Of a stretch of 64,000 nt of DNA, positions 1 through 64,000 are shown one piece after another. The first letter of the stretch is position 1; the number at the start of each line of letters is the position of its first letter. The DNA comes from Cellulomonas sp. 73-145. Its GTDB lineage: Bacteria; Actinomycetota; Actinomycetes; Actinomycetales; Cellulomonadaceae. The position numbers were made by a program, and so were the translations under genes. The stretch lies in contig MKTI01000010.1 of NCBI GenBank assembly GCA_001898185.1, positions 124,001 through 188,000 on the forward strand. The letters are read 5' to 3'. The notes beneath the pieces were generated by a model that was given only the letters and a program-made list of their open reading frames with translations, was not told the DNA's origin and did not search any database.

Positions 1-1
1 G

Positions 2-859
2 CGACTGCGCTCCGCGCTGGAGGACCTGGGGCTCGACGACACCGGTGCCGCCCGTCGCGGCCGGCGGCACGGGCGTGGTCCCGACGAGGGCAGCGCGGCG
101 GCGCAGGATGCCGAGCTCGCCGCGCTCCGGCGCCGGCTCCGGGCGCACCCGTGCCACCGCTGCCCGGACCGGGAGGAGCACGCCCGCTGGGCGGAACGCT
201 GGCAGCGCGCGACCGCCGAGCACCGCTCGCTGGTCGCCCGGATCGAGGGTCGGACAGGCTCGATCGCGGTGGTGTTCGACCGGATCTGCGACGTGCTGGT
301 GCGGCTGGGCTACGCAGCCCGCGGCGGTGACGAGCCCGGCAGCCTCGAGGTGACGGACGACGGCCGCTGGCTGCGCCGGCTGTACGCGGAGAACGACCTG
401 CTGCTGGCCGAGTGCCTGCGCCGCGGCATCTGGGGCGAGCTCGAGGCACCCGGGCTGGCGGCACTCGTCTCCACGCTCGTCTACCGTTCCCGGCGCGACG
501 ACGGGGCCGAGCCGCACGTGCCGGGCGGACCGGGTGGCCGGCTGGGCCGGGCCCTCGACGCGACGGTCACCACGTGGTCGCAGCTGGAGGACCTGGAGCA
601 GGAGCACGGGCTGTCCACCGTGCAGCCGCTCGACACGGGGCTCGTCGAGCCGATCCACCGCTGGGCCGCGGGGCGCAGCCTCGACGCGGTGCTGCGCGGT
701 GGTGAGCTCGCCGCCGGCGACTTCGTCCGGTGGTGCAAGCAGGTGATCGACGTGCTCGACCAGATCGCCCAGGCGGCACCCGAGCCCGCCCTGCGCCGGA
801 CCGCTGCGGCGGCGGTGAAGGCCGTCCGCCGCGGAGTGGTCGCGTACTCGTCGGTCTGA
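2..859 (+). CDS. helY: HelY-type DEAD/DEAH-box helicase, C-terminal part (5' end outside window)
   Basis: This is the last 285 codons of a gene that enters the window already open, in frame 2. The segment with HPCHRCPDREEHARWAER followed by a helical region ending in VKAVRRGVVAYSS matches the C-terminal (DSHCT/Ski2-like) part of actinobacterial HelY helicases, which remodel RNA or DNA using ATP. The helicase core with its Walker motifs lies upstream and is not visible. The H-x2-C-x2-C cluster near the start of the fragment is a recognisable family signature. The gene ends 95 bases before the amidohydrolase gene. Identity as HelY is fairly secure from the C-terminal motif; the symbol follows the family name. 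Confidence 0.75.
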   Translation, partial: RLRSALEDLGLDDTGAARRGRRHGRGPDEGSAAAQDAELAALRRRLRAHPCHRCPDREEHARWAERWQRATAEHRSLVARIEGRTGSIAVVFDRICDVLVRLGYAARGGDEPGSLEVTDDGRWLRRLYAENDLLLAECLRRGIWGELEAPGLAALVSTLVYRSRRDDGAEPHVPGGPGGRLGRALDATVTTWSQLEDLEQEHGLSTVQPLDTGLVEPIHRWAAGRSLDAVLRGGELAAGDFVRWCKQVIDVLDQIAQAAPEPALRRTAAAAVKAVRRGVVAYSSV

Positions 860-954
860 GGCGGCCCACGGCGCGGGCGACCATCGCGCGCGATGGCGGT
901 GCACCGCCCTGACCTGCACAAGCGCACGCGGATCGCGTGCCCTAGGGTTCGAGC

Positions 955-2595
955 GTGAGCGCAACCCTGTACCGCAACGGCGCGGTGCACGCGTCCTCCG
1001 ACCCGTTCGCCGAGGCGATCCTCGTCGCGGACGGCACGGTGGCGTGGATCGGCTCGGACGACACCGCCGCCGGGCTCGTGGACCGCGCGGACGAGGTGGT
1101 CGACCTCGACGGGGCGCTGGTGGCGCCCGCGTTCGTCGACGCCCACGTCCACGTGCTCGAGACCGGCCTCGCGCTGGAGAGCGTCGACCTGTCGCCGGCC
1201 GGAGGGGTGCACAGCCTCGCCGACGCCCTCGATGCCGTCCGTCGGGCGGCGCAGGCGCGGCCCGACACGATGCGGGACGAGCCTCTGCTCGGCTTCGGCT
1301 GGGACGACACCGGCTGGCCCGAGCACCGGGCGCCCTCCGCCGCCGAGCTGGACGCGGCGGCCGGTGGCGCGCCGGTGTACCTGGCGCGGGTCGACGTGCA
1401 CTCCGCCGCCGTGTCGTCCTCCCTGGCGGCCCGGGCCGGCCTGGACCGGTTGCCGGGGTGGACGCCCGACGGCCTGGTCACGCTGGACGCGCACCACGCC
1501 GCGCGGGACGTCGCACGGGACGTCAGCGGCCCTCGGCGAACCGCCCTGTACCTGGCCGCGCTCCGCCACGCGGCCGCCCGCGGGGTCGTCGCGGTGCACG
1601 AGATGTCCGCCCCGTCCGTCGACACGCGGGAGGGTCTGCTCGAGCTGCTGACGAGCACCGCGGACGAGCGGAGCGGACTGCCGCTCGTCGTCGGCTACCG
1701 CGCCGAGGCGTGCACCACCGTGGACGATGCACGTGCCCTCCTCGCGGCCCTTCCCGGGCTGACGGGCATCGGAGGGGACCTCAACGTCGACGGCTCTCTC
1801 GGTTCCCGCACCGCGGCGCTCCGCGCGCCGTACGCCGACCGGCCGGGGGAGCGCGGGGTGCTCATGCTGAGCGCCGAGCAGGTGGCCAACCACGTCGCGG
1901 CCGTGACCAGGGCCGGCGTGCACACGGCGTTCCACGTCATCGGCGACCTCGGCATGGACGAGGTCCTGCTCGGCATCCGTGCCGCGGCGGACGTCGAGGG
2001 CCTCCCGGCGATCGCGGCAGCAGGCCACCGCCTCGAGCACGCCGAGATGGTCGACGCCCCCGCGTTGGCCGCGATGGTGCTCCTCGGCCTCCGGGTCAGC
2101 GCGCAACCGGCCTTCGACGCCGCCTGGGGCGGCCCCGACGGGATGTACGCGGCACGGCTCGGAGCCGGCCGGGCGATCGCGCTCAACCCGCTCGCCGACC
2201 TGGCTGCCGCCGGCGTCCCGCTCGCGTTCGGGTCCGACAGCCCCGTCACCCCGGTCGACCCGTGGGCCGGCATCCGCGCAGCGGTGGAGCACACCGCTGC
2301 CGAGCAGCGCATCTCCGCCCGCGCGGCGTTCCGGGCCACGACCCGGGGCGGGTGGCGGCTCGCCGGGCTCGACGGCACCGGCGCAGGAGAGCTCCGGGTC
2401 GGGTCCCCGGTGCACCTCGCCGTCTGGCGGTCGGAGCACCTCACGGTGCAGGCCGGACGCGGTCAGCTGACGGCGTGGAGCGCCGAGGCGCGCGCCGGTC
2501 AGCCGCTGCTGCCCGACCTCTCGGCCGACGTGCCCCCACCCGTGTGCCTGCGCACGGTGCGCGGTGAGACGGTCCTCCACGACGCCCTGGGCTGA
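955..2595 (+). CDS. Amidohydrolase family protein (YtcJ-like)
   Basis: The 546-residue protein is a metal-dependent amidohydrolase of the YtcJ/LAF3 type. A short beta domain (1-60) leads into the metal-binding VDAHVHV at about 62-66. Later landmarks are the family motif DGSLGSRTAAL, the histidine in AFHVIGD, the histidine in HRLEHAEM and the metal/catalytic aspartate in FGSDSPVTPVDPW. Members hydrolyse C-N bonds in varied small molecules; the substrate cannot be told from sequence. The GTG start is favoured because a TAGGGT -10-like box at 943-948 ends six bases before it, as on leaderless actinobacterial transcripts. The neighbours give no pathway hint. Confidence 0.85.
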   Translation: MSATLYRNGAVHASSDPFAEAILVADGTVAWIGSDDTAAGLVDRADEVVDLDGALVAPAFVDAHVHVLETGLALESVDLSPAGGVHSLADALDAVRRAAQARPDTMRDEPLLGFGWDDTGWPEHRAPSAAELDAAAGGAPVYLARVDVHSAAVSSSLAARAGLDRLPGWTPDGLVTLDAHHAARDVARDVSGPRRTALYLAALRHAAARGVVAVHEMSAPSVDTREGLLELLTSTADERSGLPLVVGYRAEACTTVDDARALLAALPGLTGIGGDLNVDGSLGSRTAALRAPYADRPGERGVLMLSAEQVANHVAAVTRAGVHTAFHVIGDLGMDEVLLGIRAAADVEGLPAIAAAGHRLEHAEMVDAPALAAMVLLGLRVSAQPAFDAAWGGPDGMYAARLGAGRAIALNPLADLAAAGVPLAFGSDSPVTPVDPWAGIRAAVEHTAAEQRISARAAFRATTRGGWRLAGLDGTGAGELRVGSPVHLAVWRSEHLTVQAGRGQLTAWSAEARAGQPLLPDLSADVPPPVCLRTVRGETVLHDALG

Positions 2596-2953
2596 TCGGA
2601 CGACCCGGCACGAAACGCCCGGAGACACGCCGGTACATCGATGTCCCTTTTGTCCCTTTCACGTCCGCTGACCTGCACGAACGTGCCGGCCCGTCACCCG
2701 TACGGAGGAACGGCGGGCCTTGAGCCCGGCAGCGCGTGGGGGTACGTTCGCAACCGGTTCGCCGACAGCGGCAGGACCGCCATCCCGAGGGACGAGCGGC
2801 CTTCCGCGCGCGGCGGACGAGCGGCCCGACCGGGCCCGCGTGTCCATCAGAGAACAGCGACGCTCGTCGTCCGCCGGTACGAAGGTCACGCGGGCCGGTC
2901 GGCCGGGCTCAGGCCCGGCAGATCGGCACAACCACCTGCCGTACGCTGCACCG
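2596..2953. other. 358-bp intergenic region before lnt
   Basis: Between the amidohydrolase and lnt no convincing gene is visible. An ATG at 2641 opens a long frame, but its early translation is Arg/Pro-rich and has no good ribosome binding site; the real downstream gene in that frame is ppm1. The only signal I can support is the TACGCT box at 2942-2947, six bases before the lnt GTG. Confidence 0.5.
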
Positions 2954-4519
2954 GTGCCCGCGCGTCTCCCGTCCCGAACGTGGACGCTGGCACTGGCGCT
3001 CGCCGGGGGAGTGCTCACCCGACTGGCCTTCCCGAGCCCCGGCTGGTCGCTCCTCGCGTATCCCGGCATGGCGCTGCTGTACCTCGCCCTCCGTCGCGAC
3101 AGCGCCCGCTGGAACGCCCTCGTCGGGCTGGTGTGGGGGCTGGCCTGCATCGGTCCGCTGATCACGTGGGCCGACGACGCCGTGGGCGTCGTGCCGTGGC
3201 TGGCGCTGACGGTCGCAGAGGCGGGCTTCGTGGCGCTGTTCGGCGCGGCCTGGTCCTGGGCGTGCCGCGGCGAGGCGGTGTGGCGACGTGCCGGCCTGCA
3301 GCTGGTGGTGTTCAGCGTCCTCTGGGTCGGTGCGGAGGAGCTGCGCCAGGTCTGGCCGTTCGGCGGGTTCCCCTGGGGTCGGCTGGCGTTCAGCCAGGCC
3401 GATGCGCCGATGGCGGCACTGATGTGGCTCGGCGGGACGCCCCTGACGAGCGCCGCCGTCGCGGCGACCGGGGTCCTGCTGGCCCGGGCGTGGCTGGCCG
3501 CACGCCGGCTCCGGCTCGCGGGGACGCTCGGCTGGCTGGTCGGCGCCGTCATGCTCGTCCTCGTCGGGCTCCTCGTCCCCCTCGACACGACGGCGCAGAG
3601 CGGCACGCTGCGGGTGGGCGCCGTGCAGGGGAACGTCCCCAAGGCCGGGCTCGACGCGTTCGACGAGCCCCGCAAGGTGCTGGACAACCACGTCGCGGGG
3701 ACGCAGGCGCTGCTGCGCGACGTGGCGCCGGGAGCGCTCGACCTGGTGGTGTGGCCCGAGAACGGCACGGACGTCGACCCGCAGGCCGACGCGGCCGCCG
3801 CCGCCAGCATCGACGGTGCCGCACGCGCGGTGCAGGCCCCCATGCTGGTCGGCACGGTCCAGTACCCGGCGGCCGGGGGGCGGTACAACACCTCTGTCTT
3901 GTGGGAGCCCGCACAAGGCGTCGTCGCGTCGTACACGAAGCAGCGGCCGGCGGCGTTCGCCGAGTACATCCCGATGCGCAGCTTCGTCCGGCACTTCTCA
4001 CCCGCGGTGGACCTGGTGACCCGGGACATGATCGCCGGCACCAAGCCGGGGTACGTGCCGCTGCACTCCAGCCGGCTGGGCCGGACCGTGGGCCTCGGGG
4101 ACGTCATCTGCTTCGAGGTGGCCTACGACGCCATCGTGCGGGAGGCGGTGCGGACCGGGGGAGAGGTGCTGCTGGTGCAGACCAACAACGCCACGTTCGG
4201 CTACTCCGACGAGTCCACCCAGCAGCTGGCGATGTCGCGGCTGCGCGCGATCGAGCACGGACGGGCGACGGTGCAGATCTCGACCGTCGGCGCGTCCGCC
4301 GTGATCGCACCCAACGGTGCGGTGCTGCAGCAGACCTCGCTTTTCACCCCGGCGCAGCTCGTCGCTACGCTGCCCTTGCGCACGTCGCTCACCCCGGCCG
4401 ACCGGTTCGGGTCGTGGCCTGCGTGGATCATCGACGCCCTCGCGGTGTGCGTGGTCGTCGCCGGTGCAGCCGGAGCCGCCCGCGTGCGCCGTCCCCACCG
4501 GATCGAGACCTCGGTATGA
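2954..4519 (+). CDS. lnt: Apolipoprotein N-acyltransferase
   Basis: The 521-aa membrane enzyme adds the third acyl chain to the N-terminal cysteine of lipoproteins. An N-terminal bundle of about six membrane segments (residues 5-215) is followed by an extracytoplasmic nitrilase-like domain and a final C-terminal helix. The Glu-Lys-Cys triad is readable: E269 in VVWPENG, K329 in YTKQRPAAF and C386 in VICFEV, close to the E. coli positions. The GTG start is chosen because TACGCT ends six bases upstream and the membrane domain begins just after it; longer in-frame starts add Arg-rich sequence. The stop overlaps the ATG of ppm1 (ATGA), the common actinobacterial lnt-ppm1 pairing. Confidence 0.93.
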   Translation: MPARLPSRTWTLALALAGGVLTRLAFPSPGWSLLAYPGMALLYLALRRDSARWNALVGLVWGLACIGPLITWADDAVGVVPWLALTVAEAGFVALFGAAWSWACRGEAVWRRAGLQLVVFSVLWVGAEELRQVWPFGGFPWGRLAFSQADAPMAALMWLGGTPLTSAAVAATGVLLARAWLAARRLRLAGTLGWLVGAVMLVLVGLLVPLDTTAQSGTLRVGAVQGNVPKAGLDAFDEPRKVLDNHVAGTQALLRDVAPGALDLVVWPENGTDVDPQADAAAAASIDGAARAVQAPMLVGTVQYPAAGGRYNTSVLWEPAQGVVASYTKQRPAAFAEYIPMRSFVRHFSPAVDLVTRDMIAGTKPGYVPLHSSRLGRTVGLGDVICFEVAYDAIVREAVRTGGEVLLVQTNNATFGYSDESTQQLAMSRLRAIEHGRATVQISTVGASAVIAPNGAVLQQTSLFTPAQLVATLPLRTSLTPADRFGSWPAWIIDALAVCVVVAGAAGAARVRRPHRIETSV

Positions 4520-5307
4520 CACCTGCCAGCCACGTCCTCGTCATCGTCCCCACCTACAACGAGCGGGAGAGCCTCCCGGGCGCACTCGCCCGGCTCGCCG
4601 CAGCCGTCCCCGACGCGGACGTGCTCGTGGTGGACGACGGCTCACCGGACGGCACCGGCGACCTCACCGAGCAGCTGAGCGAGGCCGACGCCGCCGAGCG
4701 CGGCCGCAAGGCGATCCACCTGATGCGGCGGTCGGGCAAGCTCGGCCTCGGCACGGCCTACATCGCCGGGTTCGGCTGGGCCCTCGAGCGCGGGTACGAC
4801 GCGGTGGTCGAGATGGACGCCGACGGCTCGCACCGCGCCGAGGACCTCCCCGCCCTGCTCGCGCGCAGCGGTGACGCCGAGCTGGTGATCGGCTCCCGCT
4901 GGGTGCCGGGCGGCCGCGTCGTCAACTGGCCCTGGCGCCGCGAGTTCCTCTCGCGGGGAGCCAACACGTACTGCCGGATCGCCATGGGCATCCCGGTCAA
5001 GGACGCGACCGCGGGCTTCCGCGTGTACCGCACCGACCTGCTGCGCCGGCTGGCTCTCGACGAGGTCGACTCGCACGGCTACGGGTTCCAGGTGGACATG
5101 ACGTGGCGGGCGCTCAAGGCCGGCGCCCGCGTCATCGAGGTGCCGATCACCTTCGTCGAGCGCGAGCAGGGCGTCTCGAAGATGAGCTCCGGCATCATCC
5201 TCGAGGCCCTGGTGAACGTCGCCGTCTGGGGAACGCGCGAACGCTCCCGCCAGGTGGCGGGAGCGTTCGGTCGGCTGCTGGGTCGCCGCAGCCCGGCGGC
5301 GCGCTAG
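4516..5307 (+). CDS. ppm1: Polyprenol monophosphomannose synthase (DPM1-like GT2)
   Basis: The 263-aa soluble family-2 glycosyltransferase would transfer mannose from GDP-mannose to polyprenyl phosphate, giving the donor for lipoglycan assembly and protein O-mannosylation. The N-terminal VIVPTYNERESL, the VVDDGSPDGT nucleotide-binding loop, the acidic EMDADGSH motif and IGSRWVPGG are those of dolichol-phosphate-mannose synthases. No membrane segment is present. Its ATG overlaps the lnt stop by four bases, implying translational coupling; in mycobacteria the two activities are fused in one protein or encoded side by side. The gene runs toward rbpA and ends in a palindrome. Confidence 0.92.
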   Translation: MTPASHVLVIVPTYNERESLPGALARLAAAVPDADVLVVDDGSPDGTGDLTEQLSEADAAERGRKAIHLMRRSGKLGLGTAYIAGFGWALERGYDAVVEMDADGSHRAEDLPALLARSGDAELVIGSRWVPGGRVVNWPWRREFLSRGANTYCRIAMGIPVKDATAGFRVYRTDLLRRLALDEVDSHGYGFQVDMTWRALKAGARVIEVPITFVEREQGVSKMSSGIILEALVNVAVWGTRERSRQVAGAFGRLLGRRSPAAR

Positions 5308-5314
5308 CGCGCCG
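5297..5314. terminator. Perfect palindrome between convergent ppm1 and rbpA
   Basis: An 18-bp perfect inverted repeat centred on CTAG covers the ppm1 stop codon and lies 13 bp beyond the rbpA stop codon on the other strand. Its place between two convergent genes suggests a bidirectional terminator hairpin, though no T-run follows. Confidence 0.45.
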
Positions 5315-5326
5315 CGCGGCTCGCGG

Positions 5327-5671
5327 TCAGGCGCTGCGGCGCAGCTTGCCGGCGCGCAGCAGGTCGAGCCGCTCGTCGAGCAGCTCCTGCAGCTCGTTGA
5401 TGGTGCGACGCTCCAGGAGCATGTCCCAGTGCGTACGGGCCGGCTTGCCCGCCTTGACCTCCGGGCGGGACGCATCGCGCAGCAGCGCCTCGGCGCCGCA
5501 CCGGCACTCCCACGTCACGGGCACGTCAGCCTCGACCGAGAACGGCAGGATGATCGTGTGGCCGTTGGGGCAGTCGTAGTACGCCTGGAGCCGGGGGGCG
5601 AAGTCGACGCCGTCCTCGGTCTCCATGCTGTGAGAGCCGATGCGCATGCCGCGCAGTGACCGGTTCGCCAT
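5327..5671 (-). CDS. rbpA: RNA polymerase-binding protein RbpA
   Basis: RbpA is an actinobacterial factor of about 110 residues that binds RNA polymerase and the principal sigma factor and stabilises open promoter complexes. The 114-aa product begins MANRSLRGMRIGSHSMETE, the typical N-terminal tail. It continues with the zinc-ribbon-like core (YYDCPNGH... WECRCG) and ends in the sigma-interaction helix RTINELQELLDERLDLLRAGKLR. The start at 5671 rather than 5686 is preferred because it matches the family N-terminus and has GGAGGT seven bases upstream. Its presence alone places the organism in Actinobacteria. Confidence 0.95.
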   Translation of the reverse strand: MANRSLRGMRIGSHSMETEDGVDFAPRLQAYYDCPNGHTIILPFSVEADVPVTWECRCGAEALLRDASRPEVKAGKPARTHWDMLLERRTINELQELLDERLDLLRAGKLRRSA

Positions 5672-5864
5672 ACGGGTGACCTCCATACCGTCCGGGACGG
5701 TCCGATGCTGATCGAGTGCTGGTCCAGCGACGCACGCTGATGATCGTCCGAGGGGCTACAACGGGGCGTGACCTCGTCGTGTTCCATCGTGGAGTGAAGG
5801 TGTGGTGAACGCCACTCCAGGGCGGGCCGCCAGGGACCAAAGTCACGATATCGGGGGAGAGGCG

Positions 5865-8228
<2,364 letters not shown>

Positions 8229-8285
8229 CGCCCCTGGCGCTGCACGGTCTGCGGTGCTCGACCGGCCTGAGCCGCCTCCACCTGT

Positions 8286-8313
8286 CGCGCCGATAAGGTG
8301 CATCTGTTATGGC
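8286..8313 (+). other. Left attachment site: host XerC arm and central region, degenerate XerD arm
   Basis: The bases CGCGCCGATAA GGTGCA form an XerC-type arm and six-base central region, but the following 11 bases (TCTGTTATGGC) poorly match a XerD arm. This is the expected hybrid of host left arm and phage attP right arm. Confidence 0.75.
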
Positions 8314-8384
8314 GTCCAGACACCACTGCCTGTAGCGTGGTTCCCACGTCGCACCACCTTCGTTGTCAGGGTGGCCCGGCGAGA

Positions 8385-8418
8385 CGCCCCCGGTGACCGC
8401 GCCAACGGCCCGGGGGCG
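8385..8418. promoter_or_regulatory. Long hairpin between the pV-like gene and the attP-spanning ORF
   Basis: CGCCCCCGG (8385-8393) pairs perfectly with CCGGGGGCG (8410-8418) around a 16-base loop that holds the 12-base motif CCGCGCCAACGG shared with the hairpins before rep and the pV-like gene. It starts 30 bases past the pV-like stop. It may be a terminator or attenuator, a translational operator, or the phage packaging/origin hairpin. Confidence 0.55.
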
Positions 8419-8447
8419 CAACATTGCGCCGGGTAACCGGTGTTACG

Positions 8448-8750
8448 TCAGCGGGAGGAGACCGGCGCAGACGCCGGGAGCACCTTCTGAACCGTGAGCT
8501 TGAGGTTCCGACCCGAGGGGCGCGCGTCGCACACCAGGCGCACCAGCTCGTCCCGCTCCGGGAGCGGGATCGACCCGTCGCTCGGGAAGCGGACGTCGAT
8601 CGCGTCGAACTCCGGCGTCACCAGCCGGGCCTCCACGAAGTCGTACGACACGACCCGGCTCGGGTCGTCGTTGTCGGTGAAGGAGCCGTTCTTCCGCTCC
8701 GACTTCACCACGTTGCCCTCGACCATGACGGTCGCGTTGTTCTGCGCCAT
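8448..8750 (-). CDS. Putative phage single-stranded-DNA-binding (pV-like) protein
   Basis: The 100-aa protein has a beta-rich pattern (TVMVEGNVVKSERKNG, RVVSYDFVEARLVTPEFDAIDVRFP, LKLTVQKVL) that suggests a small OB-type fold, as in filamentous-phage gene V proteins that coat single-stranded DNA and repress translation. I recognise no exact family, so the role is inferred from size, fold pattern and position. The ATG at 8750 has AGAGGTG six bases upstream. A 25-bp hairpin sequence (8766-8790) shared with the rep leader lies 15 bases before the start, and a TAGATA box at 8801-8806 could be its -10. In the circular phage it sits just upstream of the coat operon. Confidence 0.55.
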   Translation of the reverse strand: MAQNNATVMVEGNVVKSERKNGSFTDNDDPSRVVSYDFVEARLVTPEFDAIDVRFPSDGSIPLPERDELVRLVCDARPSGRNLKLTVQKVLPASAPVSSR

Positions 8751-8765
8751 GACGCACCTCTGTTC

Positions 8766-8790
8766 GTTGTCACCCCGCGCCAACGGGGTC
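8766..8790 (-). promoter_or_regulatory. Shared hairpin element, copy 1 (leader of the pV-like gene)
   Basis: These 25 bases are identical to 11767-11791. On the transcribed strand ACCCCG and CGGGGT pair around a TTGGCG loop, followed by GACAAC. The element ends 15 bases before the start codon, next to the ribosome binding site, so it should be in the mRNA leader. A translational operator is the leading idea; a replication-origin hairpin is the alternative. Confidence 0.7.
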
Positions 8791-8855
8791 TGGTGGTGCC
8801 TATCTACACCGCTTCGGAGCCGCCGTGTAGCCACTTGACCGTGGCGCGCCGAACT

Positions 8856-9269
8856 TCACCCGATCGGGCTAAAGCCTGCGGGCACCACGCCGACGTGCAG
8901 CAGCCACTCCATCAGACCACCAGCCCCAGCCATGACCCCGAGCAGGAACCAGGCCCACGGTCGCGTCCGCTGCACCACGATCGGCCGGTCCGCACGACGA
9001 AGCCGTCGCCGGCGCGGCAGCTCGTAGGCCGGCCCCCGCGGCAGCTCACGCATCATCAGCCGCTCGGCCTGCCGGGCCGCTCGCCGGCTGACCTTCGGCG
9101 GATCGACGCGCCGGACCTTGTAGCGCTCCTGCTCGCCTGGCTCGACGCCGCCGTAGCGGCTCGACAGCCACGGATCCATCGCCCCCATGCACTCGGTATC
9201 GGCGCCTGCGGCGCCGGCCTTGACGCCCGTTCGGGTGGTTCTCGCGCGCGCGGCACAGTTATGGCACAT
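8856..9269 (-). CDS. Prophage membrane protein, function unknown
   Basis: The frame encodes up to 137 residues: a basic middle region rich in Arg (residues 60-100), then one clear membrane span near the C-terminus (WAWFLLGVMAGAGGLMEWLL). The start is uncertain. ATG at 9269 has no good ribosome binding site; internal ATGs at 9188 and 9179 would remove a Cys-containing N-terminus, and the latter has a G-rich stretch just upstream. No family is recognised. It lies between the pV-like gene and the divergent plus-strand module, in the same orientation as the structural genes, so a role in assembly or membrane anchoring is possible. Confidence 0.5.
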   Translation of the reverse strand: MCHNCAARARTTRTGVKAGAAGADTECMGAMDPWLSSRYGGVEPGEQERYKVRRVDPPKVSRRAARQAERLMMRELPRGPAYELPRRRRLRRADRPIVVQRTRPWAWFLLGVMAGAGGLMEWLLHVGVVPAGFSPIG

Positions 9270-9553
9270 AGGAACAAGGGAGTCCCGGCCCGGCCGCCTC
9301 TGGCGACCTGGTTTGTAGCATTCCTACAACCCGCGTGCTCAGATAGAGGGCCTTTCGGCGGGCCATCATCGTCGCTCCGTGGACCGCGTCAACCGCGATC
9401 ACCACCCGTGGAGCTCCGGGAAGGTGCTCCGCACCTGCGATGGCCGGCTCCCAGCGTCGGCGGTTGACACAGCCCACTACACGACGTCGGTCCCCTTATC
9501 GAAAGGCAGGGCCAGCCGCAAAGGCGCTGGTCGACCAAGAGGGGAGCCCCACC
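9270..9553. promoter_or_regulatory. Divergent intergenic region of the prophage with a palindrome
   Basis: This 284-bp gap separates leftward and rightward genes. TTGTAG (9313-9318) and CTACAA (9324-9329) form a 6-5-6 inverted repeat suited to a dimeric repressor. The decamer TTCCTACAAC at 9321-9330 recurs at 10010-10019 beyond the plus-strand genes. A perfect TTGACA occurs at 9464-9469, but no well-spaced -10 box follows it. Confidence 0.4.
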
Positions 9554-9802
9554 GTGGCACACACACCGATCCGCCCACCGTTCACCGCCTACACGATCGA
9601 GGTCCGAGAAGGCCGGATCAGCAACGGCACCATGCGCACGGTCGAGCTCGTGCAGCGCGAGGTCGACGGCACCTTCGTGGGCCTCGACCACCTCACCATG
9701 GACCAGGCCCGCGAACTGGCCTCGTGGCTCATCGAGACCGCGAACGCGAGCGACGCAGCTGCAGCACAGGCCCGCGCGATCGAGAACGGGGCCAACTGGT
9801 GA
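9554..9802 (+). CDS. Prophage protein of unknown function, 82 aa
   Basis: The small soluble protein reads as a beta-strand N-terminus (FTAYTIEVREGRISNGTMRTVELVQREVDG cannot be assigned to a family) followed by the helix TMDQARELASWLIETANA. The GTG start at 9554 is chosen because AGGGGAG lies eight bases upstream; longer frames to the left lack a site and are Arg-rich. Its stop overlaps the GTG of the next gene (GTGA), so the two are probably co-translated. They run opposite to almost all other phage genes, the usual position for immunity or regulatory functions in such phages, but no helix-turn-helix is evident. Confidence 0.6.
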   Translation: MAHTPIRPPFTAYTIEVREGRISNGTMRTVELVQREVDGTFVGLDHLTMDQARELASWLIETANASDAAAAQARAIENGANW

Positions 9803-10005
9803 CGGCCGCGCGCTGGCTGGACCACTTCCTCGAAGTAGCCCTCCGCTGGACCACGGGCGCCTCTCTCTTCGTGCTCCTGCTCTGGTGCATCGGCTATGGC
9901 GTCTACGCGTTCGTCATGTTCGCCCGCGAGGCCAGCAGCGGCGCCTACTACGACCGACCGACAAGAGCCGAGAGACGCGCAGCACGCAGGCGGAGAAGGA
10001 GTTAG
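9799..10005 (+). CDS. Prophage single-span membrane protein, 68 aa
   Basis: The 68-residue product has one strong membrane span (GASLFVLLLWCIGYGVYAFV) and a very basic C-terminal tail (RAERRAARRRRRS), so its C-terminus should be cytoplasmic. The GTG start overlaps the stop of the preceding gene by four bases. No family is recognised. It resembles small inovirus membrane proteins in size and charge layout, yet it lies on the other strand from the coat operon; superinfection exclusion or a regulatory membrane role are possibilities only. A strong hairpin ends the unit 15 bases downstream. Confidence 0.6.
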   Translation: MTAARWLDHFLEVALRWTTGASLFVLLLWCIGYGVYAFVMFAREASSGAYYDRPTRAERRAARRRRRS

Positions 10006-10019
10006 CGAGTTCCTACAAC

Positions 10020-10056
10020 ACGACGCCCCTCCCGCAACAATCGGGAGCGGCGTCGT
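10020..10056. terminator. Strong hairpin terminator after the plus-strand module
   Basis: Arms 10020-10034 and 10042-10056 pair over 15 positions with a single C-C mismatch around a seven-base loop, followed on the plus strand by TTTCATCCT. It closes the 9554-10005 unit and may also stop leftward transcription coming from rep. Confidence 0.7.
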
Positions 10057-10108
10057 TTCATCCTACGAGTCGTCGACGACTCTCACGCAGGCGTCCGATG
10101 ATGGCCCG

Positions 10109-10513
10109 ATGCGCTTGTGGGCTACGGGGGAGAGCGTCGCGAGCAGCCCGCGGGAGCTGCGCCGGTCGATGTGGCACGGCCTGACGGGCTCCGAAGCCCT
10201 CGAACTGGCCGATGCGGAGTGCACGCCCGCGCGTCTGGCGATGGAGCCGCTCGAACGGGCGCACGACGTGGCCGTGGAGTACGCGTTGAGGTGCGCGCGG
10301 GCGCTGAACAGCAACGATCTCGCCGGCGCGTTGCGTGCCGCGGCGATCGCAGACGCGGCGTTGGTGACGGAGCAGGCCGAGCTAGACCGGAGCACCGCGC
10401 GCGAGCTGTACGGCGACGGCCAGCGCGTCATTGAGCAGGACGAAGCCGCCTTGTCCGTGCAGCGATCGCAGCCGCGGCCGGCGCATCGTCCAGACCGCTC
10501 GATCGTCGCCTGA
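10109..10513 (+). CDS. Hypothetical helical protein overlapping the 3' end of rep
   Basis: The frame gives 134 residues with actinobacterial codon use (mostly G/C third positions) and a plausible Ala-rich helical make-up (EPLERAHDVAVEYALRCARAL, AALRAAAIADAALVTEQAEL). It lies beyond the 10020-10056 hairpin. It overlaps rep, on the opposite strand, over 132 bases. No good ribosome binding site precedes the ATG, and no family is recognised. It could be a real phage accessory gene or a chance open frame opposite the rep end; codon use makes me lean slightly toward real. Confidence 0.4.
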   Translation: MRLWATGESVASSPRELRRSMWHGLTGSEALELADAECTPARLAMEPLERAHDVAVEYALRCARALNSNDLAGALRAAAIADAALVTEQAELDRSTARELYGDGQRVIEQDEAALSVQRSQPRPAHRPDRSIVA

Positions 10514-11752
10514 CCGTCGAGCTGCAGCCAGCGCGATCGCTGCCGCCCTGCCGCGCGCGATGCCGCGTAGGACGCGCTCGACCTGGTGCCAGGTGCCGTC
10601 GCCCACCTGGACGACCTCGACGGCCTTCTGCAGGCCCCAGACGCCCCAGAACCGGCCGATCGGGACGCCGGCTGCGACCCACGCTGCTGGCGGGTCGTTC
10701 TGGTAGGACTTGGCGCCGGTCTTGGCGCCGTGCTTGCCGAAGTAGACCGAGAGCCGGCGCGGGTCAGTGCAGGCCGCCATGCCGGCGAAGTCGACGGCCT
10801 TGGTGCCGTGCCCGTGCCGCGCGCGGTGCCGCGCCCGCTCCGTGTCGGGTACCGGGCACGTGCACCACGCGAGGCCCAGGGTGCCGTCGTCCTTGACGAT
10901 CACCTGTGCCTCGAGGTCGTAGCCCAGCCACGCGTCGTAGCCGAGGTGGTCGACGCCGTAGCCCAGCGCTGCGTCGTAGCCGAGGTGGTCGACGTGGCAC
11001 CGGTGGCACACCAGCTCGGAGGCTCCGACGATCTCCGACCACGTGTCGGCGAACCAGTCCTCGAACGTCTTGGTCCCGTCGGCCGTCATCGCCGGCACGC
11101 GAATGAGCATGTGCTGGTGTGGTGCGCCGCGCTTCTGCGTCTCGAACTTCCACAGCCCGGCCCACGGCACGTCGAGCTCCTTGCGCCAGCGCCACTGCAG
11201 CCGGCGGATCTTGTGCTTCCACTCTCGGCCGTCGCGCACCAGCGGTTCCCACACGCCCGGCAGTGTGACGGTGACGAGCGCCTGGACGCCGGGGCCGGCC
11301 ATCCAGGTCGAGTAGTCCAGTTCCCCGAGGGTGCGGTGCATGCGCTTCCTCGAGGCGCGGGACCAGCCGCGCACGACGCCGCGCCGACCACCCTTGAGGC
11401 CGGCCATGACGTCCTCGACCAGGTTCTCCGCGACGTCGTAGACCTCTTGGGTGCTCGCCGCGCGCGAGCCGAAGGTGCGGACATCTGCGATCTGCTCGCC
11501 CCACGTCGGGCGGGCTTGCATGCCGCCGACGAAGCGCCGCCGCAGCGCCAGGGTGCCGGGGGAGACGAGCAGCTCGTAGAGGTGTTGTCCGTCGGCGCTG
11601 ACGGAGCCGACGTGTTCGCCGAGCCGGTGCCGGACGATCGCGGCGACCGACTGGACGTCGTCGGTGGAGGGGAATGCGGGTTCGGCCAGGCCAGCCGCGA
11701 TGCCGTCGAGGGACGGGTCTGCGACTGGCCTGGCCGCCGTGAGGACGGCCAA
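10382..11752 (-). CDS. Rolling-circle replication initiator (HUH endonuclease) of the phage
   Basis: The 456-aa Rep should nick the plus-strand origin and start rolling-circle replication. Motif I is near LVTVTLP (160-165). Motif II is APHQHMLIRVP with H212 and H214, the His-x-His metal site. Candidate catalytic tyrosines are Y337 (SVYFGKHGAK) and Y350 (AKSYQ). A 13-residue tandem repeat (VDHLGYDAxLGY, 254-279) sits between motifs II and III. The TTG start is supported by AGGAG six bases upstream and the in-frame fit; the 25-bp hairpin shared with the pV-like gene ends 14 bases before it. It closes the leftward structural gene array. Confidence 0.85.
   Translation of the reverse strand: MAVLTAARPVADPSLDGIAAGLAEPAFPSTDDVQSVAAIVRHRLGEHVGSVSADGQHLYELLVSPGTLALRRRFVGGMQARPTWGEQIADVRTFGSRAASTQEVYDVAENLVEDVMAGLKGGRRGVVRGWSRASRKRMHRTLGELDYSTWMAGPGVQALVTVTLPGVWEPLVRDGREWKHKIRRLQWRWRKELDVPWAGLWKFETQKRGAPHQHMLIRVPAMTADGTKTFEDWFADTWSEIVGASELVCHRCHVDHLGYDAALGYGVDHLGYDAWLGYDLEAQVIVKDDGTLGLAWCTCPVPDTERARHRARHGHGTKAVDFAGMAACTDPRRLSVYFGKHGAKTGAKSYQNDPPAAWVAAGVPIGRFWGVWGLQKAVEVVQVGDGTWHQVERVLRGIARGRAAAIALAAARRSGDDRAVWTMRRPRLRSLHGQGGFVLLNDALAVAVQLARGAPV
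10916..10993 (-). repeat. Two tandem 39-bp units inside rep
   Basis: Two in-frame 39-bp units encode VDHLGYDAALGYG and VDHLGYDAWLGYD. The duplication keeps the frame and lies between the HUH and tyrosine motifs, so it looks like a recent tandem expansion in a tolerant loop. Confidence 0.85.
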
Positions 11753-11766
11753 CCTGGGCTCCTGCT

Positions 11767-11791
11767 GTTGTCACCCCGCGCCAACGGGGTC
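11767..11791 (-). promoter_or_regulatory. Shared hairpin element, copy 2 (leader of rep)
   Basis: Identical over 25 bases to 8766-8790, it ends 14 bases before the TTG start of rep, just before its AGGAG. The same position in both leaders points to shared post-transcriptional control of rep and the pV-like gene, or to an origin element duplicated beside each. Confidence 0.7.
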
Positions 11792-11819
11792 GGTGGACAG
11801 GACGGGCACTGCTCCCAGG

Positions 11820-12272
11820 TCAGCCGGAGGCGGCCGCTCCGGCGGCTGCAGCGGAGATCGCTCCCCAGGGCAGCTCGTCGTCCTCTACGGCCCTGGCCGG
11901 GAGCGCCCGCACCGCGCGACCGTCCAGGAGTTCGCCGGCTGCGTGCCGGCCCACAGCGCGCGCCGGCGCTTCGCTGCTCGGCGCGCCGCTGTGTTCCGTC
12001 ACTCCGCCGGCCGTCATGTGCAGGTGCACCGCGGCCTGTGCGATCGCTGCAGCCTGTGCGTCTGCCTTCGCAGCTGCGATCGCTTCTGCCTTCGCGACTG
12101 CCACGGCGACCGCCGATGCCTTGTCCCGGTGGCCGGCCCACCAGGCCAGCGCCACGACGGCGACCACGCCGAGCAGGACTGCGCTGGCCACCGGGTGCGG
12201 CATGGCCGCTGCGTTGCGCGAGACGACGACGCCGCCGATGAATCCGGCGGCCACGTACAGGAGCCGGCGCAT
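11820..12272 (-). CDS. Prophage membrane protein with Ala-rich helix, 150 aa
   Basis: Two membrane spans open the protein (LLYVAAGFIGGVVVS and SAVLLGVVAVVALAWWAGH). Then comes a long Ala/Lys helix with repeating K-A-x-A units (AVAVAKAEAIAAAKADAQAA) that could form a coiled coil, and a low-complexity tail. The ATG overlaps the stop of the upstream acidic protein (TGATG), so it belongs to the structural operon. Placed just after the Zot ATPase and acidic protein, it may supply a membrane part of the assembly/export machine that the short Zot protein lacks. No family match is recognised; the role is inference. Confidence 0.65.
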   Translation of the reverse strand: MRRLLYVAAGFIGGVVVSRNAAAMPHPVASAVLLGVVAVVALAWWAGHRDKASAVAVAVAKAEAIAAAKADAQAAAIAQAAVHLHMTAGGVTEHSGAPSSEAPARAVGRHAAGELLDGRAVRALPARAVEDDELPWGAISAAAAGAAASG

Positions 12273-12484
12273 CAGTCGGACTCGATCACTTGCGAGATGT
12301 CGAGCCCGAGTTCGTCGCACAGGTCTTCGACGTCCTCGAACAGGTCATCGCGTTCTTCGATGAGGTCGGCCATGTCTTCGTCGCCGTCGTCAAGCGCGTC
12401 GATCTCGGCCTGCACGTCGTTCAGCTCTGCGATGAGTCCTTCGAGTGTTTCCAGGGCGTTGTAGTGCTCTTCTATGCCGCTCAT
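12272..12484 (-). CDS. Small acidic prophage protein, 70 aa
   Basis: The 70-residue protein is strongly acidic and helical (AELNDVQAEIDALDDGDEDM, EERDDLFEDVEDLCDELG), probably a coiled coil in the cytoplasm. The ATG at 12484 has AGGAG eight bases upstream and overlaps the Zot stop by four bases; its own stop overlaps the next start. Tight coupling to the Zot ATPase suggests a partner in assembly, or a protein that displaces the DNA-binding protein from phage DNA, but no family is recognised. Confidence 0.7.
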   Translation of the reverse strand: MSGIEEHYNALETLEGLIAELNDVQAEIDALDDGDEDMADLIEERDDLFEDVEDLCDELGLDISQVIESD

Positions 12485-13095
12485 GATGCTTTCTCCTGTT
12501 CGACGCTGTGGCGGCCGGCTGCAGCGGTTGTGCGCGCTCGTGGTGCGACCGACAGGGTCGGTCGTTCGACCACGGCCGCCTCTGCCTTGATCGCAAACCG
12601 GGTGTCGTAGGCGCGTGCGACGCGCATGGAGAACCGGTGCACGTACCGGTCGGCGGGCTTGCCTCGGCGCAGCTTGTGCATCTCCCACGCGGACGCGGAG
12701 AACGCCATCGGGTGCCCGCGCCAGCCGCCCCATGCGTTCGTGACCCAGCCGTAGTTGGTGTTGTCGCGCAGCTGCTTGAGCACCTTGGATTCGTGCTGGG
12801 ACGTGTAGATCAGGTCGTGCCCGTCTTTGCGGGTCTGCGACAGTTTTTCGTACCACTCCGGTTTCAGCGCCCGGAAGTCGTTCGCGCCGAGCTTGAGGTG
12901 CACTTCGTCCCAGAAGATCAGCCCGGGCGGCATGAACGGGTCCAAGCATTCGTCGAACGTGACGAATTCGACGTTCGGGTGGTCGATCGGGGTGATCGAG
13001 TAGCACTGGCGGCCCTGGTCGGCTTCCAGCAGCAGCCGGCGCACGCCTTCGTACGTCTTTCCTTGGCCCGGCAGGCCGAAGATTCCTTCGATCAC
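12481..13095 (-). CDS. zot: Zot/pI-type phage assembly ATPase
   Basis: The 204-aa protein is the ATPase of filamentous-phage morphogenesis, which drives extrusion of the phage through the membrane. Walker A is GLPGQGKT (7-14) and Walker B is LIFWDEVHL (D63, E64), followed by QTRKDGHDLIYTSQH, the sensor-like segment of Zot proteins. Unlike the pI and CTX Zot proteins (about 350-400 aa), it stops after the cytoplasmic domain, with no membrane span or external domain. The GTG start overlaps the upstream stop by four bases and has GGAG seven bases upstream. Neighbouring membrane proteins may provide the missing anchor. Confidence 0.88.
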   Translation of the reverse strand: MIEGIFGLPGQGKTYEGVRRLLLEADQGRQCYSITPIDHPNVEFVTFDECLDPFMPPGLIFWDEVHLKLGANDFRALKPEWYEKLSQTRKDGHDLIYTSQHESKVLKQLRDNTNYGWVTNAWGGWRGHPMAFSASAWEMHKLRRGKPADRYVHRFSMRVARAYDTRFAIKAEAAVVERPTLSVAPRARTTAAAGRHSVEQEKAS

Positions 13096-13673
13096 TTCAC
13101 CACTCCGAACACGTAGACCAGAACCAGCAGGTGCCCGACGTACCAGGTGACCGGCCGCCGGCCCGCGACGGCGAACACCGCAGGCAGGCGCGAACCGATC
13201 GCCACGAGCGCGGCCCGCGGGATGTAGTGCCCGGCGACCATCAGTGCGAGCAGCGCTTCGAGCGGGTACCCGTTGCCCATGCCGTGCACCCCGTTCGCCA
13301 GCGCCGTCACCGCGGCGATCGCGACAACGGCGGGCCCAGCCGGGCCGGTCCACCGCGCCAGCACGAGAAGTGCGGCAGCGACGGCGTACAGGAGCAGGAC
13401 GTTCGGGTTGTCGATCCACGGCACAAACGCCGGCAGCAGGAAACCCGTCGCAGCGATCGCCGCGTGCCGCCAGGTCAGACGGCGCGCGAGGTGCCCGGAC
13501 AGGACGAAGAACACCGGCACGGCAAGCCGCCCGATCGTCAGCCGCACGGGTTCTGCCCCGAGTGCGCGTGCCACGTGGTCGACGATCATGCAGACGATCG
13601 CCGCGCCGCGCAGCCGGTCCAGTTCGGACGCTCGAACCCGCCCCGGCGCCACGAGCTGCATGTCCGCGCTCAT
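13092..13673 (-). CDS. TraX-like polytopic membrane acetyltransferase-family protein
   Basis: The 193-aa protein has six to seven membrane spans. The N-terminal ELDRLRGAAIVCMIVDHVAR and the following TIGRLAVPVFFVLSGHLARR have the shape of TraX proteins and related membrane acyltransferases (D-x-L-R-G...D-H, then I-G-R-L-A-P-F). TraX of the F plasmid N-acetylates pilin. Here the gene lies in the coat operon, four bases overlapped with Zot downstream and with a 34-aa membrane peptide upstream. Modification of the major coat protein is a natural hypothesis; a structural membrane role in assembly is the alternative. The ATG at 13673 has GGAG six bases upstream. Confidence 0.65.
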   Translation of the reverse strand: MSADMQLVAPGRVRASELDRLRGAAIVCMIVDHVARALGAEPVRLTIGRLAVPVFFVLSGHLARRLTWRHAAIAATGFLLPAFVPWIDNPNVLLLYAVAAALLVLARWTGPAGPAVVAIAAVTALANGVHGMGNGYPLEALLALMVAGHYIPRAALVAIGSRLPAVFAVAGRRPVTWYVGHLLVLVYVFGVVK

Positions 13674-13774
13674 CGCCGGCTCCGATGCCGGCGCCGCTCT
13701 CGCAGCCAGTCCCACACCATCCGGTGCGCGATGTAGAGCACGAACCCACCGACGATCCAGCCGACCTCGTGCAT
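13670..13774 (-). CDS. 34-aa membrane peptide, pVII/pIX-like candidate
   Basis: ATG at 13774 opens a 34-codon frame: one membrane span (VGWIVGGFVLYIAHRMVW) followed by a very basic tail. Its start overlaps the stop of the upstream 84-aa protein (TGATG), and its stop overlaps the ATG of the TraX-like gene (ATGA), so it fills exactly the space between two real genes. In length and topology it matches the minor tip proteins pVII (33 aa) and pIX (32 aa) of Ff phages. Too short for usual gene callers. Confidence 0.7.
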   Translation of the reverse strand: MHEVGWIVGGFVLYIAHRMVWDWLRERRRHRSRR

Positions 13775-14028
13775 CAGTCGGACCCCCAGATCTGGTGGTA
13801 GATCCACACCGCGAAGTCCCACAGGTACAGCGCCAGTTGCAGGGCCAGGAGCACCCCGATGACTGTGATGAGCGCCTGCAGCGGAATGAATGAGTTTGCC
13901 GCCGCGGTCCAGCCGATCACTGTGGTCGACGTGCTCTGTCCGAGCGTGACAGGTCCTGTTGCCGGGAAGAGCCCAATCAGAGCCGAGAGCGCCCCAAGGG
14001 CCGCGCTGATCAGCGCGTCGGTGATCAT
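13774..14028 (-). CDS. 84-aa minor membrane protein, pVI-like candidate
   Basis: The hydrophobic 84-residue protein has two membrane spans: ALISAALGALSALIGLF near the N-terminus and ALITVIGVLLALQLALYLWD near the C-terminus. Its place directly after the long pIII-like gene equals that of gene VI in filamentous phages, whose product anchors the end of the particle in the membrane. The ATG overlaps the upstream stop by four bases (ATGA) and its own stop overlaps the next ATG. The pVI assignment rests on size, topology and gene order, not on recognised sequence similarity. Confidence 0.7.
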   Translation of the reverse strand: MITDALISAALGALSALIGLFPATGPVTLGQSTSTTVIGWTAAANSFIPLQALITVIGVLLALQLALYLWDFAVWIYHQIWGSD

Positions 14029-15947
14029 GATTTGCCGCCGAATGACGCCGCGACGCGGTGATAGGCGATCCAGCAGCCCCCGCCGATGATGACCACTTCT
14101 AGCGCGTGCCGTAGCAGTTGTCCCCAGGTCGTTTGCCCGGCCTGCTGGACCCCCGCGCACAGATCGAATGACGCGGACGAGCCCATTGGTCCACCGGCCA
14201 TCTGCAACGGCAGGTTCGTGCAATCGCCGGACGCGGACAGCCCGCTAATGACCGCGTTGGTGAACTGCACGCCACCCACCGCGACATTCACCGGCGGCCG
14301 CGCCGAAGCGTCACCCACGAAAGACTTCCAGGCCGTGCTACTCGCCGTCGACGGGACGAATGCGTCCTTCAGTGCGCACGCCGTGGCCTTGTAGGCCCAC
14401 CAGTTGTTGAACAGCGCAGACCACGAGAACGGGGGAGGGCAGGACTGGTCTTGCGGGCTGGTCGACGGCTGGCTGGACGGCGCTTCTCCGGTGGTGGGGT
14501 TCGACAGGACCCCGGTCCCTGTTTCCGCGGCGGGGAACGCGTGGGCGTAGGCGGCGCACTCGGTCAGCGCGACCGCGTGGGTGCCGTAGCTGCACTCGTA
14601 TTCGGTGCCCGACTTCGTTGCGGTGTTGCTGCCGGTCGCGGTGCCCTGGCTGGTCTCGGTCCACCAGCTGGTGCAGACCGCGGGGTTCGTGAAGCAGGAC
14701 ACCAGCGTCGTTGCGCCCGGTGCGGAGATCCGTGAGAGCAGCAGCTGGCACGGGCTCGCAGCGTTGGCGCACTCGGGGTAGTTGGTCGCGACGGTCCCGA
14801 CCTCCGCCGGCAGCGTCCACTGGTAGATCACCGTCCCGGTCCCGTTGGTGACCTCCTCGACCTTGACCGAGGCCACCATCCCCTGCGCGCACTGCGCGGC
14901 CGGGACCGTAGGCCAGGCGCTGGCCGTCTCCGAGAACGCCGCCGTGGACGCCACGCCGCCGGCGCCCTGAGTGCACGTCCAGGTGTTCCGGAGCGTCCGC
15001 TGCGGGTCAGCGCTCACCCCGGTGGGCCGATTCGGGTAGCCGACGGGGTACCACTTCAGCGTGTAGCTGGGCGACCCGGAGTCCTGCCCCTGGAACGTGA
15101 ACTCCAGGTGGTCGAAGGTGTACCGGGAGTCGCCAGACGTCACGTTCGCGTTGCTGCCGGTCACCGACGGCACGGCGCACGACGTCTGCAGCTGCCCGGT
15201 GCCAAAGCCGATCGTCTTACTCACCGACAAGGTGCCTGCCAGGAACACCGCCGACGCCCCGATGCTCGGGTTCTGTGCGGTGCCGACGCCGCCCGTCCCG
15301 ACGCATGTGCCGGACATCGTGATGGTCGCCCCAGCGCTGCCACTGGTCGCGCCGTACGCCGGCGCGGTCGGGTTCGTGACCGTGGCGTGCCCGCTGGTCC
15401 AGCCGCCGCCCCAGTACGTCCCGGCGTACGCCGACGTCATCGTCCCCGTCGCGTTCGTGTTGTTCGCCCAGCCCGCCGGCATCGGCGTGACGTCCGAGTT
15501 CGGCACGTACGACGGCGCACCCTGGACCCCCGCACACCCGGAGGTCCCCGCGAGGGTGCCCAGGTCACAGAAGAAGTTCCCCGACGTCGGCAGGCCAAAC
15601 GTCTGCGCCAGCCCCGTTCCCAGCTGCGTGCCCACCAGGAACCCGCTGACCGCCGTGGCCGCGCCACCGGCAGCACTGGTGCCGATCTTCGCGGCGGCAG
15701 ACCCTGCCGTTCCCGTGCCCACGGCCAGTTCCGGGTGCGCTTGCAGGAACGCGTTCCACTGCGCCGCCGTCATCGCCGACGACGCCGAGCTGTATGCGCT
15801 GCCGGGCAGCCCGATCGGCGCGGGCACATTGGGGGCCACCGCCAGCGCCGAGGCCGGCGACGCAGAGCCTGGTCCCCAGACGATCAGGAGTGCGCCGACA
15901 AGTGCGGCAGCGCCGAGCTGCAGGGCTCGTCGTGGCTGCGCGTGCAC
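14025..15947 (-). CDS. Large exported minor coat / host-attachment protein (pIII-like)
   Basis: The 640-aa protein begins with a basic stretch and hydrophobic core ending in ASALA (cleavage near residue 36). It continues as a Gly/Ser/Thr-rich ectodomain with many cysteines that could pair (CSYGTHAVALTEC, CPPPFSW, CDLGTLAGTSGC), and ends with one membrane span (LEVVIIGGGCWIAYHRVA) and a short basic tail. That layout is typical of filamentous-phage adsorption proteins, which sit at the tip and bind the host. The GTG start follows GGGAGG. The gene lies between the coat gene and the pVI-like gene, the classical order. Confidence 0.82.
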   Translation of the reverse strand: MHAQPRRALQLGAAALVGALLIVWGPGSASPASALAVAPNVPAPIGLPGSAYSSASSAMTAAQWNAFLQAHPELAVGTGTAGSAAAKIGTSAAGGAATAVSGFLVGTQLGTGLAQTFGLPTSGNFFCDLGTLAGTSGCAGVQGAPSYVPNSDVTPMPAGWANNTNATGTMTSAYAGTYWGGGWTSGHATVTNPTAPAYGATSGSAGATITMSGTCVGTGGVGTAQNPSIGASAVFLAGTLSVSKTIGFGTGQLQTSCAVPSVTGSNANVTSGDSRYTFDHLEFTFQGQDSGSPSYTLKWYPVGYPNRPTGVSADPQRTLRNTWTCTQGAGGVASTAAFSETASAWPTVPAAQCAQGMVASVKVEEVTNGTGTVIYQWTLPAEVGTVATNYPECANAASPCQLLLSRISAPGATTLVSCFTNPAVCTSWWTETSQGTATGSNTATKSGTEYECSYGTHAVALTECAAYAHAFPAAETGTGVLSNPTTGEAPSSQPSTSPQDQSCPPPFSWSALFNNWWAYKATACALKDAFVPSTASSTAWKSFVGDASARPPVNVAVGGVQFTNAVISGLSASGDCTNLPLQMAGGPMGSSASFDLCAGVQQAGQTTWGQLLRHALEVVIIGGGCWIAYHRVAASFGGKS

Positions 15948-16025
15948 GGTGCCTCCCTGGGGTGCGGTGTGGGGGAGCGGCGGCCCCGTCCGTCGTGCCG
16001 GGCCGGACGGGGCCGCCAGAGGGTG

Positions 16026-16340
16026 CTACTTGGACTTGGCGGCCTTCTTGCCCCAGCCCAGGAGCATCCCGACGGAGATGCCGATGACCGCCAGCCCGAG
16101 CACGGCCACGATGAGGTGGCCCTGCAGGTACGAGGTCAGCGACGTGAAGAACGTGTCGCCGGCCCCGCCGGTCGGGTCGGTGCTCGGGGTGGTCGCGAAC
16201 GCGGCCTCCGGCGCCAGGACGGTCACCGCGGCGGCGCTGAGGGTCAGCGCGATGCGGTTGCGGGTCTTGGACATGAACCGGGCGAACCGGCCCACCTTCA
16301 CCGGGGCCGGAGCGGCCTCGGTCCTCTCGATCGTCTGCAC
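16026..16340 (-). CDS. Major coat protein precursor (pVIII-like)
   Basis: The 104-aa precursor has a long basic N-region (VGRFARFMSKTRNR), a hydrophobic core (IALTLSAAAVTVLAP) and an AFA cleavage site at residue 49. Removal leaves about 55 residues: a Thr/Ser/Gly/Asp N-terminus, a short amphipathic stretch, one membrane span (LIVAVLGLAVIGISVGMLL) and the basic tail GWGKKAAKSK that would contact the DNA. This matches the roughly 50-residue pVIII design. The GTG start has AAAGGAG with seven bases spacing, the strongest ribosome binding site of the operon, in keeping with a product needed in thousands of copies. Confidence 0.9.
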   Translation of the reverse strand: MQTIERTEAAPAPVKVGRFARFMSKTRNRIALTLSAAAVTVLAPEAAFATTPSTDPTGGAGDTFFTSLTSYLQGHLIVAVLGLAVIGISVGMLLGWGKKAAKSK

Positions 16341-16364
16341 GATCGGTCTCCTTTCGAGACGCGC

Positions 16365-16463
16365 TCAGCCCACCTTGAGCAGAGCAGCCACCGCAGTCCG
16401 AAGGACGGCCCCCACGCAGAGGCCGACCACGAGCGCGGACCACAGCAGACCGAGGTCACTCAT
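16365..16463 (-). CDS. 32-aa membrane peptide, pIX/pVII-like candidate
   Basis: ATG at 16463 gives a 32-residue peptide that is almost entirely one membrane span (LLWSALVVGLCVGAVLRTAV) with a single basic residue near each end of the C-terminal half. It overlaps the end of the 48-aa peptide gene and ends just before the coat-protein ribosome binding site. Length and position beside the major coat gene match pIX of Ff phages (32 aa, encoded just upstream of gene VIII). No sequence family is claimed. Confidence 0.65.
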   Translation of the reverse strand: MSDLGLLWSALVVGLCVGAVLRTAVAALLKVG

Positions 16464-16602
16464 CGGGAGTGCCGCCGGCCGACAACATCGCTCCGACCGT
16501 CCAGCCGGTCAGCGCGAGAACCACGGCGACGGACAGGCCCGCCGCCAGGACGAGCTGCGCGAACAGCGCGGGCAGCCCGTCGGTGAAGGTCAGAGGGTCC
16601 AC
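16456..16602 (-). CDS. 48-aa membrane peptide of the coat operon
   Basis: GTG at 16602 lies one base beyond the stop of the upstream secreted protein and opens a 48-residue frame with a short acidic N-terminus, one membrane span (LVLAAGLSVAVVLALTGWTV) and a polar acidic C-terminus. It overlaps the ATG of the 32-aa peptide by eight bases. There is no clear ribosome binding site of its own, so translation by coupling is likely. It resembles a small phage structural membrane protein; no family is recognised. Confidence 0.6.
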   Translation of the reverse strand: MDPLTFTDGLPALFAQLVLAAGLSVAVVLALTGWTVGAMLSAGGTPDE

Positions 16603-16603
16603 G

Positions 16604-16984
16604 TCAGCGCCTGCCAATCAGCAGGACCAGGCACGCGGCCACTAGCGCGACCAGGAGTGAGCCCTGCACCGCCAGGTACGACCGCAGCCGGCGCAGTTCG
16701 TCCGCTGTTGCCGCCTGTAGGCATTCCGGGGACGCCGAAGTGCACGAGTCCAGGAACGACCCGAGCCATCCACCAGAGGCTGAGGGTGAGGAGCCCGACG
16801 ATGACGACGGGCTTGACGAACTTGTTGAGCGCAGCGAGCCGCCGACGAAACCAGCCGACGCGGTAGACACCGACGCCATCTGTGCGGAGATGGGCGAAGC
16901 GAGCGCAGGGCTGCCCGTCAGGACCAGGCCCGTGCACAGCGCAGACGCCACCAGCAAGCCGCGCGCGGCCCGAGGCGTGCGCAT
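16604..16984 (-). CDS. Secreted Ser-rich membrane-anchored coat-operon protein, 126 aa
   Basis: The protein starts with a signal peptide (MRTPRAARGLLVASALCTGL, cleavage near ALA at 29). A Ser-rich external region (STSSSSPSSSSGSSPSASGG) and two cysteines (CTSASPEC) follow, then a C-terminal membrane span (LLVALVAACLVLLIGRR). This is the same exported, C-terminally anchored design as pIII, in miniature, so a second tip or minor coat protein is plausible. Its ATG overlaps the stop of the 35-aa peptide (TGATG). No family match is recognised. Confidence 0.68.
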   Translation of the reverse strand: MRTPRAARGLLVASALCTGLVLTGSPALASPISAQMASVSTASAGFVGGSLRSTSSSSPSSSSGSSPSASGGWLGSFLDSCTSASPECLQAATADELRRLRSYLAVQGSLLVALVAACLVLLIGRR

Positions 16985-17091
16985 CAGAAGTCCCGGCCAT
17001 CGCCGGCCTCCATGTCCAGCACGAGCCGCACCCCGGCGTCCAGCACCGCGAAGGCGAGGGCCAGGGCGCCGATAACGCCCGCGGCGAGCAT
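16984..17091 (-). CDS. 35-aa membrane peptide near the start of the coat operon
   Basis: ATG at 17091 opens a 35-residue peptide with an N-terminal membrane span (AAGVIGALALAFAVLDAGV) and an acidic tail (DMEAGDGRDF). Both ends overlap neighbours by one base (TGATG at each junction), so it is locked into the operon by coupling. It has no ribosome binding site of its own. With the 32-, 34- and 48-aa peptides it forms a set of tiny membrane proteins typical of filamentous particles. Confidence 0.6.
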   Translation of the reverse strand: MLAAGVIGALALAFAVLDAGVRLVLDMEAGDGRDF

Positions 17092-17279
17092 CAGGCGGCC
17101 CGCCGTCCGAGCAGGGCTGCGGCTCCTGCGGCTCGCGCGGCGTCGCGGCCGTGGCCGGCTGCCAGCAGCGCTTCGGCCTGGTCCGAGAGCATCCCGGCTG
17201 CGATCCGCCGCGCGGTCCGCGCGCCGATCTCGGACTCACCGAAGCCGGCCAACGACCGAGCGCGTTCGATCTCCGACAC
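17091..17279 (-). CDS. First ORF of the coat operon, 5'-truncated by integration
   Basis: In the prophage the only start is GTG at 17279, giving 62 residues (ARSLAGFGESEIGARTARRI...), without a ribosome binding site. The frame stays open upstream through the attachment core to 17381, where host DNA adds a TAA. If the unit is closed into its circle, the frame continues across the core into 8304-8347 and begins at a GTG preceded by AAGG, making a 111-residue protein (VGTTLQAVVS...SSRCADLREHLPVG...). So the intact gene spans attP and the chromosomal copy lacks its first part. The product is soluble and helical, of unknown function. Confidence 0.6.
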   Translation of the reverse strand: MSEIERARSLAGFGESEIGARTARRIAAGMLSDQAEALLAAGHGRDAARAAGAAALLGRRAA

Positions 17280-17364
17280 CGCCGCAGCCGCGTACCCGGA
17301 GCACGTCGTCCAGCGGTCCGCGAGGCCGACCGGCAGGTGTTCCCGCAGGTCAGCGCATCGACTT

Positions 17365-17392
17365 GACGCCGATAAGGTGCATTATGTCATTT
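17365..17392 (+). other. Right attachment site: full dif-like site
   Basis: GACGCCGATAA, GGTGCA and TTATGTCATTT give the 11-6-11 layout of a dif site; E. coli dif has ...CGCATAA, six bases, TTATGTTAAAT. The left arm would come from the phage and the right arm from the host, so a functional dif is rebuilt after integration. Confidence 0.8.
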
Positions 17393-17443
17393 TGCCGATG
17401 AGAGACGGCGAGAGGAGCTGCTGCGCCCCTCCCCGCCGGACCC

Positions 17444-17998
17444 TCAGGCGGCGAAGGACACCTCGGCGGTCGGCACCACGGCGGCGGTGCGGCCCGGCGC
17501 GCTCTGGTAGCTCCAGTACAGGTTGGTGTGCGTGACGACGTCGCCCGGCGACGGCGCACCCCAGGCCGTGAGGTCCTCCGTGGTGTGCGCGTCGCCGACC
17601 AGCGTCACGTCGTACCCGCGGGTGAACGCTCCGTGGATCGTCGACCGCACGCAGGCGTCGGTCTGGGCACCGCAGACCACCAGCCGTCCGACACCCGCCT
17701 CGGCGAGCACGGCCTCGAGGACCGTCTCCTCGAACGAGTCGCCGTACGTCTTGGGCACCAGCGGCTCCGAGTCCTGCCGGACCAGCTCCGACACGTACTG
17801 CCAGGCCTGCGTGCCGACCTGGAGCTCCTGGGACGAATGCTGCACCCAGACCACCGGCACACCCTGGGCACGCGCCCGCTCCACGAGGGCCCGGACGTTG
17901 GCGATCACCCGGTCCCGGTCATGAGCGTGAGCCATGACGCCGTTCTGCACGTCGACCACCACCAACGCAGTACGGTCCCGACCGGTCAAGGTGCTCAC
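17444..17998 (-). CDS. Isochorismatase-family cysteine hydrolase
   Basis: The 184-aa protein is an isochorismatase-like hydrolase. The family's catalytic triad is visible as D16 (LVVVDVQNGV), K83 (PKTYGDSF) and C116 (CGAQTDACVRST). Members hydrolyse amides such as nicotinamide, carbamoyl compounds or isochorismate; the substrate is unknown here. It is the first chromosomal gene right of the prophage. The GTG start at 17998 gives a complete N-terminal strand; no operon partner is close. Confidence 0.87.
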   Translation of the reverse strand: MSTLTGRDRTALVVVDVQNGVMAHAHDRDRVIANVRALVERARAQGVPVVWVQHSSQELQVGTQAWQYVSELVRQDSEPLVPKTYGDSFEETVLEAVLAEAGVGRLVVCGAQTDACVRSTIHGAFTRGYDVTLVGDAHTTEDLTAWGAPSPGDVVTHTNLYWSYQSAPGRTAAVVPTAEVSFAA

Positions 17999-18076
17999 GG
18001 CGCTCTCCTTCGGTGCTGCTCTCGGTGCTCGTCAGCGACCGCCTCACGGTACCGACGCCCACCGACACGGCTGCCG

Positions 18077-18604
18077 TCAGGGGCGCAGCACCAGCTGGTA
18101 GCGCTCCTCGACCAGCTCGGGGTCCCGCGGCAGGCGTTGCCGCTCCCCCGTCCTGGCGAACCCCGCGCGCACGTAGAGGTCGCCCGCCGGCGTGTTGCCG
18201 TCCAGCACCCACAACGACACCGTGCGCGCGTCCTCGGCGGCGGCTGCGGCCTTGACCGCGTCCAGAAGGGCCCACGCCACACCGCGACGGCGTGCCTCGG
18301 GTGCGACCCACAACGACACCACGTGCCGGTCGTCCTCCGGCGACCCCGGCTCCTGCATCATGCTGACGAGCCCGCGCGGCACGTCCTCGTCGTCGAGGGC
18401 GAGCCACGTCGGCGTCGCCCGCAGCCGCATCCGCCAGTGCTTCTCGGTGAACAGCAGCTCGCGCTCGAGCGTCGCCCCGAACGTCTCCGGCGACTCGCGC
18501 AGCGCACGGAGCCGTACCTGGGCCACCTCACGCCAGGACGACTCGTCCACCCGCACGATCCGCACCAGCACAGGATGCCGTATCGCCGTGACCTTCCGGT
18601 CCAC
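18077..18604 (-). CDS. GNAT-family N-acetyltransferase
   Basis: The 175-aa protein has the GNAT fold: strand-helix N-terminus (RVDESSWREVAQVRLRALRE), central strand WLALDDEDVPRGLVSM, the acetyl-CoA loop VSLWVAPEARRRGVAWALL (R-x2-G-x-A form) and the late strand VSLWVLDGNTPAGDLYVRAGF. It should acetylate an amine on a small molecule or protein; the target is unknown. The GTG at 18604 lacks a good ribosome binding site, and an in-frame GTG at 18571 (VLVRIVRVDESSW) may be the true start, since it better fits the family N-terminus. Confidence 0.85.
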   Translation of the reverse strand: MDRKVTAIRHPVLVRIVRVDESSWREVAQVRLRALRESPETFGATLERELLFTEKHWRMRLRATPTWLALDDEDVPRGLVSMMQEPGSPEDDRHVVSLWVAPEARRRGVAWALLDAVKAAAAAEDARTVSLWVLDGNTPAGDLYVRAGFARTGERQRLPRDPELVEERYQLVLRP

Positions 18605-18681
18605 GGAGCACCGTGGTATGGCACGCGCAGGCCTGCGGCCACCCGTTCAGCCGAGCGCCGGTCACGCCTCGGGCCACGACC

Positions 18682-18834
18682 TCAGCCGAGCACCGTGTCC
18701 GATGCGGGGTCACCACCGTGGCCCGCAGGGTCGGGCACGGAACGCGCCACGTCGGCCACCTGCTCCTCAGGGCGTGGCGGGACGGTCTCGTCGTCCTCGA
18801 GCACCGGCACGTCCGGACCGGGGTGCTGCGTCAC
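18682..18834 (-). CDS. Small acidic hypothetical protein, 50 aa
   Basis: A GTG at 18834 with AGGAG six bases upstream opens a 50-codon frame that is rich in Pro, Asp and Glu and has no hydrophobic core (PVLEDDETVPPRPEEQVADV), so it should be disordered. It lies 80 bp beyond the stop of the metallo-hydrolase gene on the same strand. The good ribosome binding site supports it; the low complexity keeps confidence modest. No function can be proposed. Confidence 0.4.
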   Translation of the reverse strand: MTQHPGPDVPVLEDDETVPPRPEEQVADVARSVPDPAGHGGDPASDTVLG

Positions 18835-18913
18835 CGGTCGCTCCTCTCCTCGTCCGGGCCGCCCGCACCGGGTGGCCCACCACCGACCGGCAGGCCGCCG
18901 GTCGGAGCTCCAG

Positions 18914-19558
18914 CTAGAGCTTCACGACCTCGCCGGGCTGCGCCGCGACCACGGTGGCCGAGGTCAGCCGCGCCAGCCAGTCCCCCGCCGAGCGAAGACC
19001 CGCCTCGCTCAGCCACGCGTCGTGGATCGGCACGGCCCGAGCGGCGCCGACGGACCGGACCCAGTCCACCGCGTCGGCCATCCGCAGCCACGGCCCGCTG
19101 ACCGGCGTCAGGGCGACCTCGACGACGGCCCCCGACGGCGGTACGACGAACGCGTCCCCGGGATGCAGCACCCCGCCCACCAGGTAGCCGACGTTGGTCC
19201 CCCGAGGCAGGTCCGGGTGGATGACCGCGTGCCACTCCCCCACCACCTGGACGTCCAGACCGCCCAGCGTCAGCCGATCGCCGCCGCGCACCTCGTGGAG
19301 CCGGGCGCGCTCGGCACCAGCCTCGGCCACGACGTCCAGCGCCGCGGCGGGGCCCCAGACCGGCAGGCCCGATGCCGCCACCGCAGGCCCGTCGACGTGG
19401 TCGACGTGGTCGTGCGTCAGCAGCACGCCGTCCGCCCCGGCCAGCACCGTCGCCGACTCCCCGTACACGCCGGGGTCGATCACGAGGGCCCCGTCGGGCC
19501 CCTCGATGCGGACGCAGGACTGCGCCCAGCGGGTCAGTCGGATCGGCATACGCGCCAT
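18914..19558 (-). CDS. MBL-fold metal-dependent hydrolase (UlaG-like)
   Basis: The 214-aa protein is a metallo-beta-lactamase-fold hydrolase. LTHDHVDHVDGP carries the H-x-H-x-D-H metal site, preceded by the strand ALVIDPGVYG and followed by GEWHAVIHPD and HPGDAF, with a final histidine in VPIHDAW. The pattern is closest to UlaG/YtnP-type L-ascorbate-6-phosphate lactonase relatives, many of which have other substrates. The ATG at 19558 is chosen over 19582; MPIRLTRW at 19549 is also possible. It diverges from the ParA-like gene, whose promoter box is only 60 bp away. Confidence 0.87.
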   Translation of the reverse strand: MARMPIRLTRWAQSCVRIEGPDGALVIDPGVYGESATVLAGADGVLLTHDHVDHVDGPAVAASGLPVWGPAAALDVVAEAGAERARLHEVRGGDRLTLGGLDVQVVGEWHAVIHPDLPRGTNVGYLVGGVLHPGDAFVVPPSGAVVEVALTPVSGPWLRMADAVDWVRSVGAARAVPIHDAWLSEAGLRSAGDWLARLTSATVVAAQPGEVVKL

Positions 19559-19629
19559 TGTGCGCCCCGCCGGCGACAGCACCCGGCGCGTTTGGCGGCC
19601 CGCCCTCGCCCGCAGATACGGTGGGCCGC

Positions 19630-20397
19630 GTGCTGGTGCTCGGTGTGTGCAGCCTCAAGGGCGGCGTGGGCAAGACCTCGGTGACGCTGGGCCTGGCGTC
19701 CGCCGCGCTGGACCGCGGCCTGTCCACGCTCGTGGTCGACCTGGATCCGCAGGGAGACAGCACCATGTCGCTCGCGGTCGACCGGCCCTCGGGCGACGTC
19801 TCGACCGTCCTCGACGACCCGCGCGCAGAGACCGTCACCGCCGCGACGGGTCCTTCCGGGTGGGCGGACGGGGGGCTCGACGTGCTGGTCGGCTCCGAGC
19901 GGACCGTCCTGCACGACCGCGTCGACGACTCCGACCTGGACCGGCTCCGCTACGCCCTGTCCTGGGTCACGGGCTACGACCTCGTGCTCGTGGACTGCCC
20001 TCCGTCGCTCGGTGGGCTGACCCGCACGGGCCTGACCGCCTGCGACCGGGCGATCGTCGTCACCGAGCCGGGCCTCTTCTCCGTGATGGCCGTCGGCCGG
20101 GCGATGCGGACGATCGACGAGCTGCGCCGAGGCGCCGCACCGGCCCTGCAGCCGCTCGGCATCGTGGTGAACCGGGTGCGCGCCCGCTCGGTCGAGCAGA
20201 CCTACCGCCTCGGCGAGCTCCAGACCCTCTACGGGCCCCTGCTGCTCAGCCCGACCGTCCCGGAACGCGCGGCGCTGCAGCAGGCACAGGGCGCCGCACA
20301 GCCGGTGCACGCCTGGCCCGGCGCGGCAGCGGCGGAGGTCGCAGGCGTGTTCGACGCGCTGCTGGACCGCGCGTTGCGTGCGCCCCGGCCGCACTAG
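19630..20397 (+). CDS. ParA/Soj-family ATPase
   Basis: The 255-aa protein opens directly with the deviant Walker A motif (LKGGVGKTSV, residues 8-17), followed by VVDLDPQGDSTMSL and VLVDCPPSLGGLT, the Walker A' and B motifs of ParA-type ATPases. Such proteins form ATP-dependent dimers on DNA or membrane to position cargo. No ParB gene follows, so it is an orphan ParA rather than the chromosome partition pair; this position next to the MerR/FtsR block is common in actinobacteria. The GTG at 19630 lies seven bases after TACGGT (19617-19622), which fits a leaderless transcript. Confidence 0.88.
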   Translation: MLVLGVCSLKGGVGKTSVTLGLASAALDRGLSTLVVDLDPQGDSTMSLAVDRPSGDVSTVLDDPRAETVTAATGPSGWADGGLDVLVGSERTVLHDRVDDSDLDRLRYALSWVTGYDLVLVDCPPSLGGLTRTGLTACDRAIVVTEPGLFSVMAVGRAMRTIDELRRGAAPALQPLGIVVNRVRARSVEQTYRLGELQTLYGPLLLSPTVPERAALQQAQGAAQPVHAWPGAAAAEVAGVFDALLDRALRAPRPH

Positions 20398-20481
20398 GAC
20401 GCGACGCGACAGAGCGCCGGTGCCCGGCAGGCCGTCACGTACGCATGACGGCGCGCACGGCGCCGTCCAGGGCCGACGTGC

Positions 20482-21066
20482 TCAGCCGGCGTTGCGAGCC
20501 CGACGACGCTGCGCGAGCTCGTCGTCGCCCGAGAGCTCCGGAGCCGCCTCGTCCTCGGCGCGCTCGGTCGGCAGCTCGGCGAGCGTGCCCTCCACCTCGC
20601 GCCAGACGCGCCCGACGGCGATGCCGAACACGCCCTGGCCGCCCTGCACCAGGTCGATCACCTCGTCGGCGGAGGTGCACTCGTACACCGAGGCGCCGTC
20701 GGACATCAGCGTGATCTGGGCGAGGTCCTCCACGCCCCGCTCGCGCAGGTGGCCGACCGCGGTGCGGATCTGCTGCAGCGAGACACCGGTGTCGAGCAGC
20801 CGCTTGACGACCTTGAGCACGAGGATGTCGCGGAAGCTGTAGAGCCGCTGCGTGCCGGACCCGGTGGCCGGCCGCACCGACGGCTCCACCAGGCCGGTAC
20901 GGGCCCAGTAGTCCAGCTGACGGTAGGTGATGCCGGCCGCCTTGCAGGCGGTCGGACCGCGGTAGCCGATCGAGACGTCGAGATCCGGCAGGTCGTCGTC
21001 GAAGAGGAGGCCCTGGGCTCCGGGAGGGACCGACCCGCTGGTGGGGGCCGTCTCGTTCGTGGTCAC
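20482..21066 (-). CDS. MerR-family transcriptional regulator
   Basis: The 194-aa regulator has a winged HTH of MerR type at about 35-110: GYRGPTACKAAGITYRQLDYW, WARTGLVEPS and RLYSFRDILVLKVVKRLLD. A dimerisation helix and an acidic tail follow. There is no metal-binding cysteine set. In related actinobacteria the gene lies beside the DUF151 nuclease and FtsR, as here. The GTG at 21066 has GGAGG five bases upstream, which excludes the longer frame that runs into the next gene. Targets are unknown. Confidence 0.87.
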   Translation of the reverse strand: MTTNETAPTSGSVPPGAQGLLFDDDLPDLDVSIGYRGPTACKAAGITYRQLDYWARTGLVEPSVRPATGSGTQRLYSFRDILVLKVVKRLLDTGVSLQQIRTAVGHLRERGVEDLAQITLMSDGASVYECTSADEVIDLVQGGQGVFGIAVGRVWREVEGTLAELPTERAEDEAAPELSGDDELAQRRRARNAG

Positions 21067-21220
21067 CGGATCCTCCAGTACGCCGTCCACCGCGCCGTCG
21101 CGAGGGCGGCTGTGCCCGTTCGCGGGCGTGGGTTCTGCCGCAAAGGTAGGCCGCGGCCAGGGGCGACGCAACGACGCGCGTGGCGTGTCGCGACGGCGAG
21201 TCTCAACCTCTACCTGAAGG

Positions 21221-21742
21221 TCAGCTCGCCGACCCGCCGCCCTCGTCCGGCTCCTCCCCCGTGGCGAAGTCCTCTGCCGACACGTGCTCGAGGAAGTCGC
21301 GGAACTCCTCGATGTCGTGCTCCGCGGTGCTGGTGCGCACCTCCACGCCGGCCGCTGCGACGACCTCCGCCGAGCACAGCACCGGGCAGCCGAACCGCAG
21401 CGCGACGGCGATGGCGTCCGACGCCCGGGAGTCGACCCGCTCCCCCGCCCCCAGCACCAGCGCGGCGTGGAACACGCCGTCGAGCAGCTCGGTGATCTCC
21501 ACGTGGCGCACGGTGCTGCCCGCCGCGACGAGCGCGTCACGGAGCAGGTCGTGCGTCATCGGACGTGGCGGGACGATGCCGGCCTGGGCGGCGGCGATCG
21601 CGCTGGCCTCCGCCGGACCGATCAGGATGGGGACGAGCAACGACGAGTCCGGGTCGAGCAGCAGCACGACGATCTCGTCGTCCGCCAGATGCGTCCTGAC
21701 GCCGACGACCTCGACCTGCACCAGACCGCCGCCCTCACCCAC
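21221..21742 (-). CDS. DUF151 bifunctional nuclease family protein
   Basis: The 173-aa protein carries the BFN/DUF151 domain (VEVVGVRTHLADDEIVVLLL, PILIGPAEASAIAAAQAG, HDLLRDAL, DAIAVALRFGCPVL). Plant homologues cut both RNA and DNA; the mycobacterial counterpart is nuclease-like with an unsettled role. An acidic C-terminal tail of about 40 residues is added. The GTG at 21742 follows TAGCGT (21749-21754) by six bases, consistent with a leaderless mRNA and a transcript separate from FtsR upstream. Confidence 0.87.
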   Translation of the reverse strand: MGEGGGLVQVEVVGVRTHLADDEIVVLLLDPDSSLLVPILIGPAEASAIAAAQAGIVPPRPMTHDLLRDALVAAGSTVRHVEITELLDGVFHAALVLGAGERVDSRASDAIAVALRFGCPVLCSAEVVAAAGVEVRTSTAEHDIEEFRDFLEHVSAEDFATGEEPDEGGGSAS

Positions 21743-21869
21743 GCGTCCACGCTACGACGCGACGGTCGTTCCGTCTCACCGAGCCGGCAACTGGTCTGGG
21801 TCGCGGCCCGCGCAGCCTACGAACGGCGTGTCGGCCCTGGTCAGCGGGACGAGGTCGGGCGCGCCCGGC

Positions 21870-22667
21870 TCACGGCTCCAGGCCGGCGACCGCCGCCCGC
21901 ACGAGCGCCGTGTGCATCTGGGTGCACAGCTCGCCCACCTCCGCCGCAAGGGTCGCCGCGCGCGCCCGTGAGGCCGCGCTGCGCTGACCTCGCACGGGCG
22001 CGACGACCTGCTCGACGAGGTCCGCCTGGCGGTCCGCCGCCGTCCGGAACGACCGCAGGTGGCGCGCGTCGATCCCGTGCTCGGCCAACCGGGCGGCCGC
22101 CAGCACGACGTCCCGCGCGTACAGGTCGAGGGCGCCGAGCGGACCGGAGCGGAGCACGCCCGCAGTGACCAGGTCCTCGACGAAGGCGGGCTCGACGCCG
22201 GTCTCACCGGCCAGGGAGTCGACGGTCCAGCGCGACGCCGGCCCCGTCGTCTCGCCGTCACGCGAGGCGAGCCGCGCCGGTGACGGCGCCTCGTCGTCGA
22301 CCCCGGCGTCCAGCGCGGCGAGGTGCTCGGCGATCACCTTCAGCGGCATGTAGCGGTCGCGCTGCATCCGCAGCACGTAGCGCAGCCGCTCGACGTCCGC
22401 CGGTGAGTACTGGCGGTAGCCCGCGGAGGTCCGCACCGGCGCCACCAGCCCCTGCTCCTCCCAGAACCGGAGCTTGGACGTGGTCACCGCCGGGAACTCC
22501 AGCTGGAGCGCGGCGAGGACGTCCGAGATGCGCATGCTCGCGCGGCGCGAGATGCCCCGCGGCCACGGCTCGGCGACGGCCTGCCGAGGGCTCGGCCGGC
22601 CAGCCTCGGGACCGCGCGCGTCCGCGAGGTCGTCCACCAGAGCGGGTCGGCGCGCGCCCGCGCTCAT
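21870..22667 (-). CDS. ftsR: MerR-family regulator, FtsR-like
   Basis: The 265-aa protein has a MerR-type winged HTH (MRISDVLAALQLEFPAVTTS, RFWEEQGLVAPVRT, GYRQYSPADVERLRYVL) after a variable 45-residue N-terminal extension, then a second helical region ending near VRAAVAGLEP. In Corynebacterium the protein at this locus, FtsR, activates ftsZ expression; the assignment here rests on domain form and on the conserved order with the FHA protein upstream and DUF151 downstream. The ATG at 22667 is preferred; an ATG at the HTH (MRISDV) would also give a complete DNA-binding domain. Confidence 0.8.
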   Translation of the reverse strand: MSAGARRPALVDDLADARGPEAGRPSPRQAVAEPWPRGISRRASMRISDVLAALQLEFPAVTTSKLRFWEEQGLVAPVRTSAGYRQYSPADVERLRYVLRMQRDRYMPLKVIAEHLAALDAGVDDEAPSPARLASRDGETTGPASRWTVDSLAGETGVEPAFVEDLVTAGVLRSGPLGALDLYARDVVLAAARLAEHGIDARHLRSFRTAADRQADLVEQVVAPVRGQRSAASRARAATLAAEVGELCTQMHTALVRAAVAGLEP

Positions 22668-22698
22668 GCCCGCGCCTCGAGCGCGGGGAGTCGATCGG

Positions 22699-23181
22699 TC
22701 ACCCGCGTGCACCCTCGCGGTGCGGGCTCGGGTGGAACGTCATCCGGAACTTGCCGATCTGCACCTCGTCGCCCGAGCGCAGCGCCACCTGGTCGATGCG
22801 GGTGCGGTTGACGTAGGTCCCGTTGAGCGAGCCGATGTCCCGCACCCAGAACTGCTGACCCTCGCGGACGAACTCCGCATGCTTGCGGGACACGGTCACG
22901 TCGTCCAGGAAGATGTCGGCCTGCGTGCTGCGGCCCGCCGTGGTCCGCTCGGCGTCGAGCAGGAACCGGGCGCCCGCGCTCGGACCGCGCTGCATCACCA
23001 GGAGCGCCGACGTGGGCGGGAGCGCCTGCACGGCCGCCGTCTCGTCCGGGGTGAGCCCGATCGGTGCGGCCTGCTCCACCTCGGTGGCCGAGACGCCGGT
23101 GAAGCTGATCGTCGTCTCCGGGCCCTGCGACCGCGGTGCGCCAGCCGGGACGGCGCCGCCGACGGGCTCGTCGTGCTGCAT
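22699..23181 (-). CDS. garA: FHA-domain signalling protein, GarA/OdhI-like
   Basis: The 160-aa protein has an N-terminal ETTISF motif (T23/T24), close to the ETTSVF phosphorylation motif of GarA and OdhI. A compact FHA domain follows: AGRSTQADIFLDDVTVSRKH and GSLNGTYVNRT hold the phosphothreonine-binding Arg, Ser and Asn residues. When unphosphorylated, family members inhibit 2-oxoglutarate dehydrogenase and adjust glutamate metabolism; phosphorylation by Ser/Thr kinases such as PknB/PknG shuts this off. The final residue of the motif differs in spacing from GarA, so regulation may differ in detail. It precedes ftsR on the same strand. Confidence 0.85.
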   Translation of the reverse strand: MQHDEPVGGAVPAGAPRSQGPETTISFTGVSATEVEQAAPIGLTPDETAAVQALPPTSALLVMQRGPSAGARFLLDAERTTAGRSTQADIFLDDVTVSRKHAEFVREGQQFWVRDIGSLNGTYVNRTRIDQVALRSGDEVQIGKFRMTFHPSPHREGARG

Positions 23182-23297
23182 GTACGCCTCCCCTGTTCAG
23201 GGTCGCAAGACCCGACCGGGACGCGACCGTCCGCGCCCTGGTCAGGGACACCCTATGCAAACGCGCCGCCCGGCGCAGCCCCCACCCCTGCGACGGC

Positions 23298-24575
23298 CTA
23301 GGAGCCCGGGACGGCCGCCGGCGTGGCGTAGCGTGGCTCGGCGGCCGCACGCAGGGCGTCGACGTGGACCTCCGTCAGCTTGTCGACGGAGCCCGAACCG
23401 CCGTCGTTGCGGACGTAGGCCATCGCGCCCCCGGGGATGTCCAACGCGGTGGCGATCGTGTCGGGGTCGCCGATGACGAGCCACACGTACGGCGCGGTCA
23501 GCGTGGTGCCGTCGAGCTGCACGGCACCGGTCGACCCGGTGAACGCGCTGCTCGCGGTGACTCGCTGGTCGTTGAGCTGCACCGCCTCGGCACCGGCGTT
23601 CCGCAGCTCCTCCAGCATGTTCAGCATGGTGATCGGGCGCACCGACCCGCCGTTGTCCGTGACGGTGATCCGCACACCCGGGCCCACGGCCGGCAGCCGG
23701 CCGGCGAGGATGCCCTGCGTCGCCGCGCTGCGGCGGGCCGCGTCGATGGCGGCCTGCCGGTTGTTCGAGCCGCTGACCAGCTGGTCACGCTCGCGCTGCA
23801 GGTCGGCGGCCTCGCGGCTCAGCTGGTCGGAACGGGTGCTCGCCTCGTCCAGCAGCCGCACGAGGTCGTCCTGGCGCAGCTGGGACAGCGCCGAGTCCCC
23901 GTTCTGCCGCAGCTGCACGACGATCGCGAAGCCGAGGACGGCGCAGAGCACGCCGGCCAGCACCTGCGCGCGGGTGGCGCGTGGACGCAGGGCGCTGCCG
24001 AGGGCGGCCCAGCCGGTGGGCCTGCTCGGCCCGGGCGCGCCCGACGGCTCGGGGGCCGCACCCGCGGCTCCGTCCTCGACGTCGCTGCCGCCGGGTGCCG
24101 CGTCGTCCGAGGTCGGCTTCGGCTCGAAGGTCGGCGGCGCCTCGGGCGGCAGAGAGGCGACCGCCTCGGCCGACAGCTGCCAGGCGTGCGACTCCCGGAG
24201 CGCGGCGCCGGCCTCGTCCTCGGCGTCCGGCGGCAGGTCGAGCGTGGGGGCGGCGTCGGGGACGACGTGGGTCACGACGAGGTCGTCGTCGTCGCCCCGG
24301 TCCTCGACGACGCGCTCGTCATCGACGCGGTCCTCGCCGGCCCGGTCGTCGTCCTCGTCGGCCCGGCCCTGGGCGAGCCCCTCGTCGCCCCCGTCGGCTC
24401 CGTCCTGGGCGAGCCCCTCGTCGCGCTCCTCGGCCCCGTCGCGGTCCAGCCGCTCGTCGTCCTGGCCGGCCGGGTCCTCGCCCGTGCGCTCCTGCGCCGC
24501 CGCCTCCACGCCGAGCGGTTCCTCGGAGAGACCCTCCGGCTCGTCGCCCTCGTGCGACCGCTGCTGCTCGGTCAC
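23298..24575 (-). CDS. DUF881 membrane protein with long acidic N-terminus
   Basis: The 425-aa protein has a cytoplasmic N-terminal half of about 190 residues that is very acidic and repetitive (DGADGGDEGLAQGRADEDDD), one membrane span (QVLAGVLCAVLGFAIVVQL), a coiled-coil (LLDEASTRSDQLSREAADLQ) and the extracytoplasmic DUF881 domain (GILAGRLPAVGPGVRITVTD; ELRNAGAEAVQLNDQRV). The function of DUF881 is not established; the genes cluster with Sbp and division regulators. The GTG start follows the sbp stop by one base. The acidic half is unusual in length and may bind a basic partner. Confidence 0.85.
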   Translation of the reverse strand: MTEQQRSHEGDEPEGLSEEPLGVEAAAQERTGEDPAGQDDERLDRDGAEERDEGLAQDGADGGDEGLAQGRADEDDDRAGEDRVDDERVVEDRGDDDDLVVTHVVPDAAPTLDLPPDAEDEAGAALRESHAWQLSAEAVASLPPEAPPTFEPKPTSDDAAPGGSDVEDGAAGAAPEPSGAPGPSRPTGWAALGSALRPRATRAQVLAGVLCAVLGFAIVVQLRQNGDSALSQLRQDDLVRLLDEASTRSDQLSREAADLQRERDQLVSGSNNRQAAIDAARRSAATQGILAGRLPAVGPGVRITVTDNGGSVRPITMLNMLEELRNAGAEAVQLNDQRVTASSAFTGSTGAVQLDGTTLTAPYVWLVIGDPDTIATALDIPGGAMAYVRNDGGSGSVDKLTEVHVDALRAAAEPRYATPAAVPGS

Positions 24576-24576
24576 G

Positions 24577-24909
24577 TCATGCCTTGAACAGGTGCCGCCG
24601 GATGGCCGCGACGTTGGAGAAGATCCGGATGCCGAGCACGACGACCACGGCGGTGGACAGCTGCGTGCCGACGCCGAGCTGGTCGCCGAGGAACACGATG
24701 AAGGCCGCGACCAGCACGTTCGACAGGAACGACGTGAGGAACACCCGGTCGTCGAAGATGCCGTCGAGCAGGGCGCGCAGACCGCCGAACAGGGCGTCGA
24801 GGGCGGCGACCACCGCGATCGGCAGGTAGGGCTGCAGCTCCGCGGGGACCGTCGGGTGCACCAGCAGCCCGATGACCACCCCGATGGCCAGCCCGATGAC
24901 GGCGATCAC
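24577..24909 (-). CDS. sbp: Small basic protein Sbp (DUF1290)
   Basis: The 110-aa protein has three membrane spans (GLAIGVVIGLLVHPTV, YLPIAVVAALDALFGGL, VFLTSFLSNVLVAAFIVFLG) and the family pattern AALDALFGGLRALLDGIFDD. Sbp homologues lie next to division genes in Firmicutes and next to DUF881 genes in actinobacteria; the function is unknown. Here it sits between two DUF881 genes, overlapping the upstream one by four bases (GTGA) and nearly touching the downstream one, so the three proteins probably form a membrane complex. Confidence 0.9.
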   Translation of the reverse strand: MIAVIGLAIGVVIGLLVHPTVPAELQPYLPIAVVAALDALFGGLRALLDGIFDDRVFLTSFLSNVLVAAFIVFLGDQLGVGTQLSTAVVVVLGIRIFSNVAAIRRHLFKA

Positions 24910-25922
24910 CGGTCCTCCCCTCCCGTTCCCGGCGCGACGACGGACGACTGTGTCACAACCTCACCCGCCGCTGCACGAACCGACCGGGACGGCGTCGCCG
25001 TCGGCGTGGAGGCCGTGCGTGGCGTCGGCGTCGGCGACGGTGTGGGCGTCGGCGTCGGGCTCGGGGACGCGGACGCCGTCATCGAGGGCGTCGACGCCTC
25101 CTGCAGCGTCGTGGGGCCGGCACCCGGCAGCTGGAGCCGCCGTTGCGACGTCATGGTGACCCCGATCCCGTAGGTGGCGCGCAGTGTCGCCAGGTGCTGA
25201 CCGGCGCTCGACCGTGCCAGGGACGTCTGCAGGTCGGCCGCGGACCCGATCGCCTCGACCGTGTACGGGTTCACCAGCGGCACGAGGTCGACCAGCACCG
25301 CGCTGCCGGCCGTGCGGATCGCGGTGGTGGCGGTCAGCCGCTGGCCGTTGACCGCGATCGCCTCCGCACCGGCCGCCCACAGTCCGTTGACCAGCACCTG
25401 CAGGTCCACGTCCTGCACCCGAAGGTCGGGGTTGTCCTTGGTGGTGCCGTCGGACGGCGCGTCCGTCAGCACCACGCGCAGCCCCGGCCCGGAGACCGGC
25501 ACGAGCGCTGCGGAGACCGCCCATCGCTGCAGCTGGGCCAGGAGGGCCGGGTCGTCCGAGCGCAGCGCCTGGTTCTGCAGCGCGGCGATCTGGGCGCTGA
25601 GGTCGGCGTTCTGGGCCGCGAGCGACTCGGCGTCTGCCCGATGCTGGCGGACCTGCTGCTCCAGCAACCGGCGCGCGGCCACCGCACCGGCCTGCGGCTG
25701 CCGCAGGGAGAGGGTGGCGGTGGTGACGCCGAGGCCGAGCAGCAGTCCGACCACGACCAGCCAGACGGCCGTCCGACCACCGCGGTGCGGGGCCCCCGTC
25801 AGCGCGCGGCGACGAGCCGCCTCCGCGTATCCGGGGTCCAGCGGGCGGCGCTGCACCTCCGTCAGCAGCGTCATCGAGGCGTCGCGCACGCTCTCGGGCA
25901 CGTGGCTGTCGTGCCGAGCCAT
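24906..25922 (-). CDS. DUF881 membrane protein with Pro/Thr-rich tail
   Basis: The 338-aa protein has a basic cytoplasmic N-terminus, one membrane span (AVWLVVVGLLLGLGVTTAT), a coiled-coil (QVRQHRADAESLAAQNADLS) and a DUF881 domain (VPVSGPGLRVVLTDAP; LWAAGAEAIAVNGQRLTATT). An extracytoplasmic Ser/Pro/Thr tail (SPTPTPTPSPTPTPRTASTP) could be O-mannosylated or span the wall. The ATG at 25922 overlaps the stop of the phosphatidyltransferase gene (TGATG). It is the first of the DUF881-Sbp-DUF881 trio; function unknown. Confidence 0.87.
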   Translation of the reverse strand: MARHDSHVPESVRDASMTLLTEVQRRPLDPGYAEAARRRALTGAPHRGGRTAVWLVVVGLLLGLGVTTATLSLRQPQAGAVAARRLLEQQVRQHRADAESLAAQNADLSAQIAALQNQALRSDDPALLAQLQRWAVSAALVPVSGPGLRVVLTDAPSDGTTKDNPDLRVQDVDLQVLVNGLWAAGAEAIAVNGQRLTATTAIRTAGSAVLVDLVPLVNPYTVEAIGSAADLQTSLARSSAGQHLATLRATYGIGVTMTSQRRLQLPGAGPTTLQEASTPSMTASASPSPTPTPTPSPTPTPRTASTPTATPSRSVRAAAGEVVTQSSVVAPGTGGEDR

Positions 25923-26524
25923 CACGCCGCCCGGCTCCGGACCCGCAGCACCCGGCGCGCCTGCTCCAGGTAGAGCACGCCCGAGAACCAGTACAGGCCG
26001 ACACCCCACAGGGCGAAGGCCCAGCCGAGGACGGTCGCCACGGTCCCGAGCGCGCCCTGCCAGGTCGCCAGCAGCAGCAGCGGGAACGCGTAGAGCAGCG
26101 CGAACGTCCCGGCCTTCCCCGCCAGGTGCACCGGGAGCGGCGGCTCGCCCACGCGGGCGAGGACCAGCAGCATCAGCGCGAGCACCACGTCACGGGCGAC
26201 GAGAGCGACGACCAGCCACCACGGCACGACGCCGCGCCAGGCGAGCGCCACGATGGTGACCAGGATGAACAGCCGGTCGGCGGCCGGGTCGAGCAGCTGC
26301 CCGAGCCGGCTCACCTGCCCGAGCCGTCGCGCGAGCACCCCGTCGAGCCAGTCGCTCGCCCCGGAGACCGCCAGCACCGCGAAGGCCCACAGGTCCTGGC
26401 GCCGGACGAGGAGCACCGCGAACACCGGCACCAGCAGCAGCCGCGCGAAGCTGATCAGGTTCGGCACCGTGAGCACCCGGGTGCTCACGTCGTCGGTCCC
26501 GCTCACCGCCACCCCGCTCCCCAC
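25922..26524 (-). CDS. CDP-alcohol phosphatidyltransferase (PgsA-like)
   Basis: The 200-aa integral membrane enzyme transfers a phosphatidyl group from CDP-diacylglycerol to an alcohol. The defining motif D-x2-D-G-x2-A-R-x8-G-x3-D-x3-D is complete in SDWLDGVLARRLGQVSRLGQ and the following LLDPAADR. About six membrane spans are visible. Which alcohol is used (glycerol-3-phosphate, inositol phosphate, another lipid as in cardiolipin synthesis) is not clear from the motif. Several GTG starts lie close together (26524, 26512, 26506). It heads the DUF881/Sbp operon. Confidence 0.87.
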   Translation of the reverse strand: MGSGVAVSGTDDVSTRVLTVPNLISFARLLLVPVFAVLLVRRQDLWAFAVLAVSGASDWLDGVLARRLGQVSRLGQLLDPAADRLFILVTIVALAWRGVVPWWLVVALVARDVVLALMLLVLARVGEPPLPVHLAGKAGTFALLYAFPLLLLATWQGALGTVATVLGWAFALWGVGLYWFSGVLYLEQARRVLRVRSRAA

Positions 26525-26698
26525 CAGCTCCCCGGACCGCCCCCACGCAGCGGCCGATGCGCCCCGGCCGACGTCGGGCGGGATCGGCGCCGCTCACGCC
26601 CCTCGGGGGCGCCCCCATCGTAGGTGCCGCGACCTGCGGACGGACCCGCGCCGCTCCGCGCGACGGCACGGGTCCTGACCGCGTGCGACGCTGGTGCC

Positions 26699-27121
26699 GT
26701 GCCCGAGCTGAACGACCCCGCGGTGATCCACCGGCTGCTCACGACACCTGGGCGCTGGGCCGTCGTCGGGCTGTCGACGAACACCGCCCGTGCCGCGTAC
26801 TCCGTGGCCTCCTACCTGCAGGAGCTGGGTCAGGAGATCGTGCCGGTGCACCCCAGCGCGCCGACCGTGCACGGAGCCGCGGGGGTCGCGACGGTGCTCG
26901 ACGTGCCGCCGCCCGTCGACGTCGTGGACGTGTTCGTCAACAGCTCCCACGCGGGACCGGTGGTCGACCACGCGATCGAGGTCGGCGCCGGAGCCGTCTG
27001 GTTGCAGCTCGGTGTGGTGGACGAGGCCGCGGCCGCACGGGCGCTCGCAGCCGGGCTCGACGTGGTCATGGACCGCTGCCCTGCCATCGAGGGACGCCGG
27101 CTGGGGCTGCCGCGCCGCTGA
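26699..27121 (+). CDS. CoA-binding domain protein (YccU-like)
   Basis: The 140-aa Rossmann-fold protein reads RWAVVGLSTNTARAAYSVAS, an A/S-rich nucleotide loop, then IVPVHPSAP, VDVVDVFVNSSHAG and AVWLQLGVV, the pattern of stand-alone CoA-binding proteins related to the succinyl-CoA synthetase alpha subunit N-terminus. A cysteine in VVMDRCPAIE is conserved in the family. The role is unknown. The GTG start gives a family-sized protein; a longer frame upstream is Arg-rich and unlikely. It diverges from the phosphatidyltransferase gene. Confidence 0.85.
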   Translation: MPELNDPAVIHRLLTTPGRWAVVGLSTNTARAAYSVASYLQELGQEIVPVHPSAPTVHGAAGVATVLDVPPPVDVVDVFVNSSHAGPVVDHAIEVGAGAVWLQLGVVDEAAAARALAAGLDVVMDRCPAIEGRRLGLPRR

Positions 27122-27353
27122 ACGCGGCCGTGGTGCATGTCACCCGACGCGTCTCGCGGCGCTCCGGCCTGCGACAGGTAGGATGACCTGGTTCAGAGTT
27201 CGTCGCGTCCCCCCGGGCGCGTCCCGCGGGACCTCGCGGGCCGCCCTCGTGTCGTGCAGCCGCCCATGGCGGCCAGGTGTGTCGGGGAAGTGACCGGCCG
27301 GGCGTCGTACGCCTGGTTCAGGACTCACCCTCGATCGATCGGTTCCGCACGCC
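27122..27353 (+). promoter_or_regulatory. Structured 5' leader of the DEAD-box helicase gene
   Basis: TAGGAT at 27179-27184 could be the -10, which gives a leader of about 160 bases. It holds the 12-bp palindrome GTCCCGCGGGAC (27221-27232), a second G/C-rich pairing region, a possible 36-codon reading frame (27183-27293) and two copies of CCTGGTTCAG-like sequence (near 27187 and 27311). Confidence 0.45.
27183..27293 (+). CDS. Possible upstream ORF in the helicase leader, 36 aa
   Basis: ATG at 27183 overlaps the putative -10 box, so it would be read only if transcription starts upstream of the box considered here. The peptide MTWFRVRRVPPGASRG... is basic and has no recognisable motif. It spans the palindrome at 27221-27232, so ribosome movement could affect folding. 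Weak evidence; listed for completeness. Confidence 0.15.
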   Translation: MTWFRVRRVPPGASRGTSRAALVSCSRPWRPGVSGK

Positions 27354-29180
27354 ATGAGCACCACTCTGCCCGCTACCACCATGCCCACCTCCGGGTCCGA
27401 GCCCGCCGAGGCGCCGGCCACCCCGGTGCCGGCTGTCGCGACGTCGACGTTCGACGACCTCGACCTCCCCGCACCGCTGCGCCGCGCGGTCGCGGACCTG
27501 GGCTTCGCCACCCCGTCGGCCGTCCAGGCCGCGACGATCCCCGCCCTGCTGGCCGGCCGCGACCTGGTCGGCGTCGCCCAGACGGGCACCGGCAAGACGG
27601 CGGCCTTCGGGCTCCCGCTGCTCGCCGCGATCGACCCGGAGCTGCGGGCCGTCCAGGCCGTCGTGCTGACCCCGACCCGCGAGCTCGCGCTGCAGGTGGC
27701 CGAGGCGATCGAGTCGTTCGCCCAGCACCTGCCGGGCGTCGGCGTGGTGGCCGTGTACGGCGGTGCGCCGTACCTGCCGCAGCAGCGCGCGCTCGCGCGC
27801 GGCGCCCAGGTGGTGGTCGGCACGCCCGGCCGCGTCCTGGACCACCTGGAGCGGCGGACGCTGGTGCTGGACGAGCTGCGCTTCCTGGTGCTCGACGAGG
27901 CCGACGAGATGCTGCGCATGGGCTTCGCCGAGGACGTCGACCGCGTCCTCAGCTCGGCGCCGGAGCGCCGCCAGATGGCCCTGTTCTCCGCAACGATGCC
28001 GCCGGCGATCCGTCGGGTCGCCGAGCAGCACCTGGTCGACCCGGCGCAGGTCACCGTGTCCCGGCAGTCGTCGACCGTCACGACGGTCCGCCAGACGTAC
28101 GCCGTGGTGCCGTTCCGGCACAAGACGGGTGCGCTGGCTCGGGTGCTCGCGGTGTCCGACGCGGACGCGAGCATCGTCTTCGTCCGCACCCGTGAGGCCG
28201 CCGAGCAGGTGGGCTCGGCGCTGGTGGAGCGCGGCGTCTCCGCCGCGTACATCTCCGGCGACGTGGCGCAGGGCGAGCGGGAGAAGATCGTCGACCGGCT
28301 GCGCTCGGGGGCGCTCGACGTGCTGGTGGCCACCGACGTCGCCGCCCGTGGGCTCGACGTGGACCGCATCGGCCTCGTGGTGAACTTCGACGTGCCCCGC
28401 GAGCCGGAGGCCTACGTGCACCGCATCGGGCGGACCGGGCGGGCCGGCCGCGCAGGCGAGGCGCTCACCTTCGTCACACCCGCCGAGCAGGGCAAGCTGC
28501 GCCAGATCGAGCGCACCACCCGCGTGCAGCTCGAGCAGATCCAGATCCCGACGCCGGCGCAGGTCTCCGCGCACCGGGTGGGCGTGCTGCTCGCTCGCGC
28601 CGACGAGCGGGCCGCTCTGGGCCGCCTCGAGGCGTACCAGGAAGCCATCGCGACCCACCTGGCGGAGCGGCCCGGCACCGACCTGGCGCAGCTGCTGGCG
28701 GTCGTGGCCGCACTGGCGGTCGGCGACGACGGCCCGACCCCGCGCCCTGAGCTCGGTGACGACCTGGACGACGCGCTGAGCCGCGCGCGGCTCAGCGACG
28801 CACCCGAGCGCCACACCTCGCAGCACACCTCCGACGGTGGCCGCCGGCGCACCGACACCCGTCGCGCGGACGGCAGCACCCGCTACCGCGTGGCCGTCGG
28901 CCACCGCGACGGCGTGCAGCCGAACGCCCTGGTCGGGGCCCTGACGAACGAGGGCGGGCTGACCGGCAAGGACCTCGGCAAGATCGACATCTTCGGGTCG
29001 TTCTCGCTGGTGGACATCCCGGCCGGCCTCACGCCCGAGGTGGTGGAGCGGCTGAGCCGGACGCGGGTGGCCGGACGGCCGCTGCGCATCCGGCTGGACA
29101 GCGGACCGCGCGACAGCGGACCGCGGGCCCCGCACGGTCCGAGCCGTCCCGCCGGGCACGTGCACGCCGCCCGGCACTGA
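27354..29180 (+). CDS. DEAD-box RNA helicase with DbpA-like C-terminal domain
   Basis: The 608-aa helicase would unwind RNA duplexes in ribosome assembly or cold adaptation. All core motifs are readable: Q motif (FDDLDLPAPLRRAV, Q at SAVQAATIP), I AQTGTGKT, Ia PTRELALQV, II LDEADEML, III FSATMP, IV IVFVRTRE, V DVAARGLD, VI HRIGRTGRAGR. After a spacer, residues 510-580 form a DbpA-type RNA-binding domain (YRVAVGHRDGVQPNALVGAL, IGKIDIFGSFS-like IDIFGSFSLVDIP), as in DeaD/CsdA proteins. A long leader precedes the ATG, and a strong hairpin follows the gene. Confidence 0.93.
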   Translation: MSTTLPATTMPTSGSEPAEAPATPVPAVATSTFDDLDLPAPLRRAVADLGFATPSAVQAATIPALLAGRDLVGVAQTGTGKTAAFGLPLLAAIDPELRAVQAVVLTPTRELALQVAEAIESFAQHLPGVGVVAVYGGAPYLPQQRALARGAQVVVGTPGRVLDHLERRTLVLDELRFLVLDEADEMLRMGFAEDVDRVLSSAPERRQMALFSATMPPAIRRVAEQHLVDPAQVTVSRQSSTVTTVRQTYAVVPFRHKTGALARVLAVSDADASIVFVRTREAAEQVGSALVERGVSAAYISGDVAQGEREKIVDRLRSGALDVLVATDVAARGLDVDRIGLVVNFDVPREPEAYVHRIGRTGRAGRAGEALTFVTPAEQGKLRQIERTTRVQLEQIQIPTPAQVSAHRVGVLLARADERAALGRLEAYQEAIATHLAERPGTDLAQLLAVVAALAVGDDGPTPRPELGDDLDDALSRARLSDAPERHTSQHTSDGGRRRTDTRRADGSTRYRVAVGHRDGVQPNALVGALTNEGGLTGKDLGKIDIFGSFSLVDIPAGLTPEVVERLSRTRVAGRPLRIRLDSGPRDSGPRAPHGPSRPAGHVHAARH

Positions 29181-29225
29181 CGGCGCGGGCGTCACCGTCG
29201 CACGACGGACGGCGCCCCGAGCACG

Positions 29226-29268
29226 ACGACGAGGGCCCCGCGGCTGCTGCCGGCGGGGCCCTCGTCGT
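29226..29268. terminator. 16-bp perfect stem terminator between convergent genes
   Basis: Arms 29226-29241 and 29253-29268 pair perfectly over 16 bases around an 11-base loop. It lies between the stops of the helicase (plus) and threonine aldolase (minus) genes, so it probably serves both. There is no T-run, as often in very GC-rich genomes. Confidence 0.75.
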
Positions 29269-29318
29269 CCGAGCCTGGCTGGCCGCAGGAGCCTGGCGAG
29301 GCCCCTCGGCCGGGTTCG

Positions 29319-30374
29319 TCAGGCCCGGACCATGGCCGACTCGAGCGCGGCGGCGACCAAGGCGTCCACGTCGGCGGGGTCGGTGTCGAAGGCGCACATC
29401 AGGCGCACCTCCCCCGTCTCCGCCGCCCAGTCGTAGAAGTGGTACGTCTGCCGCAGGTCGGCCGCCATCGCCGCGGGCATGCGGACGAACACCGCGTTGC
29501 CCTGCGTCGGCTGCGTCGGCTCGATGCCCGGGACCTGCTCCAGGCCGGCGCGCAGCCGGGCTGCCATCGCGTTGGCGTGCCGCGCCGAGCGCAGCCAGAG
29601 GTCGCCCTCGTACAGCGCGAGCAGCTGTGCGGAGACGAAGCGCATCTTCGAGGCGAGCTGCAGGTCGATCTTGCGCAGGTAGTCGATGCCCTCGACCGCC
29701 GACCTGTCGAGCACCACGATCGCCTCGCCGAGCACGGCGCCGTTCTTGGTCCCGCCGAGGGAGACCACGTCCACGCCGACGTCGGTGGTCAGCGCACGCA
29801 GCGGCACGTCGAGGAACGCCGCGGCGTTCGACAGGCGGGAGCCGTCGAGGTGCACGCGAAGGCCCTGGCTGTGGGCGTGGTCGGTGATCGCGCGGATCTC
29901 CGCGGGCGTGTAGGCGGTGCCGAGCTCCGTGGACTGCGTGATGGACACCACCCCGGGCTGGGCGCGGTGCGCGTCGCCCCGGCCGCCGAGCTGGGTGGCG
30001 ACGAGCTCGGGGGTCAGCTTGCCGTCAGGGGTCTCGACCGGCAGGAGCTTCAGTCCGGCGACGCGCTCCGGGGCGGCGTTCTCGTCGGTGTTGACGTGCG
30101 CCGTCGCGGTGCATATCACCGCGCCCCAGCGCGGCAGCATCGACTGGAGCGAGATCACGTTGGCACCGGTGCCGTTGAGCACCGGGTACACGTCGGCGTC
30201 GGCCCCCAGCTGCTGCGACAGCACAGCACCCAGCCGTGCGGTGTACGGATCAGCGCCGTACGCGGGGACGTGCCCGCCGGCGGCCTCGGCGATTGCGGCG
30301 AGCACCTCGGGGTGCGCGCCGGCGTAGTTGTCCGAGCCGAAGTCGTGGTGGGACGGGTCGTGGAGTGCAGTCAC
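29319..30374 (-). CDS. Low-specificity threonine aldolase family protein
   Basis: The 351-aa PLP enzyme would split threonine or allo-threonine (or a related beta-hydroxy amino acid) into glycine and an aldehyde. HDFGSDNYAGAHPEVLAAI at the N-terminus, HLDGSRLSNAA and the PLP-lysine motif SLGGTKNGAVLGE are family landmarks; AHVNTDENAAPER carries the substrate-side residues. The GTG at 30374 is chosen because the family N-terminus begins about there and GGGGG precedes it; the longer frame to 30497 is Arg-rich. It stands alone. Confidence 0.87.
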   Translation of the reverse strand: MTALHDPSHHDFGSDNYAGAHPEVLAAIAEAAGGHVPAYGADPYTARLGAVLSQQLGADADVYPVLNGTGANVISLQSMLPRWGAVICTATAHVNTDENAAPERVAGLKLLPVETPDGKLTPELVATQLGGRGDAHRAQPGVVSITQSTELGTAYTPAEIRAITDHAHSQGLRVHLDGSRLSNAAAFLDVPLRALTTDVGVDVVSLGGTKNGAVLGEAIVVLDRSAVEGIDYLRKIDLQLASKMRFVSAQLLALYEGDLWLRSARHANAMAARLRAGLEQVPGIEPTQPTQGNAVFVRMPAAMAADLRQTYHFYDWAAETGEVRLMCAFDTDPADVDALVAAALESAMVRA

Positions 30375-30517
30375 GACCCCCAGTCTCGCGCACCGGTGCG
30401 ACACGTCCGTGCGGCGAGGTCCGGCGGTGCGGGGTCGGCAGGCAGCCCGAGCGGGCGCGCACGACCTGCGTGATGATCGGGCGGAACGCCCGTCCATCCC
30501 GTCCGAGGAGGCCGCCC

Positions 30518-31087
30518 GTGACAGCGCCGGGGACGTCCGAACCGCAGACGCCGCAGCAGGCCGGCCGGCAGCAGCCGTCCGGCGGCGCGGGCCGGGACGA
30601 CCAGCACGACGCCACCCGGCACGAGACCGAGGCGGAGCGCATGGACCGCAACTGGGACGAGCTGATGCAGGAGCTGCGCGTCACCCAGACCGGTGCGCAG
30701 ATCCTGGTCGGCTTCCTGCTGACGGTGCCGTTCCAGCAGCGGTTCGCCCAGCTGGACCACTACCAGCGCAGCGTCTACCTGGTGCTGGTCGCGCTCGCGG
30801 TGCTGGCGACCGTGCTGATCGTCACGCCGGTCAGCCTGCACCGGCTGCTGTTCCGGCGGCGGATGAAGCGGGAGCTGGTCAAGGCGGGCAGCGTGTTCGC
30901 GCTCGCGGGGCTGGGCGTGCTCGCCGTCGTGCTGACGGGGGTGCCGCTGCTGCTGTTCGACATCGTCGTCTCACGGCATGCGGGGTGGGTCGCCGCCGCC
31001 GTGGTGGCGGTGCTGCTGGCCATCTGCTGGTGGACCGTCCCGCGGCTGATGGGACGCGACGCACCACCGCCGCAGCCACCGCGCTGA
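30518..31087 (+). CDS. DUF6328-like membrane protein
   Basis: The 189-aa protein has a polar N-terminus (about 50 residues, Gln/Thr/Pro-rich) and four membrane spans (AQILVGFLLTVPF, VYLVLVALAVLATVLIV, VFALAGLGVLAVVLTGVPLL, WVAAAVVAVLLAICWWTV). The core NWDELMQELRVTQTGAQILV followed by FQQRFAQLDHYQRSVYL matches a family of actinobacterial four-span proteins of unknown function. The GTG at 30518 has GGAGG six bases upstream. It converges on the Fur-family gene. Confidence 0.8.
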   Translation: MTAPGTSEPQTPQQAGRQQPSGGAGRDDQHDATRHETEAERMDRNWDELMQELRVTQTGAQILVGFLLTVPFQQRFAQLDHYQRSVYLVLVALAVLATVLIVTPVSLHRLLFRRRMKRELVKAGSVFALAGLGVLAVVLTGVPLLLFDIVVSRHAGWVAAAVVAVLLAICWWTVPRLMGRDAPPPQPPR

Positions 31088-31096
31088 CGGACCGGC

Positions 31097-31510
31097 TCAG
31101 CGCCCAGCGTCCGCCGCGGCCGCCCGGCAGGCGCTGCAGGTCCCGGTCAGCTCGATGACGTGGTCCACGTCGGTGAACCCGTGCGCCGCACCGACCTGCT
31201 CGGCCCAGCTCTCCGCCGCCGGCCCGTCGATCTCCACGGTCCGGCCGCAGCTGCGGCAGACGAGGTGGTGGTGGTGGCTGCGCTCGGCGCAGCGGCGGTA
31301 GACCGACTCCCCCTCGGCGGTGCGCATGGTGTCGACCTCGCCGGAGTCCGCGAGCGCCTGCACCGTGCGGTACACGGTGGCGAGGCCGACCCCGGAGCCG
31401 CGGTGGCGCAGCAGGTCGTGCAGCTGCTGGGCGCTGCGGAACTCCTCGACGTCGTGCAGCAGGTCGAGGATCTCGGCCCGCTGCTTGGTGTGCCGTTGCG
31501 GCTCGGCCAT
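31097..31510 (-). CDS. zur: Fur-family metalloregulator, Zur-like
   Basis: The 137-aa repressor has the Fur winged HTH (RAEILDLLHDVEEFRSAQQL, GVGLATVYRTVQALADSGEV) and a metal-binding C-terminal part with HHHHLVCRSCG and GTCSACRA, the two CxxC pairs of the structural zinc site. The histidine-rich strand and overall length resemble FurB/Zur of actinobacteria, which represses zinc uptake when zinc is plentiful; iron-type Fur cannot be excluded. AGGAG lies seven bases before the ATG. An imperfect dyad (TGAGA...TCCCA, 31527-31541) in the promoter may be an autoregulatory site. Confidence 0.88.
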   Translation of the reverse strand: MAEPQRHTKQRAEILDLLHDVEEFRSAQQLHDLLRHRGSGVGLATVYRTVQALADSGEVDTMRTAEGESVYRRCAERSHHHHLVCRSCGRTVEIDGPAAESWAEQVGAAHGFTDVDHVIELTGTCSACRAAAADAGR

Positions 31511-31544
31511 CGGCGCGCTCCTGTTGAGAGTGATTCCCAGCAGT

Positions 31545-32588
31545 CTAGCGGGGTCGGTGCACCAGCTGGTCGACCGGCAGGGTGGTGATCACCCGGTCGG
31601 GGCCGATGCCGTGCTGCACGGCCCGTTCGCACCCCGCGATCAGCCAGTCGAGCTGGCCGGGCGCGTGCGAGTCGGTGTCGATGGTGAAGACGCAGCCGGC
31701 GTCGACGGCGATCTGCAGCAGCTCGTGCGGCGGGTCGAGCCGGTCCGGACGGCAGTTGATCTCGACGGCGACACCGTTCTCGGCGCACGCGTCGAACACC
31801 GCACGGGCGTCGAACTCGCTGGGCGGCCGAGGCCGTCCGCCCGTCAGGCGGCGGCCGGTGCAGTGGCCCAGCACGTCCGTGTGCGGGTCGGCGACGGCCG
31901 CCAGCATCCGGCGCGTCATCGCGGCGCGGTCCATCCGCAGCTTGGAGTGCACCGAGGCGACGACGACGTCCAGCCGCTGCAGCAGCGCCGGCTCCTGGTC
32001 CAGGGTGCCGTCGTCGAGGATGTCAACCTCGATGCCGGTGAGCACGCTGAACGGTGCGACGGCGCGGTTCAGCGCCTCGATCTCCTCGAGCTGGGCCGTC
32101 AAGCGTGCCGGGGACAGGCCGTTGGCCACCGTGAGGCGCGGTGAGTGGTCCGTGATGGCGAGGTACTCGTGCCCGAGCGAGGTCGCCGCCAGCACCATCT
32201 CCTGGATGGACGTGGTGCCGTCGCTGGCCTGCGAGTGGGCGTGCAGGTCGCCCCGCAGCGCAGCGCGGAGCTCAGCCGCGGGGCCTACGGGCGCGGGGCT
32301 GGAGGCCAGCTCGGCCTCGAGCCGGTCGAGGTACTCGACGCGGGCACCACGGAGCACCTGGGTGACCACCTCCGCCGTCCGGGCCCCGACGCCGGGGAGG
32401 TCGTCGAGCGAGCCCGCGGCGGCGAGCGCCAGCACCTGGTCCGGCGGGGTGCGCTCGACGCTCCCGGCGGCGGCGCGGAACGCCTCCGATCGGTAGGCGC
32501 TGGCCTGACCGCGTTCGAGCAGGAAGGCGATGCGTCGCAGCGCTGCGACGGCCTCGTCGCGCCCCTGCTGCGCCGTACGTCCGGTCAC
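31545..32588 (-). CDS. PHP-domain protein with helix-hairpin-helix N-terminus (PolX-like)
   Basis: The 347-aa protein has an N-terminal helical part with a helix-hairpin-helix (SLDDLPGVGARTAEVVTQVL), as in the 8-kDa domain of family-X polymerases, joined to a PHP phosphoesterase domain beginning RGDLHAHSQASDG and continuing with LAITDHSPRLTVANGL, VDILDDGTLD and ASVHSK. The palm polymerase domain of PolX is missing. Bacterial PolX PHP domains act as exonucleases in repair. The GTG overlaps the Ku stop by four bases, so a DNA-end processing role with Ku is likely. Confidence 0.85.
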   Translation of the reverse strand: MTGRTAQQGRDEAVAALRRIAFLLERGQASAYRSEAFRAAAGSVERTPPDQVLALAAAGSLDDLPGVGARTAEVVTQVLRGARVEYLDRLEAELASSPAPVGPAAELRAALRGDLHAHSQASDGTTSIQEMVLAATSLGHEYLAITDHSPRLTVANGLSPARLTAQLEEIEALNRAVAPFSVLTGIEVDILDDGTLDQEPALLQRLDVVVASVHSKLRMDRAAMTRRMLAAVADPHTDVLGHCTGRRLTGGRPRPPSEFDARAVFDACAENGVAVEINCRPDRLDPPHELLQIAVDAGCVFTIDTDSHAPGQLDWLIAGCERAVQHGIGPDRVITTLPVDQLVHRPR

Positions 32589-33496
32589 GACGCCTTGCGC
32601 CGGGTGCGGCGGGCCGGCGGCTTGTCCTCAGCCTTCGCGGCCGCCTTCTCGTCCTTCTCGTCGGTGGCCTTCGTGGTGCGCGTCCGGCGCGCCGCGGATG
32701 CGGGCGCCGAGCCCTCGCGCGCCTTCTCGACGCTGCGCTGCAGCGCAGCGAGCAGGTCGACCACCTCGCCGCCCTCGCCACCCTCAGCAGCCGGCGGGGC
32801 GGGCGGGACGCGCGTCTCGCCGCTGGCGATCTTCTCCTCGATCAGGTCGTGCAGCGCGGCGCCGTACCGGTCGTGGTACTGCGACGGGTCGAAGTCGGCC
32901 GCCAGGGAGTCGACGAGCGTGGAGGCCATCGCGAGCTCCTGCGGCTTGACCTGGACGTCGGTCTCCAGGATCGGGAAGTCCGCCTCGCGCACCTCGTCGG
33001 GCCACAGCAGCGTCTGCATGCAGATGACGTCGCCGCGCACGCGCAGCACCGCCATCGACTCGCGCTGCCGCAGGGCGACCGTCACGACGGCCATGCGGTC
33101 GGCCTGCTCCAGGGCGCCGCGCAGCAACGCGTAGGGCTTGACGGCCGTCTTCTCCGGCTCGAGGTAGTACGTCTTGCCGAGCAGGATCGGGTCCACCTGC
33201 TCCGCGGGGACGAACTCCAGCACCTCGATCTCGCGCGACGTGGTCAGCGGCAGGGCGGCGAAGTCCTCGTCCTCGAGCACCACGAGCTTGCCGTCGTCGG
33301 TCTCGTAGCCCTTCGCGATGTCCGACCACTCGACGGTCTCCCCGTCGACGCTGCAGACCTTCTTGTACCGGATGCGGCCGCCGTCCTCGCGGTGCACCTG
33401 GTGCAGCGCCACCTCGTGCTCGCCGGTGGCCGCGTACAGCCGAACGGGCACGTTGACGAGGCCGAAGGCCACCGCGCCCTTCCAGATCGCTCGCAC
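32585..33496 (-). CDS. ku: Non-homologous end joining protein Ku
   Basis: The 303-aa protein is the bacterial Ku homodimer subunit that rings broken DNA ends and recruits LigD. RAIWKGAVAFGLVNVPVRLY at the N-terminus, LHQVHREDGGRIRYKKVC, and the core strand pattern through QTLLWPDEVREADF are typical. After about residue 255 a Lys/Ala/Arg-rich tail follows (KAAAKAEDKPPARRTRRKAS), as in actinobacterial Ku proteins that have basic DNA-binding extensions. The GTG start at 33496 matches the family N-terminus. The LigD parts lie 11.7 kb away at 45.2-47.0 kb, across the nitrate locus. Confidence 0.95.
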   Translation of the reverse strand: MRAIWKGAVAFGLVNVPVRLYAATGEHEVALHQVHREDGGRIRYKKVCSVDGETVEWSDIAKGYETDDGKLVVLEDEDFAALPLTTSREIEVLEFVPAEQVDPILLGKTYYLEPEKTAVKPYALLRGALEQADRMAVVTVALRQRESMAVLRVRGDVICMQTLLWPDEVREADFPILETDVQVKPQELAMASTLVDSLAADFDPSQYHDRYGAALHDLIEEKIASGETRVPPAPPAAEGGEGGEVVDLLAALQRSVEKAREGSAPASAARRTRTTKATDEKDEKAAAKAEDKPPARRTRRKAS

Positions 33497-33608
33497 GTCG
33501 CCGCCTCGCCCTCGTCTCGCCGACAGCCCCGTGACCCCGGGCAGGGACGAGCGGCCGCGTGGCGCGGGGCCCGTTCCTGCAGGATGCCACGGACAGGCAA
33601 GGTTCGCC

Positions 33609-35090
33609 TCACCCCGCTGCCTCGGCCAGCGCGCCGACCCCGGCGGGGACCCGGTCACCCTCGCCGCCCGCCAGCCAGTCGAGCAGGCCGCACACCGCAT
33701 CGGTGCAGCCGCCGCAACCCGTGGTGGCGCGCGTGGCGCGCGCGACGTCCGCCGGGGTGCGAGCCCCGTCGCCCCAGGCACGGACCAGCTCACCCTTGGT
33801 GACACCGTTGCAGCGGCAGACCGTGGCGCGGTCGGGCATCAGGGTGACGGACGGCTCCGGCTCCGGACCGGCGCCCCGCACCGGTCGCAGCAGCAGGTGC
33901 GCCGGGTCCGCGGGGACGGGGGTGCGACGGGTGTACGCGGCGGTCAGGTCCGCCGCGACGGGCCCGGCGCCGACGCACGTGGCGCCGACCACCGCTCCCC
34001 CGGCGACGACGACCTCGACGTGCCGGCCGGTGCTCGGGTCGCTGAGGCGGACGGAGCGGTGCTTGCCGGCCGTGGTCGCGGCGCCCGTCAGGCCCATGGT
34101 GACCACCTCGAGCCCGTGCGCCTTGAGCCGGACGACGTCGGTCGCCGCGCCCGCGTCGACCGTCCGGGGCCGTGGCACCGCTGCGGCCCCCCGTGCCAGC
34201 ACCTCCGCGAGGCGCCGCGCCTGCTCCCACCCCTGTGCGACCAGACCGGACGAGCCCTCCGCCGGCTGTGCGCAGTCGCCGACCGCGTACACGTGCGGGT
34301 CCGACGTGGCGCCGTCGCCGTCGACGACGATGCCACGCCCGACGGCGAGCCCTGCAGCCGCCGCGAGGCCGACCTCGGGCACCGTGCCGGTGGCGAGCAC
34401 GAGCAGGTCGGTGGGGAGCTCGTCGCCGTCGGGGAACCGAAGACCACTCACCCGGCCGCCCCGCGCGAGCACCGCGGCGGGCGGCCGGCCCGTGCGGACG
34501 GCGATCCCCAGCCGGCGCAGCCCGTGCTCGAGCGCCTCGGACGCGGCCGCATCGAGCTGGCGGTCCATCAGGTGCGGTCCCGCATGCACCACAGCCGCGT
34601 CCATGCCGCGCTCGGTCAGCGCGCACGCGACCTCGAGGCCGAGCACTCCCCCGCCCAGCACGACGGCCCGCACCGAGGTGGTGACCGCATCGGCGACGCT
34701 GCGCGCGTCCGCGAGGGTGCGCAGCGGGTGCACGCCCAGCGGGGACGGGTGCAGCCCGGGCAGCTCCGGGACCCGGGCCCGGGCGCCGGTGGCCAGCACC
34801 AGGGCGTCGTAGGGCACCACGGCCCCGTCGTCGCAGGTCACCGTCCGTGCAGCACGGTCGATCGCGACCGCGGCGACCCCGCGGCGCACGGCGACGCGTC
34901 CGTCGGCCGCGGGCAGGGCGAGGGAATCCTCGTCCACCCGCCCGGCGACCAGCTCGCCGAGCAGCACCCGGTTGTACGGCTGGTGCGGCTCGGCACCGAG
35001 CACGGTCACGTCGGCGTCCGGGCACCGAGCGACGAGCTCCTCGACCAGCCGGGACCCGACCATGCCGTAGCCCACGACGACCACCCGCAT
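33609..35090 (-). CDS. FAD-dependent oxidoreductase, nitrate-reductase electron-transfer subunit (NasB-like)
   Basis: The 493-aa flavoprotein has an N-terminal FAD Rossmann motif (VVVVGYGMVGSRLVEEL), a central NAD(P) motif (AVVLGGGVLGLEVACAL), VYAVGDCAQ and a C-terminal BFD-like [2Fe-2S] domain (VCRCNGVTKGEL, TGCGGCTDAVCGLL). It resembles the N-terminal half of NirB and the NasB-type subunits that pass electrons from NAD(P)H to assimilatory nitrate reductase. Its ATG overlaps the stop of the catalytic subunit gene (TGATG), so the two are surely co-expressed. It is the last gene of the leftward nitrate operon. Confidence 0.85.
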   Translation of the reverse strand: MRVVVVGYGMVGSRLVEELVARCPDADVTVLGAEPHQPYNRVLLGELVAGRVDEDSLALPAADGRVAVRRGVAAVAIDRAARTVTCDDGAVVPYDALVLATGARARVPELPGLHPSPLGVHPLRTLADARSVADAVTTSVRAVVLGGGVLGLEVACALTERGMDAAVVHAGPHLMDRQLDAAASEALEHGLRRLGIAVRTGRPPAAVLARGGRVSGLRFPDGDELPTDLLVLATGTVPEVGLAAAAGLAVGRGIVVDGDGATSDPHVYAVGDCAQPAEGSSGLVAQGWEQARRLAEVLARGAAAVPRPRTVDAGAATDVVRLKAHGLEVVTMGLTGAATTAGKHRSVRLSDPSTGRHVEVVVAGGAVVGATCVGAGPVAADLTAAYTRRTPVPADPAHLLLRPVRGAGPEPEPSVTLMPDRATVCRCNGVTKGELVRAWGDGARTPADVARATRATTGCGGCTDAVCGLLDWLAGGEGDRVPAGVGALAEAAG

Positions 35091-37342
35091 CAGCGGGCCC
35101 CGGCCGGCACGGCGCCGACGGGCGCGACGCCGTCACGGACGGGCGCGGGGCGCACGTCGACGGCGCAGACCTTGAACTCCGGCATGCCCGAGACCGGGTC
35201 GGTCGCGTCGACCGTCAGCCGGTTGGCGCTGCCCTGCCCGGACCAGTGGAACGGCACGAACACCACCTCCGGGCGGGTGCGTGGGGTGACGTGGGCGGTC
35301 AGCAGGGCGGTGCCCCGCGCCGAGCTCACCTCGACGAGGTCGCCGTCGTCCACACCGATCCGGTGGGCCAGCAGCGGGTGCAGCTCGACGTACGGCTCCG
35401 GCTGAGCGGCCTCCAGCGCGGGTACCCGGTGCGTCTGGGCGCCCGACTGGTAGTGCTGCAGCACCCGGCCGGTCACGAGGTAGACCGGTGCGTCGGCGCG
35501 CAGGTCGTCGGCCGGACCGTGGTGGTCCACCGCGACCATGCGAGCGCGACCGTCCGCCGTGGGGAACCCGTCGGAGAACAGCCGCGGGGTGCCGGGGTGC
35601 GCCGGCGTCCCCTGCGGACCGGCCGGGCAGGGCCAGTGCAGCGCGTCGGCATCGGCGTCCAGGCGGGCGTGGCTGAGGCCGCTGTAGTCGGCGACGCCCC
35701 CGGCGCTGGCCCGCGCGAGCTCGTCGAACACCTGGGCCGGGTCGGTCGGGAAACCGTCGGGCACGCCGAGGCGGGCCGCCAGCTGGTGCAGCACCTCGAG
35801 CTCGGAGCGCACCCCGTCCGGCGCCTCGAGGGCGCGCCGGCGACGCAGCACCCGGCCCTCCAGCGACGTCGTGGTCCCCTCTTCCTCCGCCCACTGGGTC
35901 ACCGGCAGCACCACGTCGGCCAGCAGCGCCGTCTCCGACGGCACGACGTCGCACACGACCAGCAGGTCCAGCGCCTGCAGCCGCTCGCGCACCCGGTCCG
36001 CGTCCGGTGCGCTGACCAGCAGGTTGCTGCCGTGCACCAGCAGCGCGCGCGGACCGCCGGGGCGCCCGCACCGGCGCAGCAGCTCGACCGCCGGCACCCC
36101 GGGCCCGGGCAGCTCGTCGGGGTCGACACCCCAGACCGCCGCGACGTGCGCACGTGCCGCGGGGTCGTCGATCCGTCGGTAGCCGGGCAGCTGGTCCGCC
36201 TTCTGGCCGTGCTCGCGGCCACCCTGGCCGTTGCCCTGACCGGTGACGGCGCCGTAGCCGCTGCTCGGACGGCCGGGCAGGCCGAGCGCGAGCGCGAGGT
36301 TGATCGCCGCGGTCACGGTCGCCGTGCCCTGCGTGCTCTGCTCCACACCCCGTCCGGTGAGGACGACGAGGCCACGTCCCCCGTGCACCGGTGCGGCCGC
36401 GGCGAGCAGCCGTGCGGTCCGCCGCAGGTCGACCGCCGGCACGCCGCACACCTGCTCCGCCCGTTCCGGCCACCACAGCGCCACGTTGCGGCGCACCTCG
36501 TCCGCCCCCGTCACCCGCTGCTCCAGGTAGCCGGCGTCCACCAGCCCCTCGGCCCACAGCACGTGCAGCAGCGCGAGCAGCACCACGAGGTCGGTCCCCG
36601 GTACCGGTTGCAGGTGCACGCCCTGGCCACCGTCGGTCAACGCCGCCGTGGCGGTGTGCCGCGGGTCCACCACGACGAGGCCGCCCGCGGCCCGGGCCGC
36701 CGCCAGGTGCGCCGTGGCCGGAGGCATCGTCTCGGCCAGGTTGCTGCCGAGCAGCAGCACCGCCTGCGCCCCGCCGACGTCGCTCAGCGGGAAGGGGAGC
36801 CCCCGGTCGACGCCGAGGGCACGGTTGGCGCCCGCAGCCGCGCTCGCCATGCAGAACCGGCCGTTGTAGTCGATGAACGGGGTGCGCAGAACCACGCGGG
36901 CGAACTTGCCCAGCAGGTAGGCCTTCTCGTTGGTCAGCCCTCCCCCGCCGAACACCGCGACCGCGTCCCGACCGTGCGCGTCCTGCAGGGCGCGCACGCG
37001 GTCGGCGACGTGGTCGAGCGCCTGGTCCCAGGTCACCGGGTGCTGCTTCCCGTCCGCGCCTCGCAGCAGCGGCGAGGTGAGCCGGTCCGGTGCCCGGAGC
37101 ACCTCGGCACTGGTCCAGCCCTTCTGGCACAGGCCGCCACGGCTCGTCGGGAACGGGCGGCCGGCGACCGTGACCGGGGGTGCCGCGACGTCGGTCGCGG
37201 GGGTCAGCGTCATGGCGCACTGCAGCGCGCAGTACGGGCAGTGCGTGTCGACCGACGACCCGCGCACGGCTGTCGGCGCGGTGACCGTCGACAGGGTGGC
37301 CGTCGCGTCGGCGGCGGTCGACGTGGGCGGGCTGCCGCTCAC
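35090..37342 (-). CDS. Assimilatory nitrate reductase, molybdopterin catalytic subunit
   Basis: The 750-aa molybdoenzyme reduces nitrate to nitrite in the cytoplasm. An N-terminal [4Fe-4S] site is visible in CPYCALQC and GGLCQKG. The molybdopterin body follows with GGGGLTNEKAYLLGKFARVV, GSNLAETMPP and a C-terminal dinucleotide-binding domain (YLVTGRVLQHYQSGAQT; LVEVSSARGTALL). No signal peptide is present, in keeping with an assimilatory enzyme. The GTG follows directly on the transporter's stop codon. Assignment to nitrate rather than another substrate rests on motifs plus neighbours: a NarK-like transporter and nirBD. Confidence 0.88.
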   Translation of the reverse strand: MSGSPPTSTAADATATLSTVTAPTAVRGSSVDTHCPYCALQCAMTLTPATDVAAPPVTVAGRPFPTSRGGLCQKGWTSAEVLRAPDRLTSPLLRGADGKQHPVTWDQALDHVADRVRALQDAHGRDAVAVFGGGGLTNEKAYLLGKFARVVLRTPFIDYNGRFCMASAAAGANRALGVDRGLPFPLSDVGGAQAVLLLGSNLAETMPPATAHLAAARAAGGLVVVDPRHTATAALTDGGQGVHLQPVPGTDLVVLLALLHVLWAEGLVDAGYLEQRVTGADEVRRNVALWWPERAEQVCGVPAVDLRRTARLLAAAAPVHGGRGLVVLTGRGVEQSTQGTATVTAAINLALALGLPGRPSSGYGAVTGQGNGQGGREHGQKADQLPGYRRIDDPAARAHVAAVWGVDPDELPGPGVPAVELLRRCGRPGGPRALLVHGSNLLVSAPDADRVRERLQALDLLVVCDVVPSETALLADVVLPVTQWAEEEGTTTSLEGRVLRRRRALEAPDGVRSELEVLHQLAARLGVPDGFPTDPAQVFDELARASAGGVADYSGLSHARLDADADALHWPCPAGPQGTPAHPGTPRLFSDGFPTADGRARMVAVDHHGPADDLRADAPVYLVTGRVLQHYQSGAQTHRVPALEAAQPEPYVELHPLLAHRIGVDDGDLVEVSSARGTALLTAHVTPRTRPEVVFVPFHWSGQGSANRLTVDATDPVSGMPEFKVCAVDVRPAPVRDGVAPVGAVPAGAR

Positions 37343-38722
37343 TCAGATCACGGCCGAGCTCAGTGCGGCGCCCCGGCGGCGGTAGACCGCCCAGGTGGTG
37401 ACGCCGAGCAGCGCGTACACCGCCACGAACGTCCACAGCGCCGGCTCGAGGCTGCCGGCGAGCGTGTGCGACAGGGCGAAGCCGCGCGGGATCAGGAAGC
37501 CGCCGAACGCGCCGACGGCCCCCGCGATGCCGATGCAGCCCGCCGCTGCCTTGCGGGCGACGGCCGTCTCGTCCGGCGTGGTCGCACCGAACCGGAACAC
37601 GGCCGGGATCATCCGGTACGTCGCGCCGTTCCCGGCGCCGCTGGCGACGAACAGGACCAGGAAGGAGCCGAGGAACAGCGCGAAGTCCGTGGTGCGCAGC
37701 GCGACGACGGCCGTGGTCGTGGCGACCGCCATCAGGGCGAACGAGCCGATCGTGGTGCGCGCACCGCCCCAGCGGTCCGCGAGCATCCCGCCCCACGGCC
37801 GCGCCACCGAGCCGACCAGGGCCCCGAGGAACGCGACGTTGGCGGTGACGTGCGGGAACGAGGACCGCAGCAGCGTCGGGAACACGCCGGCGTACCCGAT
37901 GAACGACCCGAACGTGCCGATGTACAGCGCCGAGATGATCCACGTGTGCCGGTTGCGCACGGCCGCCCCGACCGTCCGCGGCGCGCCCTTGGCCGACGTC
38001 AGGTTGTCCATCGACCGCCAGGCCGCGAACGCCGCGAGCAGCACCAGGGGGACGAACATCAGTCCCGCTCGTTCCAGGCGCAGGCCGGCGCCGGTGACGA
38101 CCACCAGCGGGACGGCGAGCTGGACCGCCGCCGTGCCCAGGTTGCCGCCCGCGGCGTTGAGGCCGAGCGCCCTGCCCTTCTCCGCCTCCGGGTAGAAGAA
38201 GGAGATGTTGGACATCGAGGAGGCGAAGTTCCCACCGCCGAGACCGGCGAGCGCCGCGACCAGCAGCAGCGTGCCGAACGAGGTGCCGGGCCGCTGCACG
38301 ACGAACGCCAGCGCGGTGGCGGGCAGCAGGAGCAGGAGCGCCGAGACCACGGTCCAGTTGCGGCCGCCGAACAGCGGCACCGCGAAGGTGTACGGGATCC
38401 GCAGCGTGGCGCCGACCAGGCTCGGCAGCGCGATCAACCAGAACTGCTGGTCGACCGTCAGGTGGAAGCCGGCGGCCGCCAGCTGCGGCACCACGATGCT
38501 CCACGAGGCCCACACGGAGAACCCGAGGAACTCCGCGAAGATCGACGGGACCAGGTTGCGCCGGGCGATTCGCCGGCCGGTCGACCGCCAGAACTCCGGG
38601 TCCTCCGGATCCCACCGGTCGATCCAGCGACCGCGCCCGCGGGACGTCGGGCCGGCGTCCCGCGCCGGGACGTCGGTGGCGGTCAGGTTGTCGGGTGCTG
38701 CGAGGGTCTCGGGCGTCGTCAT
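37343..38722 (-). CDS. narK: Nitrate/nitrite MFS transporter (NarK/NasA-like)
   Basis: The 459-aa, 12-span major facilitator takes up nitrate or exchanges nitrite. The nitrate signature is clear in GGGNFASSMSNISFFYPEAE and the second Gly-rich element in VASGAGNGATYRMIP. A 60-residue cytoplasmic N-terminus precedes the first span. It is the first gene of the leftward operon with nitrate reductase and its electron-transfer subunit, and its promoter region faces nirB. Induction by nitrogen limitation through GlnR-like sites in the shared region is likely. Confidence 0.92.
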   Translation of the reverse strand: MTTPETLAAPDNLTATDVPARDAGPTSRGRGRWIDRWDPEDPEFWRSTGRRIARRNLVPSIFAEFLGFSVWASWSIVVPQLAAAGFHLTVDQQFWLIALPSLVGATLRIPYTFAVPLFGGRNWTVVSALLLLLPATALAFVVQRPGTSFGTLLLVAALAGLGGGNFASSMSNISFFYPEAEKGRALGLNAAGGNLGTAAVQLAVPLVVVTGAGLRLERAGLMFVPLVLLAAFAAWRSMDNLTSAKGAPRTVGAAVRNRHTWIISALYIGTFGSFIGYAGVFPTLLRSSFPHVTANVAFLGALVGSVARPWGGMLADRWGGARTTIGSFALMAVATTTAVVALRTTDFALFLGSFLVLFVASGAGNGATYRMIPAVFRFGATTPDETAVARKAAAGCIGIAGAVGAFGGFLIPRGFALSHTLAGSLEPALWTFVAVYALLGVTTWAVYRRRGAALSSAVI

Positions 38723-39047
38723 GTCGTCTCCTGCGTCGTCGGGGCCCGCTCGGTGCCGTGGACGCTAGGAACGCCGTGTTTCCGGCGCGGTGGCCGGGCT
38801 GTTACCTCCGCGGAAAGAAGAACGCACGGTCGCGCCGGCGCCGCCGTGAGAACTCGCGCCACCGGGCGGAGGCGTGCCGGCAGCGTCCGGCGGAGGCGCG
38901 GCCCGCCTCACAGCGGGCGCCGCAGCGGTGTGCGCGAAAGGTTCCACACGCGAAACGAGGTCGGCACGCCCGGTGAAACATGCCCTTCGTACGGTCGCAG
39001 CCCACAGCGGCCCCGCCCGGGCCGCCCGGAGACGGACCGAGGTGCAC
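38723..39047. promoter_or_regulatory. Divergent narK-nirB control region with GlnR-like half-sites
   Basis: The 325-bp region contains no gene. On the nirB side, GTTCC-n6-GAAAC-n6-GGCAC-n7-GAAAC (38941-38979) resembles the actinobacterial GlnR box gTnAC-n6-GaAAC repeated twice; both GAAAC half-sites are exact and 23 bp apart. Nearer narK, GTTAC-n6-GGAAA (38801-38816) is a second, weaker candidate. Confidence 0.6.
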
Positions 39048-41633
39048 ATGTCCCGCATCCCCAGCCAGCTCGTCGTGGTCGGTGGCGGCATGGTCGCCCA
39101 GCGCCTCGTCGAGGCGGTGCGTGCTCGCGACGAGGACCGCGCCTGGCAGGTCACCGTGCTCGCCGAGGAGCCCCGAGCGCCGTACGACCGGGTGGCGCTG
39201 ACGTCGTACTTCTCCGGACGCGACCCGGAGAGCCTCGCGCTCGGCGCGCCGCAGCTGTGGGCCGACCCGCTGGTGACGCTGCTGCGCGGCACCACCGTGA
39301 CGGAGGTCGACCGGGACGCCCGCACGGTGCGGACCGCCGACGGCCGCGCGCTGCGCTACGACCACCTGGTGCTGGCGACCGGGTCACGGGCTGCCGTGCC
39401 GGCGATCCCCGGTGCGGACCTGCCCGGCGTGTTCGTCTACCGCACGCTCGACGACGTGGCCGCGCTGCGTGGCTGGGTCGAGCAGGAGGCCGCCCGGCGC
39501 GGGCGCCCCGTGCGGGGGGCCGTCATCGGCGGCGGCCTGCTGGGCCTGGAGGCTGCCGGCGCGCTGCAGGCGCTGGGTGCGCGCACGACCGTGGTCCAGT
39601 TCGGTACGCACCTGATGTCCGCGCAGATCGACCTGGGCGGCGGGCAGGTGCTGCGCCGGCTGATCGAGGCGCTCGGCGTGGAGGTGCGGGTGGACACCGC
39701 GACCTCCCGCATCCGGCCCGACGAGCGGGGCAAGGCCGGCCGGCTGGAGTTCGCCGACGGCGGCCGGCTCGACGTGGACGTGGTCGTGCTGGCCACCGGC
39801 GTGACGCCCCGGGACGAGCTGGGACGCGCAGCCGGCCTTCCGGTCGGGGCCCGCGGGGGCGTGGTGGTCGACCAGGCGTGCCGCACGCAGGACCCGCACG
39901 TGTCGGCGGTCGGCGAGGTCGCATGCATCGACGGCGCCTGCATCGGCCTGGTCGCCCCCGGCTACGCGATGGCCGAGGTGGTGGTCGACCGGCTGCTGGG
40001 CGGGTCGGCCGTGTTCCCCGGTGCCGACACGGCGACCAAGCTCAAGCTGTCCGGCGTGGACGTCGCGAGCTTCGGTGACGCGTTCGCCAGGACGCCCGGG
40101 GCGCTGGAGGTGGTGCACTCCGACCCCGCGACCGGCGTCTACAAGAAGCTCGTCGTGTCCGACGACGCGCGCACCCTCCTCGGTGGCGTGCTGGTGGGCG
40201 ACGCGTCCGCCTACGCGAGCCTGCGCCCGATGGTCGGCCGCCCGCTCGGCGCCGACGCCTCCGCGTACCTGCTGCCCGCGGGCGGTTCCGCGCCCGTCGG
40301 CGGAGACCTGCCGGACGACGCCACCGTCTGCTCGTGCAACAACGTGTCCGCCGGCACCGTGCGCGCCGCGGTCACCGAGCACGGCTGCACGGACGTCGCC
40401 GGGGTCAAGGCCTGCACGCGCGCCGGCACCAGCTGCGGGTCGTGCGTACCTCTGGTCAAGCGGCTGGTCGGCGAGCAGCTGACCAAGGCCGGCGTCGCCG
40501 TGAGCAACGGCCTGTGCGAGCACATGGCGCTGTCCCGCGCACAGCTGTTCGACGCGGTGCGGGTCACGGGCCTGCGCACGTTCAGCGAGATCATGCAGCG
40601 GCACGGCACGGCCGTCGCCGGCCGCGGCTGCGACATCTGCAAGCCGGTGGTCGCCTCGATCCTCGCGTCGCTGGACGACGGCCACGTGCTGGACGACGAG
40701 CGGGCCGCCCTGCAGGACACCAACGACCACGTGATGGCCAACCTGCAGAAGGACGGCTCGTACTCGGTGGTGCCGCGGATCCCGGGCGGCGAGGTCACCC
40801 CCGAGGGCCTGCTGGTGATCGGGCAGGTGGCCAAGGACTACGGGCTGTACACCAAGATCACGGGCGGGCAGCGGATCGACCTGTTCGGCGCCCGGCTCGA
40901 GCAGCTTCCGCAGATCTGGCGGCGGCTGGTCGACGCGGGCTTCGAGTCCGGGCACGCCTACGGCAAGTCGGTGCGCACGGTGAAGTCGTGCGTCGGGTCC
41001 ACCTGGTGCCGCTACGGCGTGCAGGACGCCGTCTCCCTCGCGGTGCTGCTCGAGCTGCGGTACCGCGGGCTGCGCTCGCCGCACAAGCTCAAGCTCGGCG
41101 TCTCCGGCTGCGCCCGCGAGTGCGCCGAGGCCCGCGCGAAGGACGTCGGCGTCGTGGCCACCGATCGCGGCTGGAACCTCTACGTGGGCGGCAACGGCGG
41201 GTTCACGCCCCGCCACGCTCGGCTGCTGGCCGAGGACCTGGACACCGACACCCTGGTGCGCACCGTGGACCGGTTCCTCATGTACTACATCCGCACGGCC
41301 GACCGGCTGCAGCGCACGGCGCCGTGGATCGACGAGGTCGACGGCGGGCTGGACGGTGTGCGGTCGGTGGTGCTCGAGGACAGCCTGGGCATCGCGGCCG
41401 ACCTGGACGAGGCGATGGCTCGGCACGTCGAGGTCTACGAGGACGAGTGGAGGGCGACGCTCGAGGACCCCGAGAAGCTGCGCCGGTTCGCGTCGTTCGT
41501 CAACGCGCCGACGACGGCCGACCCCTCCCTGGCGTACGTCGCCGAGCGCGGCCAGCCGCGCCCCGCGACACCCGACGAACGGGCGGATCCCGCCGTGCTG
41601 ATCGCCGGCACCACGCTGGCGGTGCGGTCATGA
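39048..41633 (+). CDS. nirB: NAD(P)H nitrite reductase large subunit
   Basis: The 861-aa enzyme reduces nitrite to ammonium. Domains in order: FAD/NAD(P) oxidoreductase (LVVVGGGMVAQRLVEAV; AVIGGGLLGLEAAGAL), two BFD-like [2Fe-2S] regions (VCSCNNVSAG...TSCGSCVPLV; GRGCDICKP), then nitrite/sulfite reductase ferredoxin-like and siroheme domains. The four siroheme/[4Fe-4S] ligands are C648 and C654 (CVGSTWC) and C688 and C692 (CAREC). The ATG at 39048 is used; GTG at 39042 is in frame and also possible. It heads a five-gene overlapping operon with nirD and siroheme genes. Confidence 0.95.
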   Translation: MSRIPSQLVVVGGGMVAQRLVEAVRARDEDRAWQVTVLAEEPRAPYDRVALTSYFSGRDPESLALGAPQLWADPLVTLLRGTTVTEVDRDARTVRTADGRALRYDHLVLATGSRAAVPAIPGADLPGVFVYRTLDDVAALRGWVEQEAARRGRPVRGAVIGGGLLGLEAAGALQALGARTTVVQFGTHLMSAQIDLGGGQVLRRLIEALGVEVRVDTATSRIRPDERGKAGRLEFADGGRLDVDVVVLATGVTPRDELGRAAGLPVGARGGVVVDQACRTQDPHVSAVGEVACIDGACIGLVAPGYAMAEVVVDRLLGGSAVFPGADTATKLKLSGVDVASFGDAFARTPGALEVVHSDPATGVYKKLVVSDDARTLLGGVLVGDASAYASLRPMVGRPLGADASAYLLPAGGSAPVGGDLPDDATVCSCNNVSAGTVRAAVTEHGCTDVAGVKACTRAGTSCGSCVPLVKRLVGEQLTKAGVAVSNGLCEHMALSRAQLFDAVRVTGLRTFSEIMQRHGTAVAGRGCDICKPVVASILASLDDGHVLDDERAALQDTNDHVMANLQKDGSYSVVPRIPGGEVTPEGLLVIGQVAKDYGLYTKITGGQRIDLFGARLEQLPQIWRRLVDAGFESGHAYGKSVRTVKSCVGSTWCRYGVQDAVSLAVLLELRYRGLRSPHKLKLGVSGCARECAEARAKDVGVVATDRGWNLYVGGNGGFTPRHARLLAEDLDTDTLVRTVDRFLMYYIRTADRLQRTAPWIDEVDGGLDGVRSVVLEDSLGIAADLDEAMARHVEVYEDEWRATLEDPEKLRRFASFVNAPTTADPSLAYVAERGQPRPATPDERADPAVLIAGTTLAVRS

Positions 41634-42046
41634 GCCGCCCCCAGCCCGGCTGGACGGTGGTGTGCCAGCTGACCGACCTGGTGCCCGAGCGCGGTGCCGC
41701 GGCCCTCGTCGACGGGGAGCAGGTGGCCCTGTTCCGGGTGGGCAACCGCGAGGTGCTGGCGGTGCAGCAGCTGGACCCGTACAGCGGTGCGCACGTGATG
41801 TCCCGCGGCATCGTCGGCTCGCGGGCCGGAGCCGTCACCGTCGCCTCGCCGATGTACAAGCAGGTGTTCGACCTGCGCACCGGCGCGTGCCTCGACCCGG
41901 TGGGCAAGGAGCCGCAGCACCTGCGCACCTGGCCGGTGCGGGTGGAGGGCGACGTGGTGCTGGTCGGCACGGCCGGCGCGCTGGTCGACGCCCTCGTCGC
42001 GCCCCTCGCCACGCCCGCCACCCTCGACGCGACGGAGGCGCCGTGA
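41630..42046 (+). CDS. nirD: Nitrite reductase small subunit
   Basis: The 138-aa protein has the Rieske-like NirD fold: WTVVCQLTDLVPERGAAALV, VALFRVGNREVLAVQQLDPY, VASPMYKQVFDLRTGACLDP, LRTWPVRVEGDVVLV. The cysteine and histidine ligands of true Rieske proteins are absent, as is normal for NirD. It partners NirB in assimilatory nitrite reduction. Its ATG overlaps the nirB stop and its stop overlaps the next GTG. A Pro/Ala-rich C-terminal extension of about 25 residues is present. Confidence 0.92.
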   Translation: MSRPQPGWTVVCQLTDLVPERGAAALVDGEQVALFRVGNREVLAVQQLDPYSGAHVMSRGIVGSRAGAVTVASPMYKQVFDLRTGACLDPVGKEPQHLRTWPVRVEGDVVLVGTAGALVDALVAPLATPATLDATEAP

Positions 42047-43299
42047 CCACCCTGCTCGGCATCGACCTGACCGACCGTCCCGTGCTGGTGGTCGGCGGCG
42101 GTCCGGTGGCCGCACGCCGCCTCGCGCACCTGCGGGACGAGGGCGCGCGCATCACCGTGGTGGCACCGGCGGTGTGCGAGGACGTCGTCGCGCTCCTGGA
42201 CGACGTCCGCTGGGAGGCGCGGGAGGTCCGCGAGCAGGACCTCGACGGGATGTGGCTGGTGCACACGGCGACCGGCAGCCCGCTCGCCGACGCCGAGGTC
42301 GCCGGCTGGGCGGCGGCGCGCCGCATCTGGTGCGTGAACGCCGGCGACGCGACCCGCGGCTCGGCGCGCACCCCCGCGCTGACCGCCAGCGGTGAGGTGC
42401 TGGTCGGCGTCGTCTCGACGGGCGCCCCGGACCCCGGCCGCACCGCGGCGGTGCGCGATGCCCTCGCCGAGCACCTGCGCACGGGCGCAGACCTGCGTCG
42501 GCGCCGACGCCCGCCGGGTGCCGGCCGGGTGGTGCTCGTCGGTGGCGGACCCGGTGCGGTGGACCTGCTGACCGTGCGCGGTCGCCGGGCGCTCGCCGAG
42601 GCGGACGTGGTGGTGGCGGACCGGCTCGGACCGACACCGGTGCTGGACGAGCTCGCCCCGGACGTCGAGGTGATCGACGTCGGCAAGACACCGGGCCACC
42701 ACGCCGTGCCGCAGCACGAGATCAACCGGATCCTCGTCGAGCAGGCGCAGCGCGGCCGGACGGTGGTGCGGCTCAAGGGCGGCGACCCGTTCGTGTTCGG
42801 CCGCGGTGGCGAGGAGGTGCTCGCGTGCCGCCAGGCCGGCGTGCCGGTCGAGGTGGTGCCGGGCGTGAGCAGCGCCCTGGCCACACCCGCCGCGGCGGGC
42901 ATCCCGGTGACCCACCGCGGGACGACGGCGGCCTTCCACGTGGTGAACGGCCACGCGGGTCTCGACGAGGCTGCGCTGACCGTGCTGCGCGACCGCTCGG
43001 CCACCTTGGTGGTGCTGATGGGCGTGTCGGTGCTGGCGGAGCTGGTCGGGACGGCCCTGGCCGCCGGCGTCGACCCCGGCACACCGGTGGCGATCGTCGA
43101 GGAGGGCACCACCGCGCGGCAGCGGGTGACACGGGACCGGCTCGACGCGATCGCCGGGCGGGCGCAGGCCGTCGGGGTGCACGCGCCGGCCGTCATCGTC
43201 GTCGGCGCCGTCGCCGCACCCGGTCTGCTCGAGGCCGGAGGTGCGGGCGACGCTGGCGTTCGCCGTGAACCCGGCTCCGACGAGACACTGGGCCCGTGA
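42043..43299 (+). CDS. cysG: Siroheme synthase: uroporphyrinogen-III methyltransferase plus precorrin-2 dehydrogenase
   Basis: The 418-aa fusion has an N-terminal precorrin-2 dehydrogenase domain (PVLVVGGGPVAARRLAHL, NAGDATRGSARTPAL) and a C-terminal uroporphyrinogen-III C-methyltransferase (RVVLVGGGPGAVDLLTVRGR, VVVADRL, VRLKGGDPFVFGRGGEE, VPGVSSALATPAAAGIPVTHRG). Together they make sirohydrochlorin, the precursor of the NirB cofactor. The iron-insertion step of enterobacterial CysG may be done by the chelatase encoded two genes downstream. GTGA overlaps link it to nirD before and to hemD after. Confidence 0.92.
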   Translation: MTTLLGIDLTDRPVLVVGGGPVAARRLAHLRDEGARITVVAPAVCEDVVALLDDVRWEAREVREQDLDGMWLVHTATGSPLADAEVAGWAAARRIWCVNAGDATRGSARTPALTASGEVLVGVVSTGAPDPGRTAAVRDALAEHLRTGADLRRRRRPPGAGRVVLVGGGPGAVDLLTVRGRRALAEADVVVADRLGPTPVLDELAPDVEVIDVGKTPGHHAVPQHEINRILVEQAQRGRTVVRLKGGDPFVFGRGGEEVLACRQAGVPVEVVPGVSSALATPAAAGIPVTHRGTTAAFHVVNGHAGLDEAALTVLRDRSATLVVLMGVSVLAELVGTALAAGVDPGTPVAIVEEGTTARQRVTRDRLDAIAGRAQAVGVHAPAVIVVGAVAAPGLLEAGGAGDAGVRREPGSDETLGP

Positions 43300-44423
43300 C
43301 CGACCACCTCGACCCGACCCTGGCCGGGTGCACGATGCTGGTCACCGCCGACCGGCGGGCGGGTGAGCTGGGCGGCGCCTTGCAGCGCCGCGGGGCGACC
43401 GTCCGCTACGCCCCGGCGCTGAGCATGGTGCCCAACGACAGCGACGCGCTGCTCGCCGCCGCGACGCGCGAGCTGCTCGCGGCACCCCCGGACATCGCCG
43501 TGGTGACCACCGGCATCGGCTTCCGCGCCTGGGTCGAGGCCGCGGACGCGATCGGTCTGGCCGAGCCGCTGCTGGCGACGCTGCGTCGTGCGCGCCTCGT
43601 CGCGCGCGGGCCCAAGGCGCGCGGCGCGATCCAGGCCGCCGGCCTCCAGGCGGACTGGGTGGCGGAGTCGGAGACCTCGGCGGAGATCGCCGAGGTGCTG
43701 CTCGACGAGGGCGTCGCGGGGCTGCGCATCGCGGTGCAGCACCACGGCTCCGGTGCCGACGGTCTGGACGAGGCCTTCACCGCCGCCGGTGCGCACGTGC
43801 AGAGCCTCGTCGTCTACCGCTGGGGCCCCCCGCCCGACCCGGCAGCGCTCGACGCCTCCGTCCGCGCCGCAGCTGCCGGGGAGCTCGACACGGTGGTGTT
43901 CACCTCCGCACCCGGGTGCGCGGCGTGGCTCGCCGCCGCCGACGCCGCCGGGGTGGACGCGGCGCTGCGCGGTCAGTTCGAGGCCGGAGCCCTGGTGGCC
44001 GCCGCCGTCGGCCCGATCACCGCGCGGCCGCTGCTCGACCGCGGTGTCGAGCCGCTGGTCCCCTCCCGGGGGCGGCTCGGCGCGCTGGTGCGCACGATCG
44101 TGGACCACTACGGCGGCGTGCAGACGCTCGAGACCGCGGCCGGCCGCCTGCAGATGCGGCGGCGGGCGGCCGTGCTGGACGGCCGCGTCCTGGCCCTGTC
44201 CCCGACCGGCATCGAGCTGCTGCGGCTGTTCGCCGACGCCGGCGGCGACGTGGTCACACCGGCGCAGGTGCTCCAGTCGCTGCCCGGCGAGTCCACCGAC
44301 GTGCACGCCGCCGAGGTTGCGATCGCCCGGCTGCGCCAGGCCACCGGCAGCCGGGAGCTGGTGCGCACGGTGGTGAAGCGCGGCTACCGCCTCGCCGTGG
44401 TCGACGGGCAGGAGGACCGGTGA
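43296..44423 (+). CDS. hemD: Uroporphyrinogen-III synthase fused to a winged-helix DNA-binding domain
   Basis: The N-terminal 265 residues form a HemD-type synthase (GCTMLVTADRRAGELGGALQ, VVTTGIGFRAWVEAADAIGL, GADGLDEAFTAAGAHVQSL, VVFTSAPGCAAWLAAAD). It closes hydroxymethylbilane to uroporphyrinogen III, the branch point for siroheme. The C-terminal 95 residues form an OmpR-type winged helix (GRVLALSPTGIELLRLFADAGGDV..., STDVHAAEVAIARLR, VVKRGYRLAVV). Such HemD-wHTH proteins are known in actinobacteria and may sense the pathway. The GTG overlaps the cysG stop, its own stop overlaps the chelatase start. Confidence 0.9.
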   Translation: MTDHLDPTLAGCTMLVTADRRAGELGGALQRRGATVRYAPALSMVPNDSDALLAAATRELLAAPPDIAVVTTGIGFRAWVEAADAIGLAEPLLATLRRARLVARGPKARGAIQAAGLQADWVAESETSAEIAEVLLDEGVAGLRIAVQHHGSGADGLDEAFTAAGAHVQSLVVYRWGPPPDPAALDASVRAAAAGELDTVVFTSAPGCAAWLAAADAAGVDAALRGQFEAGALVAAAVGPITARPLLDRGVEPLVPSRGRLGALVRTIVDHYGGVQTLETAAGRLQMRRRAAVLDGRVLALSPTGIELLRLFADAGGDVVTPAQVLQSLPGESTDVHAAEVAIARLRQATGSRELVRTVVKRGYRLAVVDGQEDR

Positions 44424-45148
44424 CGGCTACCGCCTCCGGCTCCGCGACGCCGGCCGCCCCGGTCCTGGTCGGCTGCTCCCACGGCACCGACAGCGTCGCG
44501 GGACGGGCGGCGATCCGGTCGATCCTCGACGGAGTCCGTGCAGCCCGCCCCGAGCTCGACGTCCGCGAGGCGTTCGTCGACGTGCAGCAGCCCGAGGTGG
44601 CCGACGTCGTCGCCGGAGCGACGACCGCCGGTTGCTCGGCGGTGGTGGTGCCCCTGCTGATGTCGACCGGCTTCCACGCGCGGGTGGACATCGCCGCGGC
44701 GGTGGAGGGCCGGCGTGCGGCCGCCTCGCGCACCCTGGGCCCCGACGACCGCCTGGTGCAGATCCTCCTCGACCGCCTCCGCCAGGCGGGGGCCGGTGCC
44801 GGCGACGCGGTCGTGCTGGCCGCGGCCGGGTCCTCCGACCCCCTGGCGGCTGCCATGGTCGAGCAGACGCTCGAGGCGCTGCGCCGCGCCTGGCGGGACG
44901 GACCCGTGACGGTCGGGTACGGCTCCGCCTCGCTGCCCCGCGTCGCCGACGCCGTCGAGCAGGCGCGCCGCGCGGGCGCGGCCCGCGTGGTGGCGGCCTC
45001 CTACCTGCTCGCCCCCGGCTTCTTCCACGACCGGGTGTCGGCCGCAGGTGCGGACGTCGTGACGGCCCCGCTCGCCCCGGACCCGCGTCTCGTCGAGATC
45101 GTGCTCGACCGGTATGCCGAGGCGAGCGCCCTGCTGCCCGACGCCTGA
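44420..45148 (+). CDS. sirB: Sirohydrochlorin chelatase (CbiX/SirB-like)
   Basis: The 242-aa chelatase inserts Fe(II) into sirohydrochlorin to finish siroheme. VLVGCSHGTDSVAGRAAI holds the metal-side histidine, VVVPLLMSTGFHARVDI the second; the C-terminal half repeats the fold (AVVLAAAGSSDPLAAAMVE, VVAASYLLAPGFFHDRV). The two-repeat length and position after cysG and hemD support iron rather than cobalt. GGAGG lies three bases before the GTG, which overlaps the hemD stop. It closes the nirBD-siroheme operon. Confidence 0.9.
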   Translation: MTATASGSATPAAPVLVGCSHGTDSVAGRAAIRSILDGVRAARPELDVREAFVDVQQPEVADVVAGATTAGCSAVVVPLLMSTGFHARVDIAAAVEGRRAAASRTLGPDDRLVQILLDRLRQAGAGAGDAVVLAAAGSSDPLAAAMVEQTLEALRRAWRDGPVTVGYGSASLPRVADAVEQARRAGAARVVAASYLLAPGFFHDRVSAAGADVVTAPLAPDPRLVEIVLDRYAEASALLPDA

Positions 45149-45206
45149 CGGCGCCCCGCACCGCGGTCACCAGGTACGTCGCACGGGCGGCGGGCAGGAT
45201 GGGCCC

Positions 45207-46145
45207 GTGCTGCAGCCCATGCTCGCCAGCCCGGCGCCCGGCCTCGCCGAGCTTCCGCGCGGCCCGCAGTGGGCCTACGAGATCAAGTGGGACGGCGTCC
45301 GGGCGCTCGCGGACACCACCGGGGGCCGCCTGCGCCTGTGGAGCCGCAACGGCAACGACGTCACCGCCGCGTACCCGGAGCTCGGAGGCCTCGCGGTGCT
45401 GCCCGACGCGGTGATCGACGGCGAGATCGTCGCCATGGCGGGCGGTGTGCCCTCGTTCGCCGCGCTCGCGGCGCGGATGCACGTGCGGGACACGGCACGA
45501 GCGGCTGCGCTGGCCCGGTCGCAACCCGTCACGTTCGTGGTGTTCGACGTGCTGACGTGGCAGGGCCGCGACGTCACCGGTCTGACGTACGACGAGCGCC
45601 GCGCCGTGCTGGACGTGCTGCCCCGCGTCGACCAGGTGCAGCCCTCGCCCGTCTACCCCGACGGCGACACGCTGTGGCAGGTGACCCGAGACCACGGCCT
45701 CGAAGGGGTCGTCGCCAAGCTCCGGACGTCCACGTACCAGCCGGGCCGGCGCTCCCGGGACTGGGTGAAGCTGCCGCACCGGCGCAACCGCACGGCCCTC
45801 GTCGGCGGGTGGCGCGAGGAGTCGGCCGGCACCGGCAGGCTCGGAGCGGTGCTGCTCGGGGCGCGCGACGAAGGCGGCGCGCTGCGGTACCTCGGACGTG
45901 CCGGCAGCGGTCTGGCCGGTCCGCTGGCGACGGCGGTGCGGGGTGCGCTGGCCGAGCACGCTCGCGCGACCTCGCCGTTCGACAACCCCGTGCCGGCGAC
46001 CGACGCGCGCGGCACCCACTGGTGCGAACCGCTGGTGGTGGTCGACACCCTGTACCTGTCCCGCACCCCCGGCGGGCGGCTGCGCCAGCCCGTGGTCCGC
46101 GGGGTGCGCACCGACACCGGTCCGGACCCGTGGGAGCAGGAGTGA
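45207..46145 (+). CDS. ATP-dependent DNA ligase, LigD ligase module
   Basis: The 312-aa protein is the ligase part of LigD for end joining. Motif I is YEIKWDGVRA with the nucleotidyl lysine at 27. IDGEIVAM (motif III), TFVVFDVLTW, EGVVAKLRTSTYQPGRRSRD (motif IV), WVKLPHRR (motif V) and an OB-fold C-terminal part follow. It is encoded alone rather than fused. A CAGGAT box six bases before the GTG may be a -10 of a leaderless transcript. Its stop overlaps the start of the polymerase module gene. Confidence 0.9.
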   Translation: MLQPMLASPAPGLAELPRGPQWAYEIKWDGVRALADTTGGRLRLWSRNGNDVTAAYPELGGLAVLPDAVIDGEIVAMAGGVPSFAALAARMHVRDTARAAALARSQPVTFVVFDVLTWQGRDVTGLTYDERRAVLDVLPRVDQVQPSPVYPDGDTLWQVTRDHGLEGVVAKLRTSTYQPGRRSRDWVKLPHRRNRTALVGGWREESAGTGRLGAVLLGARDEGGALRYLGRAGSGLAGPLATAVRGALAEHARATSPFDNPVPATDARGTHWCEPLVVVDTLYLSRTPGGRLRQPVVRGVRTDTGPDPWEQE

Positions 46146-47014
46146 ACGGCCAGGTGCTGGACGTGGACGGCACGCCGGTCCGCGTCACCCACCTGGACAA
46201 GGTGCTCTACCCCGCCACCGGGACCACGAAGGCCGCGGTGATCGACTACGTGGTGCAGGTGGCTCCCGCCCTGCTCGCACAGCTGCGGGACCGCCCGGTC
46301 ACCCGGATGCGGTGGCCGGAAGGCACCGGTGCCGAGCGGTTCGTCGAGAAGAACGTGCCGCGGGGCGCGCCCGACTGGCTGCGGCACCGGGTGCTGCCGG
46401 CGTCCCCGGGCGAGGTCGACGAGGGCACCCGGCTGGACCTGCCCTTCCTCGACGGGCTGCCCGGCCTGGTCTGGGCCGCCAACGGCGGTGCGCTGGAGCT
46501 GCACACCCCGCAGTGGCGGGTCGGGCCGCGGGGCCGTGTCCGACCGCCGGACCGCCTCGTCGTCGACCTCGACCCCGGACCACCGGCGGGGCTCGACGAG
46601 TGCGCGACGGTGGCGCACCTGGTCGCCGAGCGGCTCGCAGCCGACGGGCTGACCGGCACCGTCCCGGTGACCTCCGGCAGCAAGGGCATGCAGCTGTACG
46701 CGCCTCTGCCCGGTCGACGGCCCGCGACGCAGGTGCGGGCGTACGCGCGCGACCTCGCCACCGCGGTGGCGGCCGAGCACCCGGAGCTCGTGGTCGCCGT
46801 GATGCGCCGGTCGCTGCGGCCCGGCAAGGTGCTGATCGACTGGTCCCAGAACCACCCGGCCAAGACGACGATCACGCCGTACTCGCTGCGTGGCCGCGAG
46901 GCGCCCACCGTCGCGGCGCCGCGCTGGTGGGACGAGATCGGGCCCGGTCTGACGCAGCTGACGATGGACGAGGTGGTCCGCCGCCTGCGGGACGACGGCG
47001 ACCCGTTCGCCTGA
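46142..47014 (+). CDS. LigD primase-polymerase module
   Basis: The 290-aa protein is the archaeo-eukaryotic primase-type polymerase of LigD. VTHLDKVLYPATGTTKAAVI opens the domain, LVVDLDPGPP carries two metal-binding aspartates, TSGSKGMQLYAPL the nucleotide loop, and VLIDWSQNHPAKTTITPYSL the third acidic region and the conserved end. It fills gaps and adds nucleotides at broken ends before sealing by the ligase, whose gene it overlaps by four bases. The phosphoesterase module of LigD is not encoded next to them. Confidence 0.92.
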   Translation: MNGQVLDVDGTPVRVTHLDKVLYPATGTTKAAVIDYVVQVAPALLAQLRDRPVTRMRWPEGTGAERFVEKNVPRGAPDWLRHRVLPASPGEVDEGTRLDLPFLDGLPGLVWAANGGALELHTPQWRVGPRGRVRPPDRLVVDLDPGPPAGLDECATVAHLVAERLAADGLTGTVPVTSGSKGMQLYAPLPGRRPATQVRAYARDLATAVAAEHPELVVAVMRRSLRPGKVLIDWSQNHPAKTTITPYSLRGREAPTVAAPRWWDEIGPGLTQLTMDEVVRRLRDDGDPFA

Positions 47015-47113
47015 CCGCAAATGGCTCCCTCCGATGGCGACGTCCCGCGCCCTGCGGCAGTGTCGAGACGGGCGGACGGGCAGTCCGTCACACCACGCTC
47101 GAGGAGGCCCGAC

Positions 47114-47695
47114 ATGGCACGCAAGCAGCTCCCGCACTACACGGTGCCCACGCTGACGCCGGAGGACGGCGCGACCGTCGCCGCGATCCTGCAGGACCGC
47201 CTGAACTCCCTGACGGACCTGCACCTGACGCTCAAGCACATCCACTGGAACGTGGTCGGCCCGCACTTCATCTCCGTGCACCTGATGCTCGACCCGCAGG
47301 TCGACGCCGTGCGCGCCCAGGCCGACGAGGTGGCCGAGCGGATCGCCACGCTGGGCGTCTCCCCTGTCGGCACGCCGGGGGCGCTGGTCGCGAGCCGCAG
47401 CTGGGACGACTACTCCCTGGGACGCGCCGGCGCGATCGAGCACCTCGGCGCCCTCGACCGGGTGTACGAGGGCGTGATCAGCGGCCACCGCAAGGCTGCC
47501 GCTGACACCGAGGAGCTCGACACCGTCACCAACGACCTGCTGGTCGGCCACCTGCACGACCTGGAGCTGTTCCAGTGGTTCGTGCGGGCCCACCTCGAGT
47601 CCGCCGGCGGCGAGCTGAGCACCGAGGGCACCGGCACCGAGCAGGCCTCGGCCGGTGCCGCCGAGCAGGGCGCGAAGAAGGCCGCGTCGCGGTGA
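47114..47695 (+). CDS. dps: Dps-family DNA-binding ferritin-like protein
   Basis: The 193-aa protein would form the 12-mer shell that oxidises and stores iron and shields DNA. LTDLHLTLKHIHWNVVGPHF and HLMLDPQVDAVRAQADEVAE hold the inter-subunit ferroxidase His and Asp/Glu residues. A four-helix bundle follows to about residue 160, then an Ala/Lys tail (EQGAKKAASR) that may bind DNA. GGAGG lies upstream of the ATG. The stop overlaps the GTG of the App1-like gene, an unexpected but tight coupling. Confidence 0.93.
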   Translation: MARKQLPHYTVPTLTPEDGATVAAILQDRLNSLTDLHLTLKHIHWNVVGPHFISVHLMLDPQVDAVRAQADEVAERIATLGVSPVGTPGALVASRSWDDYSLGRAGAIEHLGALDRVYEGVISGHRKAAADTEELDTVTNDLLVGHLHDLELFQWFVRAHLESAGGELSTEGTGTEQASAGAAEQGAKKAASR

Positions 47696-48978
47696 GCGCC
47701 CACCGTCCCGCCCGCGGGGCACCGGCCCCCGAGCGGGACGGTGCCCCGCGGGCCGGCACGGACGACGGCCTGCGGACCGCTCGTCCCGAGGCACGGGCGG
47801 GCAGCCAGCACCCGCTGGCCGGCGCACGCCGGCCGCATGTCGCGGCAAGGCTCGAGGACGCGCTCGACCGTCGGTTGGCGCGGCTGCTGCGGTACCGCGG
47901 CTGGACGGTCCGGATCGAGCCGTACCCCGGCTACGGCGCGCCCGGGTGGCTGCGGATCATGGCCCGCACGCTCCTGGCGGCACCGGTGGTCCCCGACGCG
48001 GACCTGCCGGGTACCGGTGCCGTGCAGGCCGGCGCGGGTGCCGGTGCGGTCCCGGTGACGCGCCAGCCGGCGGTGCGGGGCTGGCGGTCGTACCTCAGCG
48101 TGCCGGTGGCCGGTGCGGCGATCGAGGTGGTGGTCGGCGACCAGGTCCACCGGCTGCAGACCGATCGCGGCGGCTACGTGGACCAGGTGGTGGCGTGCGA
48201 CCTGCCGGCCGGCTGGCACGAGGTGACGTTGCGCACCCAGGACGGCGTCACGGCGGTCGCTCCCGTCCAGGTGGTCGACCCCTCGGCGCGGCTCGGGCTG
48301 GTCAGCGACGTCGACGACACCGTGATGGTCACGCACCTGCCCCGTCCGCTGGTCGCCGCGTGGAACGTGCTGGTGCGCGACGAGAACGCCCGCGAGGCCG
48401 TGCCGGGCATGGCGGAGCTCTACCGGCGGCTGGTCGCGACGGAGCCCGGCGCTCCCGTGGTGTACCTGTCCACCGGCGCCTGGAACGCCGCGCCGGCGAT
48501 CGGCCGCTTCCTGCACCGGCACCGCTACCCGCCGGGCACCATGCTGCTCACCGACTGGGGACCGACCAACACCGGCTGGTTCCGCTCCGGACCGGCGCAC
48601 AAGGTCGCCCAGCTGCGCCGGCTGTTCCGCGAGTTCCCCGACGTGCGCTGGGTGCTGGTCGGCGACGACGGCCAGCGTGACCCGCAGGTGTACGCGGGCG
48701 CGGCCGGCCGCCTGCCGGCGCACGTGCGCGCGATCGCGCTGCGCGAGCTCACCCCCGCCGAGCACCTGCTGGCCAGCGGCGAACCGACCGCGCCGCCCGG
48801 CGGCCGTCGTGCCCAGCGGGACGCCCAGCACGAGGGAGTGCCGGTGGTCCGTGGCGCGGACGGCGACGCGCTCGCGCAGCGGCTCGAGGCCGTCGGGGTG
48901 CTGCCGCAGCAGCGCCCGGGACCGGCGGCGGCCGACCAGGGCGCCGACCAGGCCGGCGACCAGGAGGGTCGACGTTGA
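47692..48978 (+). CDS. App1-family phosphatase (DUF2183)
   Basis: The 428-aa protein has a variable N-terminus, a beta-rich middle domain (RSYLSVPVAGAAIEVVVGDQ) and a HAD-like App1 domain with the catalytic SDVDDTVMVT (D-x-D-x-T), VVYLSTGAWNAAPAIGRFL and VLVGDDGQRDPQVYAGAA. Yeast App1 is a phosphatidate phosphatase; the bacterial substrate is unknown. The C-terminal 60 residues are Gln/Ala/Gly-rich. The GTG overlaps the dps stop by four bases. Confidence 0.85.
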   Translation: MSAHRPARGAPAPERDGAPRAGTDDGLRTARPEARAGSQHPLAGARRPHVAARLEDALDRRLARLLRYRGWTVRIEPYPGYGAPGWLRIMARTLLAAPVVPDADLPGTGAVQAGAGAGAVPVTRQPAVRGWRSYLSVPVAGAAIEVVVGDQVHRLQTDRGGYVDQVVACDLPAGWHEVTLRTQDGVTAVAPVQVVDPSARLGLVSDVDDTVMVTHLPRPLVAAWNVLVRDENAREAVPGMAELYRRLVATEPGAPVVYLSTGAWNAAPAIGRFLHRHRYPPGTMLLTDWGPTNTGWFRSGPAHKVAQLRRLFREFPDVRWVLVGDDGQRDPQVYAGAAGRLPAHVRAIALRELTPAEHLLASGEPTAPPGGRRAQRDAQHEGVPVVRGADGDALAQRLEAVGVLPQQRPGPAAADQGADQAGDQEGRR

Positions 48979-49004
48979 CCGCGCCGCCGCCTCCGCGGCC
49001 CGAC

Positions 49005-49214
49005 CTACAGCAGCTCGGGGTCGTCCCACTCCTCGCCGGCGGCGAGGTCCTCGTCGTCCGGCTCCAGCTCGGCCGACTGCAGCGAACGCGGCGCCCGACC
49101 CGGTTCCCCACCGGTCAACGCGTCGGCGGCTGCGAGCTGGGCCTCGTCGGGTACCCGCTCCGCGATGCGCTCCGCCGACGGGTCGGAGGTCAGGTCGTGG
49201 TCGCGGCCGCTCAT
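49005..49214 (-). CDS. Small acidic hypothetical protein, 69 aa
   Basis: ATG at 49214 with GGGGA just upstream opens a 69-codon frame that is acidic throughout (LQSAELEPDDEDLAAGEEWD) and probably disordered. It starts MSGRDHDLTSDPSAERIAER. It converges on the App1-like gene, with stops 26 bp apart. No family is recognised; good start signals and codon use support it as a gene. Confidence 0.6.
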   Translation of the reverse strand: MSGRDHDLTSDPSAERIAERVPDEAQLAAADALTGGEPGRAPRSLQSAELEPDDEDLAAGEEWDDPELL

Positions 49215-49283
49215 GTCCCCGTTGTACCGGTCCGCGGCACGGTGCGCACCTCTGCGCCACGCGCTCGCCGTTACTGTTCTTCG

Positions 49284-49604
49284 GTGACGACGACGGATGT
49301 CGGGCGCGGTGCGGGCACGGCGGACCCGGAGCCGCCCACCGAGGCGGTCAGCGCGGTGATGCGCCGGGCCAAGGTGCAGGCCGCCACCGAGCACACGACG
49401 GTCGGCCTGGTGCAGACCGCCTCCGACGGCACGGTCACCATCGCGTGCGCGTGCGGCATGACCCTGACCAACGGTCCGACCTGGTCGCTCGACGAGCACA
49501 TCCGCCTGCACCGCGCCGAGGCGCGGTTCATCGCGCTCGCGGCGGCCGCGCCGGCCGGCATCCCCCGGCTGGTTCGCTGGCCCCTACCCGAGGAGCACCC
49601 GTGA
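49284..49604 (+). CDS. Hypothetical protein, 106 aa
   Basis: The product has an N-terminal low-complexity stretch, then a compact segment with two close cysteines (VTIACACGMTLTNGPTWSLD) and a helix with histidines (EHIRLHRAEARFIALA), which together could bind one metal ion (C-x-C...H-x3-H). No family is recognised. The GTG lies six bases after TACTGT (49272-49277), a leaderless signature. Its stop overlaps the GTG of the zinc-finger gene, so the two are co-translated. Confidence 0.7.
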   Translation: MTTTDVGRGAGTADPEPPTEAVSAVMRRAKVQAATEHTTVGLVQTASDGTVTIACACGMTLTNGPTWSLDEHIRLHRAEARFIALAAAAPAGIPRLVRWPLPEEHP

Positions 49605-49954
49605 CGGAGCAGCCCGCAGCGCTGGTCGACCCCACCGTGCCGCCGAGCGGCACGGGCTGCGCGGAGTGCGACGCGACGGGCGGCTGGTGGCTCAACCTCC
49701 GCCGGTGCGCGGCGTGCGGGCACATCGGCTGCTGCGACAGCTCCCCCGGCCAGCACGCCACGGCGCACTGGCAGGCGACGGGGCACCGGTACATGCGCTC
49801 GTTCGAGCCCGGCGAGAGCTGGTGGTGGGACTACACCGCCGAGAGCTATGCCGAGGGCCCCGAGCTCGCCCCGCCGACGCACCGACCGGTCGAGCAGGGC
49901 TCCCCCGCGCCGGCCGGCCGCGTGCCGGAGAACTGGCACCGGCTGCTGCACTGA
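49601..49954 (+). CDS. UBP-type zinc-finger protein
   Basis: The 117-aa protein is a single UBP-type zinc finger: GTGCAECDATGGWWLNLRRC, AACGHIGCCDSSPGQHATAH and WQATGHRYMRSFEPGESWWW give the C-x2-C, C-x2-C, C, H, H, H pattern and the aromatic core of the fold. In eukaryotes the domain binds the C-terminus of ubiquitin; in actinobacteria it occurs as small stand-alone proteins of unknown role. Coupled by four bases to the preceding CxC protein. Confidence 0.87.
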   Translation: MTEQPAALVDPTVPPSGTGCAECDATGGWWLNLRRCAACGHIGCCDSSPGQHATAHWQATGHRYMRSFEPGESWWWDYTAESYAEGPELAPPTHRPVEQGSPAPAGRVPENWHRLLH

Positions 49955-50008
49955 CCGGCAGCGACGCCTCACCGCCCGCCGGACCGGTAACCCGCCGGGC
50001 GACGGTCG

Positions 50009-50836
50009 TCAGCGGCGAGCCCGCCGGCCCGTGAACTCGTCCATCGACCCGGTGACGCCGAGCAGGTCCATCAGGGCGTCGAACGCCCTCGTCGGCAGCA
50101 GACGCAGCGCCGGCACCACCGCCACCACGGCCGGCAGGGCGAGGCGGCCACGGCCGGACTCCACGGCGTCGAGGATCCGACCGGCGACGTCCGCCTCGCG
50201 CAGGATCGGCAGCAGCCAGGGCACGCGCGTGCGCGCCCCGGCGAACATGCCCGTGTCGACGTAGAACGGGCACACGACGAGGGTGGTCACCGCCGACCTC
50301 GCCCGGCGCAGCTCGAACCGGAGCGACTCGTCGAAGCCGACCGCGGCGTGCTTGCTCGCTGCGTAGTCCGCCTGCCGCGGCACACCGACCAGTCCGGCGG
50401 CGCTCGCCACGGTGACCAGCCGGCCCATGTCACGCTCGAGCATCCCGGGCAGGAACGCGCCCGTCACCCAGTACGGCGCCAGGGTGTTCACCTCGAAGGT
50501 CCGGCGCACCTGGGCCTCGGTGAGCTCGAGGAACGGTCTGCCGGACACCACACCGGCGTCGTTGACCAGCACGTCGACGCCGCCCATCGCGGCCGTCACC
50601 TCCGCCGCCGCGGCGTGCACGGCGGCGCGGTCCGTCACGTCGACCTGCCAGGCGTGCGCCACGGCGCCCCGACCGCGCACGTCGGCCGCCGCACGCTCGG
50701 CCGCCGCACCGTCCAGGTCCCACACCGCCACGTCGGCACCCCGTTGCGCGGCGCCCAGCACCAGCCGTCGTCCGATGCCGCTGGCTCCGCCGGTCACCAG
50801 CACGCGCCGTCCCGCGAGCGGGAACCCTGCGCCCAT
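50009..50836 (-). CDS. Short-chain dehydrogenase/reductase
   Basis: The 275-aa protein is a classical SDR: GGASGIGRRL (cofactor loop), a WDLDG acidic end of beta-2 suggesting NAD(H), NDAGVVSG, and the catalytic Ser/Tyr/Lys in VASAAGLVGVPRQADYAASK. The C-terminal part (RTRVPWLLPILREADVAGRI) resembles SDRs acting on lipophilic or retinol-like substrates, but the substrate is unknown. The ATG at 50836 has GGGGA upstream and begins at the usual SDR N-terminus. Confidence 0.88.
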   Translation of the reverse strand: MGAGFPLAGRRVLVTGGASGIGRRLVLGAAQRGADVAVWDLDGAAAERAAADVRGRGAVAHAWQVDVTDRAAVHAAAAEVTAAMGGVDVLVNDAGVVSGRPFLELTEAQVRRTFEVNTLAPYWVTGAFLPGMLERDMGRLVTVASAAGLVGVPRQADYAASKHAAVGFDESLRFELRRARSAVTTLVVCPFYVDTGMFAGARTRVPWLLPILREADVAGRILDAVESGRGRLALPAVVAVVPALRLLPTRAFDALMDLLGVTGSMDEFTGRRARR

Positions 50837-51023
50837 GGACGTCCCCTTCCGACCGGGCGCGGCCTCGTCGCCTGCGCTCCCGGCGCCATCGTGGCCGGAC
50901 CGGAGCGCGGCCACCACCCGTGGGACCGCGGGGATGCGCGGCGGTGCGCCGGCACGTCACCCGATGGCGGCGCGTCGCGATCGCAGACGGTCGGACGCCC
51001 CCGGCAGCGCCTAGCATCCGAGG

Positions 51024-51701
51024 GTGGTCACCATGCGGCTCGGCTCAGGCGCTGCGGCGCGTACCAGCATCCTGCGCACCGGTCTGCTCACGTTGACCGC
51101 GCTCGGCGTCCTCGCCGTCGCGGCGTGCGCCGGACCCACGCCCGGCTCGGGCAGCGGCGGCACGACGACGACGGCCGCGACGACTGCCGCGACGTCCCCG
51201 TCGCCCACCGCGACCGGCAGCTCGTCTCCCGAGCCGTCCGCGACGGAGACCGAGACCGGGGCGCCGTTCCCGACCTCGGTGGACACCGTCACGGCCGACC
51301 CGTCGAAGGACGCGGCCCTGACCGTGACCGACGTCCGGACCGCGACGCACGACGGCTACGACCGGGTCGTGTTCGAGCTCGGCGGCACCGGGGCGCCGGG
51401 ATGGCGCGTCGGGTACGTGGACAAGGCGGTCGACGACCCGAGCGGGCAGCCGGTGCAGGTGCAGGGAGCGGCCGTGCTGCAGGTGGTGATCAGCGGCACC
51501 GGGTACCCGACCGACACGGGCCAGAAGGAGTGGACCGGCAGTCCGCTGCACCCCGGCCTGCCCGTGGTGCAGGAGGTCCAGCTGCGCGGGGTGTTCGAGG
51601 GGCAGACGCAGGCGTTCGTCGGCGTCGCCCGGGCCGGCGCCCCGTTCCGCGTGTTCGCCCTGACCGCACCGGCGCGGCTGGTCGTGGACGTGCAGCGCTG
51701 A
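51024..51701 (+). CDS. Secreted lipoprotein with AMIN-like domain
   Basis: The 225-aa precursor has a signal peptide with lipobox LAVAAC, so it is a lipoprotein after acylation (the lnt product in this window would complete it). A Thr/Ser/Pro linker (TTTTAATTAATSPSPTATGS) follows, then a beta-rich domain (TVTDVRTATHDGYDRVVFEL, GAAVLQVVISGTGYP, FALTAPARLVVDV) like the AMIN-type domains of wall-bound proteins. The GTG lies six bases after TAGCAT (51012-51017), consistent with a leaderless transcript. Function unknown. Confidence 0.82.
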   Translation: MVTMRLGSGAAARTSILRTGLLTLTALGVLAVAACAGPTPGSGSGGTTTTAATTAATSPSPTATGSSSPEPSATETETGAPFPTSVDTVTADPSKDAALTVTDVRTATHDGYDRVVFELGGTGAPGWRVGYVDKAVDDPSGQPVQVQGAAVLQVVISGTGYPTDTGQKEWTGSPLHPGLPVVQEVQLRGVFEGQTQAFVGVARAGAPFRVFALTAPARLVVDVQR

Positions 51702-51723
51702 GCTGGCGCACCGTGCGGTCGCG

Positions 51724-52596
51724 ATGATGGTGCTGGCCCTCGCGGGCGCCGCGGGCGCCGCGGTCCTGTCGGGCACCGGTCAGGTGCTGCAGGCCGTCGC
51801 CGCACGGCGGCTGCCCGCCGGTGCGCACCTGGACCTGCGGCTCGTCGGCCGCCTGCTCCGGGCGCCGACCTACCTGGTGGCGCTGCTGCTGACGGCGGGA
51901 GGCTTCCTGCTCGCCGTCGTCGCTCTGCAGCGCCTGCCGCTCTTCGTCGTGCAGTCCGTCCGGGCCGCGAACCTGGTGGTGGCCGCCCTCCTCGCGATCC
52001 CCGTGCTCGGTGTGCGGCTGCGGGCGCCGGAGTGGTGCGGCATCGGCCTGGTGTCCACGGGGCTGGTGCTGCTCGCGACGTCGGTCGGGGCGCAGCCGGC
52101 CGCCGCGGCCGGCTCGACCGTCGGCCTGGCCGCCGTCGGCGTCGCGGTGGCGCTGGTCGCCACCGGGTGGCTCGTGAGCGTGGTGCGGCCGTCCCGCGGC
52201 GCCGGTCTGGTGCTCGCGGCCCTGGCCGGCTGGGGGTTCGCCCTGCTGGCGGTCGGCGCCCGGCTCGCCGGACCGGTCACCGGACCGGCGGTGCTCACGC
52301 ACCCGCTGGTGTGGGCGGCGATGACTGCCGGGGTGTGCGGCCTGGCGCTGCAGGTGCTCGCACTCGGTCGGGCGGGTGTGGTGCCTGTGACGGCGGTGAG
52401 CGTCACCACCGAGACGTGCGTGTCCGCCGTCCTCGGCGTGCTGCTGGCCGGGGACCACGCCCTTCGCGGGCATGCGCCCACGGCCGTCGCCGCGTTCCTG
52501 CTCGTGCTCGTCGGCTCGACCCTGGTGGCCCGTGCGCGCGTGCCGGAGGCCGTCCCCTCCGGCGCCGTGCAGCCCTTGATCCCCGATCCGCGGTAG
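51724..52596 (+). CDS. Multi-span membrane protein, DMT/NIPA-like transporter
   Basis: The 290-aa protein has about nine membrane spans. The first segment MVLALAGAAGAAVLSGTGQV, a pore-side FVVQSVRAANLVVAALLAIP and a second repeat (VLALGRAGVVPVTAVSVTTE) suggest two related halves of the drug/metabolite transporter type, nearest to NIPA-like magnesium transporters or EamA proteins. Substrate unknown. ATG at 51724 or the next codon may be used. It follows the lipoprotein gene by 22 bp and may be in the same unit. Confidence 0.75.
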   Translation: MMVLALAGAAGAAVLSGTGQVLQAVAARRLPAGAHLDLRLVGRLLRAPTYLVALLLTAGGFLLAVVALQRLPLFVVQSVRAANLVVAALLAIPVLGVRLRAPEWCGIGLVSTGLVLLATSVGAQPAAAAGSTVGLAAVGVAVALVATGWLVSVVRPSRGAGLVLAALAGWGFALLAVGARLAGPVTGPAVLTHPLVWAAMTAGVCGLALQVLALGRAGVVPVTAVSVTTETCVSAVLGVLLAGDHALRGHAPTAVAAFLLVLVGSTLVARARVPEAVPSGAVQPLIPDPR

Positions 52597-52675
52597 GCGG
52601 CACCTCCAGACGGGTGTGACGCTCCTCGCCCTCGTCCACCGGGCCGCTGTCGGTCCGGCCTGGCACGCTGACCTC

Positions 52676-54882
52676 ATGGTCATCTGGCCCGGACACCCTT
52701 ATCCCCTCGGCGCGACGTACGACGGCGCCGGCACCAACTTCGCCCTGTTCTCCGAGGTGGCGGAGCGCGTCGAGCTGTGCCTCATCGACCCCGACGGCAC
52801 GGAACGGCGGGTGGACCTGCCGGAGGTCGACGCGTTCGTCTGGCACGGCTACCTGCCCGCCGTCGCGCCGGGGCAGCGGTACGGCTACCGGGTGCACGGA
52901 CCGTACGACCCGACGCACGGCCAGCGGTGCGACCCGTCGAAGCTGCTGCTCGACCCCTACGCGAAGGCGGTGGACGGGCAGATCGACGGGCACGAGTCGC
53001 TGTACTCCTACCGCTTCTCCGACCCGGCGCAGCGCAACGTGCTCGACTCGTCGCCGCACACGATGACGGGCATCGTGGTGAACCCGTTCTTCGACTGGGG
53101 CCACGACCGTCCGCCGCAGCACGAGTACCACGAGTCGGTGATCTACGAGGCCCACGTCAAGGGCCTGACCAAGCTGCACCCGGCCGTCCCGGAGGAGCTG
53201 CGCGGCACCTACTCGGCGCTGGGCCACCCTGCGGTGATCGAGCACCTGTCGTCGCTCGGGATCACCGCGGTCGAGCTGATGCCGGTGCACCAGTTCGTGC
53301 AGGACCCGTCTCTGACGGAGCGCGGCCTGTCCAACTACTGGGGCTACAACACCATCGGCTTCTTCGCCCCGCACAACGGCTACTCCGCCTTCGCCCGCTC
53401 CGGCCAGCAGGTGCAGGAGTTCAAGGCGATGGTCAAGGCGCTGCACGAGGCGAACATCGAGGTGCTGCTGGACGTCGTGTACAACCACACGGCCGAGGGC
53501 AACCACCTGGGCCCCACCTTGAGCTTCCGCGGTATCGACAACGCCAACTACTACCGGCTGGTCGACGACGACCAGGAGCACTACTTCGACACGACGGGCA
53601 CGGGCAACTCGCTGCTCATGCGTTCTCCGCACGTGCTGCAGCTGATCATGGACTCGCTGCGGTACTGGGTGCAGGAGATGCACGTCGACGGTTTCCGCTT
53701 CGACCTCGCGGCCACCCTGGCCCGTCAGTTCCACGAGGTGGACCGCCTGTCGGCCTTCTTCGACATCGTGCAGCAGGACCCGGTCGTCTCCCAGGTCAAG
53801 CTGATCGCCGAGCCGTGGGACCTCGGCGACGGCGGCTACCAGGTGGGCGGCTTCCCTCCGCTGTGGACGGAGTGGAACGGCAAGTACCGAGACACGGTGC
53901 GCGACTTCTGGCGCGGTGAGCCGTCGACCCTCGGCGAGTTCGCGAGCCGGCTGTCCGGCTCGTCGGACCTGTACGAGCACACCGGTCGTCGGCCGCTGGC
54001 GAGCATCAACTTCGTCACGGCGCACGACGGCTTCACCCTGACCGACCTCGTCTCGTACAACGAGAAGCACAACGAGGCCAACGGCGAGGACAACCGGGAC
54101 GGCGAGAGCTTCAACCGGTCCTGGAACTGCGGCGCCGAGGGCCCGACGGACGACCCCGACATCCGCGCGCTGCGCAACCGGCAGCGCCGCAACTTCCTCG
54201 CCACCCTGCTGCTCTCGCAGGGCGTGCCGATGATCGCCCACGGCGACGAGCTGGGGCGCACGCAGCAGGGCAACAACAACGTCTACTGCCAGGACGACGA
54301 GCTGTCCTGGGTGGACTGGGACCTCGACGAGGAGCGGGAGGACCTGCTGGAGTTCGCCCGCCGGCTCATCGAGCTGCGGTCCGACCACGCGGTGTTCCGC
54401 CGTCGGCGGTTCTTCGCCGGCCGGCCGGACCACGGCGGAGAGTCGGACCTGCGGGACATCGCCTGGTTCACCCCGGCGGGCCAGCACATGGAGGACTCGG
54501 CCTGGAACAACGACCAGGCGCGGTCGGTCATGGTGTTCCTCAACGGCGAGGCGATCGTCGAGCCGGACGGGCGCGGCGAGCCGATCGTCGACGACAGCTT
54601 CCTCATGCTGTTCAACGGCCACTTCGAGAAGACGACGTTCACGCTGCCGAAGCGGGACTACGGCGAGCAGTGGACGGCGGTCCTGGACACCGACTCCCAG
54701 GTGCCGGCCGGCAAGGTGCTGCGCCCCCGGGCGCGGCTGACGCTGGCACAGCGGTCGCTGGTGCTGCTGACCCGTCCGCCTGCCGCACCCGCACCGGTGG
54801 CGTCCGGTTCCGGTGCCGCCGAGGCAGCGGCACGGGAGGCCGCCAAGGTGAGACGGACGCCCGCCGCCCCCCGGCAGGCCTC

Positions 54883-54886
<4 letters not shown>
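52676..54886 (+). CDS. glgX: Glycogen debranching enzyme (GlgX/TreX)
   Basis: The 736-aa GH13 isoamylase-type enzyme removes alpha-1,6 branches. An N-terminal carbohydrate-binding beta domain (GATYDGAGTNFALFSEVAER) is followed by the barrel with VLLDVVYNHTAEGN, the nucleophile in HVDGFRFDLA, the acid in LIAEPWDLG and the aspartate in VTAHDGFTLTDL. The C-terminal beta domain ends in an Ala/Pro-rich tail. It overlaps treY by four bases; together glgX-treY-treZ convert glycogen into trehalose. Confidence 0.95.
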
Positions 54887-57386
<2,500 letters not shown>

Positions 57387-57390
<4 letters not shown>

Positions 57391-59174
57391 TCCCGCGCGT
57401 CTGGGCACCGAACCCGACCGTCGTCGAGCTGGTCGGGTTCGACGGTGGCCCTCTCGGCGCGTTGCACCGCTCGGCGGACGGGTGGTGGACGGGCGAGGTC
57501 GACCTGCCGGACGGGACGGACTACGGCTACCGGCTCGACGGTGGTCCCGCCCGGCCGGATCCCCGCTCGGCGTGGCAGCCGCACGGGGTGCACGCACTGT
57601 CGCGGGTGTTCGACGCCGGCCGTCACCGGTGGCACGACACCGGCTGGTCCGGCCTCGACGCACGTGGGGCCGTCACGTACGAGCTGCACGTGGGGACGTT
57701 CACTCCGGAGGGCACGCTGGCGGCGGCGGCCTCCCGCCTGGAGCACCTGGTGGACCTGGGGGTCGACCTGGTCGAGCTCATGCCCGTCGCGGCGTTCGAC
57801 GGTCAGCACGGCTGGGGGTACGACGGCGTCGCCCCGTACGCGGTGCACGAGGCCTACGGCGGCCCCGCAGCGCTGCAGTCGTTCGTCGATGCCGCCCATG
57901 GCGCCGGGGTGGGCGTCTGCCTGGACGTCGTCCACAACCACCTCGGTCCCTCCGGGAACTACCTGTCGCAGTTCGCCCCGTACTTCACGGACCGGCACAG
58001 CACCCCGTGGGGCGACGCGATCAACCTCGACGGTCCGGGATCGCCGCACGTCCGCCGCTGGATCTGCGACAACGCCCTCCGGTGGTTCACGGACTTCCAC
58101 CTCGACGCGCTCCGGCTCGACGCCGTCCACGCCCTGCAGGACGGCTCGCCGGTGCACGTCCTGGCCCAGCTGTCCACCGAGGTGGCCCGCCTGGCGGACC
58201 GCCTCGGCCGACCCCTGTCGTTGGTCGCGGAGTCGGACCTGGACGACGTGGTCACCGTCGAGCCCGTCGCCTCCGGCGGTTGGGGGCTCACCGGGCAGTG
58301 GGACGACGACGTGCACCATGCCGTCCATGCCCTGGTCACCGGCGAGCGGCAGGGCTACTACGTCGACTTCGGCACGCCGGCCGAGCTCGAGTCGGTGCTC
58401 ACCGGGGCGTTCCGGCACACGGGCGGGTGGTCGACGTTCCGGCAGCGGCGCTGGGGCCGTCCGGTGCCGGACGACGTGGACGGCCGCCGCTTCGTCGTCG
58501 CGGCCAGCACGCACGACCAGGTGGGCAACCGGGCCCTGGGCGACCGCCCGTCGGCGCACCTGGACGGCGGTGGTCTGGCCGCGGAGGCCGCGCTCATCCT
58601 GCTGTCGCCGTTCAGCCCGATGCTCTTCATGGGCGAGGAGTGGGGCGCGAGCACCCCGTTCCAGTACTTCACGGACTACGCCGACGCCGAGCTGGGGGCC
58701 GCCGTTCGCGACGGCCGCCGGGCGGAGTTCGCCGGCCACGGGCACCTGGACCTGTACGGCGGCCCGGTCGACGTGCCCGACCCCCAGGACCCCCGGACGT
58801 TCCTGGTCAGCAAGCTGGACTGGTCGGAGCCGGGCCGGCCCGACCACGCCCGGCTGCTCGACTGGTACCGCCAGCTGATCGCCCTGCGCCGTGCCGTCCC
58901 GGACCTGCGCAGCGGTGACCGGTCCGCGACCAGCCTCGCGTTCCTCCCGCCGTCGGACCCCCGCGGCGCGTACGACGGGTGGCTGGTGGTCGGTCGGGGT
59001 GCCGCACGTGTGGTGGTCAACCTGGCTGAACGAGCCCTCGACGTGCCGGTCGCGGCGCCGCAGGAGCCCGTGTCGGTCCGCGCCGCCTGGGCGCCCGGCA
59101 CGCAGGTCGGCACCGTCGAGGGCCGGATCCTCCCCGTGCGCGTACCGGCACGGAGCGTCGTCGTCCTCGCCTGA
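57387..59174 (+). CDS. treZ: Maltooligosyltrehalose trehalohydrolase
   Basis: The 595-aa GH13 enzyme releases trehalose from maltooligosyltrehalose. IPRVWAPNPTVVELVGFDGG begins the N-terminal beta domain. The barrel has YELHVGTFTPEGT, VCLDVVHNHLGPSGNYL, the nucleophile in LDALRLDAVHAL, the acid in LVAESDLDD and ASTHDQVGNRALGDR. The last gene of the glycogen-to-trehalose operon, overlapping treY by four bases. Regulation is not evident; a GlgX-type promoter was not identified. Confidence 0.95.
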
Positions 59175-59242
59175 GCCCCGCGGGCCGGCCGCCCCAGGAC
59201 CAGCGCGCGCATCGGCGGCCGACGATCCCACCGCGGCGTCCG

Positions 59243-60274
59243 TCAGGCGATGGCGGCGCCGTCCGCAGCCAGTGCGCCGAGCCGGGACAGGGCCCGGTAG
59301 TACTTCTTGCGGTAGCCGCCGTGCAGCATCTCGGCCGAGAACAGCCCCTGCTCGCCGGAGCCGCCGAGCAGCACGGGCACGTCCCTGTCGTAGAGCCGGT
59401 CCACCAGGACGACGAGCCGCAGTGCGACGTCCTGCCGGAGCACCGGCCGCACACCGGTGAGGCCGACGAGGGCGACGCCGTCCAGCAGGGCGCCGTACCG
59501 GCTGGGGTGCACGTGGGCGAGGTGCTCCAGCAGGTCGCCGAAGTCGTCGAGCGTCGCGTCGTCGCGGCCGGTGAGCGCCGCACGGACCGCCTCGTCGGGC
59601 AGCCCCGTGCGGTCGGTGACGGGCCGCCGGTGCCGGTAGTCCTCACCGTCGATCCGCAGCACCTCGAACCGCTCGGCGAGCGCCTGGATCTCCCGCAGGA
59701 AGTCCTCGGCGGCGAACCGGCCCTCACCGAGCGACTCCGGCAGCGTGTTCGAGGTCGCCGCCAGTGCCACCCCGCGGTCCGCGAGCTCGCGCAGCAGCCG
59801 CGACATCAGGACGGTGTCCCCGGGGTCGTCCAGCTCGAACTCGTCGATGCACACCAACCGGTGCGCCGCGAGCGCCTCGACGGTGGCCCGGAAGCCCAGC
59901 GCGCCGACCAGGTTGGTGTACTCGACGAAGGTGCCGTACGCCGTGCCCTCGCGGCCCACCGCATGGGCGAGGGCGGCGAGCAGGTGCGTCTTGCCCACGC
60001 CGAAGCCGCCGTCGAGGTAGAGGGCCGGTGGCCGCCCACGCCTCCGTCGGCGCAGCCAGCCGCCGGACTGCTCCACACCGACCACCGCGGCGGCCGCCTG
60101 GCGCAGCCGGTCGAGCGCAGCCGCCTGGGAGGGGTGCGCCGGGTCGGGTCGATAGGTGTCGAACGTCTCGGCCGCGAAGTGCCGCGGTGGCACCAGCTCC
60201 TCGAGCAGCCGCTGCGGTGACGGTGCCGGGCTGCGTCCGACCAGGCTCCCCGCGCGCACGGTGGAGTCGGTCAC
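59243..60274 (-). CDS. zapE: ZapE/AFG1-like AAA+ ATPase
   Basis: The 343-aa ATPase has the AFG1/ZapE pattern: RHFAAETFDTYRPDPAHPSQ, Walker A GGFGVGKTHLLAALAH, the FVEYTNLVGALG segment, Walker B HRLVCIDEFELDDPGD, and the late RLYDRDVPVLLGGSGEQGLF. E. coli ZapE acts at the division ring; mitochondrial AFG1 works in protein quality control. The GTG at 60274 is used; TAGGGT (60283-60288) lies eight bases upstream. It diverges from a gene whose own TAGGCT box is 60 bp away. Confidence 0.88.
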   Translation of the reverse strand: MTDSTVRAGSLVGRSPAPSPQRLLEELVPPRHFAAETFDTYRPDPAHPSQAAALDRLRQAAAAVVGVEQSGGWLRRRRRGRPPALYLDGGFGVGKTHLLAALAHAVGREGTAYGTFVEYTNLVGALGFRATVEALAAHRLVCIDEFELDDPGDTVLMSRLLRELADRGVALAATSNTLPESLGEGRFAAEDFLREIQALAERFEVLRIDGEDYRHRRPVTDRTGLPDEAVRAALTGRDDATLDDFGDLLEHLAHVHPSRYGALLDGVALVGLTGVRPVLRQDVALRLVVLVDRLYDRDVPVLLGGSGEQGLFSAEMLHGGYRKKYYRALSRLGALAADGAAIA

Positions 60275-60357
60275 GGTCGCCCACCCTACGTCCGCCTCGG
60301 CGGCACGCCGCGCCGGGCGACGGACCGCCTGCACGCCGGACCACCTAGGCTCGTCGC

Positions 60358-60843
60358 GTGACCGACACGATCGTCGTCCTCATCGAGGACACCCTGTCCC
60401 CCGCGGACGTCGACAAGCTGATCGCGCTGCACACCGACGAGGTGCTGCAGTACCGCGTGCTGGTGCCGGCGGACACGCAGCGGCCGCTCCTGCCGTGGAT
60501 CGTGGACTCCCTGAGTCTCGGCGAGCTGCGCGAGGCGTGGAACCGCGCGGTCGGCAAGGAGCCGACGGAGCCGCAGGCCAAGGCGACGGCGGCCGAGCAG
60601 CTGGCCGGCACGCTGGCCGCGTTCGAGGCCGCCGGTCGGCGCGCGGTCGGGACAGTGGTCCAGGACGACCCGATCCCCGCGCTGCGGGCCGCCGTGGCGG
60701 AGGGCGGCGTTCGGGAGGTCGCGGTGGTCACCGACCCGCACCTGCTCGAGGACACGTTCCACCGCGACTGGGCGTCCCGCGCACGCGAGGAGCTGAAGCT
60801 GCCCGTGCTGCACCTCTACCGAGGCACCAGCGAGCTCGGCTGA
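60358..60843 (+). CDS. Hypothetical nucleotide-binding-like protein, 161 aa
   Basis: The protein alternates strands and helices (TIVVLIEDTLSPADVDKLIA, YRVLVPAD, AVGTVVQDDPIPALRAAVAE, REVAVVTDPHLLEDTFHRDW, LPVLHLYRG), an alpha/beta fold resembling universal-stress-type domains without the G-x2-G-x9-G motif. Known actinobacterial homologues are uncharacterised. The GTG follows TAGGCT (60346-60351) by six bases, a clear leaderless signature. Function unknown. Confidence 0.8.
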   Translation: MTDTIVVLIEDTLSPADVDKLIALHTDEVLQYRVLVPADTQRPLLPWIVDSLSLGELREAWNRAVGKEPTEPQAKATAAEQLAGTLAAFEAAGRRAVGTVVQDDPIPALRAAVAEGGVREVAVVTDPHLLEDTFHRDWASRAREELKLPVLHLYRGTSELG

Positions 60844-60983
60844 GCCCACCGGGTCGACCGGTCGAGCCGCCTGCGTGCGGCCGCGCCGCTCCCGGGACGC
60901 CCGGGCCCCGGGGAGGCCGCCCGTAGGATGACCGCGCACCGGACCGCCGCGGCCGGGCGTGCAGGAACGGAGAACCCGCCGGG

Positions 60984-62234
60984 ATGACGGACGCAGCCGG
61001 GACCACGTACGGGAACGCCGACTTCCTCCCCATCATCCTGGGGACCAGCGTCAACGCCTACAACCAGGCCCGGTCGCTGCACGAGGCGTTCGGCATCCGC
61101 TCGTTGGCCCTCGGCCGTGCGGCGCTCCGCGAGACGGCGCACTCGTCGATCATCGACGTGCGGGCGTACCGCGACTTCAGCTCGCCGGAGTTCGTCGTCG
61201 CGACGCTGAAGAAGCTGGCCGCCGAGTTCCCCGGCCGCAAGCGGCTGCTGCTGGCGAACATCGAGTTCTACACGAACATCCTGATCGAGCACCGCGCCGA
61301 GCTCGAGGACGACTTCATCGTCCCGCTGGTGCACAAGCCGCTCGCCGACCGGCTCATGGACAAGACGGACTTCTACCGCACGTGCGCCGAGCTGGGCGTG
61401 CCGCACCCGGAGACCGTCGTGGTCCGTCAGGACGAGGCCGGCGACACCGCGCTCGGCGCGGACCTGCCCTTCCCGTACCCCGTGATCCTCAAGCCGTCCG
61501 ACACCGACACCTACCCGCGCCTGCGGTTCGAGGGCAAGCAGAAGGTGTACCTGGTGCAGGACGCGGCCGAGCTGCAGGTGCTGGTGGACCGGATCTTCTC
61601 CGCCGGCTACGTCGGCGACCTGCTGGTCCAGGAGTACATCGCGGGCGACGAGTCCGTGATGCGGGTGGCCAACACGTACTCCGACCGGCACGGGGTGATG
61701 CGCTTCGCGTCCCTGGGCCAGGTGGTGCTGACGGAGTACGACCCGACGATGGTCGGCAACAACAACGCGATCGTCAGCATGGCCGACGCGGAGCTGACCG
61801 AGTCGCTGCGCCGGCTGCTCGACAGCGTCGGGTACGTCGGCTCGGCCAACTTCGACCTGATGCACGACCGCCGGACCGGTACCAGCAAGGTGCTGGAGAT
61901 CAACCTGCGGCAGGGCGCCACCAGCTACTACACGATGGCTGCCGGCGGGAACCTCACCCGCTGCTTCGTCGACGACCTGGTGTACGAGCAGGACCTCCCC
62001 GAGGTGATCACCACCGACGAGCGGTTGTGGATCAACGTCCCGTACCCGGTGGTGCTCGCCTACACCCCGGCGTCCCTGCGCGGACAGGTCCGCGCGGCCG
62101 CCCGCCGGGGCGTGACCCACACGCTGCGGTACGCGCCGGACCGGAGCCTGGCCCGTCAGGTCGACTTGCTGCGGATCGACCTGCGCCACACGCTGGACAA
62201 CGTCCGCTACGCGCGCAACCGCCTCAACCGATAG
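60984..62234 (+). CDS. ATP-grasp carboxylate-amine ligase (D-aspartate-ligase-like)
   Basis: The 416-aa enzyme is an ATP-grasp ligase. The pre-ATP domain (FLPIILGTSVNAYNQARSLH), PYPVILKPSDTDTYPRLRFE with the nucleotide lysine, LLVQEYIAGDESVM and the metal-binding VLEINLRQGATSYYT are in order. The shape matches the D-Asp ligase group that activates a carboxylate and joins it to an amine, as in peptidoglycan cross-bridge formation. A FemAB-like gene lies 1.3 kb away, which favours a cell-wall role; the substrate is inferred, not shown. ATG at 60984 has GGAG further upstream. Confidence 0.75.
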   Translation: MTDAAGTTYGNADFLPIILGTSVNAYNQARSLHEAFGIRSLALGRAALRETAHSSIIDVRAYRDFSSPEFVVATLKKLAAEFPGRKRLLLANIEFYTNILIEHRAELEDDFIVPLVHKPLADRLMDKTDFYRTCAELGVPHPETVVVRQDEAGDTALGADLPFPYPVILKPSDTDTYPRLRFEGKQKVYLVQDAAELQVLVDRIFSAGYVGDLLVQEYIAGDESVMRVANTYSDRHGVMRFASLGQVVLTEYDPTMVGNNNAIVSMADAELTESLRRLLDSVGYVGSANFDLMHDRRTGTSKVLEINLRQGATSYYTMAAGGNLTRCFVDDLVYEQDLPEVITTDERLWINVPYPVVLAYTPASLRGQVRAAARRGVTHTLRYAPDRSLARQVDLLRIDLRHTLDNVRYARNRLNR

Positions 62235-63387
62235 CCCTCAGCACCACGTCGGCGATGCGGCGGGCGTCCGAGACGTCGACCCCGGTCGGCAGGTTCACGA
62301 CGCGCGCGATCAGGTCCTCCGTCGTGGCCAGCGAGCCGTCACCCGGCGCATAGCCGTAGACGGCGGGGTCCTCGACACCAGGGAACAGCGCGGGCCGGTA
62401 CCAGCGGCCGGCGTAGAAGCCCGCCTCGGAGACGGCGCTGAAGAGGCGCTCGGCGGCAGCCGCGTCGGAGGCGAAGAACGGGAACCGGACCAGGGGGCGG
62501 CCGTCGCCGATGCCTGCGGGGACCTGCACGACGCCGGCCAGCGCGCGGACGTACTCGCGCACCGCCGCAGCGCGGCGCGCCTCGACGTCCTCCAGGGACG
62601 GCAGCACGGCGCGCATCTGCGCGGCGACCCACGGGGACGGCCCGCTCGCCCGTGCCGACAGGCCGCCACGGCGCTCGACCGGTGCGACCGGCGGGTCGAA
62701 CGCTCCTGCGGCCGTCAGCGCGTCGCGGACCGGACCGGAGACACCCTTCGGGAGGCGGTTCAGCACCCGGAGCTCGTTGACGTACAGGCGGGCGGCGAGG
62801 TCCTGCCGGCGCCCCGGCACCGGCAGCGCCACGAGGTCGCGGACCAGCCGCTCCCGCAGCCCGCCGTCGCCCAGCCGGGGGTCGATCCAGACCGCACCCC
62901 CGAAGCGCGTCGGCAGCATCTTCTCCGCGCCGAAGGAGTGGATCGACACGTCCGCCACGGGTTCGCCGTGCTCGTCCCGGGCCAGGGTCCCGACGCAGTG
63001 GGCGCTGTCCTCGACCAGCAGCGCGCCCACGTCGTGCGCCTGCCCGCGCAGCCGGACCGCCGCGGCGTCGTCCACGATGCCGAAGGTGTTCTGCAGCACG
63101 ACGGCACGCGTCGAAGCGCCGAGCAGCACCCGCGCTGGGTCGATCGCGATGGAGTCGGGCGAGACCTCGGCGTACACCGGACGCAGCCCGGCGACCAGCA
63201 CCGGGTCGACCGCGGTGCAGCAGGTGAACACCTGCGTGACCACGTCACCGGCGCCGCGCAGGTCGGCCAGGGCGCGGAAGACGACCTCCATGCCGTACCG
63301 CGCCTTGTGCACCAGGAACCAGTCGGCCGGGTCCGTACCGGTGCGTGCGGCGAGCATCGCCACCACGGCGTCGTTGGTCGCTGACAT
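62224..63387 (-). CDS. DegT/DnrJ-like PLP-dependent aminotransferase-family protein
   Basis: The 387-aa protein has the fold-type-I aminotransferase pattern: VTQVFTCCTAVDPVLVAGLR, VVLQNTFGIVDDAAAVRL, LLVEDSAHCVGTLA (aspartate for the PLP ring) and SIHSFGAEKMLPTRFGGAVW with the likely PLP lysine. It resembles sugar aminotransferases (DegT/DnrJ/EryC1), though the substrate is open; modification of a wall or surface glycan is reasonable next to the ATP-grasp and FemAB-like genes. It converges with the ATP-grasp gene, overlapping by 11 bases. ATG at 63387 chosen by length; a longer frame adds little. Confidence 0.8.
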   Translation of the reverse strand: MSATNDAVVAMLAARTGTDPADWFLVHKARYGMEVVFRALADLRGAGDVVTQVFTCCTAVDPVLVAGLRPVYAEVSPDSIAIDPARVLLGASTRAVVLQNTFGIVDDAAAVRLRGQAHDVGALLVEDSAHCVGTLARDEHGEPVADVSIHSFGAEKMLPTRFGGAVWIDPRLGDGGLRERLVRDLVALPVPGRRQDLAARLYVNELRVLNRLPKGVSGPVRDALTAAGAFDPPVAPVERRGGLSARASGPSPWVAAQMRAVLPSLEDVEARRAAAVREYVRALAGVVQVPAGIGDGRPLVRFPFFASDAAAAERLFSAVSEAGFYAGRWYRPALFPGVEDPAVYGYAPGDGSLATTEDLIARVVNLPTGVDVSDARRIADVVLRAIG

Positions 63388-63556
63388 GGCGCTCCGATGG
63401 CTCGGGGGGTGTGGCACCGCAGGGCCGGGTGGCGCGGGTGCGTGCCCAGCGGGGCGACGCTCAGCCTATCGACCGCCGTGCCGCCGGCCGGTGCGGCCGT
63501 CGTCGCTCGAGAGGCCTCCGAGAGCCGGGTCGAGCCCCGTCGATAAGATGCCCGTC

Positions 63557-64000
63557 GTGCCCACCACCCCTTCGCCCGTCGTCACGCCCGTCCACGACCG
63601 GGCGGCGTGGGACGCGCTGGTCCGTGAGCTCGGTGGTCACCCGCTGCAGCTGTGGGGCTGGGGCGAGGTCAAGGCCACGGGTCCGTGGCGTGCGCACCGG
63701 CTGCACGTCACCGCGGCCGACCGCACCGTGGGCGCCGCCCAGGTGCTCGTGCGTCGGCTGCCCTTCCCCTTCCGGGCGCTCTCCTACGTGCCCCGCGGGC
63801 CGGCCGTCGCGCCCACCGACCCCACCGCGGCCGCCGGCTACGGCGTCGGCGACGAGGCGATGCGGTCCGCTGTGGCGCAGGCCGTCGTCTCGTGGTGCCG
63901 CGCCAACGTGGGCGGGGTGGGCGTGTCCTTCGAGCCGGACTGGCCCGAGGGCACCTCGCTGCCCCTGACCGGTGCCGTCCCCGGCGACCAGCCGATCCTG
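63557..64000 (+). CDS. FemAB-family peptidoglycan bridge aminoacyltransferase-like protein (3' end outside window)
   Basis: The first 148 residues are visible (VTPVHDRAAWDALVREL, HPLQLWGWGEVKATGPWRAH, VGAAQVLVRRLPFPFRALSY, VPRGPAVAPTD, VGVSFEPDWPEG). This is the N-terminal GNAT-like half of FemAB/FemX-type transferases, which add amino acids to lipid II for the cross-bridge, or of related wall-modifying acyltransferases. The GTG at 63557 lies seven bases after TAAGAT (63544-63549), so a leaderless mRNA is likely; ATG at 63548 overlaps that box. The frame is still open at the window end. Confidence 0.8.
   Translation, partial: MPTTPSPVVTPVHDRAAWDALVRELGGHPLQLWGWGEVKATGPWRAHRLHVTAADRTVGAAQVLVRRLPFPFRALSYVPRGPAVAPTDPTAAAGYGVGDEAMRSAVAQAVVSWCRANVGGVGVSFEPDWPEGTSLPLTGAVPGDQPIL

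What the first reader, a model, noticed from the sequence alone, without database searches (positions are those of the whole stretch)
8288..17382. Filamentous phage integrated at the dif site of an actinobacterial chromosome
The two ends share CGCCGATAAGGTGCAT, and the right copy extends into a full 11-6-11 dif-like site while the left copy has a degenerate XerD arm. Removing 8304-17382 leaves a perfect host dif (CGCGCCGATAA GGTGCA TTATGTCATTT). This is the layout of CTX-type phages that hijack XerC/XerD, here in a Gram-positive high-GC host and with no phage integrase. Filamentous phages of Gram-positives are rarely described.
Basis: partly seen in the sequence, partly recalled or inferred. 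Interest (0 to 1): 0.85.

Follow-up and report, generated by a model that had tools for sequence, protein, structure and literature searches.

The report
Filamentous prophage seated at host dif
A 9-kb filamentous-phage genome sits inside the chromosome-dimer-resolution site of a high-GC Gram-positive bacterium, apparently put there by the host's own recombinases, and similar phages use the same seat in several related bacteria.

Summary
Confirmed and widened. The 16-bp repeat is real; its right copy is the only dif-like site in the 3.87-Mb host assembly. Same-genus genome G027 carries the empty site: 573 of 600 columns identical to the joined flanks, with an unbroken dif. In nine relatives dif lies 44-53% of contig length from dnaA. 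The 9,079-bp insert encodes a Zot/pI-type ATPase, coat, secreted adsorption-like and pVI-like proteins and an HUH replication protein; no recombinase was found in it, while the host has XerD and a XerC-like protein elsewhere. It is a filamentous prophage integrated at dif. Of 10 Zot-positive genomes found, 7 carry the element at dif; one has it as a 6.9-kb circular contig, two on short contigs without dif. Attachment sites share the XerC arm and whole central hexamer (6 of 6 XerC-side cases), closer to TLC/GGI than to the CTX hairpin type. The mechanism is known in Proteobacteria; the search listings I saw showed none described in Actinomycetes. A relative (L072) joins this filament module to a tectivirus-like polymerase between terminal inverted repeats: possibly a linear filamentous phage.

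The parts
8288..8303 (+). attL: host XerC arm + central hexamer GGTGCA, followed by a degenerate XerD arm (TCTGTTATGGC)
8304..17382 (-). prophage, 9,079 bp, most genes on the minus strand; the ends cannot be placed more finely than within the 16-bp repeat
   Evidence: empty site in L032/L033
8448..8750 (-). small protein, candidate ssDNA-binding protein (pV-like) by position and size; weakly similar (39% over 64 aa, E 8e-9) to an ORF at the ends of L104
   Evidence: no Pfam/PHROG match (7, 8); profile test against Philemon pV negative (123)
8856..9269 (-). ORF of unknown function
9440..9802 (+). ORF of unknown function on the opposite strand
9896..10513 (+). small protein convergent with rep, homologous in three other dif-seated elements (L084, L085, L087); candidate regulator (inferred)
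10382..11752 (-). replication protein, HUH type (RGAPHxH and YF..H..KT invariant in the 4 homologues aligned)
   Evidence: PF23343 E 1e-4, below cut-off; L085 and L087 homologues above cut-off, L104 just below
11820..12266 (-). membrane protein, similar to proteins in L072 and L078; start not settled
12272..12484 (-). small acidic protein, 70 aa
12481..13095 (-). Zot/pI-type assembly ATPase, Walker A GLPGQGKT, no transmembrane segment by hydropathy; exact start not settled
   Evidence: PF05707, 20.5 bits against cut-off 20.3; phrog_197 E 1e-14
13092..13715 (-). membrane acyltransferase/TraX-like protein, cargo or host-surface modifier (inferred)
   Evidence: 41% in L078
13670..13822 (-). small ORF, 50 aa
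13774..14028 (-). pVI-like hydrophobic protein ending YHQIWGSD, the end conserved in relatives
14025..15947 (-). large secreted protein with an N-terminal hydrophobic signal-like stretch, adsorption (pIII-like) candidate
16026..16340 (-). major coat candidate: signal-like segment, second hydrophobic segment, basic C-terminus WGKKAAKSK
16456..16617 (-). 53-aa single-TM protein, minor coat candidate
16590..17000 (-). ORF A, membrane protein with C..H...C....H motif, conserved in L072
16604..16984 (-). ORF B in another frame, overlapping ORF A almost fully; signal-like start, Ser-rich, C-terminal TM
17091..17279 (-). 62-aa ORF
17365..17392 (+). attR = working dif candidate: GACGCCGATAA GGTGCA TTATGTCATTT
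5802..8228 (+). host gene, UvrA-like protein (left flank)
   Evidence: 98% identical in L032
17444..17998 (-). host gene, isochorismatase-like by recall (right flank)
   Evidence: 96% identical in L032; name recalled

Best explanation
A filamentous (Tubulavirales-type) prophage that has no recombinase of its own and enters the chromosome at dif through the host's XerC/XerD. The circular double-stranded phage form carries a dif-like site with a good XerC arm and a central hexamer identical to the host's, but a poor XerD arm. Recombination gives attL (host XerC arm + phage side) and attR (phage XerC arm + host XerD arm), so one working dif remains and chromosome dimer resolution is kept. The phage then replicates by rolling circle from its HUH Rep and exports filaments with its own pI/Zot ATPase without lysis. 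Shown: empty site, single dif, gene content, no recombinase found in the element, recurrence in relatives. Inferred: XerC/XerD action, circular intermediate, filament production.
For: Empty site in two same-genus genomes. Only dif-like site in the assembly. dif lies 44.5-53.1% of contig length from dnaA in 9 genomes (7 in one contig, G027 and G459 in two). Zot just above Pfam cut-off, phrog_197 E 1e-14, and pairwise profile match to Philemon pI (E 1.6e-24, one target). HUH motif invariant in the 4 Reps aligned. Order coat - pIII-like - pVI-like - pI - Rep as in Propionibacterium phages B5 and Philemon, with extra genes in between. Six PF00589 matches in the host genome, none on the window's contig; one is XerD above cut-off (330.3 against 329.6 bits), one best fits XerC but below cut-off (290.6 against 335.15). 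Seven of 10 Zot-positive genomes carry the element at dif, and that site is the only dif-like site in 6 of these 7 assemblies; G459 has one more, weak, 2-mismatch hit. attL and attR share the central hexamer in 6 of 6 XerC-side cases although it differs between hosts. G058, same genus, has a contig with a 123-bp terminal repeat, i.e. a circle of about 6,946 bp, with related Rep, pIII-like and ATPase genes, and its dif lies on another contig.
Against: No excised circle, virion or Xer dependence was observed for this element. Rep's Pfam match is below cut-off and Rep has no match in 50,697 phage records. Coat, pIII-like, pVI-like, Rep and SSB candidates gave no profile match to Philemon's. The Zot and Rep structure models were too poor to use (pLDDT 52.9 and 39.1). 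A close Zot is in only 1 of 81 genus genomes; the profile adds two remote ones in the genus, G058 and G092. The six XerC-side cases were recognised by direct repeats of 13-14 bp or more, which favours finding shared hexamers. Which Xer enzyme acts first cannot be read from sequence.
Confidence: 0.9

Rival explanations
1. VGJ-type: the double-stranded form recombines by XerC only, needing homology only on the XerC side of the central region; the identical hexamer is inherited, not needed. (A rival about the sub-mechanism, not about dif integration.)
For: Degenerate XerD arm and a possible longer spacer before a TTATG-like arm (G000 attP has TTATGGCG 10 nt after the XerC arm); VGJ attP has a 7-nt centre (Table III), and so has the second site in G302.
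Against: The whole hexamer matches the host in 6 of 6 XerC-side cases, including positions that vary between hosts.
Confidence: 0.3
2. CTX-type: the packaged single strand folds two inverted dif-like sites into a hairpin that XerC joins to dif.
For: Single-sided degenerate site and one working dif left, as in CTX. In G459 (L087) inverted arm-like 9- and 8-mers with 1-2 mismatches do lie near the junction, at about the number expected by chance (own estimate).
Against: No inverted XerC or XerD arm (2 or fewer mismatches) within 250 nt of the G000 junction; folding of the G000 coding strand is about 1.9 SD below 60 mononucleotide shuffles, the other strand not at all. The element in G264 lies in the opposite gene orientation relative to dif, which a strand-specific hairpin would not readily give.
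Confidence: 0.08
3. A decayed relic that no longer leaves the chromosome.
For: Close Zot in only 1 of 81 genus genomes; no circle seen; attL degenerate.
Against: The recognisable genes are open; close relatives of the module exist elsewhere (Zot 79% in L078, 70% in L072); a circular cousin exists in the genus.
Confidence: 0.15
4. A non-viral integrative element that uses Xer (GGI-like) and carries a Zot-type ATPase.
For: The coat candidate or its L072 homologue weakly resembles TrbC/VirB2 pilins or a conjugation membrane protein (E 0.0016; E 0.0034).
Against: Compact 9-kb size, filamentous-phage gene order and ATPase family; no relaxase, coupling protein or other secretion-system gene among the ORFs scanned; only a TraX-like match.
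Confidence: 0.04

Closest known systems
Propionibacterium phages B5 and Philemon (Bifilivirus, Paulinoviridae, Tubulavirales)
   Same: Filamentous phages of an actinobacterium; same order coat - pIII - pVI-like - pI - Rep; pI profile match E 1.6e-24.
   Different: 5.8 kb against 9.1 kb, fewer genes between these; no profile match for coat, pIII, pVI, Rep or SSB; no XerC-like arm followed by a XerD-like arm seen in either genome.
TLCphi and the gonococcal genomic island (Xer-exploiting elements)
   Same: att with good XerC arm and central region and divergent XerD arm; integrated by the host's Xer enzymes (passages of PMC5357621).
   Different: Gram-negative hosts; order of Xer cleavage known there, not here; GGI is not a phage.
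VGJphi and CTXphi (Vibrio)
   Same: Filamentous phages in dif via XerC/XerD (passages of PMC3089051).
   Different: CTX uses two inverted sites, not found in G000; the VGJ centre differs from dif on the XerD side, here it is identical.
Cryptic inoviruses (Roux et al. 2019, PMC6813254; passages seen)
   Same: pI-based discovery of filamentous phages in many phyla, including proposed families tied to monoderm hosts.
   Different: 'xer' and 'xerc' have 0 occurrences in the main text held; supplements not readable here, so some of these elements may be in its tables.

Membership tests
Tubulavirales (filamentous phages) | pI/Zot-type morphogenesis ATPase | tested here: met
   PF05707 just above cut-off; phrog_197 E 1e-14; Philemon pI E 1.6e-24
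Tubulavirales (filamentous phages) | Small coat protein with signal and membrane segment, basic C-terminus | tested here: met
   Hydropathy and sequence; homologues in L072 and L078. No convincing family-model match, none to the Philemon coat
Tubulavirales (filamentous phages) | Rolling-circle HUH replication protein | tested here: met
   PF23343 below cut-off for G000, above for the homologues in L085 and L087; motifs invariant in the 4 aligned
Tubulavirales (filamentous phages) | Filamentous virion with circular ssDNA | not testable with these tools
   Needs microscopy and nuclease assays
Paulinoviridae | Similarity of pI and coat protein to Bifilivirus | tested here: inconclusive
   pI related; coat, pIII, pVI, Rep and SSB gave no match. 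Not filed in this family
Xer-exploiting elements (IMEX) | Integrated at dif with a dif-like attP, leaving one complete dif | tested here: met
Xer-exploiting elements (IMEX) | No recombinase of its own | tested here: met
   No PF00589 match on contig C10; none among the ORFs scanned with Pfam and PHROGs
Xer-exploiting elements (IMEX) | Integration depends on host XerC/XerD | not testable with these tools
   Needs gene removal or in vitro recombination
CTX-type | Two inverted dif-like sites folding in the single strand | tested here: not met
   For G000, no inverted arm with 2 or fewer mismatches within 250 nt; for G459 not excluded
TLC/GGI-type att | XerC arm and central region like dif, XerD arm divergent | tested here: met
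   6 of 6 XerC-side elements; definition from PMC5357621 passages

The most novel reading that the evidence does not exclude
Actinomycetes carry an unrecognised lineage of Xer-exploiting filamentous phages whose filament module moves between three ways of life: a rolling-circle prophage seated on either the XerC or the XerD side of dif, an unintegrated circle, and, in L072, a linear genome with terminal inverted repeats copied by a tectivirus-type protein-primed polymerase. The last would be a filamentous phage that has given up circular single-strand replication.
Probability: 0.45. Interest if true: 0.87.

Novelty: new variant of a known kind. Interest (0 to 1): 0.62.

Why it matters
dif hijacking by filamentous phages is well described for vibrios and xanthomonads; here it recurs in Gram-positive Actinomycetes, where few filamentous phages have been characterised. 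It gives natural att/dif pairs with host-matched central hexamers, including one on the XerD side, to test which Xer acts first outside Proteobacteria. It also offers dif-based discovery of such phages, and a lead (L072) to a possible linear filamentous phage.

Tried and rejected
CTX hairpin model: judged unlikely for lack of an inverted site in G000. Dual-coding of ORFs A and B (16590-17000 / 16604-16984): A is well conserved with L072 (z 26), B less so (z 6.8), and B may ride on A's conservation; against L084 both are weak (z 2.1 and 3.2) and B has no similarity to the L085 candidate; left as suggestive. A second dif-like site in L048 (G021): the stretch between holds a transposase-like ORF (recalled, IS481-like) and no recognised phage gene; taken as chance. 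Structures: Zot pLDDT 52.9 and Rep 39.1, too poor, so no fold search was run. Plasmid records: no Zot match. Rep, an L085 Rep and the pIII-like protein: no match in phage records. Further IMG/VR scans: the coat alignment found only L072, the wider Zot alignment L072 and one remote contig, Rep nothing. Rfam: 0 matches in 5000-20000. PADLOC: 0 families for the 6 proteins given. Zot-type matches: 1 of 81 genus genomes (single protein), 6 of 396 order (alignment A1), 2 of 394 class and 5 of 200 family (alignment A5); the draws overlap and are not summed. Rep alignment A8 used 4 of the homologues seen (L086 and L078 fragments and the L084 and L088 Reps left out). The SSB profile left out L104, whose frame was wrong. 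In one search the row 'o16604 short' was in the wrong frame and is not used; two searches gave a partial-codon warning. L110 was fetched and not used, the second G302 site having been found in L088.
Full report
Observation. The two copies of CGCCGATAAGGTGCAT are at 8288-8303 and 17367-17382. The right one is part of GACGCCGATAA GGTGCA TTATGTCATTT; the left one follows host sequence and runs into TCTGTTATGGC. One hit (2 or fewer mismatches) to the dif pattern exists in the 3.87-Mb, 14-contig host assembly, and it is the right copy. The Frankia dif quoted as suggested in PMC3025954 (passages seen) is CACGCCGATAATGCACATTATGTCAAGT, so the site fits the phylum. The pattern hits 50 of 58 genomes drawn as relatives, a few only by weak 2-mismatch hits; the reversed control hits 2 of 58. 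From (dnaA; best dif hit), the dif-dnaA distance as a share of contig length is G003 51.9%, G033 48.5%, G011 50.4%, G006 51.6%, G021 53.1%, G014 51.2%, G286 48.8%, G459 49.4%, G027 44.5% (9 of the 10 genomes; G000, in 14 contigs, could not be measured; G027 and G459 are in two contigs). This is where dif is expected.

Empty site. G027 (L032) has the UvrA-like gene (98%), which starts 2.5 kb before dif, and the isochorismatase-like gene (96%), 81 bp after the start of dif, around an unbroken dif with the same central hexamer. The joined window flanks align to it with 573 of 600 identical columns and 1 gap column; G034 (L033) gives 546 of 620 with 23 gap columns and an exact site. Neither relative has a close Zot gene.

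What the insert is. The genes run mostly on the minus strand: two overlapping small membrane ORFs, a 53-aa TM protein, the coat candidate, a 640-aa secreted protein, a pVI-like protein, a TraX/acyltransferase-like protein, a Zot/pI ATPase, two small proteins, an HUH Rep, then ORFs of unknown function and a small protein in the place where B5-type phages carry their ssDNA-binding gene. ATPase: PF05707 E 3.6e-4 (20.5 bits, cut-off 20.3), phrog_197 E 1e-14, and a pairwise profile match of its family to the pI of phage Philemon at E 1.6e-24. Rep: PF23343 below cut-off here but above it in the L085 and L087 homologues, with RGAPHxH invariant in the 4 aligned. The order coat - pIII-like - pVI-like - pI - Rep is that of Propionibacterium phages B5 and Philemon, with extra genes in between. 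Against close kinship: five other protein families gave no profile match to Philemon, and Rep and the pIII-like protein found nothing among 50,697 phage records. The Zot protein found two records, at about 30% identity.

Relatives at dif. Ten distinct Zot-positive genomes came up: G000, G058, G092, G205, G264, G286, G302, G459, G483, G930. Seven sit at dif. Six show the G000 layout with duplicated XerC arm plus centre: G000 9,079 bp, G286 8,187, G264 7,972, G459 8,111, G092 8,064, G930 7,625. G302 is the mirror case: a complete dif at L088:4792, the phage on the XerD side, and a second dif-like site at about 12,790 with a perfect XerD arm, a poor XerC arm and a 7-nt centre. In 6 of these 7 assemblies the site is the only dif-like hit; G459 has one further weak hit. 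G058 holds the phage as a 7,069-bp contig with a 123-bp terminal repeat, i.e. a circle; it has two one-mismatch matches to a XerC arm but no complete dif-like site, and its dif lies on another contig. G205 and G483 have the gene on contigs of 10.3 and 5.5 kb in which no dif-like site was found, with dif on other contigs of fragmented assemblies, so their seat cannot be told. As control, 0 of 40 dif loci fetched without regard to phage have a second half-site (two of them reach only 2.8 kb upstream).

Mechanism. In the six XerC-side cases the hexamers are GGTGCA, GGTACA, TGTGCA, TGCACA, TGGACA and TGGACG; in each, attL and attR agree over the whole hexamer and diverge 0-2 bp later. These cases were recognised by repeats of 13-14 bp or more, which favours shared hexamers; but all seven Zot-positive genomes with dif in the fetched stretch were resolved, so none was lost for lack of homology. 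By the scheme in PMC5357621 (passages) this is the TLC/GGI pattern: XerC arm and centre like dif, XerD arm divergent. VGJ-type exchange needs less homology and is not excluded. CTX-type folding is unlikely for G000; in G459 arm-like inverted matches exist at about chance number (own estimate). The host has a XerD above the curated cut-off and a XerC-like protein below it, and no tyrosine-recombinase match on the window's contig. Integration and excision by Xer, and production of filaments, are inferred.

L072. The one IMG/VR contig with a close Zot (70%; others are at 27-29%) has homologues of the coat (42%), pIII-like (27%), pVI-like (34%), ORF A (30%) and ORF 11820 (42%) in the same order, but no Rep match. 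Its other half has a B-family polymerase (PF03175 E 2e-15; 39.7% identity over 94% of the query to Rhodococcus phage Toil, family Tectiviridae), a homologue of Toil gp9 (40%, E 4e-19) and a third, weak match (E 0.002). Its two ends are exact 14-bp inverted repeats. Of seven Toil proteins tested, only gp9 and the polymerase match it; coat, packaging ATPase, LysM, receptor-binding and endolysin proteins do not. Of its own seven filament-side proteins none matches the six polymerase records tested (L090, L109, L112-L115, some truncated; L113 has Toil's length and is probably Toil). A chimeric contig would not be expected to carry matching ends, but codon usage of the two halves correlates only moderately (r 0.40), so assembly error is not excluded; no terminal protein was identified. 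Of 297 order genomes searched with this polymerase, one weak match came up. That replication is protein-primed is inferred from the polymerase's relatives.

Literature. In the listings shown by full-text searches (up to 20 titles each, often fewer than the hits; some had none) I saw no paper on a dif-integrated filamentous phage in Actinobacteria or a filamentous phage with protein-primed replication. I read passages only; supplements, most subscription papers and preprints were not searchable. PMC10061712 (passages) states that only two Gram-positive hosts had been reported before its own. PMC12451628 (passages) describes Philemon.

Verdict. A real, well-placed prophage, a new variant of a known kind: Xer-exploiting filamentous phages, here in Actinomycetes with several relatives.

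Noticed in passing
L072:1-9954: IMG/VR contig that joins this phage's filament module to a tectivirus-type replication block (protein-primed-type polymerase), with exact 14-bp terminal inverted repeats: possible linear filamentous phage.
   Followed up: partly
L104:1-7069 (G058): Same-genus contig with 123-bp direct terminal repeat, about 6,946-bp circle, with B5-like ATPase, related Rep and pIII-like genes and no complete dif-like site: an unintegrated filamentous phage.
   Followed up: partly
L088:4792-12820 (G302): Filamentous prophage with a B5-like ATPase on the XerD side of dif, mirror image of the window's case, with a 7-nt centre in the second site.
   Followed up: partly
16590-17000 and 16604-16984: Two ORFs on one strand in different frames overlapping almost fully, both with counterparts in L072.
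   Followed up: partly
9896-10513: Small protein convergent with rep, homologous in four dif-seated elements; candidate regulator.
   Followed up: partly
L085:5527-13499 (G264): Element lies in the opposite gene orientation relative to dif compared with the window's element.
   Followed up: no
about 8383-8420: Strong GC-rich hairpin just inside the left end, seen also near the left ends in L084 and L087 in the junction folds; terminator or packaging signal.
   Followed up: no
17376-17381: The dif centre begins GG (GGTGCA) in only three same-genus genomes among the best hits (G000, G027, G034), against TG in the others; the phage copy matches it.
   Followed up: no
52501-54500 and 61001-62000: G+C dips to 0.67-0.70 in a 0.75 background; possible other foreign DNA.
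   Followed up: no
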